A stretch of DNA of 64,000 nucleotides, taken from the NCBI RefSeq assembly GCF_000146065.2, contig NC_020449.1, positions 248,001 to 312,000 on the forward strand, written 5' to 3'. The position numbers were made by a program, and so were the translations under genes. The notes under the pieces are model-generated. The model did not search any database. It had not been told where the DNA came from and saw only the letters and a list, made by a program, of their open reading frames with translations. The DNA comes from Candidatus Cloacimonas acidaminovorans str. Evry. GTDB lineage: Bacteria; Cloacimonadota; Cloacimonadia; Cloacimonadales; Cloacimonadaceae. Each line of letters opens with the position of its first letter. Position 1 is the first letter of the stretch. Of this stretch, positions 1-64,000 are shown piece by piece.

Positions 1-1695
1 CGTCTGCAGGATGCCAACCTGCTTTATCTGGTGCTGCAGCGCTTTGTAACCGATGAGCTCGATCTCAGCCCCCAAGCAGTGGATAACATTCAGATGGGAC
101 TAGTCTTTGAGGAACTGATCCGTATTGGGGCAGAGCAATCCAACGAGGAAGCCGGAGAGCACTTTACGCCCCGTGAGGTGATCAAGCTGATGGTGAATCT
201 GCTGCTCAGTCCTGAAGCCGACCTTGCCAAAAGTCATGTCGTAAAAACTATCTTTGACCCAGCTTGCGGAACCGGAGGGATGCTAACAGCCGCCGAAACC
301 TATATCAAAGAACTGAACCGCGACGCAAAACCTCACCTATATGGTCAGGATTGGAATAAAGAATCTTATGCTGTATGTTGTTCGGACATGCTGATCAAAG
401 GTGAAGTTGCTAAAATACACTACGGCTGCTCCTTCGAGCAGGATGGCTTTTCCACAGACAAGTTTGATTATATGCTTGCCAATCCTCCTTTTGGTGTAGA
501 ATGGAAAAAGCAACAAAAGACCATTACCGATGAACATGAAAAGCTTGGCTACAATGGCCGCTTCGGAGCCGGACTGCCCCGCATTAACGATGGCTCCTTG
601 CTCTTTTTGCAGCATATGATCTCCAAAATGAGGTCAGTGGAGGAAGGCGGTAGCAGGATTGGCATTGTCTTCAATGGTTCGCCCCTCTTTACCGGAGATG
701 CAGGAAGCGGGGAATCCAATATCCGCAAATGGATCATCGAAAACGATTGGCTGGAAGCTATTATCGCCATGCCCGACCAACTCTTTTACAATACCGGCAT
801 CAGCACCTATATTTGGATCATCACCAATAAAAAAGAAGCACACCGCAAAGGCAAAATCCAGCTTATCGACGCTCGGCAATTTTACAACAAAATGCGCAAA
901 AGCCTGGGCAATAAACGCAACATCATCGGAGATGGAGAGGATAACCGTTTTGACCACATCAGCTTGATCACCCGGATTCACAGCGACTTCATCGACAATC
1001 AGGAATTGGAATTCACCTGTAATGGCACTACGAAAACAGCTATCGTCAGCAAGATCTTTGACAACAAGGACTTCGGCTACCAAAAGATAACCGTGGAGCG
1101 CCCCTTGCGCCTGAACTTCCAAGTTTCACAGGAACGCATTGCCCGGCTGGATAATAATACTACCTTTGCCAAGCTTGTCGAAAGCAAGAAGAAAGACCCC
1201 ATCGAAAAGCAGAGAGAGATGGATGCTGGCAAAGCTCTGCAAGACAGAATAAAAGCAGCTCTGAACAGTATGGATGGAAGCATTATATACATGAACCGGG
1301 AGCAATACCTCAAAGCACTCAGGCAGGCACTCTTACAGCATCATCTGTCATTGGGCAATCCGGAGCTCAAAGCAATCCTGGAAGCCCTCTCCGAGCGTGA
1401 TGAAACTGCCGATATCTGCAGAGATTCCAAAGGCATGCCGGAAGCTGATACCGAACTGCGGGATACAGAGAATGTACCTCTTAAGGAAGACATTGATACT
1501 TACTTCAAGAGAGAGGTGCTTCCCCATGTTCCCGACGCCTGGATTGACTACTCCAAGACTAAGATCGGCTATGAAATCCCGTTTAACCGCCATTTTTATG
1601 TGTATCAGCCGCCAAGGGGATTGGAAGTTATAGAAGCAGAACTTTTCAACATAGAGAAAGAGATTGAAGCTTTACTACTGGATTCAAATGTATGA
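1..1695 (+). CDS. hsdM: Type I restriction-modification DNA methyltransferase subunit (partial, 5' end outside window)
   Basis: N6-adenine methyltransferase subunit of a type I restriction-modification enzyme; it joins HsdS to modify host DNA and HsdS plus HsdR to cleave foreign DNA. The frame is open from base 1, so the N-terminal helical domain lies upstream. The SAM-binding motif I (FDPACGTGG) is encoded near 253-285 and the catalytic motif IV (NPPFG, adenine-type) at 481-495. The C-terminal part is charged and helical, as in HsdM proteins that contact HsdS. A GTG at 31 is only an internal candidate start and should not be taken as the true one. The stop overlaps the next ATG (ATGA), so the gene heads a tightly coupled operon. 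The base composition is clearly more GC-rich than the backbone to the right, which suggests horizontal acquisition. Function is certain at family level. Confidence 0.93.
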   Translation, partial: RLQDANLLYLVLQRFVTDELDLSPQAVDNIQMGLVFEELIRIGAEQSNEEAGEHFTPREVIKLMVNLLLSPEADLAKSHVVKTIFDPACGTGGMLTAAETYIKELNRDAKPHLYGQDWNKESYAVCCSDMLIKGEVAKIHYGCSFEQDGFSTDKFDYMLANPPFGVEWKKQQKTITDEHEKLGYNGRFGAGLPRINDGSLLFLQHMISKMRSVEEGGSRIGIVFNGSPLFTGDAGSGESNIRKWIIENDWLEAIIAMPDQLFYNTGISTYIWIITNKKEAHRKGKIQLIDARQFYNKMRKSLGNKRNIIGDGEDNRFDHISLITRIHSDFIDNQELEFTCNGTTKTAIVSKIFDNKDFGYQKITVERPLRLNFQVSQERIARLDNNTTFAKLVESKKKDPIEKQREMDAGKALQDRIKAALNSMDGSIIYMNREQYLKALRQALLQHHLSLGNPELKAILEALSERDETADICRDSKGMPEADTELRDTENVPLKEDIDTYFKREVLPHVPDAWIDYSKTKIGYEIPFNRHFYVYQPPRGLEVIEAELFNIEKEIEALLLDSNV

Positions 1696-2039
1696 TTGAG
1701 CATAGTTCAATTAAGCTATCCAAGGAGATAATAGCCTTAAGCAATTCAACTACTTGGGAATCAGCTATGAAAGAATGGGTGTTGAGTGAAGTATATTCAG
1801 ATAGGATATTTGCAGCAATTAAACGAATATCAAAAGATAATGCCAAATCCTGGAATATAGAAGCTATAGAATATATGAATGAACGTGGATGGCTTACGGA
1901 ATGGGAGTATGGGTTTTGCATAAACACAATGAAGAAAAGAGTGCTATCAGAAAGACAGTTGAAATCCAGGGTAGATATAAATCAAAAACTTCTAAGGAAA
2001 CCGAAAAATCAATTATCTCATAGAGGCACTAGTGATTAA
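1692..2039 (+). CDS. Small unknown protein encoded between hsdM and hsdS
   Basis: A 115-residue ORF whose ATG overlaps the hsdM stop (ATGA) and whose end overlaps the hsdS GTG start by 8 bases, so it sits inside the operon as if co-translated. I do not recognise a domain with confidence. The C-terminal half has a Trp-Leu-Thr-Glu-Trp-Glu stretch followed by an LSERQL segment and a basic tail. This resembles a short helical 'LS-x-K/R-Q' motif found in many small uncharacterised bacterial proteins, but that likeness is only an impression. No signal peptide or membrane segment is seen. The gene is visibly more AT-rich than hsdM, like the first target-recognition domain of hsdS that follows. An accessory or regulatory role in the restriction system is a guess from position only. 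Confidence 0.6.
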   Translation: MIEHSSIKLSKEIIALSNSTTWESAMKEWVLSEVYSDRIFAAIKRISKDNAKSWNIEAIEYMNERGWLTEWEYGFCINTMKKRVLSERQLKSRVDINQKLLRKPKNQLSHRGTSD

Positions 2040-3354
2040 ATATAAGAGCTACGAAGATTATAAGGAAACTGGAATCACTTGGTTGACAATGGTGCCAAAA
2101 CATTGGGAGATTTTAAGAACAGATTCTGTGACAGTCTATATCAGAAACCAGATAAATCCTGATGAAATCAAATCAGAGTTTGTTTTTCATTATTCTATCC
2201 CCGCTGTTCAAGAAACTGGAACTGGACAATATGATCTTACTGAAGAGGTCGGAAGTGCAAAGCAGCTTATCACTAAAAAGTCAGTACTAATCTCAAAACT
2301 GAACCCTCGTAAGGCTACAATCTGTATTGCAGAGCCGAAGGATGAGATCACCATCTGTTCATCCGAATTCATTGCAATGGAAGCAAAAAAATGTGATCTT
2401 AAATATCTGTTTTATCTCATGAACAGCGAGATGAACAGACAACGGCTTGATGCCAAGGTGCAGTCAGTTACACGAAGCCATCAGAGAGTTTATCCATCAG
2501 ATATCTACAGATTCTGGACAGCTCTTCCATCGACCACGGAACAACAAGCAATCGCTTCCTTTCTCGACAGGGAGACGGCTCGGATAGATGCTTTGATCCA
2601 GAAGAAAGAGCGGATGATAGAACTGCTGAAAGAAAAACGCATCGCCCTCATCACCCAAGCCGTAACCAAAGGACTTGACCCTAATGTACCCATGAAGGAC
2701 TCCGGGATAGAGTGGTTAGGTGAAGTGCCGGAACATTGGACTGTGTTAAAGTTCAAAAATATCGGTAGTTTTCAGGGTGGTGCAGGCTTCCCTGATGATG
2801 AGCAGGGTTTAGAGGATGAAGAAATTCCATTTTATAAAGTATCTGACATGAACCTGCCAGGTAACGAAACCTATATGTGCCAACATAACAACTCAGTTAG
2901 CAGAGAAACAGCGCTGAAGCTGAGGGCTTCTATACTTAGAAAGAATACTATTGTGTTTGCAAAAGTTGGAGCTGCATTATTATTAAACAGACGAAGAATT
3001 ATAACTAAAGACTCTTGTATTGATAACAACATGATGGGCTTCTCCACAACTCATTGCGATGTAATGTGGTGCTATTTCTTTCTTTTCCAACTAGATCTTG
3101 GTAAATTGGTAAATCCTGGAGCTGTTCCATCTGTCAACGAATCGCAAATGAGTAACATCCCCGTTTGTGTTCCACCGACTCAAGAGCAGAAGCAGATAGG
3201 AGATTATCTGGTTACTGAAACTACAAAGATAAATAAGATGATAGACAAGGTAAACGCATCAATAATCCAATTGTCAGAATACCGCGCATCCCTCATCCAC
3301 CACGCTGTCACCGGTAAAATAGATTTGCGAGGACATGATGCACACGCACAATGA
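2032..3354 (+). CDS. hsdS: Type I restriction-modification specificity subunit
   Basis: DNA-sequence-recognition subunit that directs both methylation and cleavage. The 440-residue protein has the usual two-fold layout. A first target-recognition domain starts after the entry motif near residues 15-27 (GITWLTMVPKHW) and runs to about 165. A central conserved helical spacer follows at about 165-215 (rich in EQQAIASFLD-type and RIDALIQKK-type sequence). A second entry motif (GIEWLGEVPEHW) is near 225-236, then a second recognition domain, then a distal coiled-coil helix at about 385-435. Translation starts at a GTG that overlaps the end of the preceding small gene. The recognition domains are AT-rich and the spacer is more GC-rich, as expected when recognition domains are exchanged by recombination. 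The 3' end overlaps hsdR. The target sequence cannot be read from the protein. Confidence 0.93.
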   Translation: MIKYKSYEDYKETGITWLTMVPKHWEILRTDSVTVYIRNQINPDEIKSEFVFHYSIPAVQETGTGQYDLTEEVGSAKQLITKKSVLISKLNPRKATICIAEPKDEITICSSEFIAMEAKKCDLKYLFYLMNSEMNRQRLDAKVQSVTRSHQRVYPSDIYRFWTALPSTTEQQAIASFLDRETARIDALIQKKERMIELLKEKRIALITQAVTKGLDPNVPMKDSGIEWLGEVPEHWTVLKFKNIGSFQGGAGFPDDEQGLEDEEIPFYKVSDMNLPGNETYMCQHNNSVSRETALKLRASILRKNTIVFAKVGAALLLNRRRIITKDSCIDNNMMGFSTTHCDVMWCYFFLFQLDLGKLVNPGAVPSVNESQMSNIPVCVPPTQEQKQIGDYLVTETTKINKMIDKVNASIIQLSEYRASLIHHAVTGKIDLRGHDAHAQ

Positions 3355-6300
3355 ACAATCCTTCGAATCCTATATTGAGTCCGTCATGCAAGATGGATGG
3401 ACAAGCGTAGCCAATACAGCCTTTGACGTAGGCAATGCCCTCTTTGCGGAGCAAACTATAGACTTTATTAAGCAGAGTCAGCCCACCCTCTGGGCAGAAC
3501 TGGCCAAGCTGAACGGCGATCTCTTGCCCGGGCAGATTATTAAAGCTCTGGTCAAAGAGCGTAATCTCAAGGGCACCCTGCACATCCTGCGGCACGGCTT
3601 CAAGTTTCAGGGTAATACTCTCAAGCTGGCTTACTACCGTCCGGCGCACAGCCTCAGCAAGGAAGCCGAAGCTCTTTACCAATGCAACACTTTTCAAGTA
3701 TGCCGTCAGGTCTTTTACCATCCCGACAAGCAGCAGTCCATCGATATGGTGCTAGCAATCAATGGCATCCCGGTTGCTACCCTCGAGCTCAAAAATCCCG
3801 GCACCGGGCAGAATGTAAAGCATGCCATAAAGCAATACCAGAATGACAGAGACCCTTCTGCACCCCTTTTGAGCTTCAAAACGGGGGCACTGGTACACTT
3901 TGCTGTGGATACCGATGAAGTATATATGACTACTCACTTGATGAAGCAGAAGACATCCTTTTTGCCCTTCAACCGGGGCAGTAACCCTCAAAGTGTGGAT
4001 TGCGGTAAAGGGAATCCAATCCATCCTTCTGGGCACAGAACCGCTTATCTCTGGGAAGATGTGCTTCAGCCGGACAGCTTGCTGGAGATTGTGGGCAGCT
4101 TTATCTTTATCGAGAATGCGGGCAAGAAGGACGAACATATCATCTTTCCTCGCTACCATCAGTTAGACTCCGTACGCCGGCTCTTGGCGCAGGTTAAAAG
4201 CGATCAGACGGGCAAGAACTACCTGATCCAGCACAGCGCTGGAAGTGGTAAGACCAATAGCATATCTTGGCTGGCGCACCGCCTAGCAAACCTGCACACT
4301 GATCAAGACAAATTGATTTTTGACTGTGTGATCGTGATCACGGATAGGGTAGTGCTGGATAGGCAATTACAGGATGCCATTTACCAGATAGAGCATGCCA
4401 TGGGCGTGGTTGCCCCCATTAAAGAAGGTAGCCAACAGCTTGCCAATGCCTTGGTGGACGGTACCAAGATCGTGATCACTACCCTGCAAAAGTTTCCCTT
4501 TATCTTGAGAGGACTTTTGCGGATAGCTGGAGCCAAGGACACTGACATGCCGGATGAAGCGGCTCTACTTAAATCCAAAGCATGGCAAAAGAAGATAGCG
4601 GGCAGGAAGTATGCCATCATAGTGGATGAGGCGCACAGCAGCCAAACCGGGGAGGCAGCACGGGACATGAAACAGATATTAGGTGATAAAGCAGTAAGAA
4701 CTGAAGATGTTGAGGATTGGCAGGATGAACTGAACCTGGTGATGGAGTCCAGAGGACAACAACCCAATCTCAGCTTCTTTGCCTTCACAGCCACGCCCAA
4801 GGGCAAGACACTGGAACTCTTTGGCACCCACGGCAAGGCCTTCCACAATTACAGCATGCGCCAAGCTATTGAAGAGGGATTTATTCTTGACGTGCTGCAG
4901 CGTTACACCACCTACAGCACCTATTTCAAAATGATCAAAAAGACTGCGGATGATCCCAGTATGCCGGCCAAAAAGGCAGCCAAAAAACTATGCAAGTTCA
5001 TGCGCTTGCATCCCCGCAATGTGAGCCAGAAGACAGAGATCATCATTGAGCATTTCCGCAGTTGTATAATGCCCCTGATCGGAAGAAAAGCCAAGGCAAT
5101 GGTTGTTACGGACAGCCGTTTACAAGCCGTGCGTTATATGCTGGCTTTTCAGAAATACATAGGGGAAAATCATTATACCGATGTGCATCCTTTGGTGGCA
5201 TTTAGCGGAACTGTGATCGATCCTGAAACTGAGTTGGAATACACTGAGCCAGGGATGAATATCGACTATAAGAATGGCAGACATATTTCTGAAACGCAGC
5301 TAAAAGACCGCTTTGGCAGTGAGGACTATCAGATCCTATTGGTGGCGAATAAATACCAGACTGGGTACGATCAACCCCAACTCTGTGCCATGTATGTGGA
5401 TAAGCGTTTGGATGGAGTGCAGGCAGTGCAGACCTTATCACGTTTAAACAGGATCTATCCTGGCAAAGAAGCACCCTTTGTGCTGGATTTTGTAAATAAA
5501 GCTGAGGATATCCTGGCAGCCTTTAAGCCCTATTATACGGTGACAGAACTGGAATCAGAATCCGATCCTACGCATCTAGAAGAGATTAAGCACGAGCTGA
5601 ACCAGATGCAGATTTACGATTGGAAGGAAGTGGAGGACTTTGCAAAGATATTCTACAAACCTTTGGGCGAACAAAAACGAGGAGATCACGCTGCTCTTCA
5701 GAAGCATCTCCAGAGTGCCGTGGAGCGCTACAAACAGCTTGAGAGTGATGAGGACAGGGATAAGTTCCATGACAAGCTTAAGGCTTATGTGCGGCTTTAT
5801 GCCTTTGTTACTCAACTAATCAATTACACTGATCAAGAGCAGGAAATGCTCTATAGCTTTGGCAGGTTTCTGTTGCCGCACATCCACCCCAGTGACAGCC
5901 GGGATGCTTATCCGGAAAAAGATGTGGAACTACAGTATTATCGCTTGCAGAAGGTGATGGAAGGCTCTATCGACCTTTCCGAGGGCGAGGAAGTCAAGGT
6001 CAAATCCCCCACTGATACAGGCACTCGTAAAGCTAAGGAAGAGGATAAACCCTTATCCGAGATAATCGAAACCTTGAACGAACGCTTTGGCACGGATTTT
6101 AGCGAAGCAGACCGGCTTTTCTTTGAACAAATCAAAGAGACAGCCTTGCAGGATGAAAGCGTGCTCAAGACCGCAGCAGCCAATCCTCTGGATAAGTTTG
6201 AACTGGGTATTGAGCAGATCATCAAAGACCTGATGATGAACCGGCTGAAGGAGAACGATAAAATCGTAAGCCGGTATATGGATGATGAGAAGTTTCAGAA

Positions 6301-6370
6301 GGTGATTTTTAATCTGTTATCAAAAGAACTTTTTAATGATATTAACGGGGATTATAATGCTAAAAGATAA
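3335..6370 (+). CDS. hsdR: Type I restriction endonuclease motor/nuclease subunit
   Basis: ATP-dependent translocase and nuclease of the type I complex. The 1011-residue length is normal for the family. The N-terminal nuclease domain shows the PD-(D/E)xK signature as D137 followed by E151-x-K153. The SF2 helicase motor follows: Walker A (GSGKT) near residue 302, the DEAH-type Walker B (VDEAH) near 430, and motif III (FTATP) further on. The motif VI region (QTLSRLNR) lies near 710. A helical C-terminal domain for complex assembly completes the protein. The start lies inside the 3' end of hsdS with a GAGG ribosome site just upstream; a second ATG follows directly. All key residues are present, so the restriction system appears intact apart from the unseen 5' end of hsdM. 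Confidence 0.95.
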   Translation: MMHTHNEQSFESYIESVMQDGWTSVANTAFDVGNALFAEQTIDFIKQSQPTLWAELAKLNGDLLPGQIIKALVKERNLKGTLHILRHGFKFQGNTLKLAYYRPAHSLSKEAEALYQCNTFQVCRQVFYHPDKQQSIDMVLAINGIPVATLELKNPGTGQNVKHAIKQYQNDRDPSAPLLSFKTGALVHFAVDTDEVYMTTHLMKQKTSFLPFNRGSNPQSVDCGKGNPIHPSGHRTAYLWEDVLQPDSLLEIVGSFIFIENAGKKDEHIIFPRYHQLDSVRRLLAQVKSDQTGKNYLIQHSAGSGKTNSISWLAHRLANLHTDQDKLIFDCVIVITDRVVLDRQLQDAIYQIEHAMGVVAPIKEGSQQLANALVDGTKIVITTLQKFPFILRGLLRIAGAKDTDMPDEAALLKSKAWQKKIAGRKYAIIVDEAHSSQTGEAARDMKQILGDKAVRTEDVEDWQDELNLVMESRGQQPNLSFFAFTATPKGKTLELFGTHGKAFHNYSMRQAIEEGFILDVLQRYTTYSTYFKMIKKTADDPSMPAKKAAKKLCKFMRLHPRNVSQKTEIIIEHFRSCIMPLIGRKAKAMVVTDSRLQAVRYMLAFQKYIGENHYTDVHPLVAFSGTVIDPETELEYTEPGMNIDYKNGRHISETQLKDRFGSEDYQILLVANKYQTGYDQPQLCAMYVDKRLDGVQAVQTLSRLNRIYPGKEAPFVLDFVNKAEDILAAFKPYYTVTELESESDPTHLEEIKHELNQMQIYDWKEVEDFAKIFYKPLGEQKRGDHAALQKHLQSAVERYKQLESDEDRDKFHDKLKAYVRLYAFVTQLINYTDQEQEMLYSFGRFLLPHIHPSDSRDAYPEKDVELQYYRLQKVMEGSIDLSEGEEVKVKSPTDTGTRKAKEEDKPLSEIIETLNERFGTDFSEADRLFFEQIKETALQDESVLKTAAANPLDKFELGIEQIIKDLMMNRLKENDKIVSRYMDDEKFQKVIFNLLSKELFNDINGDYNAKR

Positions 6371-6386
6371 CAAGCATATAATCTTA

Positions 6387-6415
6387 TTGACATTTTACTT
6401 GTTTAGAAAGATTAA
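6387..6415 (+). promoter_or_regulatory. Candidate promoter for the HTH-protease / PIN-like gene pair
   Basis: A perfect -35 TTGACA (6387-6392) is followed after 17 bases by a -10-like GATTAA (6410-6415). This would leave a leader of roughly 120 bases before the gene at 6545. The spacing is ideal; the -10 is only moderate. Confidence 0.5.
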
Positions 6416-6544
6416 GTTCTGATGCATAGAATTGTTGTTATTGGTTTCTACAAAGTTGACCTCATGCATGAGATATCTAGGCATATTTTGTTATATGAGA
6501 TAGTAAAAAATAAGTAGTTTAGTTAGTTAATAGTAGGAAATGAA

Positions 6545-7717
6545 ATGCCACGAGAGTACGCTCAGATTACTCCATCCGTTATTAGATGGGCGCGTGAGAA
6601 AGCAAAGTTAACCATCGATCAGGCTGCCGAAAAACTAGGTAGAACTCCAACTGATATTCAAAAATGGGAGAACGGAGAAGCTCTACCCACATTAGCGCAA
6701 GCTAGGTCAGCAGCGAAACTCTACGGTCGGGCTTTTGCTGTTTTTTATCTTCCCTCTCCACCAGATGATTTTGAACCCCTCAGGGACTTCCGTATGAACC
6801 AAGACAGTATTATATCGTCAAAAAGCTTATTGTTCATACGTCAAATCCAATGGAAGGCAGAATGGTTAGCTGAATTTTTAGTATCAGAGGGATCACAAAA
6901 ATTAGATTTTGTTGGTAGATACGATATAAACTCACCTATTGAAGACGTGGCATCCAATATCATTGAAACATTAGATATCTCATTATCAGACCATAGAGCC
7001 ACCAGAAGTCCTTCGAAAGCACTTTCTTTATGGATTAATAAATCTGAAAACTGCGGTATTAACATTGTTAGAGATAGCTCCATTAATAGTGATGAATTTA
7101 GAGGGTTTGTTATTATCAATGATTATGCACCGTTCATTTTTCTCAATTCAAATGACAGCTATTCAAGTAGAGTATTTACTCTTGTTCATGAACTTGTTCA
7201 TGTATGGATCAACCAACAAGGAATAATAGATCCAATTGTTTGGAATGGAACCTCTGCTGCAAATGCAATAGAAACATTCTGTAATCGTATTGCGCAATCA
7301 ATACTTATAAAAGAAACCGAGTTGATTGAGCTGTGGGATTCGGAAAACGATACCGCATCAATTATTAAAATATGCCAAGATATATCTTCCTCAATGGTGA
7401 TAAGCCCTGAGATGGTTGCCAGATGCTTATTAGATAATAAAAGAATATCCCATAATGATTATCAATTAGTCAGAGAAGCCGGTATTGATTTATGGAAAAA
7501 GCATAAGGAGAAACAAAGAGAAAGTGATGGAATGGTAAGCCCATCCTTAATGGCAGTATTAAAGAATGGCTATTTGTTCTCCCAGATTGTCTTGAATGCC
7601 TACCAAACTGGATTGATATCTGGAAGAGATGCTTCCTCGTTATTAAATTTCAAAGTCAATAATTTCGGTAAGCTGTCGGATAACATCCCCTTAAGGAGTC
7701 ATTATGCACGGCAATAA
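6545..7717 (+). CDS. XRE-type HTH plus ImmA/IrrE zinc-metallopeptidase (antitoxin/regulator-like)
   Basis: A 390-residue fusion of an N-terminal Cro/CI-type helix-turn-helix (about residues 5-65) and an ImmA/IrrE-type (COG2856) metallopeptidase domain with its HExxH zinc motif (VHELVHVW) near residue 215. ImmA in Bacillus cleaves the ImmR repressor, and IrrE in Deinococcus cleaves DdrO; in both cases proteolysis relieves repression. Fusions with an HTH are common beside PIN-like toxins, where they act as the regulatory partner. The ATG at 6545 follows an AGGAA ribosome site. The next gene starts inside its 3' end, so the two are co-translated. AT content is higher than in the restriction genes on its left and the phage genes on its right, suggesting a separate origin. 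A toxin-antitoxin role is inference from pairing. Confidence 0.85.
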   Translation: MPREYAQITPSVIRWAREKAKLTIDQAAEKLGRTPTDIQKWENGEALPTLAQARSAAKLYGRAFAVFYLPSPPDDFEPLRDFRMNQDSIISSKSLLFIRQIQWKAEWLAEFLVSEGSQKLDFVGRYDINSPIEDVASNIIETLDISLSDHRATRSPSKALSLWINKSENCGINIVRDSSINSDEFRGFVIINDYAPFIFLNSNDSYSSRVFTLVHELVHVWINQQGIIDPIVWNGTSAANAIETFCNRIAQSILIKETELIELWDSENDTASIIKICQDISSSMVISPEMVARCLLDNKRISHNDYQLVREAGIDLWKKHKEKQRESDGMVSPSLMAVLKNGYLFSQIVLNAYQTGLISGRDASSLLNFKVNNFGKLSDNIPLRSHYARQ

Positions 7718-8198
7718 ACCGAAAGTATATTGCTTGGATTCGAACGCATTAATCGAACCTTGGAACAAGTATTACTCACCAAAAATTTCCAATTATTTCG
7801 ATATTCTCGAAAGACTCATTATAGAAAACCGAATATTCTGCACTGAAGAGGTAGCACTGGAAATAAAGAAAGGCGATGATCTTTTATACAAGTGGTTGAA
7901 AAAGAATGAATCTAATTTCGTCAAAACCATCGATTCTGATGTACAGAAAAAGGTAAGAATAATCCTTTCACAGTTTCCTAATCTAATTGATAGCAAGAAA
8001 CAAAGATCAATGGCAGACCCTTGGGTAATTGCTCATGCTTGGTCACTTAATGCTGTTGTAGTTACAAAAGAGTACCCAATCGATAATGTGAAAAAACACT
8101 GTAAAATACCAGATGTGTGTAAGTTCTATAACATCTGTTGCATGGACGATTGGCAGTTTATAGCTGAGCTTGGAATTACTTTCGTAGCTTCACTATAA
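7704..8198 (+). CDS. PIN-like DUF4411-type protein, putative toxin nuclease
   Basis: A 164-residue protein with the look of the DUF4411 branch of PIN-like nucleases. An early YCLDSNALIEPW segment carries the first acidic residue (D12). A conserved acidic pair lies in the first half (near EEVALEIKKGDD), and an MADPWVIAHAW segment supplies a later catalytic-type Asp. PIN enzymes cleave RNA in a metal-dependent way, typically as toxins. The start lies 14 bases inside the 3' end of the HTH-peptidase gene with an AAGGAG site at good spacing, so the pair forms one coupled operon. The gene ends 10 bases before the prophage remnant begins. The family call rests on motif likeness; the toxin role is inferred from the pairing. 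Confidence 0.75.
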   Translation: MHGNKPKVYCLDSNALIEPWNKYYSPKISNYFDILERLIIENRIFCTEEVALEIKKGDDLLYKWLKKNESNFVKTIDSDVQKKVRIILSQFPNLIDSKKQRSMADPWVIAHAWSLNAVVVTKEYPIDNVKKHCKIPDVCKFYNICCMDDWQFIAELGITFVASL

Positions 8199-8208
8199 TC
8201 AGTTAATT

Positions 8209-9084
8209 TTATATTAGACTAGTACTTGTCCTGCACTTCCAATGAAAAGGCGGAAATGGCGTATGTGCACCGGAGACACCAACTGGGTTCATATCTGAGT
8301 CGTATTCGATCTGATCGTCCTTAATCCAAGGCGCGAGGGCTTTGATGTATTCCCGGGCATCATCCAGGCTGTTGGACTTGGTATCCAGAGCCATTAGGTT
8401 ATCCATCACTTCCAGAGCATCGTTTAAGGGATAGACCTTATCTTGGGTAGCCAGAGCCCGGCAGATGTCACTGGTACGATCATCCAGGACCACCACGAGC
8501 TTGTAGTATCGGGCTTTGGCTTTCTTGTAGCCCTGCAACCTTCCAAACTCTCTGATTCTGAGAGCGGTATGTTCGGCCAGTCCCTGCCAGTAGTGGGATG
8601 AGCGGTTGGCGAGGTCATTGAACTGGTCTTTGAGGGTATCTGCAAGCATCTCTTTGGTGTATCCCTGTTCAATGGCTTTAGAGAGAGTGTCTGCAAAGTT
8701 CTGCCGGACATCAGCTTCAAAGTGATTCCCGATCCAGAACATCTGCTGCTTTTGGATAGTAGAGGAGAGATGCTGATCTTCGATACCCCAGAGCCCGATA
8801 CTGGTCTTGGTAGGGGCTTGCACTTGGGTGTCTCTCAGTCCGAGCCGCACACAGCGGTCTATAATCGCTTTGGTAGGTTCATTGACCAGGGCTGCGAAGT
8901 CATCTCCCAACTGGGTATTGATGATGCCCATAAGCTTATCTATTGAGCTCTGGTTGAGTTTCTCAGCTCGGGGCATGTCACTCAGCATTTGAATGGCGAG
9001 TCTGGCTGCATCCTTGATCTCGGTCTTCCAGGCATTATTGAGGACCCGGTAGTACTCAAGCATGAGCTTATCATAGTAATTCAT
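8209..9084 (-). CDS. Phage head morphogenesis protein, SPP1 gp7 / Mu F-like
   Basis: A 291-residue minor capsid protein of the SPP1 gp7 / Mu gp30 (F) class, which helps assemble the prohead around the portal. The recognisable part is C-terminal: a LDDRTSDICR segment near residue 205 and a closing PPFHWKCRTS segment at the very end, which is the family's terminal Cys-Arg motif. The start overlaps the large terminase stop by one base (TGATG). In Mu-like phages a portal gene normally separates the large terminase from this gene; here there is none. The protein ends only a few residues after the family motif, and AT-rich non-phage sequence follows at once, so its natural C-terminus may be cut at the deletion junction. 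Confidence 0.8.
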   Translation of the reverse strand: MNYYDKLMLEYYRVLNNAWKTEIKDAARLAIQMLSDMPRAEKLNQSSIDKLMGIINTQLGDDFAALVNEPTKAIIDRCVRLGLRDTQVQAPTKTSIGLWGIEDQHLSSTIQKQQMFWIGNHFEADVRQNFADTLSKAIEQGYTKEMLADTLKDQFNDLANRSSHYWQGLAEHTALRIREFGRLQGYKKAKARYYKLVVVLDDRTSDICRALATQDKVYPLNDALEVMDNLMALDTKSNSLDDAREYIKALAPWIKDDQIEYDSDMNPVGVSGAHTPFPPFHWKCRTSTSLI

Positions 9085-10637
9085 CAGAAAGAGAACCTCC
9101 GAACCTTAACTCTGTTCCTTCCAATATCGTACTCAGAGAAGCGTTCCAGACAGCCAGCCAGAGCGTCACAGCCATCGATATAGCCATCAGGATAGGTGAG
9201 GAATTGGCTGATGAGAGTAGGAGTATCCTGCCCCTCCGGAAACAGCACTTTGGCTGTCTCGATGATGGTCTCGGTTCGTTCTATACGCAGGTTCTTGTTA
9301 TCTTTATTATCGATCCGCTTTATTCTGTGCGATATTGGTGGCAGATGATTGTCAGTAGCCCACCTGTCGAAGTCAGCGAGAATACGTGCCTGTCCGTAAG
9401 TGGTCTCACAGGCTGCTCTGGCTTTCACTCGGTAAGTGCGATCAAGCTCCTGATAGGCATCATAGTAGTATCTGAAGAACTTGGTATTCTCAGTCTGACG
9501 TATCCAGACGTGGATCACATAGAAGCGATTACCATCGTAGCCTATGGAAATGATGGCTTTGTAACAGCCCTTCTCTCCCCAGGCAGGATCGGCATAAAGC
9601 CAAACCCGCTTCATCTGGGATGGCTCAGGTAGAGATCTATACTTGGTAAACCAGTGGTTCTTGAAGATGTTACCTTCGATTACCGGCTGTCCCAGCATTT
9701 CTCTTTGATAACCAGTCATCCCAAACTTAGCTCGTAAGTTTGGCAAAGTGGCAGTAGGGTATTGATCCTCCCAGGTGGACTTGCCCTGCTGATCTTCGAG
9801 AGAGAAGCGCAAAATCGTTTTTTGATGCGTTTTCAGGACTGACTGGTATCCTAAGTCCAAATCGGGATTATCAGCCCGCATTTCGCTTAATATGAGTTCC
9901 TGAAACTGGCAGATGGCATAGTTGGGATGCACCAGGTTACCGAGCCAGATTATCTTGCCGTTTCCCTCAGGTGAGAGTGCTCCGGCAAGCTCCTGGGTGA
10001 TCTTCTCCATCCGTCTCCTACCGATGGACTGGTTACCCATGTTCTCTTCTTTATCGATATCATCACAGACGATCAGTCCGGGACGTTTGGCAGTCTTAGG
10101 ATTGATGGTTCCACGATGGCTCTGCTTGATACTTCTGGCTCTGATCCTTGCCTTGTTCTTGAGATAGAAGTCCAGATCAAAGCTATCCATTGGCTGTAGC
10201 TCCGGATAGTCCATTGTGAGCCGCTTATTGTTATGCAGTTCATGAAGGGTAAACGCAGTGCGTTCCTGCGCCAGATCTATGTCTGCGGCGGTATGGATCA
10301 CATAGCGCTCACCTTTGATGATCATCCAGATCGGATAGACCACTCCCATAAGAACCGTTTTGCCCAGCCCACGAAAACCGGTGATAGCGATGATGCCTGA
10401 GTCATTATCAGTCTCATCGAACATAGTCTCGTGCGCTGGGCAAAAAGGTAGGGGGAAGATATGCGGGAAATAGGTATGGCAGAAGAACGAGAAAGCATCC
10501 CAACCCTCAGCAGTTGTCTTCCTGATCCTCTCTGCCTTGGCTTCAGGATTATCGTCTATAAAAGGCAAGACGGAGATCGTCTTGGATGCGATCTCCGCCA
10601 GTGCTTTGTTATGCCGCTGAATGAACTTCTTAGGCAT
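9084..10637 (-). CDS. Phage terminase large subunit (Mu gp28-like)
   Basis: Packaging motor ATPase and nuclease that feeds phage DNA into the prohead. The 517-residue protein has an N-terminal ATPase with Walker A GFRGLGKT (residues 87-94) and Walker B LIVCDDID (189-195), where a CDD replaces the usual hhhhDE. The C-terminal RNase H-like nuclease shows its first catalytic Asp in WLYADPAWG (D350) and an acidic DGCDALAG segment near the end. The start codon overlaps the stop of the small proline-rich gene (ATGCCTAA). All motor and nuclease signatures appear intact, so decay is not evident in the coding sequence even though the rest of the late region is gone. Confidence 0.9.
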   Translation of the reverse strand: MPKKFIQRHNKALAEIASKTISVLPFIDDNPEAKAERIRKTTAEGWDAFSFFCHTYFPHIFPLPFCPAHETMFDETDNDSGIIAITGFRGLGKTVLMGVVYPIWMIIKGERYVIHTAADIDLAQERTAFTLHELHNNKRLTMDYPELQPMDSFDLDFYLKNKARIRARSIKQSHRGTINPKTAKRPGLIVCDDIDKEENMGNQSIGRRRMEKITQELAGALSPEGNGKIIWLGNLVHPNYAICQFQELILSEMRADNPDLDLGYQSVLKTHQKTILRFSLEDQQGKSTWEDQYPTATLPNLRAKFGMTGYQREMLGQPVIEGNIFKNHWFTKYRSLPEPSQMKRVWLYADPAWGEKGCYKAIISIGYDGNRFYVIHVWIRQTENTKFFRYYYDAYQELDRTYRVKARAACETTYGQARILADFDRWATDNHLPPISHRIKRIDNKDNKNLRIERTETIIETAKVLFPEGQDTPTLISQFLTYPDGYIDGCDALAGCLERFSEYDIGRNRVKVRRFSF

Positions 10638-10845
10638 AACCGGGTAACCCCCAGAAGCCCAGGGGGACGGGCGTCGGGGACCCGGAGGTCGGAGGAACGA
10701 CCTTGTCGGGCTGTTGGCTTGGAGGATGTAGGTAGGTAGGAAGGTTCAGCGGAGTCGGAGGCAACGGCTCCGCTGTTTGGAGGGTTTGGAGGGTAGGTAG
10801 GTTGTGTATGGAAGCAACCATGTCCGTGGCTGTAAATTTATCCAT
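10630..10845 (-). CDS. Small proline/threonine-rich phage protein between terminase genes
   Basis: A 71-residue ORF, mostly Pro, Thr, Leu and Ser after a short N-terminal helix. Its ATG overlaps the stop of the small terminase as ATGGATAA, and its own stop overlaps the large terminase start as ATGCCTAA. The same ATG-NNN-TAA overlap also joins the two genes before it, so the arrangement fits a chain of coupled translation and supports this being a true gene. The DNA is G-rich and internally repetitive (GGAGG and GTAGG tracts, and an AGCGGAG...CTCCGCT inverted repeat at about 10749-10775). This leaves open that it is only a linker region expanded by slippage. No function can be assigned. Confidence 0.5.
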   Translation of the reverse strand: MDKFTATDMVASIHNLPTLQTLQTAEPLPPTPLNLPTYLHPPSQQPDKVVPPTSGSPTPVPLGFWGLPGYA

Positions 10846-11287
10846 TTCTAACTCTTAAGTATTCTGCAAGATCAAGGACTATGCCCTGGAACTGCTTAAG
10901 CAGGGTCTCGTATCCTTTCTCAATCATGAAGTCGGTAACCTGATCCAGGAAGCGTACGATATAGTCGTTCAACTCCTTGGATGGCTGCCGATCCTTCTGA
11001 TCCTGCTTCATCATGCTCACCAGGCTTTGGATGGCTGTGTCGGCAGGATTCTTGGCATACTCCCGGAGCGCTTGAATGAGTGCCTTCTTGCGGGCGATGG
11101 CGATCTCGTGGTCGAGTTGGTTCTCTTCTTTAAAGAGCTCGTCCCACTTACCGCTCTTGATCCACTTGCGGACGGTGATATCGGAGACTCCGAAGATCAC
11201 CGCCAGCTCAGTGGGTTCGGTCTTACCGTTCAGATAGGCTTCTTTGCAGTTGTCCCGCTTGATGCGGAACTCACGGCTATTACTCAT
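10838..11287 (-). CDS. Putative phage terminase small subunit (Mu gp27-like)
   Basis: A 149-residue protein with an N-terminal helix-turn-helix (about residues 20-50, containing ELAVIFGVSDITVRKWIKSGKW) followed by a long helical region. This is the usual layout of small terminases, which recognise phage DNA and recruit the large subunit. The position directly before the large terminase supports the call. The start overlaps the previous stop as ATGAGTAA. An alternative is a general HTH DNA-binding phage protein, since sequence conservation in this family is poor. Confidence 0.65.
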   Translation of the reverse strand: MSNSREFRIKRDNCKEAYLNGKTEPTELAVIFGVSDITVRKWIKSGKWDELFKEENQLDHEIAIARKKALIQALREYAKNPADTAIQSLVSMMKQDQKDRQPSKELNDYIVRFLDQVTDFMIEKGYETLLKQFQGIVLDLAEYLRVRNG

Positions 11288-11531
11288 ACTCAGGGCGTAC
11301 CTTGTGCTTTGTCAGGTAGTCGTTCAAGTCTTTTCCGGCACAGCGCAGCTGTCCGTTATCTTTGGTTCTAAAGGCAGGCAGAGGATCGAGGATATCCCTG
11401 ATCCAGCGATATACGCTGGAACGGTCAACCCGGAGGATATCGGCTATCTCATCGGGACGGTAGTTGCGTTCATCGTTGAAGATACTCATTGTCTCTAAAA
11501 CCTCTGCAGTTTTGGTATTCATAGGTGCCAT
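11280..11531 (-). CDS. Small HTH DNA-binding phage protein
   Basis: An 83-residue protein with a winged-helix or excisionase-like helix-turn-helix (RPDEIADILRVDRSSVYRWI, about residues 25-44). It starts with ATGGCACC after an AGGAGA ribosome site; a second Met lies at residue 4. It may be a late-gene or packaging regulator in place of the missing Mor/C proteins, but that is only a guess from position between the early and packaging genes. Confidence 0.6.
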   Translation of the reverse strand: MAPMNTKTAEVLETMSIFNDERNYRPDEIADILRVDRSSVYRWIRDILDPLPAFRTKDNGQLRCAGKDLNDYLTKHKVRPEYE

Positions 11532-11586
11532 TATTCATTCTCCTGTACTTTTATCAAATTGAGATGCATTACCTTGCCACTGTTTC

Positions 11587-12207
11587 TTACAGAGAAGGGA
11601 AGTTAAGGATAATCTGGCAGAACTTGCCTGATTCGTCACGTTCATAGAAGTTGATGTACTGCTTGGTAGCAACTACCTGGATGGCCTGGTCGATCAGCTC
11701 CATAGCTTCCTTCCAGGTTTGATCCTTGATGTTGTAGCGGCGCAGGCGCAGGATACGGTATTTGGCGATTTCACCTTTCTTATCGACCTGAAATGCCTCG
11801 CTGATGATGGCTCGGAGGTTGACATTGGAGTCGGCTGACCAGGCTTTGATGCACTCATCGATCTTCTGCTTGGCAAGTTGGAGTTCGATGCCGAACTGGA
11901 TGCGTTCCTTGAATCTGATCTCAACTCTATATTTGCCGTCAAAGCTGTTGAGGACGGCATTGCCCTTCCAATCCAGTCCGTTCTTTTCGGCTACCTGCTG
12001 GAGATAGAGCTCCACATCTTCAAAGAACTGGTTCTTATCTGCTACTATGCGGTCATGCAGCTTGATCGCCCGGTTAATGGTCTTGGTTACGATGGCATCC
12101 TGCTTGAGGATCTCCGGCCTGATGATTGAGACCGGGATGCTCTGTCCGTTAGCGTCAACTCTGGTGGGAATGGGCTTCTTAGCCCTGGGGGTTTTGGGGG
12201 TGTCCAT
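11587..12207 (-). CDS. DUF3164-like Mu-type early phage protein
   Basis: A 206-residue protein that resembles DUF3164, a family found in the early region of Mu-like phages and not functionally defined. Features are a basic N-terminus, a central HDRIVADKNQFFEDVELYLQ-type helix, an NSFDGKYRVEIR strand and a conserved LRLRRYNIKD segment near the C-terminus. The start at 12207 is preferred over an upstream in-frame codon because AAGGAGATATCTA lies directly before it. It overlaps the 3' end of the GemA-like gene by 29 bases. Neighbours support early-phase expression. Confidence 0.7.
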   Translation of the reverse strand: MDTPKTPRAKKPIPTRVDANGQSIPVSIIRPEILKQDAIVTKTINRAIKLHDRIVADKNQFFEDVELYLQQVAEKNGLDWKGNAVLNSFDGKYRVEIRFKERIQFGIELQLAKQKIDECIKAWSADSNVNLRAIISEAFQVDKKGEIAKYRILRLRRYNIKDQTWKEAMELIDQAIQVVATKQYINFYERDESGKFCQIILNFPSL

Positions 12208-12628
12208 TAGATATCTCCTTCTTGGTTGTATTTTTGGTTTTCTTTTCATTCTGTTTGATGTAGTTCTGCAGCATAGCGATGACCGCCCTGCGTTCCTTCT
12301 GGTTGAGTAGGTTCCAGTGGCTTTTGGAATAGTGTTGGATGGTAAATGCCCGTAGCTGGGACTCGGTCCAGCCCGCAGTCTTCATGAGATAGAACATATA
12401 CTTGCCCTGACGGTCGAAAGTAAAGATTTGGGGTCTGCCATGCTTACGGTACTTAAGCAGGAGTGCCTTCAACTCAATTAAGCGATCCTCCGGCAAAGCC
12501 CTAAGTGATTCGCCATAGCCCAAGCCCTTGATGATGAACTTGAATGCTTCAAGCGGCCAGTGGAACTTCTTGACCCGGAGGCCATGTATCTCTTGGCGTA
12601 GTTTTCGTTCTCGCTGTTCCTGAGTCAT
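12179..12628 (-). CDS. GemA / gp16-like (DUF1018) phage protein
   Basis: A 149-residue protein with the pattern of Mu GemA (gp16, DUF1018): a basic N-terminal helix; a central PQIFTFDRQGKYMFYLMKTAGWTE-type segment, split here as residues near 80-105; and a C-terminal helix with QKERRAVIAML. In Mu, GemA modulates host gene expression and DNA topology; here only family likeness can be claimed. The ATG follows a GAGGGC site. The Lys-rich end overlaps the next gene. Confidence 0.65.
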   Translation of the reverse strand: MTQEQRERKLRQEIHGLRVKKFHWPLEAFKFIIKGLGYGESLRALPEDRLIELKALLLKYRKHGRPQIFTFDRQGKYMFYLMKTAGWTESQLRAFTIQHYSKSHWNLLNQKERRAVIAMLQNYIKQNEKKTKNTTKKEISNGHPQNPQG

Positions 12629-12644
12629 AGAATGCCCTCGCTCT

Positions 12645-13181
12645 TTACTTGTGGTTAGTAGTTTTGGTAGTTTTTTTACGGCGTCTCTGAGGCCGAATGC
12701 CGCACTCGGCCCGCTTCTCGCTAATGATGCCTTTCTTGATCACCGAGCCGACTTTGCAGATCATGTTTATGTCCTTGGTATAATAACCTGACTTACATAT
12801 ACCCACCGCATCGACTGAGATCAGTGCCTCCAGGTACTTAAAGGCCCACTGGCGGCTGCGCTGCATCTTGGAGGCCAATTGTCGGATGCTCTTTATTTGG
12901 TTCTTTTCAAGCAGGAAGCAGATATCCTGGCAGGCTTTAAGGTCGAATGCCCAGTTACCGCAGTAAATGGTTGCTACATTGATATTATAGCGACCCCGGT
13001 TGGTTACATAGATATCCTCGTATTTGGATACCTTGCGGATCACATTGCCTGTAAGGAGTTGGTTAAGGCGCTCCTGAACCACATCCCGGTCTACTCCGGT
13101 GCACTCACAGATCAGATCTAAGTTGAAGTAGCTGACGAAGCGGTCTACGAAGTGGTCGATTATAATGCTTTGCTCGTTCAT
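12645..13181 (-). CDS. Early phage protein with two predicted winged-helix segments
   Basis: A 178-residue unknown. The N-terminal half reads like a winged helix (LICECTGVDRDVVQERLNQL, then a YVTNRGRYNI wing). A second HTH-like unit lies near residues 97-120 (IRQLASKMQRSRQWAFKYLE). The C-terminus is strongly basic, suggesting DNA contact. The ATG follows an AGGGGG site, and the gene lies 8 bases after the ATPase gene in the early operon. A role as replication or transcription accessory factor is possible; no family is recognised. Confidence 0.6.
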   Translation of the reverse strand: MNEQSIIIDHFVDRFVSYFNLDLICECTGVDRDVVQERLNQLLTGNVIRKVSKYEDIYVTNRGRYNINVATIYCGNWAFDLKACQDICFLLEKNQIKSIRQLASKMQRSRQWAFKYLEALISVDAVGICKSGYYTKDINMICKVGSVIKKGIISEKRAECGIRPQRRRKKTTKTTNHK

Positions 13182-13189
13182 AATGCCCC

Positions 13190-13888
13190 CTAAATATGGT
13201 TCATGGCTGGGATGGGATTGATTTTACTTCTGACTTCAAGCATGTGCATGATCTTGATGGCTTTCCTAAGGTTCCCGGCTGCGTTGAAGTGGATGTAATT
13301 GACCAGGGACTCCGGGCAGGGAATATTCATCAGTTCGGTGCCCAACATTCTAATATCATCCTTGCTTACCGCTTCGAACTCGTAGAAGTAGTTACAGCGG
13401 TCAAAGTAGTAAGCATTAATCTGGTTAAGCCTATCCATGGCGTTCTGCATGCCTACCAGGATCACCACTGCTAATGTCTCATCCACCAGATCTCTGACCG
13501 ATCCGAGTAACTGAGGATAGCGGAAGGCGTAGTCGATCTCATCAATGATGATGACGGTATCCTCATTATCGAGGAGCAGTTGGATACATTGCTTGTAGAT
13601 GTTGTTGGTAGTACCCACGGGGAGATAATCACCCCTCCCCAGGCTTCTGTACAGGTTCTGGAGCAGTTCCTTGGCGAAGGTCTTGGGAGTGGTTGTAGCT
13701 TCCAGTCTGATATACACATATCCTCGGGCATAGGCAGCACGGCTGGCATAGGTGGTCTTGCCGAGGCCGGGTCTGCCATACAGCATGCCCAGTCCCACCA
13801 TCTCCAGTCGGGGACGCTTAAGCAGGAAGTCAATGCACTCATCGGCTTTCCGGACATTGTGGATCGGGACAAGTTTACCTTGCTTCAT
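13190..13888 (-). CDS. AAA+ ATPase, MuB/TnsC-like transposition activator
   Basis: A 232-residue ATPase with Walker A GRPGLGKTT (38-46) and Walker B TVIIIDEID (111-119). It lies 10 bases after the transposase gene, the standard partner arrangement in Mu-type and Tn7-type elements. There the ATPase binds target DNA, stimulates the transposase and provides target immunity. It starts with ATG after AGGAGGAATAA. Length is shorter than MuB (about 310 residues), lacking an obvious N-terminal HTH, which resembles the ATPases of Gram-positive transposable phages. Confidence 0.88.
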   Translation of the reverse strand: MKQGKLVPIHNVRKADECIDFLLKRPRLEMVGLGMLYGRPGLGKTTYASRAAYARGYVYIRLEATTTPKTFAKELLQNLYRSLGRGDYLPVGTTNNIYKQCIQLLLDNEDTVIIIDEIDYAFRYPQLLGSVRDLVDETLAVVILVGMQNAMDRLNQINAYYFDRCNYFYEFEAVSKDDIRMLGTELMNIPCPESLVNYIHFNAAGNLRKAIKIMHMLEVRSKINPIPAMNHI

Positions 13889-13898
13889 TTATTCCTCC

Positions 13899-15962
13899 TT
13901 ATTTGATTCCGATCGTTTTAAGCATTTTCTTGAACTCCTCATTGTCGAAGGGATCGAACTCGCTTGATCCTTCGATAACAGCTTGATTTTGATTGGTGTT
14001 GGTCTGTTCAGGTTGACTGGCAGCTATTGCTTTCTCTTGTTCGATTACTATCTGTTCCAGCCTGGCAATCTCCTCTTCTGGACCCGGGGCGGGAGCTTCG
14101 ATCATAGGTGCTTGAAGGAAGGTAGGATTGTTATCAGCGGGGATCTCGTTCATATAGCTCTTGAGCAGCTTATCTACCGATTCCTGATTACTGCGCACAA
14201 AGCTCTGGGTCCGCTGTTCGGTCAGCTGCTGCAGCTTCTTGATCTGGGCATATTCCTGGCGATATTCCTTATGCGATTTGCTGTTCTGCATATCGGCCTG
14301 GATGAACGGATGCTGAGCCTGGCGCAGAGAAGCCTGGCAGATAAAGACATCCGCCTCGTCATAGACCAGTACCCATCTCGCATCAGCCAGATCGTATCTG
14401 ATCACCACCGGCTTACCTATGTGATCCACTAGGGCAGGATGCCAATACTTCAGTTTGTTCAGCACGATGCCCTCGTTGCGGATGGCTTTACGTTCTACAC
14501 TCAACATCATAAAGTTGAGCTGAGAGGGATTGACCAGCCTATCCTGCGGCTTGGGAGCCGAGTTGAACACCTCCCAGGGTTTGCGGTTATCCAATCCCCG
14601 GTGAGGGGTGATACCATATACATATCTGATATAGTAGCCGATCATCTGCATCGCTTCTTCAGTAGTGGGTGGCTCGCAGGTATATAGCTTCTTGATCCAC
14701 TTCTCGTTACGCATCAGAGTGGCAGGTTTATCGGCTATATTGGCTCCCCGGAAGCTGCTGATGAAGCGTTCAAACTGCTCCTGGAAGGTCCGGAAAAACC
14801 GCTCGATGATCTTGGCTTTGGCATTGTAGCTTTCGGCGAACTGAGCTCTGATTCCTAACTTGGGGAAGATGCCACCTAATTCCTTGGCCAGGTCATGCCC
14901 TTCCCACTGCTCGTGGAACAGCTTGCTCTTGAAGGCCTTGCCATTATCAAGATAGACATACTGAGGCAGGGCTCCCCAGTTGAGGAAGCCATTGCGGAAG
15001 GCAGCTTGGATGTGCTGGCTGTCCTCGGTGAAGGCGAGAGTGGCACCCACTGGATATCGGGATGCCCAGTCGAAGACCATGATCATAGTCATGCGTTGTG
15101 CTTTCCCAGTCTTGGGATTGAGGATATCGAAGGCCAGGGTATGTCCATCGGCTACCCAGACTTCGCCCACACTCAGCAGTCTGCTGTCCCGGTGGATGGT
15201 CTTAATGATGTGCTCAGCTACGAACTTGCTGCCCCGCCTGGCTTGCTCCCACATTGCCAGGTTGTCATCCCGCCACTCTTCGACCCAGCGTCTAAGCGTT
15301 GGTACCGAACTGGGTGAGTCGATCAGTCCGGACTCGGCTTTGGCTTTTAGGAACTTGAGAGCACTGCCGATGCTGATCCGGTTGGGATGCAGCAGGATCG
15401 CCAGCAGCACCTTGCCTTCCAGTTCGGTGATCTTACGTTGCCGTTTCTGATAGCGGTTGCCATGCAGGAGGGCATACATATCCTGCTTGCTCTGTTCATA
15501 TCGTTCCAGCCAGATGCGTAAGGCCCGTTCAGTTCGCTTTCCTTTCAAAGCATAGAGTTCCGGAGCCAGGCTACCGTTATTGTATTCCTTAGTGAGCAGT
15601 TCCCACTCCCGTCCTTTGGACTCGCTATGCTGGAGCCGCTCCAGCACCGTGGTGCAGAAGTAGCCCATCAGCTTGGCTTCGTTATCGCATTTGACTGGTA
15701 CCCGCTCTTGAGGAGTAAAGTCGATGAACTCATCCTCAGGATCATTGGGAGCGCTTGGCTCATCTTCCAGAACGATACTGTCGTCAAGTATGTTGCTATC
15801 AGTCGCTGTGACAGCCGGAACTGGCACTAGTTCCGATTTTGGTTTGATCTCCTGGTCTTTCCCAATCTGGTTGAGCAAATCCTGCTTACCCTTCCAATCA
15901 GGATAGATGCTCTGATAGAGCTCCGCGTAGGTCAGGGGATCGATTTCATCATAGATGCTCAT
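13899..15962 (-). CDS. Mu-type DDE transposase (rve integrase core)
   Basis: A 687-residue transposase that pairs the element ends and joins them to target DNA. The RNase H-like core carries D272 (WVADGH), D339 (VYLDNGKAFKS) and E387 (KAKIIERFF), the full catalytic triad. Before it is a helical N-terminal half with HTH-like segments (LEGKVLLAILLHPNRISIGSAL region, residues 181-202) for end binding. After it is a Mu-type beta-barrel (about 480-560) and a charged tail with an EEEIARLEQIVIEQE coiled coil, the likely contact site for the ATPase. The ATG follows GAGGAGGAC and overlaps the preceding gene by 14 bases. The gene appears intact. Confidence 0.93.
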   Translation of the reverse strand: MSIYDEIDPLTYAELYQSIYPDWKGKQDLLNQIGKDQEIKPKSELVPVPAVTATDSNILDDSIVLEDEPSAPNDPEDEFIDFTPQERVPVKCDNEAKLMGYFCTTVLERLQHSESKGREWELLTKEYNNGSLAPELYALKGKRTERALRIWLERYEQSKQDMYALLHGNRYQKRQRKITELEGKVLLAILLHPNRISIGSALKFLKAKAESGLIDSPSSVPTLRRWVEEWRDDNLAMWEQARRGSKFVAEHIIKTIHRDSRLLSVGEVWVADGHTLAFDILNPKTGKAQRMTMIMVFDWASRYPVGATLAFTEDSQHIQAAFRNGFLNWGALPQYVYLDNGKAFKSKLFHEQWEGHDLAKELGGIFPKLGIRAQFAESYNAKAKIIERFFRTFQEQFERFISSFRGANIADKPATLMRNEKWIKKLYTCEPPTTEEAMQMIGYYIRYVYGITPHRGLDNRKPWEVFNSAPKPQDRLVNPSQLNFMMLSVERKAIRNEGIVLNKLKYWHPALVDHIGKPVVIRYDLADARWVLVYDEADVFICQASLRQAQHPFIQADMQNSKSHKEYRQEYAQIKKLQQLTEQRTQSFVRSNQESVDKLLKSYMNEIPADNNPTFLQAPMIEAPAPGPEEEIARLEQIVIEQEKAIAASQPEQTNTNQNQAVIEGSSEFDPFDNEEFKKMLKTIGIK

Positions 15963-16689
15963 GCTTGTCCTCCTCGCTGTATTTGTAGATCAAAGCGCTG
16001 TGCAGGTCTTTGCCATCCACCTTGAGAGTGATCTCAATAAAGCCGGCAGGCACCAGGTTCCTGGCCCGGCAGTCTGCCATCTCCTTGATATATAAGGAAG
16101 GCTCGGTCAGCAGGAAGGTCTTCATAACCTTATAGCCATCCTGCTCGACCAGATGCTTGTGCACTTCGATTCGGTTGCGCTTGATATAGCGCCATACGGT
16201 GCGGGTGGAGCAGCTCATCAACTCCGCTGCCCGCTCCACGGTCAGCCAGACTGACCTAATCTTGTTCTTGCTCATGTTCAGCCTCTGCCAATAATTCTCT
16301 GGTACCGGTAAGACCACTGTGACACTTCCACTCCGGTGGCGTGTCACAGAGGTCAAATAATCTGTCACAGTGGTAGCCTTTTTCTGTCCTGGCGATCTGT
16401 CACAGCGTTCAACGTATCTACTGATCAGCATCGGCGGCTTTTTTCTCCGATGGGAAGGGTGTGTGACACCTCCACTCCGGTGGCGTGTCACAGAGGTCGG
16501 ATAATCTGTCACAGTGGTGCCCTTTTTCTGTCCTGGCGATCTGTCACAGCGTTCAACATATCTACTGATCAGCATCGGCAGCTTTTTTCTCCGATTGGAA
16601 GGGTGTGTGACACGTGTCACAGAGGTCAGTGTGTCACAGAGGTCATCCTTGATCCAACTTTCTCCGGGCTCGTAACTGGTCGCTTTCAT
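15949..16689 (-). CDS. Early HTH protein (Ner-like position) with iteron-encoded N-terminal repeats
   Basis: First gene of the early operon. The conserved-looking part is C-terminal (the last 108 residues): an HTH of excisionase/MerR type (LTVERAAELMSCSTRTVWRYI) and a strand-rich domain. Two starts compete. The start at 16275 would give just this 108-residue protein with a weak GAGG site. The start at 16689 has a much stronger AGGGGAGGT site 4 bases upstream and adds about 138 residues, including two copies of a 48-residue repeat encoded by a 144-bp tandem duplication. This repeat spells the TGTCACAG iterons as Thr-Ser-Val-Thr or Thr-Thr-Val-Thr. The opposite strand is also open through the array, so openness alone is weak proof. 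Position between repressor and transposase matches Mu ner. The long form is chosen on the ribosome site. Confidence 0.6.
   Translation of the reverse strand: MKATSYEPGESWIKDDLCDTLTSVTRVTHPSNRRKKLPMLISRYVERCDRSPGQKKGTTVTDYPTSVTRHRSGGVTHPSHRRKKPPMLISRYVERCDRSPGQKKATTVTDYLTSVTRHRSGSVTVVLPVPENYWQRLNMSKNKIRSVWLTVERAAELMSCSTRTVWRYIKRNRIEVHKHLVEQDGYKVMKTFLLTEPSLYIKEMADCRARNLVPAGFIEITLKVDGKDLHSALIYKYSEEDKHEHL
16313..16644. promoter_or_regulatory. Array of at least nine TGTCACAG iterons in the prophage early region
   Basis: Direct copies on the + strand start at 16342, 16363, 16398, 16486, 16507, 16542, 16615 and 16632, with the forms TGTCACAGAGGTC, TGTCACAGTGGT and TGTCACAGCGTTC. An inverted copy, ACCACTGTGACA, lies at 16313-16324. 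Two further sites lie at the probable element terminus (17764-17775 and 17823-17835) in inverted orientation. The layout recalls the Mu left end plus internal enhancer/operator, where transposase and repressor compete for sites. Which protein binds here is not known. Confidence 0.75.
16319..16606. repeat. 144-bp tandem duplication carrying three iterons per unit
   Basis: Two near-identical units, 16319-16462 and 16463-16606, differ at only a few positions. The period of 144 is a multiple of three and adds 48 in-frame residues to the overlapping early gene. Each unit carries one copy of each of the three iteron variants. Confidence 0.9.
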
Positions 16690-16836
16690 AAGCACCTCCC
16701 CTTAGTTATTGTTGGGTGCTACATAACTGCGTCGCAATAACTTGGGAAGTCCTTTCTGCCAGAATCGACAGGTTTTGAAAACTATCTGATACCAGCGGAA
16801 AAATCCACCGCCTAAGCACAACTATATAAATAAGCA

Positions 16837-16919
16837 TTGACAAAAAGATTAGACAATTTATTTTGTCTACGGATGCATAATATTACCCATACGGCAAATG
16901 GTCAATGAAAATATTGACC
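16837..16919. promoter_or_regulatory. Divergent repressor/early operator-promoter region
   Basis: A perfect TTGACA lies at 16837-16842 for the rightward repressor promoter. It overlaps a palindrome with arms TAGACAA and TTGTCTA at 16850-16869. A second perfect inverted repeat, GGTCAAT / ATTGACC (16900-16906 and 16913-16919), sits just before the repressor ribosome site. On the other strand TTGTCT and TTATTT with 17 bases between them form a candidate early promoter overlapping the same palindrome. This is the expected place for a repressor to control both directions; binding itself is inferred. Confidence 0.6.
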
Positions 16920-16933
16920 TTATAGGAGGAATA

Positions 16934-17662
16934 ATGGACCCTAATGATATCGGCAGCAGGCTGGGAATGCTGATCAAATCAATGAATTTGAAGCAGTACC
17001 AGTTTACCGAAAAATTCGGTATTTCGGCTAATTCTCTGGACCGTTATAAGAACAATGAGCGGTTTCCCGACCCTCAGTTCTTGGCCAGATTGATTGATGC
17101 CGGAGTGAATGTGAACTGGCTGTTAAGAGGGGAAGGCAGTATGTTCATCCTGGCTCCCTGGGAGCTTGGAGATGATATCAGGACTACCAAGAAAGTCCAG
17201 ATAGTGGATGGCAAACCGGTCTTAGTGAATGATTTTGATACCACTTACATCCGCACCTCACTGTTCCCGATCGTGGCGGAAATATCCGCTGGATCACCCA
17301 TGGATGTTCCCGAAGGCATAGAGCCAGCGGAATCAGTCGAAGTCCCCACTCGCTATATTCCCTACGGTACGGATAGCTACGTGGCCTTCCGCATTAATGG
17401 ACAGAGCATGGAGCCGCAGATACTCCACGGGGATATTGTCCTCATCAAAAAGCAGATCACCTGGGATGGTTTGGACGGTAAAATCTGTGCCGTCAGATAC
17501 GAGACCGGCATTACTCTGAAAAGGATACAGTATGATGAGGCCCGCAGGGGTGTTGCCCTCCAACCTCTCAATAAAGACTACCGGATCGAGTTTATAGACG
17601 CTGATCAGAGTCAGTGGCTAACGATGATCGGCCCCCTATCACTTCAGTTACGGTTCTATTAA
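16934..17662 (+). CDS. CI/LexA-like phage repressor, HTH plus S24 self-cleaving peptidase
   Basis: A 242-residue repressor. The N-terminal XRE-type HTH (residues 7-60) would bind the operators just upstream. The C-terminal S24 domain has an Ala-Gly cleavage site (A119-G120 in AEISAGSP), the catalytic Ser in GQSMEP (S158) and the catalytic Lys in TGITLKR (K196). All elements for RecA-stimulated self-cleavage are present, so induction by DNA damage is expected. The start at 16934 is chosen because AGGAGG lies 4 bases before it; an upstream in-frame ATG at 16898 has no such site and would run through the inverted repeat. Transcription runs toward the element terminus, divergent from the early operon, as for the Mu c gene. 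Confidence 0.92.
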   Translation: MDPNDIGSRLGMLIKSMNLKQYQFTEKFGISANSLDRYKNNERFPDPQFLARLIDAGVNVNWLLRGEGSMFILAPWELGDDIRTTKKVQIVDGKPVLVNDFDTTYIRTSLFPIVAEISAGSPMDVPEGIEPAESVEVPTRYIPYGTDSYVAFRINGQSMEPQILHGDIVLIKKQITWDGLDGKICAVRYETGITLKRIQYDEARRGVALQPLNKDYRIEFIDADQSQWLTMIGPLSLQLRFY

Positions 17663-17763
17663 ATTTGTAAACTATTTCAAAAAATTTGATGTTCTGAAAA
17701 TACCTTAAATTGAGGGCAAAATTGAAGGAATCGTGATATCGAAACGTCCAAAAACGTCCAAAA

Positions 17764-17835
17764 ACCACTGTGACACAGTCTAAAGCCAGTCCTATCTATC
17801 TCTCCACCCTATAAACAGTTAAGACCTCTGTGACA
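17764..17835. mobile_element. Probable left terminus of the Mu-like element with two transposase-type sites
   Basis: ACCACTGTGACA at 17764-17775 and GACCTCTGTGACA at 17823-17835 repeat the early-region iterons in inverted orientation, about 60 bp apart. Read from outside inward the outer one begins TGTCACAG, giving the 5'-TG end used by Mu-type and Tn7-type transposases. No target duplication can be verified because the right end is missing. Confidence 0.6.
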
Positions 17836-17876
17836 AGTGATATCGATTTGAAAATTTGGGTGAGAATTTATATTCA

Positions 17877-17963
17877 CCCTTATCAACCCCGATATGATTC
17901 CCTTATGATTCCCATATCGTTCCCATATCGCGATATGGGAAGCGTGTGGGAAAGTTTTGGTCA
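17877..17963. repeat. 11-bp-phased palindromic array, TTCCC type
   Basis: TTCCC occurs at 17898, 17909 and 17920 (exact 11-bp steps), and its complement GGGAA at 17937 and 17948 with a degenerate copy at 17959. The arms mirror about 17930.5, and the central 22 bases (17920-17941) are a perfect palindrome. Weaker CCC steps extend left to 17877. It lies between the prophage terminus and the cyclase gene. Same geometry as the arrays near 35.8, 47.9 and 59.6 kb. Confidence 0.85.
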
Positions 17964-18176
17964 ATATAACCGCTAACTGCATCTGCTACAAAAAGATAAA
18001 GAAACACAGGAAAAGGTAAATTGAGAGGGCAAGATAGCGAAATAGGAAAGGAGAAAAAAGTAACTGAAAAAAGGATATCATAAACAGGCAAAGCAGTAAG
18101 TATCCTGCTGTCAGGTTGATTTATATTTCTGCTTTGCCACTCTGCAAAAAAAATTTCTTTCCTCTTTTCCTTTTTA

Positions 18177-18264
18177 TTTACAAGCTATCATTTTCGGTGT
18201 ATTCGGTATTCCCGGTTTTGTTTACAAGTAATCATCTTCGGTTTTTTCGGTATTCAGGGTAGCT
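18177..18264. repeat. Two tandem copies of a 44-bp repeat upstream of the cyclase gene
   Basis: TTTACAAG-x-(T/A)ATCAT(T/C)TTCGGT-type units start at 18177 and 18221, and both end with TTCGGTATTC. They lie 80-165 bases before the cyclase ATG, the right distance for a regulator or for a recent duplication of promoter-proximal sequence. A TTGACC (18288-18293) lies downstream without a well-spaced -10. The rest of 17663-18342 shows no gene. Confidence 0.75.
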
Positions 18265-18342
18265 AAACCAAACCCTAATCTTTTTCCTTGACCTGTAAAG
18301 TGGATTTTATAAAAGATAAAAAGGTCTTAAAAGGGAGAAAAT

Positions 18343-21300
18343 ATGGAACACTACAGTAAATTATTACCCGGAATGGTGGAATGGACACTGCAAAAAAGAG
18401 CAGAAGATAATGTATCGGAAAGTTTTGGTTGCGGTTATCTTTTTGTAGATGTTTGCGATTTTACAAAATTGACAGAAAGCGCTTCTTTGAAAGGACATTA
18501 CGGAGTAGAAATTATTACTGATATCTTAAACCAGTATTTTGATCTCTTGAACGAAAAAATAATGCAATATGGCGGACAGATTATCAAATTTGAAGGTGAT
18601 GCCATTTTGGCTGCTTTTCCCGGTAAAGAAGAGATTTGCCTAAGCCAAATGCAGGAATGCTTAAAGGAATTTCACTGGGAACTGCAAGAACTGAATAAAC
18701 GCCTGAAAAATAAATATGGCAGTGATCTTTCCTATCATAGCAGTATGGGTTACGGTCAATCCAATGTGATTATTCTGGGCAAACCGAATATCCATTATGA
18801 TTATTTTGTGTATAGTCCCGTAATGCCTTCCCTTTATAAACTCTTTGCCCAAGCGGGAAAAAACGAATGTTTGCAGGTAAAAAGTGGCATAAAAACGAAA
18901 AAGAAAGCCGAAATTTATAGAGCTGAACTTCCCCTGCAAGCCGAAAAAAGCTACGATCAAAGTTTCTTTCCTCCGGAAATTTTACAGCGTATTTCTTCCC
19001 AAACATTTACCGGTGAACTACGCAATGCCGCTATTCTCTTTATTGGTATTACCGCCGAAAAATATATTCATAAGGGTGACTACAAAACCATTAACAACTA
19101 CTATTGTACGGTTCAGGAAATTGTTTACCGTCTGGAAGGAATGATTAACAAAATTGACTATACCGATAAGGGTTTGATTTTACTTATCAGTTTCGGCATT
19201 TTACAAACCCATATAGATGATATTGAGCGCGCTATTGTCTGTGCCAACCTGATAAATAATATAGAAAGCCCGCTAAAAGCTAAAATAGGGCTCACTTATA
19301 GCAATCTCTATGTGGGAGTTTTGGGAGCGAAACAACGCTGTGAATTTGGCATTATCGGCACAGGAGTTAATGTTTCAGCCCGTTTAATGACTTCCGCTAA
19401 ATACGGACAAATTGTTTTTACCAAGGATATTCTACCCAGTGTGCAAAGCCGTTTTGAAGTCCAATTTTTGCGTAAGGAAAGGGTTAAAGGCATCAAAGAC
19501 GAATTGTTCTTTTATCGTATCCTGCGTGAATTGCCGGAATTTTTGAGTAGCTATAAAAGGCAGTATCAAAATAAAACCCAGGTTTGCTACCAGGAACAAA
19601 CTGCTGAAATCATTCAAAAAATAAAGGACAAAAAAATCAATCAAGTGCTTATTTCCGGAGATCATGGCACCGGAAAATCCTTTCTCAGCTGGCAGATATT
19701 AAACAATTTCTACGAGGAAAACTATAAAATTGGCATCTTCGTTTTAGATGAATTCAACCATCACGATCCTTTAATCCTGCATCGTAAATTTATCAGTAAT
19801 GAACTGGAACTGAATGATCCCTTGTCGGAACCCGAAAAACTGCAACAATACCTGGCAGAAATTTTGGCAGAAAGAGATGCGGATATCCTTTTAAACGCTT
19901 TAGGACTGCAAAATAAAGAAACTATCTTAACCGATGACAGCGGAAAACAAATTGAATTGCTCTTGCTTTCCCTGCAAAAATCCCTGGACTTGCTGATGCG
20001 TGATTTTGACCTTATTTTGCTGGATAATATTCAATGGCTGGATGATCTTTCGGCTCAAATCCTCCAGAAACGCTTGGAAGATGACAACCCTAAATCACAA
20101 ACTCTTATTTTAACTACTACTAAAGAGATAACAAACTACCAAAACAAGGCAAATGCCAAAACGGAATTTATCGGTTTAAGGGAATTGAATCGGGAAGAAG
20201 TAATAGCCCTGATTCGCTCTCAAATCCCTAATATCACTTTTCAGGCAGTGGATTATATCTACAATTTGGCAGGAGGAAATCCGCGGTTTATTACTGAACT
20301 TTGTTCCCAAATACTTTCCAGTTTCCCCGATCCTGATATGCTGATTACGGAATCTAATATTTATGATATTCAAAATAAGGGTCTTTTACCCTATAATGTA
20401 GAAAATCTTTTTATCGTTAAATATGAGTCATTAAGTCAGGAAGCCAAGGACATCCTAAAAAAGGCATCCATTATAGGTAAGGGCTTTACCTTGAATGAAA
20501 TTTTTGAAACCCAGAGTGGAATAAGCCAAAATGAAATAATACCCGTAATTTCAGAACTGCAAAATAATGAAATTATAGATATTACAACCCTCTCTCCAGA
20601 AGTTCAATATCTATTCAATAATGCTCTTATGCGCCAAGCTGTCTATTCTACTATTTTGCTTGGAGAAAAGGTTTCTCTCCATAATCGCATTGCCTCTTTT
20701 TATGAAGAAAAATATGGAACACTGGCAAACCGCCACAGTGAATTACTTGCCTATCATTTTCATTTGGGAGAAAATAAGGAAAAAGCTCTGCATTATGCTT
20801 TAATAGCAGGCGACCAAAATCAGAAAATAAATAACCACAGTGAGGCAATTTATTACTATCAAATAGCTCTTCAGCATACTACAGAAAGATTGGAAAAAAT
20901 AGCTATCATCCTTAGTATTGTGGATTCCCAGCTCTATTTAGGCGAAGTGGAAGTGGCTATAGAAAACCTGGAAACTATTGAACCGAAGGAAATTTCCTTT
21001 CCTGAACTCCTTAAAAAGTATCATTTTTTGCGCTGCAGGGTCTATTACTTGAACGGTGACTATGAAGGTGTGCTGAAATATCTGAAAAATGTAACGGACT
21101 TTGAAGGCAAATATGGAGAACAAATACGCGTTTATCAATTGGACTGCCTTTATCGGCTTTTCCAGATTGAAGATTTTTCTGCCTTGCTGAAGGACTTGAA
21201 ACAGGAATTTATACAGCAGGCGGCAAAAACCTTGAATGTAAAAGCCAAAAAGCCATCTGTTTCAACTTTGCTTTCCCGTTTTCAGAAAATTCCGGAAGAT

Positions 21301-22227
21301 GAAATTACAGAAGAGCAAAAACACTATCTCTATCTATTGCTGAAACTGGAATCCATAGCGGCAAATCATTTTATTAATACAGGATATTATCAAAAAGCAC
21401 TAAAGTCCTTACTTTTCCAATACGACCTCGCAAAAGCTCTGAAAGATGACCTCTCTTTACGGATTGCCAGTAGCGGACTGGGAATTGTGTATACACGAAT
21501 GGGAAATTTGGATTCTGCCTATAAAGCTTATGTGGAAGCAATTAGCATTGCCGATAAAATCAGTGACCGTTTTGGTTTTGCCAAAGTCCTTTCCGATATG
21601 GCAACTTTACATCGGCGAATGGGACAACATCAAGAAGCTTTAGATCATTTTCATCGCAGCTTGAAAATCTTTGAATCCTTAGGAAATCTTGTCTTTCAAG
21701 GCGTCGTCTTACACGGAATTGGAGAAGTGTATTTGCAGGAAGGACGCGATACTGAAGCATTGAAATATTTTCGTAAAGCCCTGAAAATTGCCCGCCAAAG
21801 CAAAGACCTCTTTGGAATTTCTTTTGAACAGGATGCCATTGGAGATATTTTATTTAATTCCGGAAAAATAGCTGACGCAAAGACACAATATTGGAAAAAC
21901 CTCAAATTACAACAAAAAATTGGCGATAATGAAGGAATTGCCCATACTTACGGTAATTTAGGCAATGTAGCCAGAATGGAAAAAAACCTTCCTCTGGCAA
22001 TTGAGTATTACACTAAAAATATTAAAATGACAGCTGAAATTGGCGATAAAGACGGACAAGGAAGAGGTTTTTACAATCTTGCTTTGGTTTATGAAGACCT
22101 GCAGGACAAGGAAAAAGCAATACAATTCCTACATAAAGCTCTAAAATGCTTTACCCAGGCAGGTTCGGTTAAATTTATGGAGCTGACTAAAAAACGCTTA
22201 CAGGAAAATTTACAGCAAAACGAGTGA
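18343..22227 (+). CDS. Soluble-adenylyl-cyclase-like protein: tandem class III cyclase domains, AAA ATPase, TPR
   Basis: A 1294-residue cytosolic signalling protein that probably makes cAMP. Domain C1 (about 28-195) holds the two metal-binding Asp residues in FVDVCDFT (D36) and KFEGDAIL (D86, with K82), but lacks the transition-state pair. Domain C2 (about 225-392) has lost the metal Asp residues (FIGITA instead of FVDI) but keeps DKG (K276) and GVNVSAR (N343, R347). One composite active site, as in mammalian sAC (ADCY10), is therefore expected. A STAND/AAA-type NTPase follows, with Walker A GDHGTGKS (439-446) and Walker B LILLDNIQWLD (557-567). A helical region comes next, then at least five TPR repeats up to the C-terminus. 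ATG follows AGGGAGAAAAT. No signal peptide or membrane segment. The stimulus is unknown; bicarbonate sensing is known for sAC but cannot be read here. Confidence 0.9.
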   Translation: MEHYSKLLPGMVEWTLQKRAEDNVSESFGCGYLFVDVCDFTKLTESASLKGHYGVEIITDILNQYFDLLNEKIMQYGGQIIKFEGDAILAAFPGKEEICLSQMQECLKEFHWELQELNKRLKNKYGSDLSYHSSMGYGQSNVIILGKPNIHYDYFVYSPVMPSLYKLFAQAGKNECLQVKSGIKTKKKAEIYRAELPLQAEKSYDQSFFPPEILQRISSQTFTGELRNAAILFIGITAEKYIHKGDYKTINNYYCTVQEIVYRLEGMINKIDYTDKGLILLISFGILQTHIDDIERAIVCANLINNIESPLKAKIGLTYSNLYVGVLGAKQRCEFGIIGTGVNVSARLMTSAKYGQIVFTKDILPSVQSRFEVQFLRKERVKGIKDELFFYRILRELPEFLSSYKRQYQNKTQVCYQEQTAEIIQKIKDKKINQVLISGDHGTGKSFLSWQILNNFYEENYKIGIFVLDEFNHHDPLILHRKFISNELELNDPLSEPEKLQQYLAEILAERDADILLNALGLQNKETILTDDSGKQIELLLLSLQKSLDLLMRDFDLILLDNIQWLDDLSAQILQKRLEDDNPKSQTLILTTTKEITNYQNKANAKTEFIGLRELNREEVIALIRSQIPNITFQAVDYIYNLAGGNPRFITELCSQILSSFPDPDMLITESNIYDIQNKGLLPYNVENLFIVKYESLSQEAKDILKKASIIGKGFTLNEIFETQSGISQNEIIPVISELQNNEIIDITTLSPEVQYLFNNALMRQAVYSTILLGEKVSLHNRIASFYEEKYGTLANRHSELLAYHFHLGENKEKALHYALIAGDQNQKINNHSEAIYYYQIALQHTTERLEKIAIILSIVDSQLYLGEVEVAIENLETIEPKEISFPELLKKYHFLRCRVYYLNGDYEGVLKYLKNVTDFEGKYGEQIRVYQLDCLYRLFQIEDFSALLKDLKQEFIQQAAKTLNVKAKKPSVSTLLSRFQKIPEDEITEEQKHYLYLLLKLESIAANHFINTGYYQKALKSLLFQYDLAKALKDDLSLRIASSGLGIVYTRMGNLDSAYKAYVEAISIADKISDRFGFAKVLSDMATLHRRMGQHQEALDHFHRSLKIFESLGNLVFQGVVLHGIGEVYLQEGRDTEALKYFRKALKIARQSKDLFGISFEQDAIGDILFNSGKIADAKTQYWKNLKLQQKIGDNEGIAHTYGNLGNVARMEKNLPLAIEYYTKNIKMTAEIGDKDGQGRGFYNLALVYEDLQDKEKAIQFLHKALKCFTQAGSVKFMELTKKRLQENLQQNE

Positions 22228-22236
22228 TGCAGTGAA

Positions 22237-22373
22237 AAGTGAAGGGTGAAAAAAAGGGGTTCACGCAGATTTCGCAGATGACGCAGATTAAAAATGGCAG
22301 AGGGCTTAGGGCAGAGGGCTTAGGGCTTTGAGAATAATAGGTATGGGATGAACAGGATTATATGGATTATAAG
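22237..22373. repeat. Short low-complexity intergenic repeats (CGCAGAT, GGCAGAGGGC, AACAGGATT types)
   Basis: Three CGCAGAT copies at 9-base steps (about 22265-22290), a duplicated GGCAGAGGGCTTAG (about 22294-22323), and a GATGAACAGGATTATATGG element (about 22349). Similar CGCAGAT steps and a CTGTTGATCCTGT element recur downstream of valS (55983-56160), and GGCAGAGGGCAGAG recurs in complement near 59476. No ORF. Confidence 0.65.
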
Positions 22374-22384
22374 GATAAAAAAAT

Positions 22385-22650
22385 AGTTCTGTAGGAACGA
22401 CAGATACTAACAAAGGGTTTTTAACCCGGTGAAAGAAAGATGGTAGGTAACATATCTATTTGTAGGAAAATGAGTTCCGTAGGAACGACAGATACTAACA
22501 ACGGGTTTTAACCCTGAGAAAAAAGTCAAAATTGGTATTTGGTTGGCAGAATTCTTATTTACCACATACAAAACCATTCATTTTTCAGAGTTCTGTGAAC
22601 TATTTGGCAAATCAGAATTTGCCAACCCATTCGTCATCTACTGCATTATT
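22385..22650. repeat. Compound hairpin repeat, copy 1
   Basis: Two related units start at 22385 and 22473 (AGTTC(C/T)GTAGGAACG then CAGATACTAAC), 88 bases apart. Each has a GTTCC-GTA-GGAAC mini-hairpin and a GGGTTTTAACCC-type hairpin. They are followed by a unique 3' part with TTCAGAGTTCTG and a perfect TTGGCAAAT / ATTTGCCAA hairpin (22604-22625). The same order and the same 88-base step recur at 34605-34852. A lone unit lies in reverse near 59506-59542. An AT-rich ORF reading through it is not considered real. Confidence 0.85.
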
Positions 22651-22732
22651 GGGGATAAAACTGCCATTCTTAACGGGTTTTTTAGGACTTACCGGATTGA
22701 AAATTGCATCTTATGGGTTTACAAGGTTCTGA

Positions 22733-22760
22733 TTGACAAATTTATGGTTGAATGTAATCA
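22733..22760 (+). promoter_or_regulatory. Candidate promoter of the M6 protease gene
   Basis: Perfect TTGACA at 22733-22738 and a TG-extended TAATCA at 22755-22760 with a 16-base spacer, 40 bases before the ATG. The -10 is only moderate. Confidence 0.45.
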
Positions 22761-22799
22761 AGTTTTTTCTAATAGTAAGCATACCCAAAAGGAGATGAA

Positions 22800-25700
22800 A
22801 TGCCGAAGCAAAATACTTGTAACAAACTGTTACTTGTGATAATAGCTCTACTATTTGCCTTAAATTTAAAAGCCGCTATGGTTACTAATCTGCCGGTTAC
22901 CGTTTTTCAACCGGATGGAACAAAACTGGAATTATTGGCAAGTGGCGATGAATATCATAACTGGCTGCACGATAAAAACAATTACACTATTATCAGGCAT
23001 CCCGTAAGTGGCTACTTATGTTATGCCGAACAAGATAGAGAGAATGTTAAAGCAAGCGATTTAATCGTGGGTAAAGATGATCCTTTTCGTTCTGCTCTTA
23101 AGCCAGGAATTAACATCTCTGAAAAAGCATATAAGGAATTGCGCAGTAGCAAGTTTTGGATGCCAGCAGAAAGAGATGCACCAACCACCGGTACAATTAA
23201 TAACATTGTGATCTTTATCCGTTTTTCCGGAGAAAGTGAATTTGGCCAGGGTATCAGTGTTTATGACGGTTGGTTCAATAACGGAACCAATTCTCAAAAG
23301 AATTATTTTCTGGAAGCAAGCTATAATCAGCTTACGGTGAATACTACTTTTTATCCTCCTGCTCAAAATAATCTGGTTGTTTCCTGGCAGGATAGCCATC
23401 CGAGAGCTTATTATGAACCCTATAATGCCACTACTAATCCGACAGGTTATAATGGAGATACTGAACGGAGAAACCGGGAATTTACCTTACTTCAAAATGC
23501 TGTTGCCGGAATTGCTGCTCAGGTTCCTTCTTCTTTAAATATTGATTCCGATGGAGATGGCAAAGTAGATAATGTTGTTTTTCTCGTTAGTGGAGGGGCT
23601 GGTGAATGGAGTAGTTTGCTTTGGCCCCACCGTTGGGCAATTTATGATCGCAATGTATATTTAAACAATAAACGCGTTTACGATTTCAACCTTCAGCTGA
23701 AGGATTTTCTTGCCACACGCGGAGTAGGGGTTATTTGTCATGAATTCTTTCATACTCTTGGTGCTCCTGACCTTTATCATTATACCAGTAATGGAATTGA
23801 TCCTGCCGGTAGCTGGGATTTAATGTGTTCCGATCAAAATCCTCCTCAATATATGACCGCTTTTATGAAATGGAAATATGGAAATTGGATTGCTACTATT
23901 CCAACTATCTTCATTGGACAACAATACACCCTAAATCCTTTAACTTCTTCCACAGGTAACTGTTATAGAATAGATTCCAATGATCCTAACCAATATTATG
24001 TAGTAGAATTCCGCAAGAAAACAGGCACCTTTGAAAGCAGTATTCCCGGTTCCGGGATGTTGATTTATAGAATTGATACTACTGCCGGAGACGGAAATGC
24101 CTCAGGTCCACCTGATGAATTATATATTTACCGTCCCAATGGAACAACTACAGTAAACGGAACTATAAATTCCGCAAATTTTAGTCAGGAAACCGGTAGA
24201 ACCAGTATTAATAATACAACTAATCCTGCTCCCTTCTTACAGGATGGGAGTGAAGGGAATTTAAATATCTATGCCATCGGTTCTTCAGCAGGAACTACGA
24301 TGACTTTTTCTTTAGGTGTTCCTACAGTTGACTTTTCAACCAATCCTTACACGGAGAGCTTTGACAGTTCTACTTTTCCTCCAACGGGATGGTATAAACA
24401 GACAATTTCCGGGAGCTATGGTTTTGAAAGAGTAACTTCTGGAACAAATCCAACCTGCTCACCTCAAGCAGGAGCAGGAATGATTTGCTATAAAAGTTAT
24501 TATGCTTCTTCGTCCAATTCCGCAATTTTAGCCACTATGCGGCTTGATTGTTCTGAAGTTCAATTTTACAGCTACGATTTTTCCTTTTATATGTATCGGG
24601 ATACCGGATATAGTTCCCGGGCAGATAAAATTGAGTTTTATCTGGCAACGCTGCCTGATATGAGCGGAACCAATACTCTTTTAGGAACGATAAATCGTTA
24701 TACCGGTTTTACACCAACAGTTGCTTCTGCAGGTTGGTATCAGTATTCTTTCAATTTGCCTCTTACATCTTCCGGTTATTACTATATCGTTTGTAAAGCT
24801 ATCAGTGCTTATGGTAACAATATGTTTTTGGATAGTTTCAGTATTAAAAAAACGGCTTTACCTCCTTCTCCATCAGTATCTCCTTCTCCTGTAAATCTTG
24901 CTGAGAATGTAAATGTTTCACCAAATTTTTCATGGGTTAACGGAGGTGGTTATCCCAGCCATTATCTATTTTATTTAGGGACGAATAATCCACCAAGTAA
25001 TTTAATCAATGGTTTGAATTTGGGCAATGTTCTCAATTACGCATATACCGGAACTTTGAATTACAGCACACAGTATTATTGGAAAGTTGTTGCAGTAAGT
25101 GAAGGTGGCTCTGCACAAAACTGTTCTGTATGGAGTTTTACTACTTTTGCTGATCCGCGTATTACTGCTCTGCCATACAGCCAAAATTTTGATAGTGTAA
25201 CTACTCCCGCCTTACCTTTTGGTTGGAGTACTTATGTTTCTTCAACCGGCAGTTCTGCCTATGTAAAAAACTATTCTTCGCCTACCAATTATGCTTTAAG
25301 TCCTCCCAATTGTATTGCTTATAATAATTTCACGGATACAAGCGCAGAGCTTATTCTTATTACCCCTGAGATTTTAACGCCGATAAATATTTTGCGCTTG
25401 AAGTTTAATGCCAAGGGTCTTTCAACCGGATATTCATTACAAGTTGGAACTATGAGCAGTCCTAACGGCACTTTTACTTCATTAACTACGGTTAATTTAA
25501 CCAATACGATGCAACAATATTCTGTGCCTTTTTCCAATTACAACGGAACAGACAGATTTATAGCCATCAGACATAATTTAGGCGGTTCCAATCGTTCTAT
25601 TTATCTGGATAATTTTTATCTGGAAGAAGAGCTGACTAATGACCTGGCTATAAGTGCTTTGCAGATGAACGGATTAGGAGTTATTGGCGAACCCTTGCAG

Positions 25701-26735
25701 TTTAGCGTTAGTATTCTTAATAATGGAATTGCAACTCAAAACAGCTATAGTATTCAGTTACTTTCCAGCTCCGGTAAAACAGTGCTGGCAAATTTAGATG
25801 TATTGGAACCGCTTGCTCCTGGGCAAACTGCAGTTCATAATTTAACTTGGATACCTGAAACCGAACAAACGCTTTCTGTATATGCTCAAGTAACTTTAAT
25901 TTCAGATGGTTATACTGGTAATAATACTTCCATACCTTCTCCTATATCCATTGGAAGTTACATAGCTGAAGCGGGAACCACTGCCACAGGCACCAAAACA
26001 AATTACCTTCCTCTCAGTTTTAATCAGAAAAACAGTATCAGTGAGACAATTTATCTTGCTTCCGAACTGCAAATGACTGCCGGAATAATTTCCGCTATTG
26101 CTTACCATACAAATTTTGTGCAGGATTTATCTCATCAGGCAGTAAAAATCTGGATGAAAAATACCCCTGAGAGTAATCTCAGTTCCGGCTGGCTTTCCTT
26201 TGATGAATATGTGCCGGTATTTGATGGTTTTGTAGATTTTCCTGCCGGCAGTAATACCATTATTATAATTTTACAAATACCTTTTCCCTACAATGGAAAT
26301 AATTTGGCTATCAGGGTAAACAGACCCTTTGATAACTATAATTACAATACCAGTAACCATTTTTATTACACAAATTCTGCCTCAAATCCTGGTCGCAGCC
26401 GCTATCTAAGTAACAGTTCTGTAAACTATGATCCTCAAAATCCATCGGCTTTGGGCAGTTTAAGCAATTTTATTCCTGTTACCGGCTTTTCTGTAACTTC
26501 CTATATTCCAGCTGTATTAGCTATTCCTCAGCTGCTAATTCAGAAAAACCAACAGGGTGTATTACTTAACTGGAATGCCGTGCCGGGAGCAAATTTATAC
26601 CGTATTTACACCAGTTCCGATCCTGTGGTCTGGTCTGATATTCCTTATGCCGAATGCAGTCAAACCAGTTTTCTGATTACTAATCCACCGGACAAAATGT
26701 TTTTCAAAATTGTAGCTGTTTACCAAGCACCCTGA
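22800..26735 (+). CDS. Secreted M6-family metalloprotease with beta-sandwich C-terminal domains
   Basis: A 1311-residue exported protease of the immune-inhibitor-A (M6) type. An N-terminal signal peptide (residues 1-25, LLLVIIALLFALNLKA core) is followed by a propeptide-like region. The catalytic domain (about 125-510) has the zinc motif HEFFHTLGAPDLYH starting at H314. C-terminal parts include a MAM/jelly-roll-like domain (about 515-690), an Ig/fibronectin-like repeat with WSFTTFADPRI near 780, a second jelly-roll region (about 785-945), a CARDB-like domain (about 945-1050) and a final fibronectin-like strand set. The last residues do not show the sorting-type C-terminus seen in the subtilase at 48153. 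ATG follows AAAGGAG. Likely role: degradation of external protein, fitting an amino-acid-fermenting lifestyle; substrate not known. Confidence 0.88.
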   Translation: MPKQNTCNKLLLVIIALLFALNLKAAMVTNLPVTVFQPDGTKLELLASGDEYHNWLHDKNNYTIIRHPVSGYLCYAEQDRENVKASDLIVGKDDPFRSALKPGINISEKAYKELRSSKFWMPAERDAPTTGTINNIVIFIRFSGESEFGQGISVYDGWFNNGTNSQKNYFLEASYNQLTVNTTFYPPAQNNLVVSWQDSHPRAYYEPYNATTNPTGYNGDTERRNREFTLLQNAVAGIAAQVPSSLNIDSDGDGKVDNVVFLVSGGAGEWSSLLWPHRWAIYDRNVYLNNKRVYDFNLQLKDFLATRGVGVICHEFFHTLGAPDLYHYTSNGIDPAGSWDLMCSDQNPPQYMTAFMKWKYGNWIATIPTIFIGQQYTLNPLTSSTGNCYRIDSNDPNQYYVVEFRKKTGTFESSIPGSGMLIYRIDTTAGDGNASGPPDELYIYRPNGTTTVNGTINSANFSQETGRTSINNTTNPAPFLQDGSEGNLNIYAIGSSAGTTMTFSLGVPTVDFSTNPYTESFDSSTFPPTGWYKQTISGSYGFERVTSGTNPTCSPQAGAGMICYKSYYASSSNSAILATMRLDCSEVQFYSYDFSFYMYRDTGYSSRADKIEFYLATLPDMSGTNTLLGTINRYTGFTPTVASAGWYQYSFNLPLTSSGYYYIVCKAISAYGNNMFLDSFSIKKTALPPSPSVSPSPVNLAENVNVSPNFSWVNGGGYPSHYLFYLGTNNPPSNLINGLNLGNVLNYAYTGTLNYSTQYYWKVVAVSEGGSAQNCSVWSFTTFADPRITALPYSQNFDSVTTPALPFGWSTYVSSTGSSAYVKNYSSPTNYALSPPNCIAYNNFTDTSAELILITPEILTPINILRLKFNAKGLSTGYSLQVGTMSSPNGTFTSLTTVNLTNTMQQYSVPFSNYNGTDRFIAIRHNLGGSNRSIYLDNFYLEEELTNDLAISALQMNGLGVIGEPLQFSVSILNNGIATQNSYSIQLLSSSGKTVLANLDVLEPLAPGQTAVHNLTWIPETEQTLSVYAQVTLISDGYTGNNTSIPSPISIGSYIAEAGTTATGTKTNYLPLSFNQKNSISETIYLASELQMTAGIISAIAYHTNFVQDLSHQAVKIWMKNTPESNLSSGWLSFDEYVPVFDGFVDFPAGSNTIIIILQIPFPYNGNNLAIRVNRPFDNYNYNTSNHFYYTNSASNPGRSRYLSNSSVNYDPQNPSALGSLSNFIPVTGFSVTSYIPAVLAIPQLLIQKNQQGVLLNWNAVPGANLYRIYTSSDPVVWSDIPYAECSQTSFLITNPPDKMFFKIVAVYQAP

Positions 26736-26821
26736 GTTGTTAAATCCTTATGTGCATTGTTTGGAATAAAATTCTCATTCCCTTTGCTAAATATGTCTAT
26801 TAATTACATACTATTTTTGGC

Positions 26822-26849
26822 TTGACAGAAAAAGGGGTTATTTTAGGAA
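26822..26849 (+). promoter_or_regulatory. Candidate tRNA-Phe promoter
   Basis: Perfect TTGACA (26822-26827), a 16-base spacer and TAGGAA (26844-26849), placing the start a few bases before the tRNA 5' end at 26863. Confidence 0.5.
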
Positions 26850-26862
26850 AGTTAAAAAGTGT

Positions 26863-26938
26863 GGCGAGATAGCTCAGTCGGTAGAGCAGAGGCCTGAAAA
26901 GCCTTGTGTCCCCAGTTCGATTCTGGGTTTCGCCACCA
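26863..26938 (+). tRNA. tRNA-Phe (GAA)
   Basis: A 76-base cloverleaf. The acceptor GGCGAGA pairs with TTTCGCC (one G-T pair), the D-arm is GCTC/GAGC, and the anticodon stem GAGGC/GCCTT closes the loop CTGAAAA with anticodon GAA. The T-arm is CCCAG/CTGGG with TTCGATT. Discriminator A and CCA are encoded. It is convergent with the polysaccharide operon that ends at 26990. Confidence 0.97.
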
Positions 26939-26989
26939 TTTTTTGTATAGTTCAATTTTTCTGAATTATAGAGTTGAAGAAAATGAAAG

Positions 26990-28156
26990 TTATTTTTGCA
27001 GAATGTTTTGGTAAATAGCGGTTATCTTTTTACATATTACAGGAGGGGAATAGTTTGTGATACATATTTCTCTGATGCGGGCAGGGGAATAGTTATTAAT
27101 GTTTTCTTTCATTTTCAGCATTGCTTCCGCCATCAGAAAGGGCTTTTTTGGAGGAATAAGAATTCCTGTTTCCGGGGTAACGATATCTCTTGGACCACCA
27201 CAATCAGTTGCCAAAGTTGGTTTTCCACAAGCCATTGCTTCCAGAAGAACCAAACTGAAGGATTCAATATGGCTGGGAAGAATGTAGCAATCGCATTTTT
27301 GATATTGTTCCAATGCCTGCTGAGGAGTAAGATAACCCAAAAGATGGAGGCGGTGTTCCAAATGGTATTTAGTTATTTTTTGTTTAATTTTAGACCTTAA
27401 ATAGCCATCTCCTCCGATGTATAAATCGGCATCTAATCCTTTTTGAACCGCCAAAGCAAAGGCATCTACCAAATCCATAACTCCCTTAGCATAAGTTAAA
27501 ATGCTTAAAGAAAAGAAAGAAAAGCATTTTCCCTCTTCTTTATCTGCCGGTTGGTAAAAATCCGTATCCACTAAATTGGGGATTACTATACTTTGAACAG
27601 AGCAGGAAGAAAGAATTTGTGCTTGGAGAAATCTGCTTACAGCCAAAACAGCGGACGCATTGTGTAACGGCAAAGTGATTTTTTTAGAGACCTTATTCCT
27701 GATAACATATTCCGGAAAAGGAAATGGACCGCTATGTTCACTAATGATATAGGGAATTTTCCATTTTTCCGCTAAGCGAAAAGCAAGAAATCCTGCCGGA
27801 AAAGTTACATAGGAATGAATAATATCAGGTCGGGAAAGAGAATCCAATTTTTTCACTAATGCTTTTATATTGCCATAAAATAACCTGCTGGTCCAGGTAA
27901 GATGAGGGATTTTAATTTCTTTCAGGTTGGGAGTTATGTTACGGGTTTCGGTTTTGGCAGTTAGGTAATTAACAATCTTGGAGACAGCAGCAAAGGGATG
28001 TCGGATTTGCAATTGATATTCATTCTGTCCCCAATTCAGGATTTCATATTCATAGTTGCTGTTTCGGGAAAGAGCAATTGCCTGGTCAAGAAAGAATCTT
28101 CCAGCAGTGGGTTTTTGCGGATAGGGATACCAGGAAGGGATAATTAAGACCTTCAT
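26990..28156 (-). CDS. Glycosyltransferase family 4 (GT-B)
   Basis: A 388-residue retaining sugar transferase. The N-terminal Rossmann-like half starts MKVLIIPSWYPYP. The C-terminal donor-binding half has GGDGYLRSKIKQ and the GT4 signature ESFSLVLLEAMACGKPTLA, split here near residues 297-315, where the EX7E motif contacts the nucleotide sugar. The start overlaps the stop of the preceding transferase gene (ATGA), last gene of the xseA-led operon. It probably adds a sugar to a lipid-linked glycan exported by the flippase encoded upstream. Donor and acceptor cannot be told. Confidence 0.88.
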   Translation of the reverse strand: MKVLIIPSWYPYPQKPTAGRFFLDQAIALSRNSNYEYEILNWGQNEYQLQIRHPFAAVSKIVNYLTAKTETRNITPNLKEIKIPHLTWTSRLFYGNIKALVKKLDSLSRPDIIHSYVTFPAGFLAFRLAEKWKIPYIISEHSGPFPFPEYVIRNKVSKKITLPLHNASAVLAVSRFLQAQILSSCSVQSIVIPNLVDTDFYQPADKEEGKCFSFFSLSILTYAKGVMDLVDAFALAVQKGLDADLYIGGDGYLRSKIKQKITKYHLEHRLHLLGYLTPQQALEQYQKCDCYILPSHIESFSLVLLEAMACGKPTLATDCGGPRDIVTPETGILIPPKKPFLMAEAMLKMKENINNYSPARIREICITNYSPPVICKKITAIYQNILQK

Positions 28157-29427
28157 TGTTCCAATGCAGAAAAGACCTCAGCCAGTTTTGCCGTAAGTGC
28201 CTTGCGTTCAAATTGCTGAATATAATCCCATTTGGGTTCCGTTTGCAGCTTGTCTTTCTCCCAAAGCCGATAAAGGTTTCCTAAGGTTTCCTTTATAGAA
28301 TGGATGGAAGAGGAATCGGCAATAAAAGCTGTATTTGCGGGCTTAAGGATATCTGCTGCTGCCCCTGAGGAATCTATTATAGCCAGAATGGGTTTTCCGC
28401 TACGCAGATATTCAAAGACCTTTGCTGTAACAATTGCTCTTTGAGCTTCTCCGGAACCCAAATACAATAAAAGAACATCTGCAGCACGAAGAATTTGAAT
28501 GCTATTCCGATGATTGATATAACCGTGGAAATGGACAATTTGATTTAGTATTGGATCGGTTATATATTTTCCCAGCACGAAGTTACGAAAGTTTCTGCCA
28601 TAAATTTCCACGGCAATTTTCCGGGGGTTAAGACAACCTTCCTGAATTAACTCTAAAATTGCCTGCCAGAGAATATCAGGTTGGAGTTCATCGTAAAAAC
28701 TACCGGTGTAAATAATGGTAAATTTGGCATTCCTGATTGGAGGCAATGAAACGGGGAAATCTTTCTCATCATAGCCATTGGTGATACAGACGAATTTGTT
28801 TTTATCTAAATAGGGATAAAGATGTCTGAATTCCTCTATCATAACCGAACTTACACAGATAACTTGATCAGCACGGGTTACTATTTCCTTTTCCCACCTG
28901 TTCTCTATTGCGGTAACCCAATCAGGAGGTTTTAGATATTTTCTGCCAATACCGAAACTCCAGGGGTCTCTAAAATCCAGGCAGACCTTTGTCTGATAAT
29001 GCTTTTTCAGGTATTTGGCTAAAAAAATAAGAGAATAGGGCGGAACTGAAACTAAAACCTGATTGATATTGTTGGTAGCCATAATTTTCTTTAGCTTATG
29101 AATCGCAAATGGTAACCACAGGATTTCTCCATCCGGAATAAAAACATTTCTGCGCAGGAAATTGACTATTTTGTTTAGCTTTAAGCCCCAAAGCAGTTTA
29201 TAAAACCAGTTAATATCCAAAGCGAAAGTGCGAAAAATTTTTACTTTATTAGGAAGTTCACGCAGAAGAGTATAATCTCTGGGCTGTTTTAAAAAACGGG
29301 AATCAGCACAAAGAATAACAGGTCTAAAACCAAATTCCGGTAAATATTTGGCAAACTTCAGTCCTCTTTGCACTCCGGAACCGCCTGCAGGAGGGAAATA
29401 ATAAAAAATTAAGAGCACATTTTTCAT
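28153..29427 (-). CDS. Glycosyltransferase (GT-B, GT4-like)
   Basis: A 424-residue transferase. It starts MKNVLLIFYYFPPAGGSGVQR, whose Gly-rich loop is typical of an acceptor-side GT-B domain. The central CLDFRDPWSFG segment is seen in exopolysaccharide and teichuronate-type transferases. The C-terminal FEYLRSGKPILAI segment contacts the donor. The start at 29427 is preferred to an upstream in-frame codon because it overlaps the methyltransferase stop as ATGA, the rule in this operon. It lies between the methyltransferase and the second transferase. Cytoplasmic, possibly membrane-associated. Confidence 0.87.
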   Translation of the reverse strand: MKNVLLIFYYFPPAGGSGVQRGLKFAKYLPEFGFRPVILCADSRFLKQPRDYTLLRELPNKVKIFRTFALDINWFYKLLWGLKLNKIVNFLRRNVFIPDGEILWLPFAIHKLKKIMATNNINQVLVSVPPYSLIFLAKYLKKHYQTKVCLDFRDPWSFGIGRKYLKPPDWVTAIENRWEKEIVTRADQVICVSSVMIEEFRHLYPYLDKNKFVCITNGYDEKDFPVSLPPIRNAKFTIIYTGSFYDELQPDILWQAILELIQEGCLNPRKIAVEIYGRNFRNFVLGKYITDPILNQIVHFHGYINHRNSIQILRAADVLLLYLGSGEAQRAIVTAKVFEYLRSGKPILAIIDSSGAAADILKPANTAFIADSSSIHSIKETLGNLYRLWEKDKLQTEPKWDYIQQFERKALTAKLAEVFSALEQ

Positions 29428-30176
29428 AGTTCTTGTGTTTTCCTGATAAATAAACCCATATACCAATAAGGTCGGGGATGCACTAATAACCTGTTAAGTA
29501 AGTTAATTCCTTTGGTGAGAAGGGATTTGTTTATTTCAAACTTTTCTTGCTGACAACGGGAACATTTCAAACCGCTGGCAGGATTAAACCATTGTTTTAA
29601 CCAGCGTTGTTTGATATTAAGCAAAAGGGGTATAAAATCACGATTCAGAGGACCAAATATCTCCCTTTTTTTCAGATAAAATTCCGGAGCAAGATATGTA
29701 GATAAAGTTTCTTCTGAAAAGGACTGTAAATGTCCATAAGGATGTTCTATAAAACCGCAGTTAGCACAGCGATAATATAGTTTTTCCAGCTGTTCCTTAT
29801 GGGGAACACTGATAATTATATATTTTTTGGCTACCCGTTTAAGTTCCGGAAAAGCTTTCTGCAAGGAGGCATTATCCAAGTGTTCCAAGACCTCGTTACA
29901 GATTATAACATCAAAACTTCTATCGGGAAAAGGAATTTCCGTAACAGAAGCTTGAACTGAAGGACACTGCAAATACTTTAGAGCTGCAGGTGAAATATCC
30001 AAACCTGTAACTTGATATTTAGCAATAAGTTTGTTTGTAATAATGCCATTTCCACAACCCGCGTCCAAAATGGTTTGCACATCTGAAGGAAGAAGAGCAA
30101 GAAGTTTTGCAATTCTTAAATCCGCTTGTTTTTCAGGATCGTAATTTTCCCAGGTGGCTTCTGCCATATAGTTCAT
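29424..30176 (-). CDS. Class I SAM-dependent methyltransferase
   Basis: A 250-residue enzyme with the SAM-binding motif LDAGCGNGIIT (about residues 37-47), an acidic second motif (VTGLDIS) and the FDVIICNEVLEHL segment common to Methyltransf_11/25 proteins. A zinc-ribbon-like pair of CxxC motifs is visible: CANCG in the middle and CSRC near residue 208. Start overlaps the flippase stop as ATGA; an alternative Met lies three residues on. Context suggests modification of a surface glycan or its lipid carrier; the acceptor is unknown. Confidence 0.85.
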   Translation of the reverse strand: MNYMAEATWENYDPEKQADLRIAKLLALLPSDVQTILDAGCGNGIITNKLIAKYQVTGLDISPAALKYLQCPSVQASVTEIPFPDRSFDVIICNEVLEHLDNASLQKAFPELKRVAKKYIIISVPHKEQLEKLYYRCANCGFIEHPYGHLQSFSEETLSTYLAPEFYLKKREIFGPLNRDFIPLLLNIKQRWLKQWFNPASGLKCSRCQQEKFEINKSLLTKGINLLNRLLVHPRPYWYMGLFIRKTQEL

Positions 30177-31636
30177 TTTTTAAACCTGCTAAGGAGATCG
30201 GTTAACATTTCTCTTACCAGTTGCACATCATAATCCAAAATTACTCCGATTTTTCTACCTAAAAAGAGATAGGCAACCGTAAAAACAACGCCTCCTGTAA
30301 GTAAAAAGGGAATTGTGCTATTTCCCAGCTTTATTATCAACACGCAGATTATAGAGCATATAACTGTTAAAACGGCATTTTTAGCTATTTTTTCCAGCGG
30401 GAAAAAAGCCATTAAATTCAATTTTAAGACCTTGGCAATCTGAATAAGATAAATAATTACCGAGAGCCAGGTTACAATTACCGTAGCAAAAGCGGCACCT
30501 TTCATCCCGAATTTAATTATCAGAAGATAGTTTAAGATAGCATTGGAAATGAGCAGAAACAAAGAATTATACATAACAAAGCGGGTTTTTCCGAATGCCT
30601 GAAACAGGATTCCGTAAGTGGCAATGCGCAAAGGCAACAAAAAGAGGTAAATTCTAAAATAAATAGCGGACTCAGCATAGAGCTTTCCATAAATAAGAAT
30701 AATTGCAGGTTCTGCAAAAATATAGCACAAAGCCATTAACGGAAATACTAAAATAGTATTCTTGCGAACCGCTCCACTATATAAAATACCCATCTTTTCA
30801 GGATTACTGGAACTCAAATGAGGTAACAAAACAGAATTTATAGAATTAGCTAAAATGCCTACAATCGGGAATTCCGTAGCTCCTATAGAAAACACGGCAA
30901 ACTTTTCCGGCGAGAAAAATGCCGAAACCATAAATTTATCCAGTTGAATACTCATCATACCAATTATAGAAGATAAACCCAAAGGTAAAGAATAACTCAT
31001 AAGTGTTTTGAAAGAGCCGAGATCAAAACGAGTTCCTTTAGCTTTAAATTTGGCAAGAGAAATCCTGGCATAAAGCCATTGTAAAAAAGCAGAACTAATT
31101 ACACCGCAAACAATAATAGTTAGATTACGCGTAAGAAAAGCGGAACCAACAATCAGAATAAAATCCGCAATAATGGCAAAAATGGTAAAGGTAGCCGCTT
31201 TAAACGGTTGTTTCAAGCCCAGCATTACGGAACTGAAAAATTGGGTTACAAAAAGAAAAACGGGATAAAGAGCATAAAGAATAAGCAGTTTTTCCAAAGC
31301 AGGATTATTGAATAAAGTAGCAATTGGTTTACGGAAAATAAGCAGGCAAAGCGCGAAAATTAAACCCAACAGCGAAATTAAATTCAGGCAACGGGTAATT
31401 AAAGCATTTTGTTTTTCCGGACTTTCCGCTTTGGGAAGAAAATAGAGCATACTTTGAGGAATCCCTAAAAGCAGAAGAGTGGAAAAGGTAGTATAAATCA
31501 AGAAAAGCTGACGATAACTGCCAAGTTCGGAAGGAGTTAATAAATGAGCTAAGGCAATTCCGATTACGGCTTTAATTGCCAAACGGAAAAATTCCGTTGC
31601 CGAAAGGATACCTGCCTGTTTAGGAAGTTCACTCAT
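30173..31636 (-). CDS. Wzx-like polysaccharide flippase (MATE/MOP superfamily)
   Basis: A 487-residue integral membrane protein with about 12-14 hydrophobic segments, starting with a GILSATEFFRLAIKAVIGIAL segment typical of polysaccharide biosynthesis proteins (RfbX/Wzx). It would flip lipid-linked oligosaccharide across the inner membrane. The C-terminus is a short basic cytoplasmic tail. The start lies inside the end of the glycoside-hydrolase-like gene, and the stop overlaps the methyltransferase start, so translation is coupled on both sides. Neighbouring transferases support O-antigen or exopolysaccharide assembly. No polymerase gene is visible in the operon. Confidence 0.88.
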   Translation of the reverse strand: MSELPKQAGILSATEFFRLAIKAVIGIALAHLLTPSELGSYRQLFLIYTTFSTLLLLGIPQSMLYFLPKAESPEKQNALITRCLNLISLLGLIFALCLLIFRKPIATLFNNPALEKLLILYALYPVFLFVTQFFSSVMLGLKQPFKAATFTIFAIIADFILIVGSAFLTRNLTIIVCGVISSAFLQWLYARISLAKFKAKGTRFDLGSFKTLMSYSLPLGLSSIIGMMSIQLDKFMVSAFFSPEKFAVFSIGATEFPIVGILANSINSVLLPHLSSSNPEKMGILYSGAVRKNTILVFPLMALCYIFAEPAIILIYGKLYAESAIYFRIYLFLLPLRIATYGILFQAFGKTRFVMYNSLFLLISNAILNYLLIIKFGMKGAAFATVIVTWLSVIIYLIQIAKVLKLNLMAFFPLEKIAKNAVLTVICSIICVLIIKLGNSTIPFLLTGGVVFTVAYLFLGRKIGVILDYDVQLVREMLTDLLSRFKK

Positions 31637-33077
31637 TGGGCGTAACTAATTCTACCGGAATAAGATATTGAAAAGAGGATTTTTCCTGATAGAGATGGAC
31701 TATATAATTTCCCGGTTCAAGGTTAGCGCTTATTTGGGGATTGATGATATTCAATATCTCTCTATTTTCCCCTTTCTGATAAAAGCGTTGGTTGCTAACA
31801 AGCAGTGTATCTTTATATAGTTCCCAGTTCCAGAATCCATCTTTCGGGATTTTTAGGTGCATAATAATTTCACTGTTCAAACGGGTCAATTTGGCTTCAG
31901 CAGGATATTTTGGTTCAGAGAAAGTTATTTCGTTTAGTTTAGGGGAGATATTTTCCCTGGGATATTCCTTTTTTTCTGGAAAACTTAAGCGAGCAAGCTG
32001 AACAAAAGCATTTCCTTTTTGCAATCCTGAATAGCTGAATAAAGAAACACCGGCAAAACCCAAATCACGCGTTAAAGTAATTTTCTTTGCTATTTCTTTT
32101 ACATTGTAGGAATTACCATTTCCAACAGCAAGGGAATTTCCATTTCCATTCCAGGCACGCAAACCGATTACTATTTTTTCCTTCATTTGCAGAAGTTTAA
32201 TTTGTTCCAGTTGTTTCTTGAATTTTGCATATTGGACATCATAAGCCATAGGATAAACACGATCAATAATACCTTTTTTAAGCCAGGATTGCCAGTCCTG
32301 AGCATAATCAACATTTGCCTCGGCAATATCGGGAACGACAGCAGCAGTTAATTGCAAAGTAGGATTTATTTCTTTCAGTTGAAAATAAGCATTTTCCACA
32401 AAATTAGTTACTTGCATTATGCGCCATTCGTTATAGGTTATTTCTTCCTGATTTTGGCAATATTCATTATAGCGGGCAAGAGAGACAGGATGAAAACCTA
32501 AATCGCTTTCAGGATAACGAATATAATCAAGATGAATTCCATCCAATTCCGGATAACCTCCTGCCAGATTTCCCAAAATATTAAGCAGATATTCCTGCAC
32601 TTCAGGAATTCCCGGATCAATGAAATAACCGGATTGGCGGTCAATATTCATCTGAGAACCGTTGAAATTGTAAGTAATCCAATCCTTGTGATTATTGTAG
32701 ATATAGTTTTGCTGAATATAACTTTGTTCCCTTGGAGTAGCATTAAAAACCACTACCCAGGCCTGCACTGCCAGTCCTTTTTGATGAGCTTTTTTCAGAA
32801 TATAAGCCAATGGATCAAAAGAAGCATCTTCCAGGATATAACTCTTCGGTTCGGGATTGGGATAAAGATAAGCACCTTTGGATGTATCAAAAAGAGCATC
32901 AGCGCGATAACGAACTTCCACTAAAAGTTCATTTTGGTTGCAGGAAACCGCTGTTGCAATTACTTCATCAATAGATTCTTCGGTAGCAATATCCCAAGGT
33001 AGAACCCAAACGGAACGGATTTCGGCATTTATTTTCACAAACAAAATGGTAAACAGAATAAAGAAACCCTTTTTCAC
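31629..33077 (-). CDS. Exported glycoside-hydrolase-like protein (GHL10 / DUF187, YngK type)
   Basis: A 482-residue protein with a signal peptide (MKKGFFILFTILFVKINA) and a TIM-barrel of the DUF187/GHL10 class. Marks are RSVWVLPWDIAT at the barrel start, LLVEVRYRADALF, an AHQKGLAVQAWVVVFN strand, GIHLDYIRYP with conserved Asp/Tyr, and YPMAYDVQY. A C-terminal beta domain follows (about 390-480). The family is thought to act on polysaccharide, but a reaction is poorly established. Start overlaps the xseA stop as ATGA; the end overlaps the flippase gene. Context suggests a role in trimming or remodelling the exported glycan in the periplasm. Confidence 0.85.
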   Translation of the reverse strand: MKKGFFILFTILFVKINAEIRSVWVLPWDIATEESIDEVIATAVSCNQNELLVEVRYRADALFDTSKGAYLYPNPEPKSYILEDASFDPLAYILKKAHQKGLAVQAWVVVFNATPREQSYIQQNYIYNNHKDWITYNFNGSQMNIDRQSGYFIDPGIPEVQEYLLNILGNLAGGYPELDGIHLDYIRYPESDLGFHPVSLARYNEYCQNQEEITYNEWRIMQVTNFVENAYFQLKEINPTLQLTAAVVPDIAEANVDYAQDWQSWLKKGIIDRVYPMAYDVQYAKFKKQLEQIKLLQMKEKIVIGLRAWNGNGNSLAVGNGNSYNVKEIAKKITLTRDLGFAGVSLFSYSGLQKGNAFVQLARLSFPEKKEYPRENISPKLNEITFSEPKYPAEAKLTRLNSEIIMHLKIPKDGFWNWELYKDTLLVSNQRFYQKGENREILNIINPQISANLEPGNYIVHLYQEKSSFQYLIPVELVTPNE

Positions 33078-34414
33078 TCTCTTTTTTCTACCTTATTTAC
33101 AGTCGTTTCCGCAATGCCATCGGCAAAATCCAGGGAGAGATTTTCCCCTTCAGAAACCTGTTTTATGGAACTAATTAATTTACCTTCTTTGAAAGCCATA
33201 ATCCAACCTTTACTTTGAATACTGCGAGGAGAGAGTTGTTCTAAAATTTCGCTTAGGGAATTCAGGCGATTGGTTTTGCATTGGAGTTGGTTATTAATTT
33301 TTTCATTCAGCTGATGCCAGGTTAAATTACAATCGGCTTTGGATTTAGCCAGACAGAGTTCAATTCTGCTATTCAGTTGTTGCATAATGTTATTTGCTTT
33401 CATTTCAAATTGTAAACGCTTTTCCGGAAGTTGTTTAAGTGCATTGTTTAAAGCCATTTCTGCCATATCAAAGCGCTGTTGAAAACCTCTCCAAACGCGT
33501 TCCGGATGGTATTTTGCCAGCTCCAGTTGCAGATTTAAAAGGGGAGTGCGTTTTCCGGTAAAATTATTTTGGACAGATAAATCCAGCCGTTTTTTCAGCG
33601 AAGCAAGCAAGTTTAACAGGTCTTTTTTATCGGGAACTGCAAGTTCAGCCGCAGCTGAAGGAGTGGGAGCTCTCAAATCAGCTACAAAATCAGCCAGCGT
33701 AAAATCAATTTCATGACCTACTGCTGATATTACAGGAAGGGAAGAAGCGTAAATGGCTCTGGCTAATGCTTCATCATTAAAACAGAAAAGATCTTCCTGA
33801 GAACCGCCACCACGAGTGATAATTATAAAATCAACATCCCTGGTCTTATTGAAATACCTTATTCCCTGAATAATTTGAGGAGGAGCATCAGAACCTTGAA
33901 CCAGAGCGGGATAAACTATTAATTCCACAGGATAGCGGCGTTTTATGATATTTATTATATCCTGAAGCGCTGCACCTGTAGGAGAAGTGATTATTCCAAT
34001 GCGGTCAGGATATTTGGGAAGGGGCTTTTTATGTTCTGCTGCAAAAAGTCCTTCCTTTTCCAGTTTCTTTTTCAGCTGTTCAAATTTCTGCTGTAAAAGT
34101 CCCATTCCTGCTTCTTGCATTTTTTGCACATTCAGATTATAATAACCGCCTTTTTCGTAAACAGTTAGCTTGCCGAAACAGATAACCTGCATTCCATCAG
34201 CGGGTTGAAAAGTTAAAGAAGCATTGGCACCCTTGAAAAAAGTGCAGCGCAAGGTGGCATTTTCATCCTTCAGGTTGAAATAGATATGACCAGAACTATG
34301 ACGAATAAAACCAGAAATTTCACCCATTACAAATACCGGTTGCAGGGATGTTTCAATCACCTGACGCACCTGGCGGGTTATTTCATAAACACTATAGATT
34401 ATTACATTTTCCAT
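33074..34414 (-). CDS. xseA: Exodeoxyribonuclease VII large subunit
   Basis: A 446-residue subunit of the single-strand exonuclease that trims DNA ends in repair. The N-terminal OB-fold (about 10-100; VMGEISGFIRHSSGHIYFNLKDE-type segment) binds single strands. The catalytic domain has RIGIITSPTGAALQDI near 137 and TRGGGSQEDLFCFNDE near 205. The SAVGHEIDFTLADFVAD segment near 235 precedes a long coiled-coil. Length is normal. No ribosome site is obvious before the ATG. It heads an operon of surface-glycan genes joined by ATGA overlaps; the small subunit xseB is not next to it. Confidence 0.94.
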   Translation of the reverse strand: MENVIIYSVYEITRQVRQVIETSLQPVFVMGEISGFIRHSSGHIYFNLKDENATLRCTFFKGANASLTFQPADGMQVICFGKLTVYEKGGYYNLNVQKMQEAGMGLLQQKFEQLKKKLEKEGLFAAEHKKPLPKYPDRIGIITSPTGAALQDIINIIKRRYPVELIVYPALVQGSDAPPQIIQGIRYFNKTRDVDFIIITRGGGSQEDLFCFNDEALARAIYASSLPVISAVGHEIDFTLADFVADLRAPTPSAAAELAVPDKKDLLNLLASLKKRLDLSVQNNFTGKRTPLLNLQLELAKYHPERVWRGFQQRFDMAEMALNNALKQLPEKRLQFEMKANNIMQQLNSRIELCLAKSKADCNLTWHQLNEKINNQLQCKTNRLNSLSEILEQLSPRSIQSKGWIMAFKEGKLISSIKQVSEGENLSLDFADGIAETTVNKVEKRE

Positions 34415-34423
34415 TTCAATACC

Positions 34424-34451
34424 AAAATCTAAACATAACGCTATTTGTCAA
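34424..34451 (-). promoter_or_regulatory. Candidate promoter of the xseA-glycan operon
   Basis: Reverse strand: perfect TTGACA (34446-34451), 16-base spacer, GATTTT (34424-34429). The start would lie only a few bases before the ATG, fitting the absence of a ribosome site (near-leaderless mRNA). Confidence 0.4.
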
Positions 34452-34540
34452 TTCTAATACCATTTTCTTCTTGATGAGTCCTTTATGTCAGAAAAAATTA
34501 TTTCCTTTTGGAAAATGCTATTATTGTTAAAACCTCTATG

Positions 34541-34600
34541 AATTCCTGATTTCACAGGAATGACAAAAAATGTATTTCTGCTTTCGCAAAAATGACATTT
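34541..34600. repeat. TTCCTGCTTTCGC-type short hairpin repeats
   Basis: ATTCCTGATTTCACAGGAATGACA (here split: left arm ATTCCTG, right arm CAGGAATGACA) near 34542-34565, then a related TTTCTGCTTTCGCAAAAATGA at about 34575. A third copy, TTCCTGCTTTCGCAAGAATG, lies at about 35579 on the other side of the nitroreductase gene. These are small dispersed hairpins without coding content. Confidence 0.65.
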
Positions 34601-34604
34601 AAAT

Positions 34605-34852
34605 GGCAGATATTAACAACGGGTTTCAACCCGGTGAAAAGTGAATTATAAAACATCTTATCTCTTTTTTTATGAATGAGTTCCGTAGGAACGGCAGATA
34701 CTATAAAAGGGTTTCAACCCTGAGAAGAAAAGTCAAATTTGGCGTTTTGTTCGCTGAATTCAGAGTAGTTATAAATTAAGGACATATATTTTTCAGAGTT
34801 CTGCGAACTCTTTGGCAAATTATAATTTATCAACCCATTTTTCTACAACTGA
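34605..34852. repeat. Compound hairpin repeat, copy 2
   Basis: Same order as 22385-22650: a unit with CAGATATTAAC (34607), a second with CAGATACTA at 34695, exactly 88 bases later, each with a GGGTTTCAACCC hairpin. The 3' part has TTCAGAGTTCTGCGAACTC and a decayed TTGGCAAAT / ATTTATCAA hairpin. The first unit lacks the GTTCCGTAGGAAC start seen in copy 1. It fills the gap between nitroreductase and xseA. Confidence 0.85.
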
Positions 34853-34863
34853 ATATTATAATC

Positions 34864-35436
34864 TTAGTAATTGATAATCAAATCTCTGATTTTGCGTTTC
34901 GGAACATAATGAATTCCTTTTTCATCACGCCAATATTCAATTTTTCCCTGTTCTGCAACATCTTCTATAACAACTGTTTCTGCAGGATAGCCCAAAGCAA
35001 TAACCAGCATAATTTCCATCTCTTCGGGCAAAGAAAAAGTATTTTGAACTTCCCGTTTATCAACTGAAGCCAGCATACATCCACCAAAACCATTATCCAC
35101 AGCGCTTAAGAGTATTGTCTGAGCAGCAATTCCGGTATCAATAAACACCATTTTTGGGCTATCAACCGGCGCTAAAATAATAATATAAGCAGAGGGTCTT
35201 TCTCCTTTTTCAGGTCCATTCCAGTTTTTTAAATAACTTGCCCACTTCAAATGGGGAAAAATCAAATCGCATTTATCCTCTTCATAAATAAGGAAATAGC
35301 GCAATTTTTGCAGATTACCCGCACTGGGAATGTATCTGGCTACCTTTATGAGCTCTATAAGTTGTGCCCGAGTTAACCTCTTTTCTTCGTGAAACCTGCG
35401 ATAACTCCGATTGCGATAGACAAGGTCAAAAATCAT
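34864..35436 (-). CDS. Nitroreductase-family flavoprotein
   Basis: A 190-residue protein of the FMN-dependent nitroreductase fold. The opening has NRSYRRF, the phosphate-binding Arg cluster. PSAGNLQKLRYFLI follows near residue 38, and VDNGFGGCMLASVDK near 110. The enzymes reduce nitro groups, quinones or similar acceptors with NAD(P)H; the natural substrate is unknown. Length is typical for short members. ATG follows AAGGAGAGAAAG. It is a single gene with its own promoter; flanks are repeat-rich. Confidence 0.9.
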   Translation of the reverse strand: MIFDLVYRNRSYRRFHEEKRLTRAQLIELIKVARYIPSAGNLQKLRYFLIYEEDKCDLIFPHLKWASYLKNWNGPEKGERPSAYIIILAPVDSPKMVFIDTGIAAQTILLSAVDNGFGGCMLASVDKREVQNTFSLPEEMEIMLVIALGYPAETVVIEDVAEQGKIEYWRDEKGIHYVPKRKIRDLIINY

Positions 35437-35479
35437 CTTTCTCTCCTTAAAAAAAGTTCTATTTCTGTGTCTATATATA

Positions 35480-35508
35480 ATTATAATGCATACTTGCGCC
35501 TTTGACCA
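35480..35508 (-). promoter_or_regulatory. Promoter of the nitroreductase gene
   Basis: Reverse strand: TGGTCA (35503-35508, four of six consensus), 17-base spacer and a perfect TATAAT (35480-35485), about 45 bases before the ATG. Confidence 0.65.
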
Positions 35509-35798
35509 GACATTTTTAGTGACAGTAATATAAATATCAGATTGAGAATGTATAAATATTTATTTATCTCATTTTGATTCCTGCTTTCGCAAGAATGACA
35601 AATGGCTTACTATTCAAAAATGATATCAGCTGTTGTAACCAAAAATCAACCCCCAAATTAACAGCAGGTTTAAGGCAAATTCAGATTTCGGAATAAATGA
35701 CATCTATTATATATATCTGCTTGTTAATCAATTGATTATCTGTCTTGCCTATCAATGTTAAATTCCAACACCTAACTTATTGATAATTAGTCAGTTCT

Positions 35799-35877
35799 CT
35801 AACGACTCCGTAACACTTCCGTAACACTGCCGTAATCTCGTTACGGGATCGTTACTTGGTTGTTACTGAATCGTTAA
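35799..35877. repeat. 11-bp-phased palindromic array, GTAAC type, copy A
   Basis: GTAAC-like pentamers start at 35799 (CTAAC), 35810, 35821 and 35832 (GTAAT), then their complement GTTAC at 35840, 35851, 35862 and 35873 (GTTAA). All steps in both arms are exactly 11 bases and the arms mirror about 35838. The sequence between motifs differs, so only the motif and phase are strict. It lies in the 587-base gap between nitroreductase and the VWA-like gene. The rest of this gap holds a small ACGGATTTTAACGAATTC repeat near 35943 and no gene. Confidence 0.92.
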
Positions 35878-36023
35878 ATTGTTCCGAAAGGGAAAAAATA
35901 TCGCTCACCGCTGGCAAAGCTATAATAGGAAAGCAAATTAAACGGATTTTAACGAATTCACACGGATTTTTTTATTAGCAGTCCATCTTTTTTCAAGATA
36001 ACTAATTCATTCTCTATTCTTCA

Positions 36024-38021
36024 TTACAGCAGTCCCCATCTTCTTCTTAAGAACAGTTCCGCACAGAAGGTTAAAATAAACAGGGAGAGAATATACCACT
36101 TTTTATAGAGGGGGATTTCTTTGCGGGAAATTTGTTCTACAGGTTTGGCAGGAACGGGATTAAAGGTATTTAGATTGCTTTTGTATAATAATTTTCCACC
36201 TGTTTCTTTAGCGAGCCAGGAAAGAAGTGACAAATTATAGCCATAATCTCTTGTTTCAATAGATGTCTCGGAGAGTTCAAATTTGCCTTTGGTGCTTTTT
36301 CCTGTTTCCTTGTCAGAGATTTCAAAGCTGTAGGTTCCTGGTTCTGTAAGTTGAAGAGTGATAGCATATTCATCACCTTCGCGTTTCAGAAAATCGGTAT
36401 AGACCTCTTTATTATTTTTATCCAGAATACGAATGCGAGGGTTAACATCCAAACGACTTTGGCGAATTTCGTCTTCACTACGCAGACGGATACGAATTTC
36501 TTCACCCCGAAAATAACTGTTATTGTAAATAGCGTTATAAGTTCCTGTGCTTTTATTACTAAGCCAGGTTAAACAATTACTGATTAATTTTGTGTAACCA
36601 TCATCTCCGCTTTGCATTTGCCAACGCCAAAGGTTTAAAGTTGCAAAAGCCAGAGAGCGTGCAGTTCCTGTAGTTTGAACAACAATTGCCGGAGAATTTT
36701 GCGGATTATTAATAGTAGCTAAAATTTCACTACCCGGGCTGGCAGTTACATAATAATAATCCAGCGGTGGAATATCTTTGGCATTTAAGGTTAAACTATT
36801 CAGCATAGGATAGTTAGCTGAGACAGGCGTAGGAACTATGAATCCTTGATAAGTAGAAGTAATATTGGATTTTTGAATTGGCAAAAGAGAAGCTAATTCG
36901 TTTACGGGAAGTCCCTGATAGAGGATTCCCACTCCTTTATTATAGGCATTTTGTATAAAACTTACCGTAGCATTATCCAAATTGAGTATTCCGTTATTGA
37001 TAATAATTAAGGCAGCTAAGTTATTCGGTTCAAGTTTATTAACTAACACTTCTCCGCTATAAAGACGCCCGTTTCTATTCAGATAGCTTTCTGCTGTCCA
37101 ACGGCTATTTGTTGCAATAGCATCCAGAGTGAATTTATTATCCCAGGCGGGCTTATCGGAAATAAGGATAATCCTTTGTTTTTCTGCGAGCACTTCAATA
37201 GCTCCAGGGTAGATATTATTGTTAATTTGGCTTTCATTTGGCAAAGCGGCAACTTCCACTTTCCAGGGGAAAAAACCGATGCTGTTAAACTTATGGGTAA
37301 AATCCACATTAGCGGTTATGCCTTTTTCCAGTTTCAAGTTTTGGCGTGAGATAATTTTATTTGCCATCAACAAACGGACTTCTGCAGGTCCGCTGTAATT
37401 TTGAGAGGAAATTTCGGCACGAATAGTATTGGGCTCATTTCTATAGGCATAGCGGTTACAACGCACATTCACTATTGCTAAATCGGGAGCAGGATTTTGA
37501 GAACTATCGGCTAAAACATAAAAAGGACAGCCCAATTGCTGAACTGCAGATAAAGATTCATCTCGCAACCAGCCATCTGAAGCAAGAACTACTCCTTCCA
37601 AATTGGTAAATACTTTTTGACGACTGAGTTCTGTTAAGGCAGGAGACAATAAAGTGTTATTTTTATCTCCTTCCAAGCCATTAGCAAAGGTTTTGTGAAG
37701 GACTTCATAGCCGCTGGCGGTAAATTTCTTTTCCATTTCCTGCCAAAGTGGTTTTAAATGTAGAGATTTGGTTGTGGAATTATGCTTTAAGTCCATACTT
37801 TGAGAAATATCTTCCAATACCAGTATTTGAGGTGCCTGTTTTTTGTGTTGAGTGTAATATAAGATAGGGCTCATCAACAACATTAGCAGCAGGAAAAGTG
37901 TAATAAACCTTAAAGCGAAAAGAATCCATCGTCTTGATTTGGTAATTTCGGGATTAGTTCTATAGTTCAGAAAGCCTGAAAATAAAAGTGCAAACAGAAC
38001 TATCAGAACATATTTCAGCAT
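36024..38021 (-). CDS. Membrane-anchored VWA-like large protein
   Basis: A 665-residue protein of a type common in Bacteroidetes-like bacteria but of unknown function. Two N-terminal membrane segments (about 1-17 and 31-53) precede a von Willebrand A-like domain opening ILVLEDISQSMD (near residue 75), where DxSxS-like metal contacts are partly kept (D-I-S-Q-S). Further marks are VVLASDGW near 145, an Ig-like region, a class-I-glutamine-amidotransferase-like Rossmann region (about 270-480) and a beta domain (about 520-600). A last membrane helix with a basic end closes the protein. Start overlaps the preceding stop (TAATG), making it third in the lipoprotein / outer-membrane operon. Envelope assembly or surveillance is a guess. 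Confidence 0.75.
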   Translation of the reverse strand: MLKYVLIVLFALLFSGFLNYRTNPEITKSRRWILFALRFITLFLLLMLLMSPILYYTQHKKQAPQILVLEDISQSMDLKHNSTTKSLHLKPLWQEMEKKFTASGYEVLHKTFANGLEGDKNNTLLSPALTELSRQKVFTNLEGVVLASDGWLRDESLSAVQQLGCPFYVLADSSQNPAPDLAIVNVRCNRYAYRNEPNTIRAEISSQNYSGPAEVRLLMANKIISRQNLKLEKGITANVDFTHKFNSIGFFPWKVEVAALPNESQINNNIYPGAIEVLAEKQRIILISDKPAWDNKFTLDAIATNSRWTAESYLNRNGRLYSGEVLVNKLEPNNLAALIIINNGILNLDNATVSFIQNAYNKGVGILYQGLPVNELASLLPIQKSNITSTYQGFIVPTPVSANYPMLNSLTLNAKDIPPLDYYYVTASPGSEILATINNPQNSPAIVVQTTGTARSLAFATLNLWRWQMQSGDDGYTKLISNCLTWLSNKSTGTYNAIYNNSYFRGEEIRIRLRSEDEIRQSRLDVNPRIRILDKNNKEVYTDFLKREGDEYAITLQLTEPGTYSFEISDKETGKSTKGKFELSETSIETRDYGYNLSLLSWLAKETGGKLLYKSNLNTFNPVPAKPVEQISRKEIPLYKKWYILSLFILTFCAELFLRRRWGLL

Positions 38022-39271
38022 TATAAATGAACCTTCATATAACTTCCTATGGCAATTCCTTTGGTCTTGTAACCGGGAATAAGATTTTTAACACTTTGCA
38101 AACCAAAACCGAATTCTACTACTTTACTGCTATAACCGATTCCATAGCTAATGCGCCAAGGATATTGACTGTTGCCAAAACCCACACCGATATTCAGAGG
38201 TAAATATTCCCAAGGCAAAAATTGAGCAGCTAAAGAAAATCTACCAATTCCACTGGTAGCAATAGAAGTTTTAAAACCCTGAAGATAATCTAAGGAGAAA
38301 TTAGCCCAAGGTATTTTATATAGAGTACCCAAACGTAATTCTGGAGAAAGCTTGGTAGAATAAGAATCAATATCTACAGTTTCATTTGCGTAATCATAAA
38401 AGTCCTCGGAGATATTAGCCGCATAAACATCATTGGCAACCACTTTGATAGTTGTTTCTTCAGTAGTTAGAAACCAGTTTATTTTGCCAAAGAGGTTATC
38501 TAAAGTCAACCCTACTTCCAAATTGGGAGTGATATTACTTGCCAATCCCAACATTGCTTTTTGCCCGAAACCTCCCAGACCTGTATGTAAAACGATATCC
38601 TGTTTAACATCCACACCCTCCATTGAAGAACTGAAATAGCCGAAAAAATCGTCCAGATTGGCATTTCCTATTCCTACTAAAGCACTAACGGAAAAGCCGG
38701 CTCTAATGGGAGGAATAGTTTTCGGAATATAGGGAAGAGTAAAATTCCCCATTGCAAAGGTGATGTCAACATAACCAAGACCTCCGGCATCGGTTGTGCT
38801 TTTATCAAATACATACAAAGAATCGGTATTGCCATAAAGCAGAAGGTCAAGATACCTTTCCGAAAGAGCTAGTTTACCTGTTAAATGAAGTGAACTGGAA
38901 AGAGACATATTATCAAAGGCAAAACCTACAATGCTGATATTGCCTTCTAAAGCTGAACGCAGAGAACCATCAATCTTATTTAGGATTTTCTGTTTATCTA
39001 TGTCGTTCAAAGTATCCCTGCTAACTACATAGTTATAGGTATCCAAGTCCAAAGAGTTATTATTTATGCCTATTCCTAAGTTCATAATCGGTATCCAGAA
39101 ATCAATACCTTTTTTCTGTTGTAAATTGGCAGGATTCCAATAAGCAGCTTCAACTCCTTTAGCACGCAGCATATAACTATCGGCAAAAAAGACGGATTTA
39201 CCTGTATTAAAGGCATTCAATGCAGTCAGAAACAGAAGGCAGAAGAGTAGTAACAAAGCTAACTTTTTCAT
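38021..39271 (-). CDS. Outer-membrane beta-barrel-like protein (DUF5723-like)
   Basis: A 416-residue exported protein with signal peptide MKKLALLLLFCLLFLTALNA and then long alternating strands with many aromatic and Gly residues. The SYMLRAKGVEAAYWNPANL segment near residue 35 is typical of PorV/DUF5723-like or FadL-like barrels. The closing strands end in a hydrophobic residue. The start at 39271 is chosen because AAGGAGGACTAAA lies right before it; an upstream TTG would start on the ribosome site itself. Its start lies inside the end of the lipoprotein gene. Function unknown; co-expression with lipoprotein and VWA-like genes suggests one envelope complex. Confidence 0.75.
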   Translation of the reverse strand: MKKLALLLLFCLLFLTALNAFNTGKSVFFADSYMLRAKGVEAAYWNPANLQQKKGIDFWIPIMNLGIGINNNSLDLDTYNYVVSRDTLNDIDKQKILNKIDGSLRSALEGNISIVGFAFDNMSLSSSLHLTGKLALSERYLDLLLYGNTDSLYVFDKSTTDAGGLGYVDITFAMGNFTLPYIPKTIPPIRAGFSVSALVGIGNANLDDFFGYFSSSMEGVDVKQDIVLHTGLGGFGQKAMLGLASNITPNLEVGLTLDNLFGKINWFLTTEETTIKVVANDVYAANISEDFYDYANETVDIDSYSTKLSPELRLGTLYKIPWANFSLDYLQGFKTSIATSGIGRFSLAAQFLPWEYLPLNIGVGFGNSQYPWRISYGIGYSSKVVEFGFGLQSVKNLIPGYKTKGIAIGSYMKVHL

Positions 39272-39272
39272 T

Positions 39273-40778
39273 TTAGTCCTCCTTTTCAATCAACACGCGG
39301 GCACTCATCATTCCTTTGATATGAATGTAATCCATTGTGCTGGCGTGAATAATAACAGGAGTTTCTGTCTCTTCAAAGCTGAAAGCGAAACGCATAAAAA
39401 CCTGCTCAGAAGTAAAAACATTCAGTTCATCTTTATTTAAGGTCAAATTCACATTTTGGAAATCCGGTTGTAGATTAGCACTATAAATTGCCGCTTCTTT
39501 CATAAAGTTGTAAGTGCTTGGGTTATTAGTATCTATTGCGGGTGTAGTGCTGAAGAATAATTTGGCAGATGCTCCTATAGGGAGTTTATTTTTGAGTTCT
39601 AAATTTAAGGAAGCATTTACTAAATTCTTTCTAATTCGCTCCCGGTTTTCTTCTGGAATGCTGAATTCCTGCTCTTCTGCTATAGTAATTTCGTGCGCGT
39701 GTAAAGTAAAAGTTAAGGGTGCACTTACAGTGTAAAATAAAAGCATAGTATCCGTAGGTCTTAACCTGCCTATATTTGTTCCACTGCTAATTAAAAATTG
39801 TCCATCAATAACTTGAATTGTAGTAGGCATAATCTGTAAAAGCTGTGCCACATTATGCCCGAACTGGATTTCAACAATTCTGGGACCTTCTTCCGTAGCA
39901 GGTTCTATTTGATAATTATTACCATATTCATCTAAGATATCAATAATCCTACTTTCCCCTGAGGAATTTGTTGCCTTTAGCTGTCCGGAAAAAACAGAAC
40001 CGAAACCTAAATAGTTCTGCAAAGTAATTTGCAAATAGGCATCTTCCAGGTTAATTGCCTGATCAAGGCCATAAGGATAATCAATGTTAACCAGAGAACC
40101 TGAATCTTCCAGTCCAATAGGATAATTATTTAGAGTTCCTCTGAATTCTCCGAACTGAATTGTTTCGTTGGCTTGAAAATCAAAAGTAGCTACTTGCATT
40201 CCGGAAGGCATAGTAGGTGTAACCCGAAAGGAAAGATGTAATTGATTGATAACTTGGTCTGAATTTGCCACTCCTAAATGCAAACCTTCCAAATTTGTGG
40301 TTACCCAGTTTCCTAGGTTATTGGAAGTAAGAACAAGATTTTGGTTATTAGGCAAATAAAGGTCATAAAAAGTTAAGGTGATGTGTTCAACTCCGGGTTG
40401 CAAATTATTGAAACGACTTTTAAAAATACCTTCCGCTATTTCAGCATAAGCAACGCCAACTTTACCGTTTTGGTCTTCAAAAGGAATTGTAAGATCAAGC
40501 CCAGAACTCCAAATGGGAAGTCCCTCAACATTAACATTCGGTGTAAAAGGTAAGTCGCCAAATTCGTTTGTAGTTGCTTCTCCACTGGTAGTTACTGTCA
40601 AGACCTCATTTTCATCCACAACGATATTTACTGAATCCACCAGATCAGACACATAGTATCTTTCGTTGATGATAGGGATATTCAAATCCATAAACCAAGT
40701 GGGCATCGTAGGTTTTTTTACTTCGCAAGCGGTTAAAAGGATCAAGGCAATTATAAGCATAAGATAGATTTTTTTCAT
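39273..40778 (-). CDS. Exported lipoprotein of unknown function
   Basis: A 501-residue protein with a lipoprotein signal: MKKIYLMLIIALILLTAC, with the lipid-modified Cys at residue 18. The mature part is rich in strands, Asn, Thr and Pro and has no motif I recognise. It would be anchored in the outer or inner membrane facing the periplasm. The ATG at 40778 follows AAGGAGGTG; a GTG six bases earlier would sit on the ribosome site. It is first in the operon with the barrel-like and VWA-like genes. An inverted repeat lies upstream at 40835-40864. Confidence 0.75.
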   Translation of the reverse strand: MKKIYLMLIIALILLTACEVKKPTMPTWFMDLNIPIINERYYVSDLVDSVNIVVDENEVLTVTTSGEATTNEFGDLPFTPNVNVEGLPIWSSGLDLTIPFEDQNGKVGVAYAEIAEGIFKSRFNNLQPGVEHITLTFYDLYLPNNQNLVLTSNNLGNWVTTNLEGLHLGVANSDQVINQLHLSFRVTPTMPSGMQVATFDFQANETIQFGEFRGTLNNYPIGLEDSGSLVNIDYPYGLDQAINLEDAYLQITLQNYLGFGSVFSGQLKATNSSGESRIIDILDEYGNNYQIEPATEEGPRIVEIQFGHNVAQLLQIMPTTIQVIDGQFLISSGTNIGRLRPTDTMLLFYTVSAPLTFTLHAHEITIAEEQEFSIPEENRERIRKNLVNASLNLELKNKLPIGASAKLFFSTTPAIDTNNPSTYNFMKEAAIYSANLQPDFQNVNLTLNKDELNVFTSEQVFMRFAFSFEETETPVIIHASTMDYIHIKGMMSARVLIEKED

Positions 40779-40834
40779 AAACACCTCCTTCCTTTGTGTT
40801 TAGGACTTGTCTTCTGCTTTTGCTAAATTAAGAA

Positions 40835-40864
40835 CCGGCTTATAGATTATGTTATCTATACCGG
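40835..40864. promoter_or_regulatory. Long inverted repeat upstream of the lipoprotein operon
   Basis: CCGG-(CT)-TATAGAT at 40835-40847 and ATCTATA-CCGG at 40854-40864 around a TATGTT loop; perfect apart from the 2-base bulge. Either an operator or a 5' UTR hairpin, 57-86 bases before the ATG. The rest of 40779-41091 shows no gene. Confidence 0.6.
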
Positions 40865-41091
40865 AATTGACACCCTATATTCTGTATAAAAATAGAAATA
40901 TACTTATTTCCTCTTTCGCTGAAATAGCTTTTTTAGATATAATAAGCAGTTGTTCCCTTAGAGCAAATTTTATACTCGTATCCTTGTTATATTCATTCTT
41001 TATTTTTCCTTAATGTCGTCATAAGTCCTCACTGCCAAACAAATTTGAGGATAGCATAAAAGTTATATAGGTGGTAACGACTCCTTACTTA

Positions 41092-41859
41092 CTAAATACC
41101 TAATTTTTGGCAAGCCATCCTTGCTGCTTCCTGATGTGCATTTTTCTTGGTATTGCCTTTTCCCGTTCCTAAAAGTTTGTTCCCCCAACGGACTTCCACT
41201 ACAAATGTCTTATGATGTTCAGGACCTTGTTCTGCAACAGTAACATAAGTAGGTGGCGGTTGATTTCTGCTTTGCATATATTCCTGTAAGATACTTTTAT
41301 AGTTCACAAGTTCTTCCCTGGTAACCGTTTCCTGATAATTATTCAGAATATGATTACGGATAAATCTGGTGGCAGCAGAAATTCCACTATCCAGATAGAT
41401 AGCACAAATAAGGGCTTCCATAGCATCCGAAAGAATAGAAGGTTTGGATGCGCCACCCGATTGCTGTTCTTCAGGGCTTAGGAGTAAATATTTTCCCAGG
41501 TCTATAGCTTTTGCTTTTAAGGTAAGATAGGTCTCGGAGACAATTTTGGATTTTAGCTTGGAAAGTTTTCCTTCCTGTTCATCAGGATGACGGGTAAAAA
41601 GTTCTTTACTAACGATAAAACCAAGAATGGAATCACCTAAAAATTCCATCCGCTCAAAAGGAGAAGGAGTTTTATGGTCTTCAAAATGACGATGCAGATA
41701 TGACTTATGAGTAAGAGCGGCATATAATAAAGTGGGATCATGAAAGGTATAATCAATCTTTTTTTGTAATTGGGAAAGCGATTTTTCCCATTTAGGATAC
41801 TGCTCCGTTATCTTTTTGGCATTGAAATAATCCAGAATACGGGAGATTATTGATTTCAT
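41092..41859 (-). CDS. rnc: Ribonuclease III
   Basis: Double-strand-specific RNase for rRNA and mRNA processing. The 255-residue protein has the catalytic signature ERMEFLGDSILG (69-80) and the second acidic cluster LSDAMEALICAIYLD near 143-157. A C-terminal dsRNA-binding domain (about 185-255) ends with KKNAHQEAARMAC. All catalytic acids are present. It begins 34 bases after fabF, last in the fatty-acid operon, an association found in many bacteria. Strong hairpins in the same operon mRNA (43246-43279 and 45384-45403) are possible substrates. Confidence 0.96.
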   Translation of the reverse strand: MKSIISRILDYFNAKKITEQYPKWEKSLSQLQKKIDYTFHDPTLLYAALTHKSYLHRHFEDHKTPSPFERMEFLGDSILGFIVSKELFTRHPDEQEGKLSKLKSKIVSETYLTLKAKAIDLGKYLLLSPEEQQSGGASKPSILSDAMEALICAIYLDSGISAATRFIRNHILNNYQETVTREELVNYKSILQEYMQSRNQPPPTYVTVAEQGPEHHKTFVVEVRWGNKLLGTGKGNTKKNAHQEAARMACQKLGI

Positions 41860-41893
41860 CCGTTTCTCAAGCGTTATAAAACTCCATTTTTTA

Positions 41894-43135
41894 TCAAGCG
41901 TAGCGTTTGATGATTATCGCGGAATTATGGCCTCCAAAACCTAAAGAATTGGAAAGTGCTATGTTCACAATATGTTTAACAGCTTGATTGGGAGTATAAT
42001 CCAAATCGCATTCTGGATCGGGATGAGTTAAATTTATGGTAGGATGAATGATACCTGTTTCAATGCTCTTAATGCAAACTATGGCTTCAATTCCAGCAGC
42101 AGCACCTAACATATGACCTACCATACTTTTAGTGGAATTAATCTTCACTTGGTAAGCATAATCACCGAAGACATTTTTAATGGAAATGGTTTCGCCCTTA
42201 TCGTTTAAAGGAGTAGAAGTTCCGTGTGCATTGATGTAATCAATATCTTTTGGCTTAAGTCCGGCATCCTGAATTGCCATCAGCATTGCTCTGGAACTGC
42301 CTTCTCCATCTTCCGTGGGAGCAGTAATATGAAAAGCATCTTCAGAAGCACCGTAACCAACTAATTCGGCATAAATTTTAGCACCTCTGGCTAAAGCATG
42401 TTCCAGTTCTTCCAAAACAAGAATGGCAGCACCTTCACTCATTACAAAACCATCGCGTTCAGCATCAAAAGGACGCGATGCCTTTTGGGGTTCATTATTA
42501 CGCGTAGAAAGAGCTCGCATAGCAGAAAAACCGCCTACTGCCAAAGGAGTTACAGCTGCTTCAGTTCCACCGCTAAGAATAATATCTGCGTCGCCATATT
42601 GAATAGACCGAAAAGCGGTTCCTAAAGCATGATTGGCACTGGCACAAGCACTCATAACATTAAAATTGATACCTTTAAAATTATTTTCTATGCTGATATG
42701 GGCAGCTGCAATGTTGCCAATCATTTTAGGAATAAAGAAAGGACTGATACGACGCGGTCCTTGGGTGTAATTTTTAATGCATTCTTCTTCAAAGGTAAGA
42801 ATACCTCCAATTCCTGCACCGGTAATAACTCCGGTTCTATCGGGATTAAAAGAACCGGGTATTAAACCTGCATCAGCAATTGCTTCCCTGGCAGCAATCA
42901 TCGCAAACTGAGTGTATAAATCAAGCTTTTTAACCTCTTTATGGTCAAAGTGCTCTTCGGGATCGTAATTTTTTACTTCGGCAGCAATGTGAACCGGTAA
43001 ATTACTGTAATCAAATTTGGAAATTAAATCCACTCCTGAGACGCCGTTAACTAATGACTCCCAGGTTTGAGCAACATTATGTCCTACAGGAGTGATAGCT
43101 CCTATACCGGTGATAACAACTCTTCGTTTATTCAT
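41894..43135 (-). CDS. fabF: 3-oxoacyl-[ACP] synthase II
   Basis: Chain-elongating condensing enzyme of type II fatty-acid synthesis, joining malonyl-ACP to acyl-ACP. The 413-residue thiolase fold has the Cys-His-His triad: C164 (SACASANHA), H304 (INAHGTSTP) and H341 (VGHMLGAAAG). Length normal. TGAGGTC lies before the ATG. It is separated from acpP by 167 bases that hold a strong hairpin, unlike the short gaps elsewhere in the operon. Confidence 0.97.
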   Translation of the reverse strand: MNKRRVVITGIGAITPVGHNVAQTWESLVNGVSGVDLISKFDYSNLPVHIAAEVKNYDPEEHFDHKEVKKLDLYTQFAMIAAREAIADAGLIPGSFNPDRTGVITGAGIGGILTFEEECIKNYTQGPRRISPFFIPKMIGNIAAAHISIENNFKGINFNVMSACASANHALGTAFRSIQYGDADIILSGGTEAAVTPLAVGGFSAMRALSTRNNEPQKASRPFDAERDGFVMSEGAAILVLEELEHALARGAKIYAELVGYGASEDAFHITAPTEDGEGSSRAMLMAIQDAGLKPKDIDYINAHGTSTPLNDKGETISIKNVFGDYAYQVKINSTKSMVGHMLGAAAGIEAIVCIKSIETGIIHPTINLTHPDPECDLDYTPNQAVKHIVNIALSNSLGFGGHNSAIIIKRYA

Positions 43136-43245
43136 AAAGACCTCATTATTGGGTTTTACTTACCCCTTTACTCTGAATTTTATCTCCATCTCCTTTCAAC
43201 TGGCTTTGTAGTGAGGAACAAGATAAACTTCCGTAAAGGGTGGAT

Positions 43246-43279
43246 ACAATCCTGATACTTTTGCAGTGATCAGGATTGT
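43246..43279 (-). other. Strong hairpin between acpP and fabF
   Basis: Perfect 11-base arms ACAATCCTGAT (43246-43256) and ATCAGGATTGT (43269-43279) with a 12-base loop, starting 24 bases after the acpP stop. No U-run follows on the reverse strand, so it is not a standard terminator. Likely an mRNA-stabilising or processing structure that lets acpP exceed fabF. Confidence 0.75.
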
Positions 43280-43302
43280 TCCACATTAGAGGAAAGGGTA
43301 TA

Positions 43303-43536
43303 TTATCCCAGTTTTTCCTTCAAGTAGTCAATTGCTTGACCAACAGTGCGAAGTTTGTCCTGATCTTCATCCGGAATAGTAATTCCGAATTCTTCTTCAA
43401 ATGCCATAACCAGTTCAACTGTATCTAAAGAATCGGCACGCAGGTCTTCAATGAAATTAGCGGAAGGAACAACCTGGGATTCTTCAACTCCCAGTTTATC
43501 CACTACTATCTGTTTTACTTTGGCTTCAATATCCAT
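43303..43536 (-). CDS. acpP: Acyl carrier protein
   Basis: 77-residue acidic helical carrier of growing acyl chains. The phosphopantetheine attachment Ser is S36 in [17 protein letters not shown] lies 5 bases before the ATG. Position between fabG and fabF is standard. The downstream hairpin suggests separate mRNA stability for this highly needed protein. Confidence 0.98.
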
Positions 43537-43581
43537 TATTCCTCCTATGTTATTGAAGTGTTTCTTTATCTTTGTTTTAGT

Positions 43582-44331
43582 TCAATGCATAGTTAAGCCA
43601 CCATCAACTGCGACGGTTTGGCCTGTTATATAGCTTCCTGCATCGGAAGCAAGAAAGAGGCAAACATTGGCTACATCTTTGGGAGTGCCCATTTTTTGTA
43701 AAGGAATGGCTTTGGCATATTCGGCTCTGATCTCAGGACTTAAGGATGCTGTCATCTCTGTTTCAATAAAACCAGGAGCTACAGCATTTACGCGTATATT
43801 GCGACTACCGAATTCCTTGGCACAGCTTTTAGTGAAGGCAATCAGTCCACCCTTGGAAGCAGCATAGTTTGCCTGACCACTATTTCCTGTAATGCCTATT
43901 ACACTGGCGATATTGATAATACAGCCATTACGATTACGCATCATATATTTAAATGCCTTTTGAGTGCAAATAAAGCTGCCTTTCAGATTTACATCCATCA
44001 CCATTTGCCAGTCCTCTTCCTTCATACGGATGAGCAAATTATCGCGCGTAATACCTGCATTGTTGATGAGGCAATCAATAGTTCCATATTTATCAACAAT
44101 ATCGGCGAAGATATTTTCAATGTTTACGCTATCAGTTACATTTCCTACATAGCCATAAACCTGAAACCCTTTTGTCTTTAATTCTGCAACCGCTTTCTCT
44201 ACGGTTCCAGCAGAAATATCAATAATTATTACTTTAGCTTTGGCTTCTCCAAAAGCAGTGGCTAGGGAAAAACCAATACCTCTCCCTGCACCAGTAATTA
44301 CTATAACTTTATCAGAAAAATCCCAGTTCAT
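43582..44331 (-). CDS. fabG: 3-oxoacyl-[ACP] reductase
   Basis: NADPH-dependent short-chain reductase, first reduction of the elongation cycle. 249 residues with the cofactor loop TGAGRGIG (13-20), NNAG (90-93) and the catalytic set S143, Y156 and K160 (YAASK). The end PGFIETEM...DGGLTMH is typical. GGGGAA lies before the ATG. 45 bases upstream of acpP. Confidence 0.97.
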   Translation of the reverse strand: MNWDFSDKVIVITGAGRGIGFSLATAFGEAKAKVIIIDISAGTVEKAVAELKTKGFQVYGYVGNVTDSVNIENIFADIVDKYGTIDCLINNAGITRDNLLIRMKEEDWQMVMDVNLKGSFICTQKAFKYMMRNRNGCIINIASVIGITGNSGQANYAASKGGLIAFTKSCAKEFGSRNIRVNAVAPGFIETEMTASLSPEIRAEYAKAIPLQKMGTPKDVANVCLFLASDAGSYITGQTVAVDGGLTMH

Positions 44332-44367
44332 TATTTCCCCATTAGTATAATTTTTATTTTTAGCAAC

Positions 44368-45300
44368 TTAACTTGTAGCTGACACCACACCATCAATGTC
44401 TTCATATTTGTCAATTGAAAAAACTTCCACATCCTTATTGATGTTTCTAATCATACCGCTTAAGACCTTTTGCGGACCGAATTCTATAAAGCGTTGAACT
44501 CCTTGGTCAATCATATACTGCACACTTTGAACCCATAAAACAGGTGAAACAATTTGTCGGGCAAGGAGTTCTCTTTCTTCCTGTCCATTCATAACTGGTA
44601 GAGCAGTCACATTGGAAATTACGGGTATTTTTCCATCCTTAAAATCCACTTTCCGCATTTCTTCCATAAGCCAATCCTTGGCTTTGTCTATTAAAGGAGT
44701 ATGAAAAGGACCGCCAACTACCAAAGGAATAACTCTTTTAGCTCCTTTGGCTTTGGCAATTTCACCCGCTTTTTGAACTCCTTCCGCGGTTCCGGAAATC
44801 ACGGTTTGAATAGGAGTGTTAAAATTTACAGCTCTTACTAAACCGACACTTTCTGCTTCAGAACAAATTTCTTTTACCAAATTTGGCTCTAAACCGATAA
44901 TAGCACTCATTGCAAAAGGGACACCGGCATTGGCTTTAATCATAAATTCACCTCTTTTATGCACCAAATGTAAGGCCTCCTGAAAGGTAATCATTTCTGA
45001 AGCGACAAGGGCACTGAATTCTCCCAAAGAGTGGCCTGCAACAAAATCTGCCTGCAGTTTACTTTTATTTTGAAACCCGTAAAGAGCGGAAATACTGTGA
45101 AATAAAATAGCGGGTTGAGTATAACTTGTCTGTTTTAGCGTCTCTTCTGGTCCTGAAGCCATTACTTCAGCCAAATTTGTGTTATGAGCTTTATCAAAGT
45201 TATCCAGAATTTCCTTTAAAGCAGGGTCTTTTTGAATAAAGTCATTTGCCATTCCTACATACTGAGAACCCTGACCGGGAAAAACAAAAGCTGTTTTCAT
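44368..45300 (-). CDS. fabD: Malonyl-CoA:ACP transacylase
   Basis: Loads malonyl groups on ACP. 310 residues with FPGQGSQ at 7-13, the nucleophile S91 in GHSLGEFSAL and the catalytic H200 in GGPFHTPL. Length normal. AGAGGT before the ATG. It follows fabH after a 111-base gap that contains a hairpin. Confidence 0.97.
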   Translation of the reverse strand: MKTAFVFPGQGSQYVGMANDFIQKDPALKEILDNFDKAHNTNLAEVMASGPEETLKQTSYTQPAILFHSISALYGFQNKSKLQADFVAGHSLGEFSALVASEMITFQEALHLVHKRGEFMIKANAGVPFAMSAIIGLEPNLVKEICSEAESVGLVRAVNFNTPIQTVISGTAEGVQKAGEIAKAKGAKRVIPLVVGGPFHTPLIDKAKDWLMEEMRKVDFKDGKIPVISNVTALPVMNGQEERELLARQIVSPVLWVQSVQYMIDQGVQRFIEFGPQKVLSGMIRNINKDVEVFSIDKYEDIDGVVSATS

Positions 45301-45383
45301 TATTTACCTCTTTTGTGATTGGAGCCCGCTTTAGCTTCGCATCTTTTTTTTTGCGGAGGAACAGCGTTCTCTGATTACACATT

Positions 45384-45403
45384 GGTTGACAAAGATGTCA
45401 ACC
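45384..45403 (-). other. Hairpin between fabH and fabD
   Basis: Perfect arms GGTTGAC (45384-45390) and GTCAACC (45397-45403), 6-base loop, 9 bases after the fabH stop on the reverse strand; no U-run follows. A similar GGTTGATG/CATCAACC hairpin lies at 59903-59922. Confidence 0.6.
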
Positions 45404-45411
45404 TTCCGTTA

Positions 45412-46404
45412 TTAATATCTTGCTAAAATACTTCCCCAGGTTAATCCTGCTCCAAAGGAAGTAAGCAAAATAATATCACCGCGTCTGATTTTTTTGTTTC
45501 GGATTGCCTCATCCGCTGCGATAGGAATCGTAGCAGAGGAGGTATTTCCATATTTTTCAATATTCACGATAACCTTACTCATAGGCACTTTCATTTTGGA
45601 AGCCAGTCCTTCAATAATGCGTAAATTTGCCTGATGGGGAATGATCCAATCCACATCTGCAGTAGTAAGATTATTGCGTTTCAAGAGTTCATCCGAAGAA
45701 GCATACATACATCTGATGGCATTTTTGAAAATCCGATTGCCTTCCATATAAACAGTATGCAGGTTTTTATCCACTGTTTCGTGGCTGGCTGGCATACGCG
45801 AACCGCCTGCATATTGAATTAAATACTCACCTTGACTGCCATCTGCAGCTATTTTACTATCAATAATACGCGAAATTTCGCTGGGTTCAGCTCTACTTAC
45901 TATTGCTGCTCCGGCTCCATCACCAAAAAGAACACAGGTATTCCGGTCTTTCCAGTTGGTAATTTTAGTAATAATTTCTACGCCTATAACCAAAATATTT
46001 TGCACAATTCCATTTTCTACATATTGCCGAGCTACATCCAAAGCATAAATAAAACCCGTGCAACCGGCAGAAATATCAAAGCAAGGAATATCTTTCAGCC
46101 CCAATTTCTTTTGCAAAATACAGGCAGTTGAAGGGAAGGGATGGTCTCCTGAAATGGTAGCTACAATTATTTGATCAATATCTTTATATTTAACGGAGGA
46201 ACTTTCTATTGCTCTAACAGCTGCTTCATAAGCTAAATCACTGGCTGCTTCATTTTCGGAAGCAATATGTCTTTCAAACATTCCTGTGCGGGTTCTAATC
46301 CATTCATCGCTGGTTTCCACAATCTTTTCCAAATCATAGTTATTCAATATCTTCTGGGGAACACAGCTACCAAAGGAGGATAATTTGGCATAATAATTCA
46401 GCAT
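45412..46404 (-). CDS. fabH: 3-oxoacyl-[ACP] synthase III
   Basis: Initiating condensing enzyme joining acetyl-CoA (or branched primer) to malonyl-ACP. 330 residues with the full triad C115 (SAGCTGF), H257 (IPHQAN) and N287 (YGNTSSATIP), and the G-rich closing TSFGAGLTWG. AGAGGT before the ATG, which follows the plsX stop by 2 bases. Confidence 0.97.
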   Translation of the reverse strand: MLNYYAKLSSFGSCVPQKILNNYDLEKIVETSDEWIRTRTGMFERHIASENEAASDLAYEAAVRAIESSSVKYKDIDQIIVATISGDHPFPSTACILQKKLGLKDIPCFDISAGCTGFIYALDVARQYVENGIVQNILVIGVEIITKITNWKDRNTCVLFGDGAGAAIVSRAEPSEISRIIDSKIAADGSQGEYLIQYAGGSRMPASHETVDKNLHTVYMEGNRIFKNAIRCMYASSDELLKRNNLTTADVDWIIPHQANLRIIEGLASKMKVPMSKVIVNIEKYGNTSSATIPIAADEAIRNKKIRRGDIILLTSFGAGLTWGSILARY

Positions 46405-46406
46405 AA

Positions 46407-47402
46407 TTAAGACCTCTCAAAATAGTTCCTGGCATTTGTTACGAAGCCGGATTGGGCAATTAAGGCAGCAAAACGGATAGCATTTTTCATTGCTTTGGCA
46501 TTACTGCGTCCATGAGCAACTACAGAAATTCCGTTTAAACCAACAAGTAAAGCACCACCGTATTCCGTATGATCCAGTTTATTTTTTATATGGGTATAAA
46601 CAGGATAGGAAAGAAGGGCGCCAAGTTTGGCAATCCAGTCCTTATTTATCTGTTCTTTCAATATCTCAAAAATAGAAAAGCCCACACCTTCAATGGTTTT
46701 TAATACAATATTACCGACAAATCCATCGCAGACAACTACATCGGTAATTCCTTTAATAATGTCCTTGCCCTCTATGTTACCGATAAAATTAAGTTCTTTT
46801 TCCTGGCTGAGTAATTGATATGCCTGCTTGGTTGTAGCATTTCCTTTGGCACTTTCTTCTCCGATATTCAAGAGTGAAATTCGGGGATGCTCTTCCTGAA
46901 AAAAATACTTGAAATACATACTTCCCAGTTTGGCAAACTGCACTAAATTTTCTGCTGTGCAATCCACATTGGCACCCATATCCAAAAGAATTTGATGTCC
47001 CGTTTCCGTAGGGAAAACAACGGCAATAGCAGGACGCAACACATTTTTTATGCGACCATAGATTAAAAGAGAAGCAGACATTACTGCTCCTGTATTTCCT
47101 GCGCTGACAGCAGCATCTGCAAGACCTTGATTATGAAGCTCAATTGTTTTCACCAAAGAAGAATCTCTTTTAGAACGCACAGCTGTTGCACCACTATCTT
47201 CCATTTCTATTCTCTGTGTGGCATTAACAACGCTGATTCTTTTTTGCGGATAAAAGAATTTTTCCAGTTCATATTTGATTTTTACTTCATCTCCAACCAG
47301 GATTACTTCTTCGCAAAGGTCTTCTTTGATAGCCAGAACAGCGCCTTCAATTTCCGGAAACGGTGCATTATCAGTTCCGAAAGCATCTACGGCAATACGC
47401 AC
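46407..47402 (-). CDS. plsX: Phosphate acyltransferase
   Basis: Makes acyl-phosphate from acyl-ACP for phospholipid synthesis. 331 residues opening MRIAVDAFGTDNAP, with GNTGAVMSASL near 110 and DVVVCDGFVGNIVLKTIEG near 215. The start is GTG at 47402, one base after the rpmF stop; its ribosome site AAGGAG lies inside the rpmF end. Order rpmF-plsX-fabH is the common bacterial one. Confidence 0.96.
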   Translation of the reverse strand: MRIAVDAFGTDNAPFPEIEGAVLAIKEDLCEEVILVGDEVKIKYELEKFFYPQKRISVVNATQRIEMEDSGATAVRSKRDSSLVKTIELHNQGLADAAVSAGNTGAVMSASLLIYGRIKNVLRPAIAVVFPTETGHQILLDMGANVDCTAENLVQFAKLGSMYFKYFFQEEHPRISLLNIGEESAKGNATTKQAYQLLSQEKELNFIGNIEGKDIIKGITDVVVCDGFVGNIVLKTIEGVGFSIFEILKEQINKDWIAKLGALLSYPVYTHIKNKLDHTEYGGALLVGLNGISVVAHGRSNAKAMKNAIRFAALIAQSGFVTNARNYFERS

Positions 47403-47403
47403 C

Positions 47404-47583
47404 TTACTCCTTAACTGTTAATATTTGCTTTTCATTATAGGTACCGCATTTTTCACAAATATGATGCGGTAGTTTGGGTTCTCCACATTTCTTGCAAGTG
47501 CTTATAGTTGGAGGAGTTAAAACCTTATGAGTTCTGCGTTTATCTCTCCTGCTTTTGGAGGTTCGTCTTTTGGGGACTGCCAT
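47404..47583 (-). CDS. rpmF: 50S ribosomal protein L32
   Basis: A 59-residue basic protein starting [20 protein letters not shown], the standard L32 N-terminus. A zinc-binding set C30-C33 and C43-C46 (CxxC twice) is complete. AAGGAG lies 7 bases before the ATG. First gene of the fatty-acid operon; the usual upstream yceD/DUF177 gene is absent. The promoter is not clear. Confidence 0.95.
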
Positions 47584-47873
47584 TTAATTTCTCCTTATCT
47601 TTGATAATTTTTTTAGCAAGACACAAGCAGGAACATATTATCAGAGGTGGAAATAATCCTTCTTTATAAACAATCGCTTGTGCTTTCTAAGCATTTATGA
47701 ACTGAACTTAAAAGGGACATTTTTTGTCAATCAAAATCTCTTTTTGGGGAGCAGACGAAGGACGCTATTCTTCAACAAGTTCCAAAAAATTAGAAAGTTG
47801 GCAAGCTATAATTACAATTTTGTTGAATATAGCTATCTTAGCAAAAAATCTTACTTCTTATTTTTTTTACCCT

Positions 47874-47952
47874 ATAATGACAAAGTAACAACCAAGTAAC
47901 AACTCCGTAACGAGACAACGGAAGTGTTACGGAAGTGTTACGGAGTCGTTAC
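47874..47952. repeat. 11-bp-phased palindromic array, GTAAC type, copy B
   Basis: GTAAC at 47885, 47896 and 47907 (weak ATAAT at 47874), then GTTAC at 47926, 47937 and 47948 (degenerate at 47915). Both arms step by exactly 11 and mirror about 47913. In reverse complement it aligns with copy A over 68 bases with 6 differences and no gaps. It lies in the 569-base gap between rpmF and the subtilase gene, which has no other feature. Confidence 0.92.
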
Positions 47953-48152
47953 TTAATCAACTATATAACAAGCAATTACGCATTTCAAGTCCACAGGGAC
48001 AGAGAATAGTGTTAACCTTCTATATTATCAATAAGATATGTACTTTTAATTTGCTTTTACCGAAAAGAAACTTGGCACCCCGATGCCCAAGAAGAATATA
48101 TTTTATTTAAAACTCCTTCGCCGGAATGATTATTGCTTTATTTTTAGATATT

Positions 48153-51100
48153 ATGAAAAGAATTACAGTTCTTCTTCTCGGTCTGTTTTTGGCGTGTAAT
48201 TTTTTTGCCATAGCCCGGCAAGATAAGCCAAAACAGCAACCGCTTTACTGCGCTAATGTTGTGAAAATAAAGCTCAGCCAGGATGCGGTTAATCGTTCCC
48301 AATTGCCAATTAATGCTTATGAAACAAGGGAAAAGACCCATTTTAATGAACTTGATCAATTATTTGCCTTAAACGGAATAAAGTCCATCACCCGTGCTCA
48401 TATTGCTGCCAAAGACCAAAAATGGGTTCAAGATACCGGTTTTGATCGCTGGTTTTTAGTTCACTTAAATGGAATTAAAAGCGTGGAAGAAGTAATTGCC
48501 AATCTAAAAAATAAGCGCTATATTGAAGAGGCGATTCCAGAATATTATGCTTATTTGCATAATGTTCCCAATGATCCTTATTTTGCTAATAATTGGGGTC
48601 ATAATAATACTGCTCAGCTTCCAGCTTATATAAACGGTTCTCATAGCGGACCTGGTGTAGGAATTATCGGTTTTGACAGCGATGCTATTGCGGCGTGGGG
48701 AGAAACAGATTTCTTTGGAGACCCGAATATTATTATAGGGATTTTGGATACAGGTGTAGATATTAATCATCCTGATTTGCGTTTGGTTCAGGGCTATGAT
48801 TTTGGGGATAACGACAATGATCCGAATGATAACAGTGCTTATGCAGGGCATGGAACTTGCACTGCAGGAATTGCTGCTGCTATAGCTAATAATGGAATTG
48901 GGGTTTCTGGAATTGCAGGCGGCTGTAGTGTAATGCCTATAAAAGTATCTAATAGTAATGGTGAAATATCATTTACTTATGCTGCTAATGCCTTAATTTA
49001 TGCTGCAGACCAAAATGTGGATGTAGTCAGTATGAGTTTTGGGGCTTATGGTATGGAAATAGGTTCCGATCCTGCCGCTGATAGTGCTTTGAGTTATGCT
49101 TATAATAATGGAGTAGTTCTCTTTGCAAGTACGGGAAATTATGATGAGCCGGCTATAGGTTATCCGGCAAAACATCCTGATGTAATAGCAGTTGGAGCTG
49201 CCAGTCCTTCCGGAGAAAGAAAAAACTCCAATTCTTCCGATGGTGAATATTGGTGGGGTTCCGGTTACTCTTTTATGGAACAGGATACAGCAGGAGCGGT
49301 TGATATTTTGGCTCCTACTATTTTACCGACAACGGATATTCAAGGTTCTGGCGGTTATTCTGATGCTAATTATTATATGTGGTTTTCCGGAACTTCCTGT
49401 GCCAGTCCTTATGCAGCAGGAGTTGCGGCTTTAGTTCGTTCCGTAAATCCTGGTCTTTCCCCTGCTGAAGTAAGAAATATAATTACTTCCACAGCGACAG
49501 ATATGACTATTAATACTTTTGAAGGTTGGGATTACTGGACAGGTTATGGATTGGTAAATGCCTATCAGGCGGTTTTAGCTGCCAATCCTTATTTACCGCA
49601 ATGTAAAATTGTCTATCCCATTAATAATACCGGATTTGTAATCAATTCGCTCATTCCTGTTCGGGTTGAGGCATCTGATTTGGACGATAGAAGTGTAATG
49701 GAAGTTCGTTTCTTTCTGGATAACAATCCTGATTATGTTTTTTCCGATGCTACAATGCCTTATGAATGGATTTGGAATACCGCCGAGGCATCTTTGGGGA
49801 TGCACAAAATAAAGGTAGTAGCAATTGATAATGACGGTAATCAAAGACAGCATCAAATAGTTATATCTATTGTCTCTCCTGCCGATGAAGGTTTTGAAAC
49901 AGGTGATTTTTCGTCATTATTTTGGCATAACAATAGCCCCAACCCCTGGTATGTGCAGGATGATATTTATTTTACGGGAAGCTTTTCTGCCCGTAGTGGA
50001 GGTGTGGAAAACGGTTCATTATCCGAACTGAAGCTGAAAATAAATGTTACTCAGCCGGGAGATATCAGTTTTTATAGGAAGGTATCTGCCCGAAAAGAAT
50101 TTAGTTACCTGCGTTTTTACATTGATGATAATCTTGCTGTTCAATGGACAGGAAAAAGAGATTGGGAACTGGTTTCCTGTCCGATAGAGTCCGGTTTGCA
50201 TACTTTTTCTTGGACTTATTACAGTTACGAAGATGGTTATGAATATGATAACTGTGCTTGGATAGACCATTTGATTTTGCCTGAATATGAAATCTACTAT
50301 TGGCCTCCGCGAAATTTGACAGCTGCCGGGGGAAATGGCTTTATTCTTATTTACTGGCAAGTTCCGGAAGCAGGAAATCCTATCGGCTATAAAATTTACC
50401 GTAACGATATTTTACTAACTACAATTACGGGAACAAGATATACCGATATGGAGGTAACAATCGGAGTTCCTTATCAATATAAAATTGTTGCTGTTTATGC
50501 TGATGGTGAATCGGAATCAACTTCCGCCCAAACTGCAACTCCTATAGCGGAAGATGTTACGGAAGCAATTATTGGAACAGGAACCACTGCTACCGGTTCT
50601 GCAGAGGGCTGTCCTATTAATAATCTTCGGAAAAGTTTACACGGTCAGATGATTTATAAAGCCAGCGAACTAAATCTGCAAGGTATTTTTGGTCCTATAT
50701 ATATTTCCCGTTTGGGCTTTAATATCGTTTCTTCACCTTTATATTCACTTCCTGCTTTCCAAATAAGAATGGCTCATACAGCCGCAGAAAATGTTTCTCA
50801 ATGGCGAGGTGAAGAAAACTTAATTACTTATTATTTTGCTGATAATTACAGACCTGTTCCGGGTGGTTTTGAAATGCTTACTTTAGATACCCCTTTTCGC
50901 TGGAACGGAATAGATAATATTTTGATAGATACTGCTTTTAGCCCGGCAAATGCAACTTCCTCTTATGGAACAGTTTGCTACACAGTAACCCCTAATGGTT
51001 ATCGTTACACCCGCAGTGATACTAACGATCAAACCGATATTTTTTATGGCGGAACTTTAACTGTTTACAGACCTAACCTGAAAATATCAACGGCTAATAT

Positions 51101-52952
51101 GCCAAATATTCAAATCAGTGCTAACAACCTGGTTTTTGGCAATGTTCTTGTTGGCTTTGAAACAAGCAAATCATTTACCATAACTAACACCGGAACCTCC
51201 CTGCTAACGGGAGAAATTACTGTGCCTAATGGCTTTAGCATTGCTTGTAAGGGAAAGAAACAAAATACTGTATTCTTCTCTATTTCTGCTGATAATTCTG
51301 CTGTTTTTACCGTCTTTTTCACTCCTGAATCGCCAGGGACTTATAATGGCAATTTAATTATTACTCATAATGTTGATAGCGAAAATAGGATTATAGTCCT
51401 GAAGGCAATTTCACTAACTGCTCAAAATACTCCCTTTATTGACGGTTTTGAAACAGATAGCTGTCAGTGGACTTTTGCCAATGAAAATCAGACCAATAAA
51501 TGGATGCGAGGTTCTCTCGTTACTCAAGCCGGAAGAGGAGGACTTTTTATCAGCGGTGATGGCGGAATCAGCCATACTTATATAACCAATAGTGCTTCTG
51601 TCAGTTATGCTTACAAAGATATTTTAATTCCTGAGGGAACCGAGAATTGCAAATTACGCTTTTCCTGGAAAGCCAAAGGAGAAGGAACAGGACCCTATTT
51701 TGACTACCTAAGGGTTTATTGTGTTGAACCCGATGTAGTTCCGGAAGCGGGAATTGTTTTAAGCACAGGACAATTGAGCTCTCCTTTGAATCATACGGAA
51801 ATTTGGAAAGAAGCAGACCTTAATATTCCGAATTCTTTATCAGGCGGACCTAAAAGAATTATTTTGATGTGGACAAACGATGCCACTGGCGGAACTCAAC
51901 CTCCTGCTGCGGTTGATAATATTCGTGTTCTTCTCAATAACTATACGGACTATGCCTTTGTTTACAATGGGTTGGCTTTAGTTAATGTCCCGGCTGTATC
52001 CGATACTTTAGGCAATACATATTATCCCAAACTTACAATTGAAGGAATTACTAATCCGGAAAATTATTTAACTGTTACTTCCGGTTTTGCCTCGTTAGAT
52101 GAGCCCTTTGCGGATGCGGGAATGGATTTTACTCTTACGGGAGCGAATTTCAGCGGCGCAGAAATTATTTTTTATCATAATTTAGGATTTACACCCTATT
52201 ATCTGGGCTATAAAATTGAAGGCAGAGGAATATGGATGATTCAATCGGCAGAAATAAACTGGACAAATGAATTTGCTTATTTTACCGTGCCTGATTTTTA
52301 TTCCAATGCTACCAAAATATCATTCTGTTTTCCCCGTCAGAATAATGTTTTGCCACCCTATCTAAATAGTTTTACGGCAACCCTGAACGAGAGCAATAAA
52401 GTTGTTCTTTCCTGGATAAGCAATGCAGAAACAGGAATATCCGCTTTTCAAATTTGGCGCGCAAATAACAGTAATCTTTCTTCTGCAATAGCTATTAGCG
52501 ATTTAATAACCTTTAATCCTGCCCAACAAAATAATTATACTTATACGGATACAACTTCTGTAGCTCTTACCCGTTACTATTACTGGCTGAAAGTTATCAA
52601 TAATGATGCTATAGAGAATTTTTGGGGTCCCATTACAATTTTAACTTCCAATGATCCACCCCCGCTTCCTCCTCCGGAAACAGCTCTTTTAGGAGTTTTT
52701 CCCAATCCTTTTAATCCTGGCACAAAAATCCACTATGCCCTGAAACAGGAAGGAACTGTGGAATTTAAAATCTATAATGCTAAAGGACAATTAGTAAATA
52801 GCTTTTCTGAAACTCATTCTTCTCCAGGAACCTATGTTTGCGAGTTTTCGGGTAAAAACAAAGAGGGCAAGGAATTAGCAAGCGGACTCTATATCTGTTC
52901 TATGCGATTTAAAGGGAAAACCTATGTCCGCAAAATGGTAAAAACCAAATAA
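48153..52952 (+). CDS. Giant secreted subtilisin-like serine protease with C-terminal sorting domain
   Basis: A 1599-residue S8 protease. Signal peptide MKRITVLLLGLFLACNFFAIA, propeptide (about 30-150), then the catalytic domain with D199 (GILDTGVDINHPDL), H233 (GHGTCTAG) and S415 (SGTSCASPYAAG). The long C-terminal part has an Ig-like stalk (about 485-580), jelly-roll domains, a fibronectin-like domain with NLTAAGGNGFILIYW, a choice-of-anchor-like domain with FGNVLVGFETSKSF, and more beta domains. The last 85 residues form a FlgD-Ig / type IX-like sorting domain opening FPNPFNPGTKIHY and ending with a basic KMVKTK. This predicts export to the cell surface. An in-frame ATG at 48126 is possible; neither start has a clear ribosome site, and 48153 gives the better signal peptide. 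Confidence 0.9.
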   Translation: MKRITVLLLGLFLACNFFAIARQDKPKQQPLYCANVVKIKLSQDAVNRSQLPINAYETREKTHFNELDQLFALNGIKSITRAHIAAKDQKWVQDTGFDRWFLVHLNGIKSVEEVIANLKNKRYIEEAIPEYYAYLHNVPNDPYFANNWGHNNTAQLPAYINGSHSGPGVGIIGFDSDAIAAWGETDFFGDPNIIIGILDTGVDINHPDLRLVQGYDFGDNDNDPNDNSAYAGHGTCTAGIAAAIANNGIGVSGIAGGCSVMPIKVSNSNGEISFTYAANALIYAADQNVDVVSMSFGAYGMEIGSDPAADSALSYAYNNGVVLFASTGNYDEPAIGYPAKHPDVIAVGAASPSGERKNSNSSDGEYWWGSGYSFMEQDTAGAVDILAPTILPTTDIQGSGGYSDANYYMWFSGTSCASPYAAGVAALVRSVNPGLSPAEVRNIITSTATDMTINTFEGWDYWTGYGLVNAYQAVLAANPYLPQCKIVYPINNTGFVINSLIPVRVEASDLDDRSVMEVRFFLDNNPDYVFSDATMPYEWIWNTAEASLGMHKIKVVAIDNDGNQRQHQIVISIVSPADEGFETGDFSSLFWHNNSPNPWYVQDDIYFTGSFSARSGGVENGSLSELKLKINVTQPGDISFYRKVSARKEFSYLRFYIDDNLAVQWTGKRDWELVSCPIESGLHTFSWTYYSYEDGYEYDNCAWIDHLILPEYEIYYWPPRNLTAAGGNGFILIYWQVPEAGNPIGYKIYRNDILLTTITGTRYTDMEVTIGVPYQYKIVAVYADGESESTSAQTATPIAEDVTEAIIGTGTTATGSAEGCPINNLRKSLHGQMIYKASELNLQGIFGPIYISRLGFNIVSSPLYSLPAFQIRMAHTAAENVSQWRGEENLITYYFADNYRPVPGGFEMLTLDTPFRWNGIDNILIDTAFSPANATSSYGTVCYTVTPNGYRYTRSDTNDQTDIFYGGTLTVYRPNLKISTANMPNIQISANNLVFGNVLVGFETSKSFTITNTGTSLLTGEITVPNGFSIACKGKKQNTVFFSISADNSAVFTVFFTPESPGTYNGNLIITHNVDSENRIIVLKAISLTAQNTPFIDGFETDSCQWTFANENQTNKWMRGSLVTQAGRGGLFISGDGGISHTYITNSASVSYAYKDILIPEGTENCKLRFSWKAKGEGTGPYFDYLRVYCVEPDVVPEAGIVLSTGQLSSPLNHTEIWKEADLNIPNSLSGGPKRIILMWTNDATGGTQPPAAVDNIRVLLNNYTDYAFVYNGLALVNVPAVSDTLGNTYYPKLTIEGITNPENYLTVTSGFASLDEPFADAGMDFTLTGANFSGAEIIFYHNLGFTPYYLGYKIEGRGIWMIQSAEINWTNEFAYFTVPDFYSNATKISFCFPRQNNVLPPYLNSFTATLNESNKVVLSWISNAETGISAFQIWRANNSNLSSAIAISDLITFNPAQQNNYTYTDTTSVALTRYYYWLKVINNDAIENFWGPITILTSNDPPPLPPPETALLGVFPNPFNPGTKIHYALKQEGTVEFKIYNAKGQLVNSFSETHSSPGTYVCEFSGKNKEGKELASGLYICSMRFKGKTYVRKMVKTK

Positions 52953-53294
52953 ACATCAACAGAGCTAAAAAAAAGTTAAAATAATAATGCGATAAAGCAA
53001 GCGCTAATAATTAAACCTTTTATTACACCAAAAACGCCGAGAGGAGATTAAAATGAAGAATGAAAAGTGATCATAAGAGGGGGGGGCAGGAAAACTAAAT
53101 AATAATTGATTTTTTTAGAACTACTTATCATAGACCCGATTATTAAAATGATATTGGCGTGCCTTCTTTCAATTTGTAAGAAACAAACCAGCTTTTACTT
53201 GACGCCAAACCTTCTTTTCAGAATTGGTTCAAAACAGTTAAAAAATATGTAAAGAAGAACAAAACAACGACAAAAAAAAGAGGTAACTGCCAAA
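52953..53294. other. Intergenic stretch before valS
   Basis: AT-rich, no gene seen. A GAGGAGATTAAAATG with a five-codon frame and a G8 run occur near 53040-53090. A weak TTGGTT - 16 bases - TATGTA promoter candidate lies about 53226-53253. No T-box or other aminoacyl-tRNA-synthetase leader is visible. Confidence 0.4.
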
Positions 53295-55943
53295 ATGGAA
53301 ATCAGTAAGACATTTGAACCTAAAGACCTGGAAAAGAAATGGTATCAGTTTTGGGAAGAAAACGGCTATTTCAAGCCCCGCGAAAACACTGCCCAAAAAC
53401 CGTTTACCGTCCTAATGCCCCCTCCGAATGTGACAGGTATTTTGCATATCGGTCATGTTTTGAATAATACTCTTCAAGATGTCGTTGTTCGTTATCACCG
53501 AATGAAAGGTGAACCTACTCTTTGGCTGCCAGGAGTTGATCATGCTGGAATCGCCACGCAAAATATGGTAGAAAAAGAACTTGCCAAACAAGGAATTACG
53601 CGTCAGGAATTAGGTCGCGAAAAAATGGTGGAGAAAATCTGGCAGTGGAAAAATGAGAAAGGCAATATTATTATTGATCAGCTCAAACTCTTGGGCGCAA
53701 GTTGCGATTGGGACCGCTTACGTTTTACGATGGATGAAATGCTTTCGCGAGCTGTGAAAGAAGTTTTTGTAGCCCTATATGAAGAAGGACTGATTTATAA
53801 AGGCAAATATATTATTAATTGGTGTCCGCGTTGTGTTACTGCCTTGGCAAATGACGAAGTGGAACACACCGATGAAAACGGTCATCTTTGGTATATTCAT
53901 TATCCTTTTGCTGAAGGGGATGGCTATGTGACAGTAGCAACAACCCGTCCGGAAACAATGTTAGGTGATGTTGCTGTAGCCGTAAATCCTAAAGATGAAC
54001 GCTACAGTTCCTTAATCGGTAAAGAATTGATTTTGCCCTTAACGGACAGAAAGATACCGCTAATAACTGATGAATATGTAGATAGGGATTTTGGAACCGG
54101 TTGCGTAAAAGTTACTCCTGCTCACGATCCCAACGATTTTGAAATTGGCATCAGACATAATTTACCCCAGATTTTAGTGATGGATGAAACAGGAATTATG
54201 AACGCAAATGCAGAAAAGGAATTTCAGGGTTTAGACCGCTATGCCTGCCGGGAAAAAGTGCTTAAAATGCTTACCGAACAAGGTCTGCTGGAAAAAACGG
54301 AAATACATTCTTATTCTGTAGGACATTGTTATCGCTGTGATACAGTTATTGAACCCTATCTTTCCGATCAGTGGTTTGTAAAAATGGCTCCTTTAGCCGA
54401 AAAAGCTATAGAAGTTGTGGAAAATGGAGAAATTAAGTTTCAACCGGAACGCTGGACAAAGGTCTATATGCATTGGATGAATAATATTCGGGATTGGTGT
54501 ATTTCGCGTCAAATTTGGTGGGGACATCGCATTCCTGTATATTATTGTGATCATTGTTCTTATATGATTGTAGCTAAAGAGATACCGGAAAAATGTCCTA
54601 AATGCGGAGGAACTAAATTTACTCAGGATTCCGATGTGCTGGATACCTGGTTTTCCAGTTGGTTATGGCCCTTTTCCACAATGGGTTGGCCTGATGAAAC
54701 AGCTGATTTGAAACGCTATCTTCCTTCCAATGTATTAATTACAGCTCCCGAAATTATATACCTGTGGGTAGCCAGAATGATAATGAGTACCCTGCATTTT
54801 GTAGATAAAATTCCTTTTGATACTGTTCTATTGCATGGAACTGTAAGAGATGAAATCGGACGCAAAATGAGCAAGTCCTTAGGCAATTCTCCCGACCCAA
54901 TTGATTTAATTAATACCGTTGGAGCCGATGCTTTAAGGTTTAGTATGATTTTTGGCACACCCAAAGGTGCGGATGTAATCTTCAGTGAAAGTATTTTGGA
55001 AACGGGACGTAACTTTGCCAATAAAATGTGGAATGCCTATAGATTCATTATGATGAATGCGGAAAATATTGAAGGATTACCTGCGGAAAATGAATTGCAA
55101 CTGGAACTTGCCGATAAATGGATAATTTCCCGTTTGCAGGAAGTGATAATTGCAGTGCGTGCTCACTATGAAAATTTGCGCTTTAACGATGCTGCTACAG
55201 AAATCTTTAAGTTTATGTGGGATGAATTTTGCAGCTGGTATATTGAACTTAGCAAAGACCGTTTAAATCCTTCCTCAGCACTTTCCAGCAGATTAACGGC
55301 TAAGTATATACTTTTGTATGTGATGCAAACTGGAATGCGTCTGTTGCATCCTATTATGCCATTTATTACGGAAGAAATTTGGCAGGGTATAAAAAAAATC
55401 TTTCCAATGGAAGAAGAAGCACTCATTATTGCCACTTTCCCAGAAACAGATGAGACACTTATAGATAACGATATTGATAATAATATGCGCTTTGTGCAGG
55501 AAAGCATTACTGCCATTCGGAACCTGCGGAAACAAATAAACCTGGCTCCAAATCAGGAAATTGATATCGTTATTCGGTTTGCGGAAAATTCTCAGCAGGA
55601 ACTCTTTGAAAATTATATGGCTTACTTTAACCGATTGGCAAAAGTGAAAACCCTTTCAGGGGGAGTAAATATTGCCATACCTAAAGCTGCAATTGCTTCT
55701 GTGGTTCGCAATATTGAAATCTTTTTGCCCTTAAGCGGATTGGTGGATATTGAAAGTGAAAAAAATCGGCTCGGAAAACAAATTGAAAAACTAACCAAAG
55801 AACTGAGTGGAATTAAGGCAAAACTTGCCAATCCCAATTTCCTGAATAATGCCAAAGAAGAAGTTGTTGCCAAAGAGAAAGAGAAATTTATAGAAGTTAA
55901 TACCAAACTGGAATTGCTGCAAAACCTGCTTTCTGAGTTATAG
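53295..55943 (+). CDS. valS: Valyl-tRNA synthetase
   Basis: Class I synthetase charging tRNA-Val. 882 residues with the HIGH motif (51-54) after PPPNVTG, the editing domain (about 190-330, with TTRPETMLGD), a zinc-binding CDHCSYMIV...CPKCGG pair and KMSKS (524-528). The anticodon-binding domain and C-terminal coiled-coil arm with KEKEKFIEVNTKLELLQ are both present. AGAGGT lies before the ATG. Confidence 0.98.
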   Translation: MEISKTFEPKDLEKKWYQFWEENGYFKPRENTAQKPFTVLMPPPNVTGILHIGHVLNNTLQDVVVRYHRMKGEPTLWLPGVDHAGIATQNMVEKELAKQGITRQELGREKMVEKIWQWKNEKGNIIIDQLKLLGASCDWDRLRFTMDEMLSRAVKEVFVALYEEGLIYKGKYIINWCPRCVTALANDEVEHTDENGHLWYIHYPFAEGDGYVTVATTRPETMLGDVAVAVNPKDERYSSLIGKELILPLTDRKIPLITDEYVDRDFGTGCVKVTPAHDPNDFEIGIRHNLPQILVMDETGIMNANAEKEFQGLDRYACREKVLKMLTEQGLLEKTEIHSYSVGHCYRCDTVIEPYLSDQWFVKMAPLAEKAIEVVENGEIKFQPERWTKVYMHWMNNIRDWCISRQIWWGHRIPVYYCDHCSYMIVAKEIPEKCPKCGGTKFTQDSDVLDTWFSSWLWPFSTMGWPDETADLKRYLPSNVLITAPEIIYLWVARMIMSTLHFVDKIPFDTVLLHGTVRDEIGRKMSKSLGNSPDPIDLINTVGADALRFSMIFGTPKGADVIFSESILETGRNFANKMWNAYRFIMMNAENIEGLPAENELQLELADKWIISRLQEVIIAVRAHYENLRFNDAATEIFKFMWDEFCSWYIELSKDRLNPSSALSSRLTAKYILLYVMQTGMRLLHPIMPFITEEIWQGIKKIFPMEEEALIIATFPETDETLIDNDIDNNMRFVQESITAIRNLRKQINLAPNQEIDIVIRFAENSQQELFENYMAYFNRLAKVKTLSGGVNIAIPKAAIASVVRNIEIFLPLSGLVDIESEKNRLGKQIEKLTKELSGIKAKLANPNFLNNAKEEVVAKEKEKFIEVNTKLELLQNLLSEL

Positions 55944-55947
55944 ACAT

Positions 55948-56165
55948 ATTTTACACTGAGAACACCGAAAAAAAGATAAGTGCACGCAGATTACGCTGAT
56001 TTCGCAGATTTTTTTACACTGAGATTATTTTATAGTTTCCGAGTTATTTTCATTCTTCCTCAAATCTCTTTTTCTCTTTTTCTCTTTGTAAATCTTCTCT
56101 TTTTCTCGTTGTACTTATATACATAACTCTTTAATATTAAATCCTGTTGATCCTGTCTATCCAGT
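55948..56165. repeat. Short repeats between valS and the YfhO-like gene
   Basis: TTTTACACTGAGA occurs twice (about 55949 and 56010), around a CGCAGATTACGCTGATTTCGC stretch written as CGCAGAT / CGCTGAT / CGCAGAT at 9-base steps. A CTGTTGATCCTGTC element lies near 56144. They match the repeat types at 22237-22373. No terminator was found for either gene. Confidence 0.6.
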
Positions 56166-56175
56166 TATCTGCGTT

Positions 56176-58677
56176 CTATTTTTTTAATTTCTTCTTTTTT
56201 TCTTCCCATCCAATTCCTGCAACCAAAAGAAGAACCGTTGCCAGAATACCTACCAAGCTTAAAGTCAAACTTAATTTATAGGTCTCAGAGATGAATTTCA
56301 TTTCCAGAGTATGTTTTCCTGGAGGAATAATTACCCCTCTCAAAATGTGGTTTACAGGGTAAATTTCTGTTTTTTTGCCGTCTATAAAAGCTTTCCAGCC
56401 CGCAGGGTAATAGACCTCAGAAACAACTAAAAAGGCATTTTTATCGGTAGCCACATCATATTTAACATTGTGCAGATCAAAAAAGGTCTCTTTTGCAAAG
56501 CAACTATCCGGCTTAAAAACGCCATCTATCTTACTTTCCACAATAGCTAAAGAGCGTGGATTAAAAGACGGTTCCCGCATTTTTTGCAAACGGGCTTCAG
56601 TTTCCGGAATTACGGATAGGGAATCTACAAACCAGGCACGCGGGTAAGCGGTTAAATTTTGATAGATATTAGCACCTGAGAAACTCGTAAAAACAGGTTT
56701 TATTTTGTTCAAAAGAAAAGCGTAGGGCAGAGAATCGGGATAGATAATATATTTAGTAGAAAGCATATCCAGAAGAGGTGTAGGGATTTCCACTCCACCT
56801 TTTTCATAAACACCATTCAGATAACGGTAAAATTCACTGTAATTTTTGTCGTCCCCCTGAATAATTTTCCATACATCATCATAGCGTTTTAGTTTGGCAC
56901 CGCTGTAACCATCAATGGTTTGATGATAATATGCCCATTCTCCGGCAGTTCTAATTTGTCCCATATTATATGGATAGATACGATAATTGTCTTTATCTTC
57001 CAAAAGGAATTCATCAAAATCCTGAGCTACAAAACGCGCTTCTCTTTCTTCTGCCGGATAAAGGTCTTTTAAATGCTTTCCCGTGTATATATACAGGTCT
57101 ATGAAAGTAATCAGAGTAATCAACAAAACCAAAGCAACCTTCTTCAGTTTTTTGGCGCTGGCAAGATAACAAATTCCCAGAGAAACAGTTAGCAGCAATA
57201 AACTTAGAATTCCGCTTTTATAAAGCATTCCAGGACGCAAACTCTTCAATTCCTCCAATTTAGCGAGGGCATTATATCTTTGATATTGTTCTATTTCGGC
57301 GGCATTGGTATAGGGCAGACCTTTGAAAATACTTTGTCCCAAAATGAGAAAGAGAACAAAAACCACTCCGCTTATCCAGAAAGCGGTAAATAATTTCTTC
57401 TGCCACTTGCTGTTATTTTCCAGGGAGGCAATCGTATCCAAACCCAAACCTGCCAAAATAACGGCTATAAATTGAACCATAATCAAGGTCATAGAAGGCA
57501 CCCGGAATTTATTGAACATCGGCAGATACTTGAAAAAGAAACTGGAAATAACAGGAGTAAAACTGCCAAAACTAAGCACTAAAAAAATAGCGGAAGCAAT
57601 CCACAAAAAGAGGGAAAACTTTTTGTGCTTGCCAAAGAGAGCTATAACTCCTAAAGATAAAACAACTATGCCAAAGTAATTATAAATTTGCGTGAAAGGC
57701 ATTGCACCCCAATAATTCTGATTTATTCCACCAAAGAAATCAGGAATGATAAAGGAAATTATTTCTACAGGCGGGAAACTCCATTGCTGAGCATAACTTT
57801 TTTCCAGACCTGTTGAACCTCCACGCATTGTGTAATGACTATATTCCCAGGTAGAAAGATAGGGATTCATCACCGCTAATGCAGTTACAGCAAAAGCAAT
57901 AATCAGCAGTCCGGTCCAGTTGCCGAACTTTTTAAGCTGCTTAGTTTTTATTGCCTCAATCAAACCGTAAATCCAAAACATACCGATAAACAAATAAAGG
58001 TAATAAGTTATTTGAGGATGATTTTCCCGTAATTGCGTAATTAGAAAAGTTGCCAGCAAGCCCAAATTCAATATATTTGGCTTTTCCTTCAAGCGAAACA
58101 AAGCCCAAACGACCCAGGGGATATACATTATGGCACGAAATTTGGTATTATGCCCAATTTCCAACAAACCGACCCAATGACAGGAAAAAGTGAAAGCAAT
58201 GGCAGAAAAAAAGGCAATCCAGGGGTCCATTTTCAGTTGCCTTAAAAGTAAAAAAATACCTACTCCTCCAATGAATAGCAGAAAAATACGCCAGTTGATA
58301 ATTTTATCCGTCAGCTTGGTTATATTTTCCAGAAAGGGATAACGATTGGGAAAATGAATCATATATGAGGGCATTCCGGAAAACATATAAGGAGTCCATA
58401 AAGCATTATCTTTATGCGTTGCATTATAATCAATTATGGCTTTTGCTGCACCCTGCCATTGAATTATGTCCGATGCCTGAGGTGCTTTTCCTTGATAGGC
58501 AACAGGAAAATATATCAAACTGAGCAGGAGAAAAAGAATTATGACCAAAACCCAGGGAAGATGTTTGGCAAAAGCAGAGGGCTCTTTTTCCCTGGCAGTA
58601 GATTTAGCACTAGGCATAGTTTTAGATGTTTTGCTGATATTTTGCCTGATTTTCTGATTGACATTTTTTCCAGCCAT
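56176..58677 (-). CDS. YfhO-like integral membrane protein
   Basis: An 833-residue membrane protein of the YfhO (PF09586-like) type. A basic cytosolic N-terminus is followed by about 12-13 hydrophobic helices, with the family-like YQGKAPQASDIIQWQGA and TPYMFSGMPSYMIHFPN segments between helices 1 and 2. A periplasmic domain (about 540-790) with AYPRAWFVDS and YYPAGWKAFIDGKK comes before the last helix. In Gram-positives YfhO modifies lipoteichoic acid by glycosylation with a lipid-linked sugar (GT-C fold). Here a surface-glycan role is an inference. AGAGGAT before the ATG. Single gene, divergent from the thioesterase. Confidence 0.85.
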   Translation of the reverse strand: MAGKNVNQKIRQNISKTSKTMPSAKSTAREKEPSAFAKHLPWVLVIILFLLLSLIYFPVAYQGKAPQASDIIQWQGAAKAIIDYNATHKDNALWTPYMFSGMPSYMIHFPNRYPFLENITKLTDKIINWRIFLLFIGGVGIFLLLRQLKMDPWIAFFSAIAFTFSCHWVGLLEIGHNTKFRAIMYIPWVVWALFRLKEKPNILNLGLLATFLITQLRENHPQITYYLYLFIGMFWIYGLIEAIKTKQLKKFGNWTGLLIIAFAVTALAVMNPYLSTWEYSHYTMRGGSTGLEKSYAQQWSFPPVEIISFIIPDFFGGINQNYWGAMPFTQIYNYFGIVVLSLGVIALFGKHKKFSLFLWIASAIFLVLSFGSFTPVISSFFFKYLPMFNKFRVPSMTLIMVQFIAVILAGLGLDTIASLENNSKWQKKLFTAFWISGVVFVLFLILGQSIFKGLPYTNAAEIEQYQRYNALAKLEELKSLRPGMLYKSGILSLLLLTVSLGICYLASAKKLKKVALVLLITLITFIDLYIYTGKHLKDLYPAEEREARFVAQDFDEFLLEDKDNYRIYPYNMGQIRTAGEWAYYHQTIDGYSGAKLKRYDDVWKIIQGDDKNYSEFYRYLNGVYEKGGVEIPTPLLDMLSTKYIIYPDSLPYAFLLNKIKPVFTSFSGANIYQNLTAYPRAWFVDSLSVIPETEARLQKMREPSFNPRSLAIVESKIDGVFKPDSCFAKETFFDLHNVKYDVATDKNAFLVVSEVYYPAGWKAFIDGKKTEIYPVNHILRGVIIPPGKHTLEMKFISETYKLSLTLSLVGILATVLLLVAGIGWEEKKKKLKK

Positions 58678-58705
58678 AATATCCTCTATCCATAATATTT
58701 TTTAC

Positions 58706-58734
58706 ATAACAAAATAAAAGCGGATATCGGTCAA
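58706..58734 (-). promoter_or_regulatory. Promoter of the YfhO-like gene
   Basis: Reverse strand: TTGACC (58729-58734), 17-base spacer and TGTTAT (58706-58711), giving a short leader of about 20 bases. Confidence 0.55.
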
Positions 58735-58774
58735 GAAAAATCCCGCTACAACCTTTTCTTAAGAGGTAAAAACA

Positions 58775-59176
58775 ATGATTTTTGCGTTTACTAAAAGAAT
58801 CTATGGCTACGAATGCGATATTTATGGTCATTTAAATAATGCCAACTATCTGCAACTTTTAGAAGGAGCACGTAGCGAAGCACTTTATGAAATGAATTTA
58901 GCTCAGTCCGATCTCCAGAAAAAAGGAGTCCAACTCTTTGTCCATTATGTGGAAATGAGCTTTATTAAATCCATTGACCACGATGAACTGATCACTATTA
59001 AAAGCTGCTTTACCGAAATGAACAGAATAAAAGGAAAATGGCATCAGGAAATTTATAACAGTAAAGGAGAAAAATGTTTTAACGCAGACATAACAATCGT
59101 TTTTGCCGCGGAGGGTAAAGCAAAACGACTGCCAGTTGAGGTCTATGAACTCTTTCTGCACTACCTGGAAAAATAG
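58775..59176 (+). CDS. Hotdog-fold acyl-CoA thioesterase (YbgC/4HBT type)
   Basis: A 133-residue single hotdog domain. The segment CDIYGHLNNANYLQLLEGAR (residues 14-33) is the 4HBT-type active-site region, with the usual catalytic Asp replaced or shifted to D15 and Asn at 20-21. It would hydrolyse acyl-CoA (or acyl-ACP) thioesters; the chain length is unknown. TTAAGAGGT before the ATG. No operon partners. Confidence 0.85.
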   Translation: MIFAFTKRIYGYECDIYGHLNNANYLQLLEGARSEALYEMNLAQSDLQKKGVQLFVHYVEMSFIKSIDHDELITIKSCFTEMNRIKGKWHQEIYNSKGEKCFNADITIVFAAEGKAKRLPVEVYELFLHYLEK

Positions 59177-59262
59177 ATTAACCAGCTAATATATAATGTG
59201 AAAAAGTGAAAAAGTGGAAAGGTGAAACACGCGTTAGACATTGAAAACATAGCCATAAAATA

Positions 59263-59376
59263 GGTTGAGAGGGTTGAGAGGGTTTAGAGGGTTGAGAAGG
59301 TTTAGAGGGTTGAGAAGGTTTAGAAGGTTGAGAAGGTTTAGAGGGTTTAGAGGGTTTAGAAGGTTTATCTGGTTTA
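59263..59376. repeat. 9-bp minisatellite (GGTTGAGAG / GGTTTAGAA)
   Basis: Twelve full 9-base units from 59263 to 59370, plus a partial GGTTTA. Units vary at position 5 (G/T) and position 9 (G/A), with the last unit ending TCT. The 9-base period gives an open Lys-Pro-Ser / Gln-Pro-Ser frame on the reverse strand, which is a by-product. Probably length-variable between strains. Confidence 0.9.
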
Positions 59377-59505
59377 GGGAATTGTGAAAGTTGAAAACCC
59401 GGAGGGCGATACAATCATAGCGATAGTGACGTAAGCCCCTCGGATAAAGGATTTAATAAACCTATGTTTTAGCTCTCTGCCCTCTGCCAAAAAGGGGGTT
59501 GTGAG

Positions 59506-59542
59506 ACAACTCCGTCGTTAGTATATGTCGTTCCTACGGAAT
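59506..59542 (-). repeat. Compound hairpin repeat, partial reverse copy
   Basis: Reverse complement reads TTCCGTAGGAACGACATATA then CTAACGACGGAG, matching one unit of the repeat at 22385 and 34605. A GGCAGAGGGCAGAG tract lies near it, as at 22294. Confidence 0.7.
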
Positions 59543-59583
59543 TTTTTCTACCACATATAAGTTAGGATTATGGAAATAGTATG

Positions 59584-59650
59584 CATTACTTTAGCACTGC
59601 TCACTCATTACTGATCTCATCCGTAATGGGTGAGCAATGGGTAAGCAATG
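59584..59650. repeat. 11-bp-phased palindromic array, CATT type
   Basis: CATT-like motifs at 59584, 59595 (CACT) and 59606, and their complement AATG at 59625, 59636 and 59647. Steps are exactly 11 in both arms, with mirror symmetry about 59617. Neighbouring bases are partly kept (GGGTGAGC / GGGTAAGC). It lies between the thioesterase and the rimP leader. Confidence 0.85.
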
Positions 59651-59686
59651 CAATTAAGGAAGAACTGATTTTTTTGAAGATTTTGC

Positions 59687-59715
59687 TTGACAAATATGAG
59701 CAGAGATTTTTTAAA
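59687..59715 (+). promoter_or_regulatory. Promoter of the rimP leader RNA
   Basis: Perfect TTGACA (59687-59692), 17-base spacer and TTTAAA (59710-59715). The start would be near 59722, just before a structured, terminated RNA. Confidence 0.65.
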
Positions 59716-59721
59716 GATTTT

Positions 59722-59812
59722 ATGTAAAAAAACCGATACTGAAAATCGGTTGAAAGGGAATAGTAACCGTTCAAGACGGAAATAGATAGCTACATTGATA
59801 GCTATTTTTTTT
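59722..59812 (+). ncRNA. About 90-nt structured RNA with terminator upstream of rimP
   Basis: From the predicted start the RNA has an ACCGAT / ATCGGT hairpin (59732-59750), then GAAAGGGAATAG, a small CCGT-TCAAG-ACGG hairpin (59767-59779) and a final stem-loop with a U-run. It is either a free small RNA or an attenuator for the rimP-nusA-infB operon that starts 219 bases downstream. It does not match a riboswitch class I can name. The transcript ends are inferred. Confidence 0.5.
59786..59812 (+). terminator. Rho-independent terminator
   Basis: Perfect 7-base arms ATAGCTA (59786-59792) and TAGCTAT (59799-59805), loop CATTGA, followed by seven further T residues. The stem is AT-rich, so strength may be modest or dependent on conditions. 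Confidence 0.7.
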
Positions 59813-59902
59813 GAGGTGAATTGTGTGTGGGGATTTGATAATATTAGGCAAAGTTTGAGGGATTGTGAGAGAGGAGTAAGGAAATAGAGTGTTTGACTGG
59901 AT

Positions 59903-59922
59903 GGTTGATGTTCTCATCAACC
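59903..59922 (+). other. Hairpin in the rimP upstream region
   Basis: Perfect GGTTGATG / CATCAACC with a TTCT loop. A U-run does not follow. The rest of 59813-60030 shows no gene; a TATAAA at 59958 lacks a good -35. Confidence 0.55.
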
Positions 59923-60030
59923 TAAAGTGAATGTGGGAAAACTAAATCACAGTTAGTTATAAAAGAATAAAGAGGATAAGATAGAACGGCGAGGATATCG
60001 TTCATCCAGAAAAAGAATGAGGTAAAAAAG

Positions 60031-60501
60031 ATGGAATTTTACAGAGCACAGGTAGAAGAGATAGCCAGGAAGATTTGTCAGGAAATGCATCTTGCAGTGT
60101 ATGACATTGAAGAGAAGATGTCTGGCAAAGGGAGAATTATAACTGTCTATCTTACTAAAATTGGGGGAGTTACATTGGATGAATGTGCTGCCTTCAGTAA
60201 TGCTTTGGGCAAGGAACTGGAGATTTTTGACCTCATTCCGGAACGCTATTTTTTGGAGGTTTCTTCTCCGGGGCTGGAAAGGCCTTTAAAGCTAAAAAGT
60301 CATTATGTGAGCGCTATTAACGAAAAAGTAGCGGTTCAATTTCAGGCAGGAGAAGAAAGGAAATCCATTATGGGCACATTAACAGAGGTGAATCAGGATA
60401 CAATAGTTATAGATGATAGAGGATCAGTTACGGAGATTCCGTTTAAATCCATAATTCGTGCCAAAACAGTATTTTTAGCTATACCCAAGAGGAGAGATTA
60501 A
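60031..60501 (+). CDS. rimP: Ribosome maturation factor RimP
   Basis: Assists 30S subunit maturation. 156 residues with the family's central LEIFDLIPERYFLEVSSPGLERPL-type segment, here around residues 70-92 (EVSSPGLERPL being the signature), and a C-terminal SH3-like barrel. GAGGT lies before the ATG. First of the operon rimP-nusA-ylxR-ylxQ-infB. Confidence 0.95.
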   Translation: MEFYRAQVEEIARKICQEMHLAVYDIEEKMSGKGRIITVYLTKIGGVTLDECAAFSNALGKELEIFDLIPERYFLEVSSPGLERPLKLKSHYVSAINEKVAVQFQAGEERKSIMGTLTEVNQDTIVIDDRGSVTEIPFKSIIRAKTVFLAIPKRRD

Positions 60502-60504
60502 ACA

Positions 60505-61740
60505 ATGAGTGCAAATATGCTTGATGCCCTTAATAAACTGGCGGCAATTAAACAGTTGAATAAGGATACCATTCAAACAATCATTCTGGAAGCCGTAACA
60601 TCCACTCTGCAAAAGCGTTTGGAACCGGAAGCAGGTTTGCAAGTTTACATTGATGAATTAGCCGGTTGTGTGAAAGTAAAGTTCAAAAGCTTGGTTGTGG
60701 AAAGGGAAGAAGGGTTGGGTCAAATTTCTTTGATAGATGCACGTAATGATTACTATCATAATGTTCAGCTGGGTGAATATATTGAAAAAACGATGACTCT
60801 GTCTGAATTTGAGCCGAAAATAGTGAAGACGGTGCAGAAAATAATTCAGGATAAAATCCGCCAACTGGAAGAGGAAAAAATTCAGAATGACTTCAATAAA
60901 CAGAAGCATACGATTGTAACCGGGAAAATTAAGGCAATAGATGATTATGGCGGTTATATTATTGATACCGGGCATGTGGATGCTTTATTGCCTGTAGATG
61001 AACAGATTGAAAATGAATTCTATCGCGTGGGTGATAATATAAAAGCGTATGTAGTGAATATTAGAACCCAGAAAGATGGAGTAGTAATAATTCTTTCCCG
61101 CACCAATCCGGAATTTGTGAAGAAATTGTTTGAGGCAGAAATTCCTGCTATTTTCAGCGGAGAAATTAAAATAAGAAAAATTGTGCGCGAACCGGGAATT
61201 AGAACTAAGGTAGAATTGGAAGCAGAAGACCCGAAAGTTGATCCTATTGTTGCCTGTGTAGGACCCAAAGGAACCCGCATTGATTCTTTGCGTAAAGAAT
61301 TGCATGGGGAACAAATAGATATCGTATTGCATAGTGATGACCCGGAAAAGATGATTGAAAATGCCCTCGGGGTGGAAGGCATAAAAAGAGTAATTATTGA
61401 ACGCAATCATTCTGCCAGCGTGATTTTAGACGAAGCAGATAAACTGATGGCAATAGGTAAACAGGGGAAAAATGTAAAACTTGCCGCCAAACTGGTGGGA
61501 ATGAAGATAGATATTTATACAATGGCAGAATTTGAAGAAAAAATGGCAAAAGAAAGGAGAACCGTTAGTCATATAACTGAACTGGATGGTGTTACTCCTA
61601 AAATTGCAGAAACCTTGAAACAAGCCGGTTATACAAGCGTTCAGGATATCTATACGGCTTCCCTGGAAGAGCTTTGTAACCTTGAAGGAATGGGACAAAA
61701 AACAGCTGAACGCCTTAAAGAAGCAGCGAAGTATTTCTAA
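60505..61740 (+). CDS. nusA: Transcription termination/antitermination factor NusA
   Basis: RNA-polymerase-bound factor for pausing, termination and antitermination. 411 residues: N-terminal polymerase-binding domain (1-125), S1 domain (about 132-200), KH1 (about 230-275, VGPKGTRIDSLRKEL), KH2 (about 300-345, IGKQGKNVKLAAKL) and a short C-terminal helix-hairpin-helix unit (about 360-410, LCNLEGMGQKTAERL). AGAGGAGAG precedes the ATG, 3 bases after the rimP stop region. Confidence 0.96.
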   Translation: MSANMLDALNKLAAIKQLNKDTIQTIILEAVTSTLQKRLEPEAGLQVYIDELAGCVKVKFKSLVVEREEGLGQISLIDARNDYYHNVQLGEYIEKTMTLSEFEPKIVKTVQKIIQDKIRQLEEEKIQNDFNKQKHTIVTGKIKAIDDYGGYIIDTGHVDALLPVDEQIENEFYRVGDNIKAYVVNIRTQKDGVVIILSRTNPEFVKKLFEAEIPAIFSGEIKIRKIVREPGIRTKVELEAEDPKVDPIVACVGPKGTRIDSLRKELHGEQIDIVLHSDDPEKMIENALGVEGIKRVIIERNHSASVILDEADKLMAIGKQGKNVKLAAKLVGMKIDIYTMAEFEEKMAKERRTVSHITELDGVTPKIAETLKQAGYTSVQDIYTASLEELCNLEGMGQKTAERLKEAAKYF

Positions 61741-61970
61741 TGCCTAATAAAAATAGTAAAGCGGGACACATTCCTATCCGCACTTGTGTAGTGTGTAAGA
61801 AAAAGGTTGACCAGAAACAACTGCTCAATTTCTTTCTCACCGAAAGCGGAATTGTGTTTGATTGTAACAGAATAATCCAGGTGCGCAAGTTCTATTTATG
61901 TCCTGTTGCCGATTGTTTCAAAGGACTTGCCAAATGGCGTAAAAGTCATCAGAAAAGGAAGATAAGATGA
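61740..61970 (+). CDS. YlxR-family RNA-binding protein (DUF448)
   Basis: A 76-residue basic protein with the family opening IRTCVVCKKKVDQKQLLNF and a later YLCPVADCF segment, which is slightly changed from the usual GRGAY-C form (the GR-GR loop is replaced by VRKFYLC). Its ATG overlaps the nusA stop by one base (TAATG). Commonly found between nusA and infB; thought to bind RNA or nucleic acid. Confidence 0.85.
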   Translation: MPNKNSKAGHIPIRTCVVCKKKVDQKQLLNFFLTESGIVFDCNRIIQVRKFYLCPVADCFKGLAKWRKSHQKRKIR

Positions 61971-62296
61971 ATCCGAAGATTCTTACTCTAATGCAGTTTG
62001 CCAGAAAAGCAGGCAAACTTGTTTCGGGTTTTAATGCCTGTGAAAGAGCTATAGATAAGAAGGATATTTTTCTGTTGATTCTGGCATTGGACAGTTCTGA
62101 ACGCACCAGAGAAAAGATGAAAAAAATGGCTGCGAATTCCGGTATTTCAACTTCTGTTATAGAAACCGGAAGCCAGGCAGAAATCAGTTCTGCTTTGGGT
62201 TTGCCTTTAACAGGTGTGTTTGGAATAAAAGACAAGAATTTTGCCGGTAAAATTATGGAATATTGGCTCTCTGATACAGAGAGGAGGAGACATTGA
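61967..62296 (+). CDS. L7Ae-family ribosomal-like protein (YlxQ type)
   Basis: A 109-residue protein of the L7Ae/L30e fold that binds kink-turn RNA. It opens with LMQFARKAGKLVSGFNACERAI and has LLILALDSSERTREKM, the fold's core strands. ATGA overlap with the ylxR stop. The end carries the GGAGGAG site for infB and overlaps its TTG start. Confidence 0.88.
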   Translation: MNPKILTLMQFARKAGKLVSGFNACERAIDKKDIFLLILALDSSERTREKMKKMAANSGISTSVIETGSQAEISSALGLPLTGVFGIKDKNFAGKIMEYWLSDTERRRH

Positions 62297-64000
62297 CGAT
62301 TAGAGTTCATGAATTAGCCAAAGAGCTGAAAATCAGCACAATGGCTTTAAAAAAACACCTCACCGATTTAGGAGTGAATGTAAAAAGCCATATGAGTTTG
62401 GTTGAAGATGAGGTTGCAGATAAAATACGCTTAAAATATAAGGAACAAATAGATGCAGAAAAACGAGCGGAAAGAGATAGAAAGCGTCTGATAGAAATGC
62501 GCCAGGCAGCTAAAGCGCAAAAATCAGCTCAGGAAGCGGAAACTATAAAGGCAGAGGAACCAGTTCCTCCTGTTGCAGAACCGGTTAAAGAAGTTCCTAA
62601 AAAAGAAGAACCCAAACCAGTAAAAGAACCGGAAAAGAAAACACCCATACCGGTTAAAGAAAAACCGGCAGAAGGAAAACCGAAGGAAAAACCGCACAAA
62701 CCAGTTCCCGAAAAGCCCAAAGCTGTTCCTAAACCCAAACCGGAAGTTATTCCTCCCAAAACAGCAGCTCCTGCTAAACCGGAACCTCGGAAAAAGCAAG
62801 AACCGAGTGCTCCTTCTATAAAACCTATACCTACTCCTCCGTCTGTGGAAATTAAAAAAGAAGAAAAAAAATTCGGCAAAGCAAAAATCAGTCACGAAGA
62901 GCTGGGTGAAAAAAGCAAACATAAAAAAGCCATTATCTCCAGCACCAAAAAAGCCAAACAAAAACTAATTGAGACCATAGAGATTGATGAAGCGGAAATT
63001 TCCCGAAATATAAAAAAGACCCTGCAAAAGAGCTCCAAACGGAAAAAATACCATCGGGAAGCTCAATATGTTGAAGATCGCAGTAATGAAATCGTAATTA
63101 GGGAATTTACCTCGGTTAGTGAGCTTGCTAAAATTATGAATGTTTCCCCTTCAGATATTATCTCCAAATTCTTTATGATGGGTCAATTGGTAACAATGAA
63201 CCAACGCTTGGACAGGGATTCTCTGGAAATGATCTGTGATGAATTCAAGGTTGATTACCGTTTTGAAGATGAATACGGAATGGATATTATAGACAAGGAA
63301 CGCGAACAATATAATAATGTAAAAGAAGAACCCCGTCCTCCCGTAGTTACTATTATGGGTCATGTAGATCATGGCAAGACCTCTATTTTGGATTATATCC
63401 GGAACACAAATGTGGTTGCAGGTGAATCAGGAAACATAACGCAACACATTGGAGCTTATCAAATTGAAATAAACAAGCATAAGATTACTTTTTTAGATAC
63501 TCCGGGGCATGAAGCATTTACAGCTATGCGGGCAAGAGGAGCTAATGTTACAGATATTGCCGTTATTGTAATTTCTGCTACGGAAGGCGTTAAAGCTCAA
63601 ACAAGAGAAGCAATTGATCACGCTAAAGCAGCTGGGGTTTCTATTATTCTTGCTATCAACAAAGTTGACCTTCCCGAAGCTAATGTAGATAAAGTTATAG
63701 CCCAATTAATGGAAATAGGAGTTTACCCGGAACAATACGGAGGAGATATCCCTTGGTGCAGAACATCTGTTGTAACCGGAGAAGGTATTTTAAATCTGAT
63801 TGAACTGATTCTTTTAACAGCAGAAATACTGGAACTGAAAGCCAAACGCGATGTTCCTGCTTCTGCAGTAGTTATTGAAGCGGGAATGGATGCCCGAATG
63901 GGTCCTTTTGCCACTATTTTGATGCAAGAAGGAACTCTGCATAAAGGTGATATTGTTGTTTGCGGAGCTGTGCATGGCAGAATCCGCAAAATGGAAAATG
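62293..64000 (+). CDS. infB: Translation initiation factor IF-2 (partial, 3' end outside window)
   Basis: GTPase that places initiator tRNA on the 30S subunit. It starts with TTG at 62293, shortly after GGAGGAG and overlapping the ylxQ stop (TTGA). The N-terminus [14 protein letters not shown] is the usual IF2-N domain, followed by a Lys/Pro/Glu-rich linker (about 80-190) and a second IF2-N domain (about 275-325). The G domain has G1 GHVDHGKT, G3 DTPGHE and G4 NKVD. The frame is open to the window end in domain II ([13 protein letters not shown]). At least 569 residues are present. Confidence 0.96.

Follow-up and report, generated by a model that had tools for sequence, protein, structure and literature searches.

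The mirror-symmetric TTCCC array at positions 17898 to 17952 of the window (the whole stretch analysed, 64,000 nucleotides of the Candidatus Cloacimonas acidaminovorans chromosome) is best explained, with a probability that we put slightly above even, at about 0.55, as one copy of a dispersed, non-coding palindromic element of about 60-110 bp that resembles REPs and REPINs and in which 11-base-phased cores would bind a protein. Such elements apparently form a hitherto undescribed class that occupies intergenic regions of related species and retains its layout, with a core word characteristic of each family; among the papers searched, none mentions Cloacimonas together with the terms intergenic and palindromic.

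The TTCCC array and the adjacent prophage

The word TTCCC starts at 17898, 17909 and 17920, and GGGAA at 17937 and 17948, in exact 11-base steps that are mirrored about a perfect 22-base palindrome (TTCCCATATCGCGATATGGGAA); the geometry given in the original prediction (three TTCCC, two GGGAA and the central palindrome) holds at every base and greatly exceeds chance expectation. In the 64-kb window, threefold repetition of an exact 5-mer occurs 7 times at step 11 and never at steps 10, 12, 13 and 15. The array has a combined palindrome and repeat score of 2.09, whereas twelve 64-kb Markov sequences (random sequences matched to the window in dinucleotide make-up) each peaked at 1.68 or less. 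The weak outer unit that precedes the left arm is also present in the TTCCC copies at genome positions 1224494 and 1989768. The features at this locus are the following.

1 to 17872, no strand assigned: right part of a Mu-like prophage (whole prophage, genome 231704-265872; ends TATGCGTTCTCAC and TATAAATTCTCAC)
17873 to 17877, no strand assigned: TTCAC, right-hand repeat of the prophage's 5-bp target duplication (left-hand repeat, genome 231699-231703)
17887 to 17897, plus strand: weak outer unit CCCCGATATGA, which reads TTCCGATATGA in sister copies
17898 to 17930, plus strand: left arm, three 11-base units TTCCCTTATGA TTCCCATATCG TTCCCATATCG
17931 to 17952, minus strand: right arm, two mirrored units CGATATGGGAA GCGTGTGGGAA
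17920 to 17941, no strand assigned: central 22-base perfect palindrome
17960 to 17971, plus strand: flank present on one side, GTCAATATAACC, similar to CTATATAAC beside other TTCCC copies and GTAAC-family arrays

The array is host DNA and pre-dates the Mu-like prophage, which inserted 15-25 bases away. The prophage encodes a LexA-like repressor and the C-terminal domain of a Mu-type transposase. It has TTCAC at both ends, and its terminal sequences TATGCGTTCTCAC and TATAAATTCTCAC match each other; its removal in silico leaves ATAAAATTCAC joined to CCTTATCAACC. From the prophage end at 17872, the first TTCCC is 25 bases away and the weaker outer unit about 14, closer than the roughly 60 bases originally estimated, and the accompanying proposal that the array was the insertion-site neighbourhood holds, in that a host-DNA array adjoins the insertion site of a mobile element. 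That the palindrome is instead part of the prophage end, or a chance repeat, is suggested by this short distance and has a probability close to nil: the prophage boundary and the target duplication exclude the array, twelve other TTCCC loci lack a prophage, and a prophage-free relative carries an array at the same site (see below), which identifies the array as host DNA. The original caveat that the palindrome might belong to the phage end therefore fails. The exact TTCCC array has no match among 2.9 million viral contigs, and a phage origin is rejected. The prophage also contains a 144-bp direct repeat (window 16318-16613; 2.1 copies, 94%), located between the transposase and repressor genes; its TGTGACA sites are found again close to the end of the prophage.

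Insertions are found beside other TTCCC arrays as well. Only two IS3-type ends in the genome match GTCCTAAANAANTNGACA (160819-160836, L001; 1945708-1945725, L077), one of them part of an IS3-family element, and both lie no more than about 50 bp from a TTCCC array (chance probability about 3e-6, for a pattern chosen after it had been sighted), which suggests target preference. Together with the prophage, three mobile insertions flank the 13 TTCCC arrays.

Word families and the 11-base step

The genome (a single contig of 2,246,820 bases) was surveyed by sampled stretches and pattern searches. TTCCC mirror arrays occupy at least 13 loci in the 2.25 Mb (the palindromic pattern has 18 matches versus 0 in a reversed control; the match at 809299, a plain tandem pair inside a gene, was left out of the count), and GTAAC mirror arrays occupy about 40. 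A word-free scan, which scores palindromy and repeats at a set step with no word assumed, revealed two further words, CATTGCTTACC and CATCAACCCAT, with totals for words beyond TTCCC and GTAAC being lower bounds. Because TTCCC and GTAAC are both dispersed, the word marks a family and not a locus, contrary to the original suggestion that each locus carries its own sequence. Three of these arrays share the window with the TTCCC copy.

35796 to 35879, minus strand: GTAAC-family mirror array
47875 to 47965, plus strand: GTAAC-family mirror array with flank CTATATAACAAGCAA
59574 to 59660, plus strand: mirror array of the third word, CATTGCTTACC, ending in TTAAGGAAG; the word recurs at several other genome loci

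The GTAAC copies align over about 104 bp, beyond which the flanks are unrelated in most pairs; a few copies lie within larger repeats. Nearly all arrays are outside the genes called by a crude ORF caller, commonly 100-500 bp away from them and in every gene orientation, including between convergent genes, so that a promoter-operator regulon is rejected as an explanation. Further dense repeats between genes are a 46-nt element (TTTTCGAGGGGCTTACGCCACCATCGCTATCATTGTGTCGCCCT), with copies spaced by 99 or 132 bp, and tandem arrays of the 9-bp words GGTTTAGAG/GTTGAGAGG (L071:1821-2073; L028:1847-2159; window 59263-59367).

The layout is specific to one step. Among 464 kb of the genome, including two stretches picked for their TTCCC arrays, there are 19 strong mirror arrays at step 11 versus 0, 1 and 0 at steps 10, 12 and 13, respectively, and 400 kb of the congener G003 contain 11 versus 1, 1 and 0. 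The dominant word families differ between species: the words include TTAATCAAGCG, TTCCC, CTCCT and TTAAC in G003, TCCCG, GTAAC and CTCCT in G008, CCGTA in G002, and TTCCC with different spacers in G004; TTAATC is also among the words of congeneric mirror arrays with the same architecture, and TTCCC-type arrays are present in other genera of the family. The class defined by architecture with interchangeable words, as originally proposed, is thus real, given the step-11 specificity and the different words of the congeners.

Within the arrays, conservation is concentrated in the cores. Across 34 aligned GTAAC copies, the information content per column is 1.93 bits in the cores, 1.43 in the spacers and 0.54 in the far flanks (p about 1e-6), with all six cores nearly invariant. 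In a GTAAC-like element of G003, TTAA replaces GTAA in every unit and the GTAAC-type spacers are unchanged (TTTAACGCTTCCTTAATCTCGTTAAGGAAGTGTTAAAGG). Uniform cores with free spacers, and the joint core change in G003, are the pattern expected from selection by a shared recognition protein and not that expected from copying of whole 11-base units; the origin of the arrays by local copying of a short word, one of the options raised initially, is accordingly not favoured, because spacers differ between units while the cores are uniform.

An outward-facing end motif, approximately AGCAAGGAA and of the type A(A/G)G(C/T)AAGGA, recurs across words. In the flanks of arrays of many words, AGTAAGG occurs 43 times outward and 9 times inward, with 8.2 expected, and AGCAAGG occurs 39 times outward versus 2 inward, with 10.3 expected; in the CATTGCTTACC family, word and motif overlap, so that these counts are not fully independent of the words. 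The motif is weak in the TTCCC family (AGTAAGG in 2 of 24 flanks), and the variant tested is found on both sides of the array in only 11 of 98 cases.

Orthologous sites in relatives

The locus without the prophage was identified in JAKPKS010000058.1 (L125), with 82% identity in the left flank and 87% in the protein. Between the same conserved flanks, this contig carries a GTAAC array in the opposite orientation; a TATAAC-type flank lies to the left of the array there and to the right in the present genome. The contig is titled Atribacteria and its locus is Cloacimonas-like; its genome record matches only one of the Cloacimonas gene pieces tested, and the contig is therefore probably mis-binned. 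L059 (G015:C6) looks like a similar case. A 44-bp tandem repeat (TTTGTTTACAAGTCATCATCTTCGGTGTTTTCGG; window 18172-18259) upstream of the cyclase/TPR gene has extra copies in the same relative (L125:1965-2140).

The 11-base steps, whose loss in relatives would have counted against the original prediction, persist in relatives where other TTCCC arrays have orthologous sites. G003 clearly shares the array upstream of argF/OTC, and counterparts exist in G004 and, with a different word, in G002, so that this site bears arrays in four species with two words. The array site 3' of a lolE-like gene is occupied in G003 too, with a TCCCG array of G008 nearby, and two GTAAC sites match CTCCT arrays in relatives; three other array sites of this genome have no array in the orthologous regions of the relatives compared. 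One of the queries was approximate (89% match to its own gene) and was used for locating orthologues only.

In a controlled comparison, 16 G003 arrays and 14 array-free gaps were traced to the orthologous gaps of two relatives. An array was present in 14 of 24 comparisons versus 3 of 16 for control gaps (one-sided Fisher p 0.014), the comparisons being non-independent and the control gaps shorter on average; counted by site, the values are 10 of 14 and 3 of 11 (p 0.036). For array site 14, whose automatic boundary was unusable, scoring relied on known array positions. Most shared sites carry different words, and the position of the array within the gap is often not the same either; arrays may therefore have entered permissive gaps independently, which is as likely as in-situ replacement. 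Conversion of one word to another at fixed bases is unlikely given the differences in offset and orientation. Comparison of filled and empty sites, in relatives too diverged for exact boundaries, yielded no clean target duplication of the element, and no transposition was seen.

Alternative readings and known systems

The recurrence of arrays at orthologous sites is also what position-bound protein-binding sites would produce. If the arrays were selected in place for chromosome organisation, insulation or regulation, with words turning over along with the specificity of the protein, the excess of matched G003 sites (14/24 against 3/16), the two words found upstream of argF/OTC in four species, and the combination of uniform cores and free spacers would all follow. 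We regard this explanation as unlikely: array offsets differ at several shared sites, the array of the relative at the present locus is in the opposite orientation, the control gaps in the G003 test were shorter on average, and promoters are not preferred. A further reading, to which we give a fairly low probability, is that throughout the genus DNA-binding proteins of one family co-evolve with their 11-base-phased mirror arrays; intergenic sites would retain an array as species diverge, and the array as a whole would be swapped for one of another word.

Single-stranded hairpins, acting in RNA or DNA as transcription ends, mRNA stabilisers or cruciforms, with the 11-base step incidental, are improbable. 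The four arrays of the window do fold better than shuffled sequences, as DNA (z from -3.1 to -4.8), and perfect palindromes are frequent at the central unit; against this, the 11-base repeat is left unexplained, there is no Rfam match (a tRNA is the sole known RNA family in the stretch scanned), and paired cores never vary jointly in the 34 GTAAC copies, with little compensation in spacer pairs (cross-arm pairing in 497 of 510 core cells and 319 of 408 spacer cells). A structured RNA with stem covariation was rejected for the GTAAC family, in which compensatory change is absent.

Under the preferred reading, a REP/REPIN-like dispersed element, the uniform 5-base cores at mirrored 11-base steps would be double-stranded sites, one helical turn apart, for a putative DNA-binding protein. 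The many copies, which have unrelated flanks and occupy wide gaps between genes of any direction, may have spread or been replaced as small non-autonomous mobile units. The coexisting word families of species-dependent abundance, with a short outward end motif common across words, could reflect co-evolution in which core words drift with the binding protein and the layout and ends are retained; at this locus, the prophage inserted beside the pre-existing element. If this reading is right, these are bacterial dispersed palindromes recognised by geometry rather than by sequence: both arms carry cores spaced by one helical turn, and the words vary with family and species. Word-based repeat finders would list the families separately and miss the class. 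The words and species involved would then be natural material for a search for co-evolution of a DNA-binding or mobilising protein with its sites, and the arrays would mark hot spots for the landing of prophages and insertion sequences.

Several known systems share parts of this architecture. Similar to MITEs, the arrays are small, non-coding and dispersed, and they may have short inverted end motifs; no parent transposon was found, and no clean target duplication of the element was seen among the diverged relatives. PhoB/OmpR-type operators consist of direct half-sites 11 bp apart, the same direct spacing, whereas the arrays are mirrored and multi-unit, use many words and extend beyond promoters. 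ParR/parC centromeres are arrays of short direct repeats, which in plasmid R1 are 11 bp long, and the words are particular to each cognate protein family (PMC9426499). The arrays likewise combine 11-bp-step repeats with family-specific words but have mirrored arms and dozens of chromosomal copies; no parMR operon was seen beside the present array, the right neighbour of which is a cyclase/AAA/TPR protein.

The closest likeness is to REP, BIME and REPIN elements, which are short, palindromic, extragenic and multi-copy, with several families per genome, species-specific abundance and doublets of about 100 bp (PMC3116915, PMC3733652, PMC1525189), REPs being known targets of insertion sequences (PMC1525189). 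The arrays, too, are dispersed, extragenic, palindromic and multi-copy, fall into several families of species-specific abundance, form doublets of about 100 bp, and serve as insertion-sequence targets (TTCCC arrays adjoin both of the matching IS3-type ends, and the Mu-like prophage as well); they differ in the internal 11-base-phased tandem cores on both arms. The unpaired GTAG or CGTC tag at one end of REPs and REPINs (PMC3733652) is absent from both strands of window 17873-17975, which covers this element. An array is located within 1.5 kb of 3 of the approximately 17 RAYT-type loci of the genus (manually sorted PF01797 matches), about the background rate; the RAYT-like protein of this genome reaches 58.9 bits, short of the 80 required by NCBIfam. 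With the tag absent at this element and no RAYT association detected, the arrays are described as resembling REPs and not filed as such. Mobilisation by RAYT is not supported, since arrays are not enriched near PF01797 genes. At L084:1285-1932, an apparently intact REP-type tyrosine transposase is followed, about 700 bp past its 3' end, by a half-degenerate CATTGCTTACC array.
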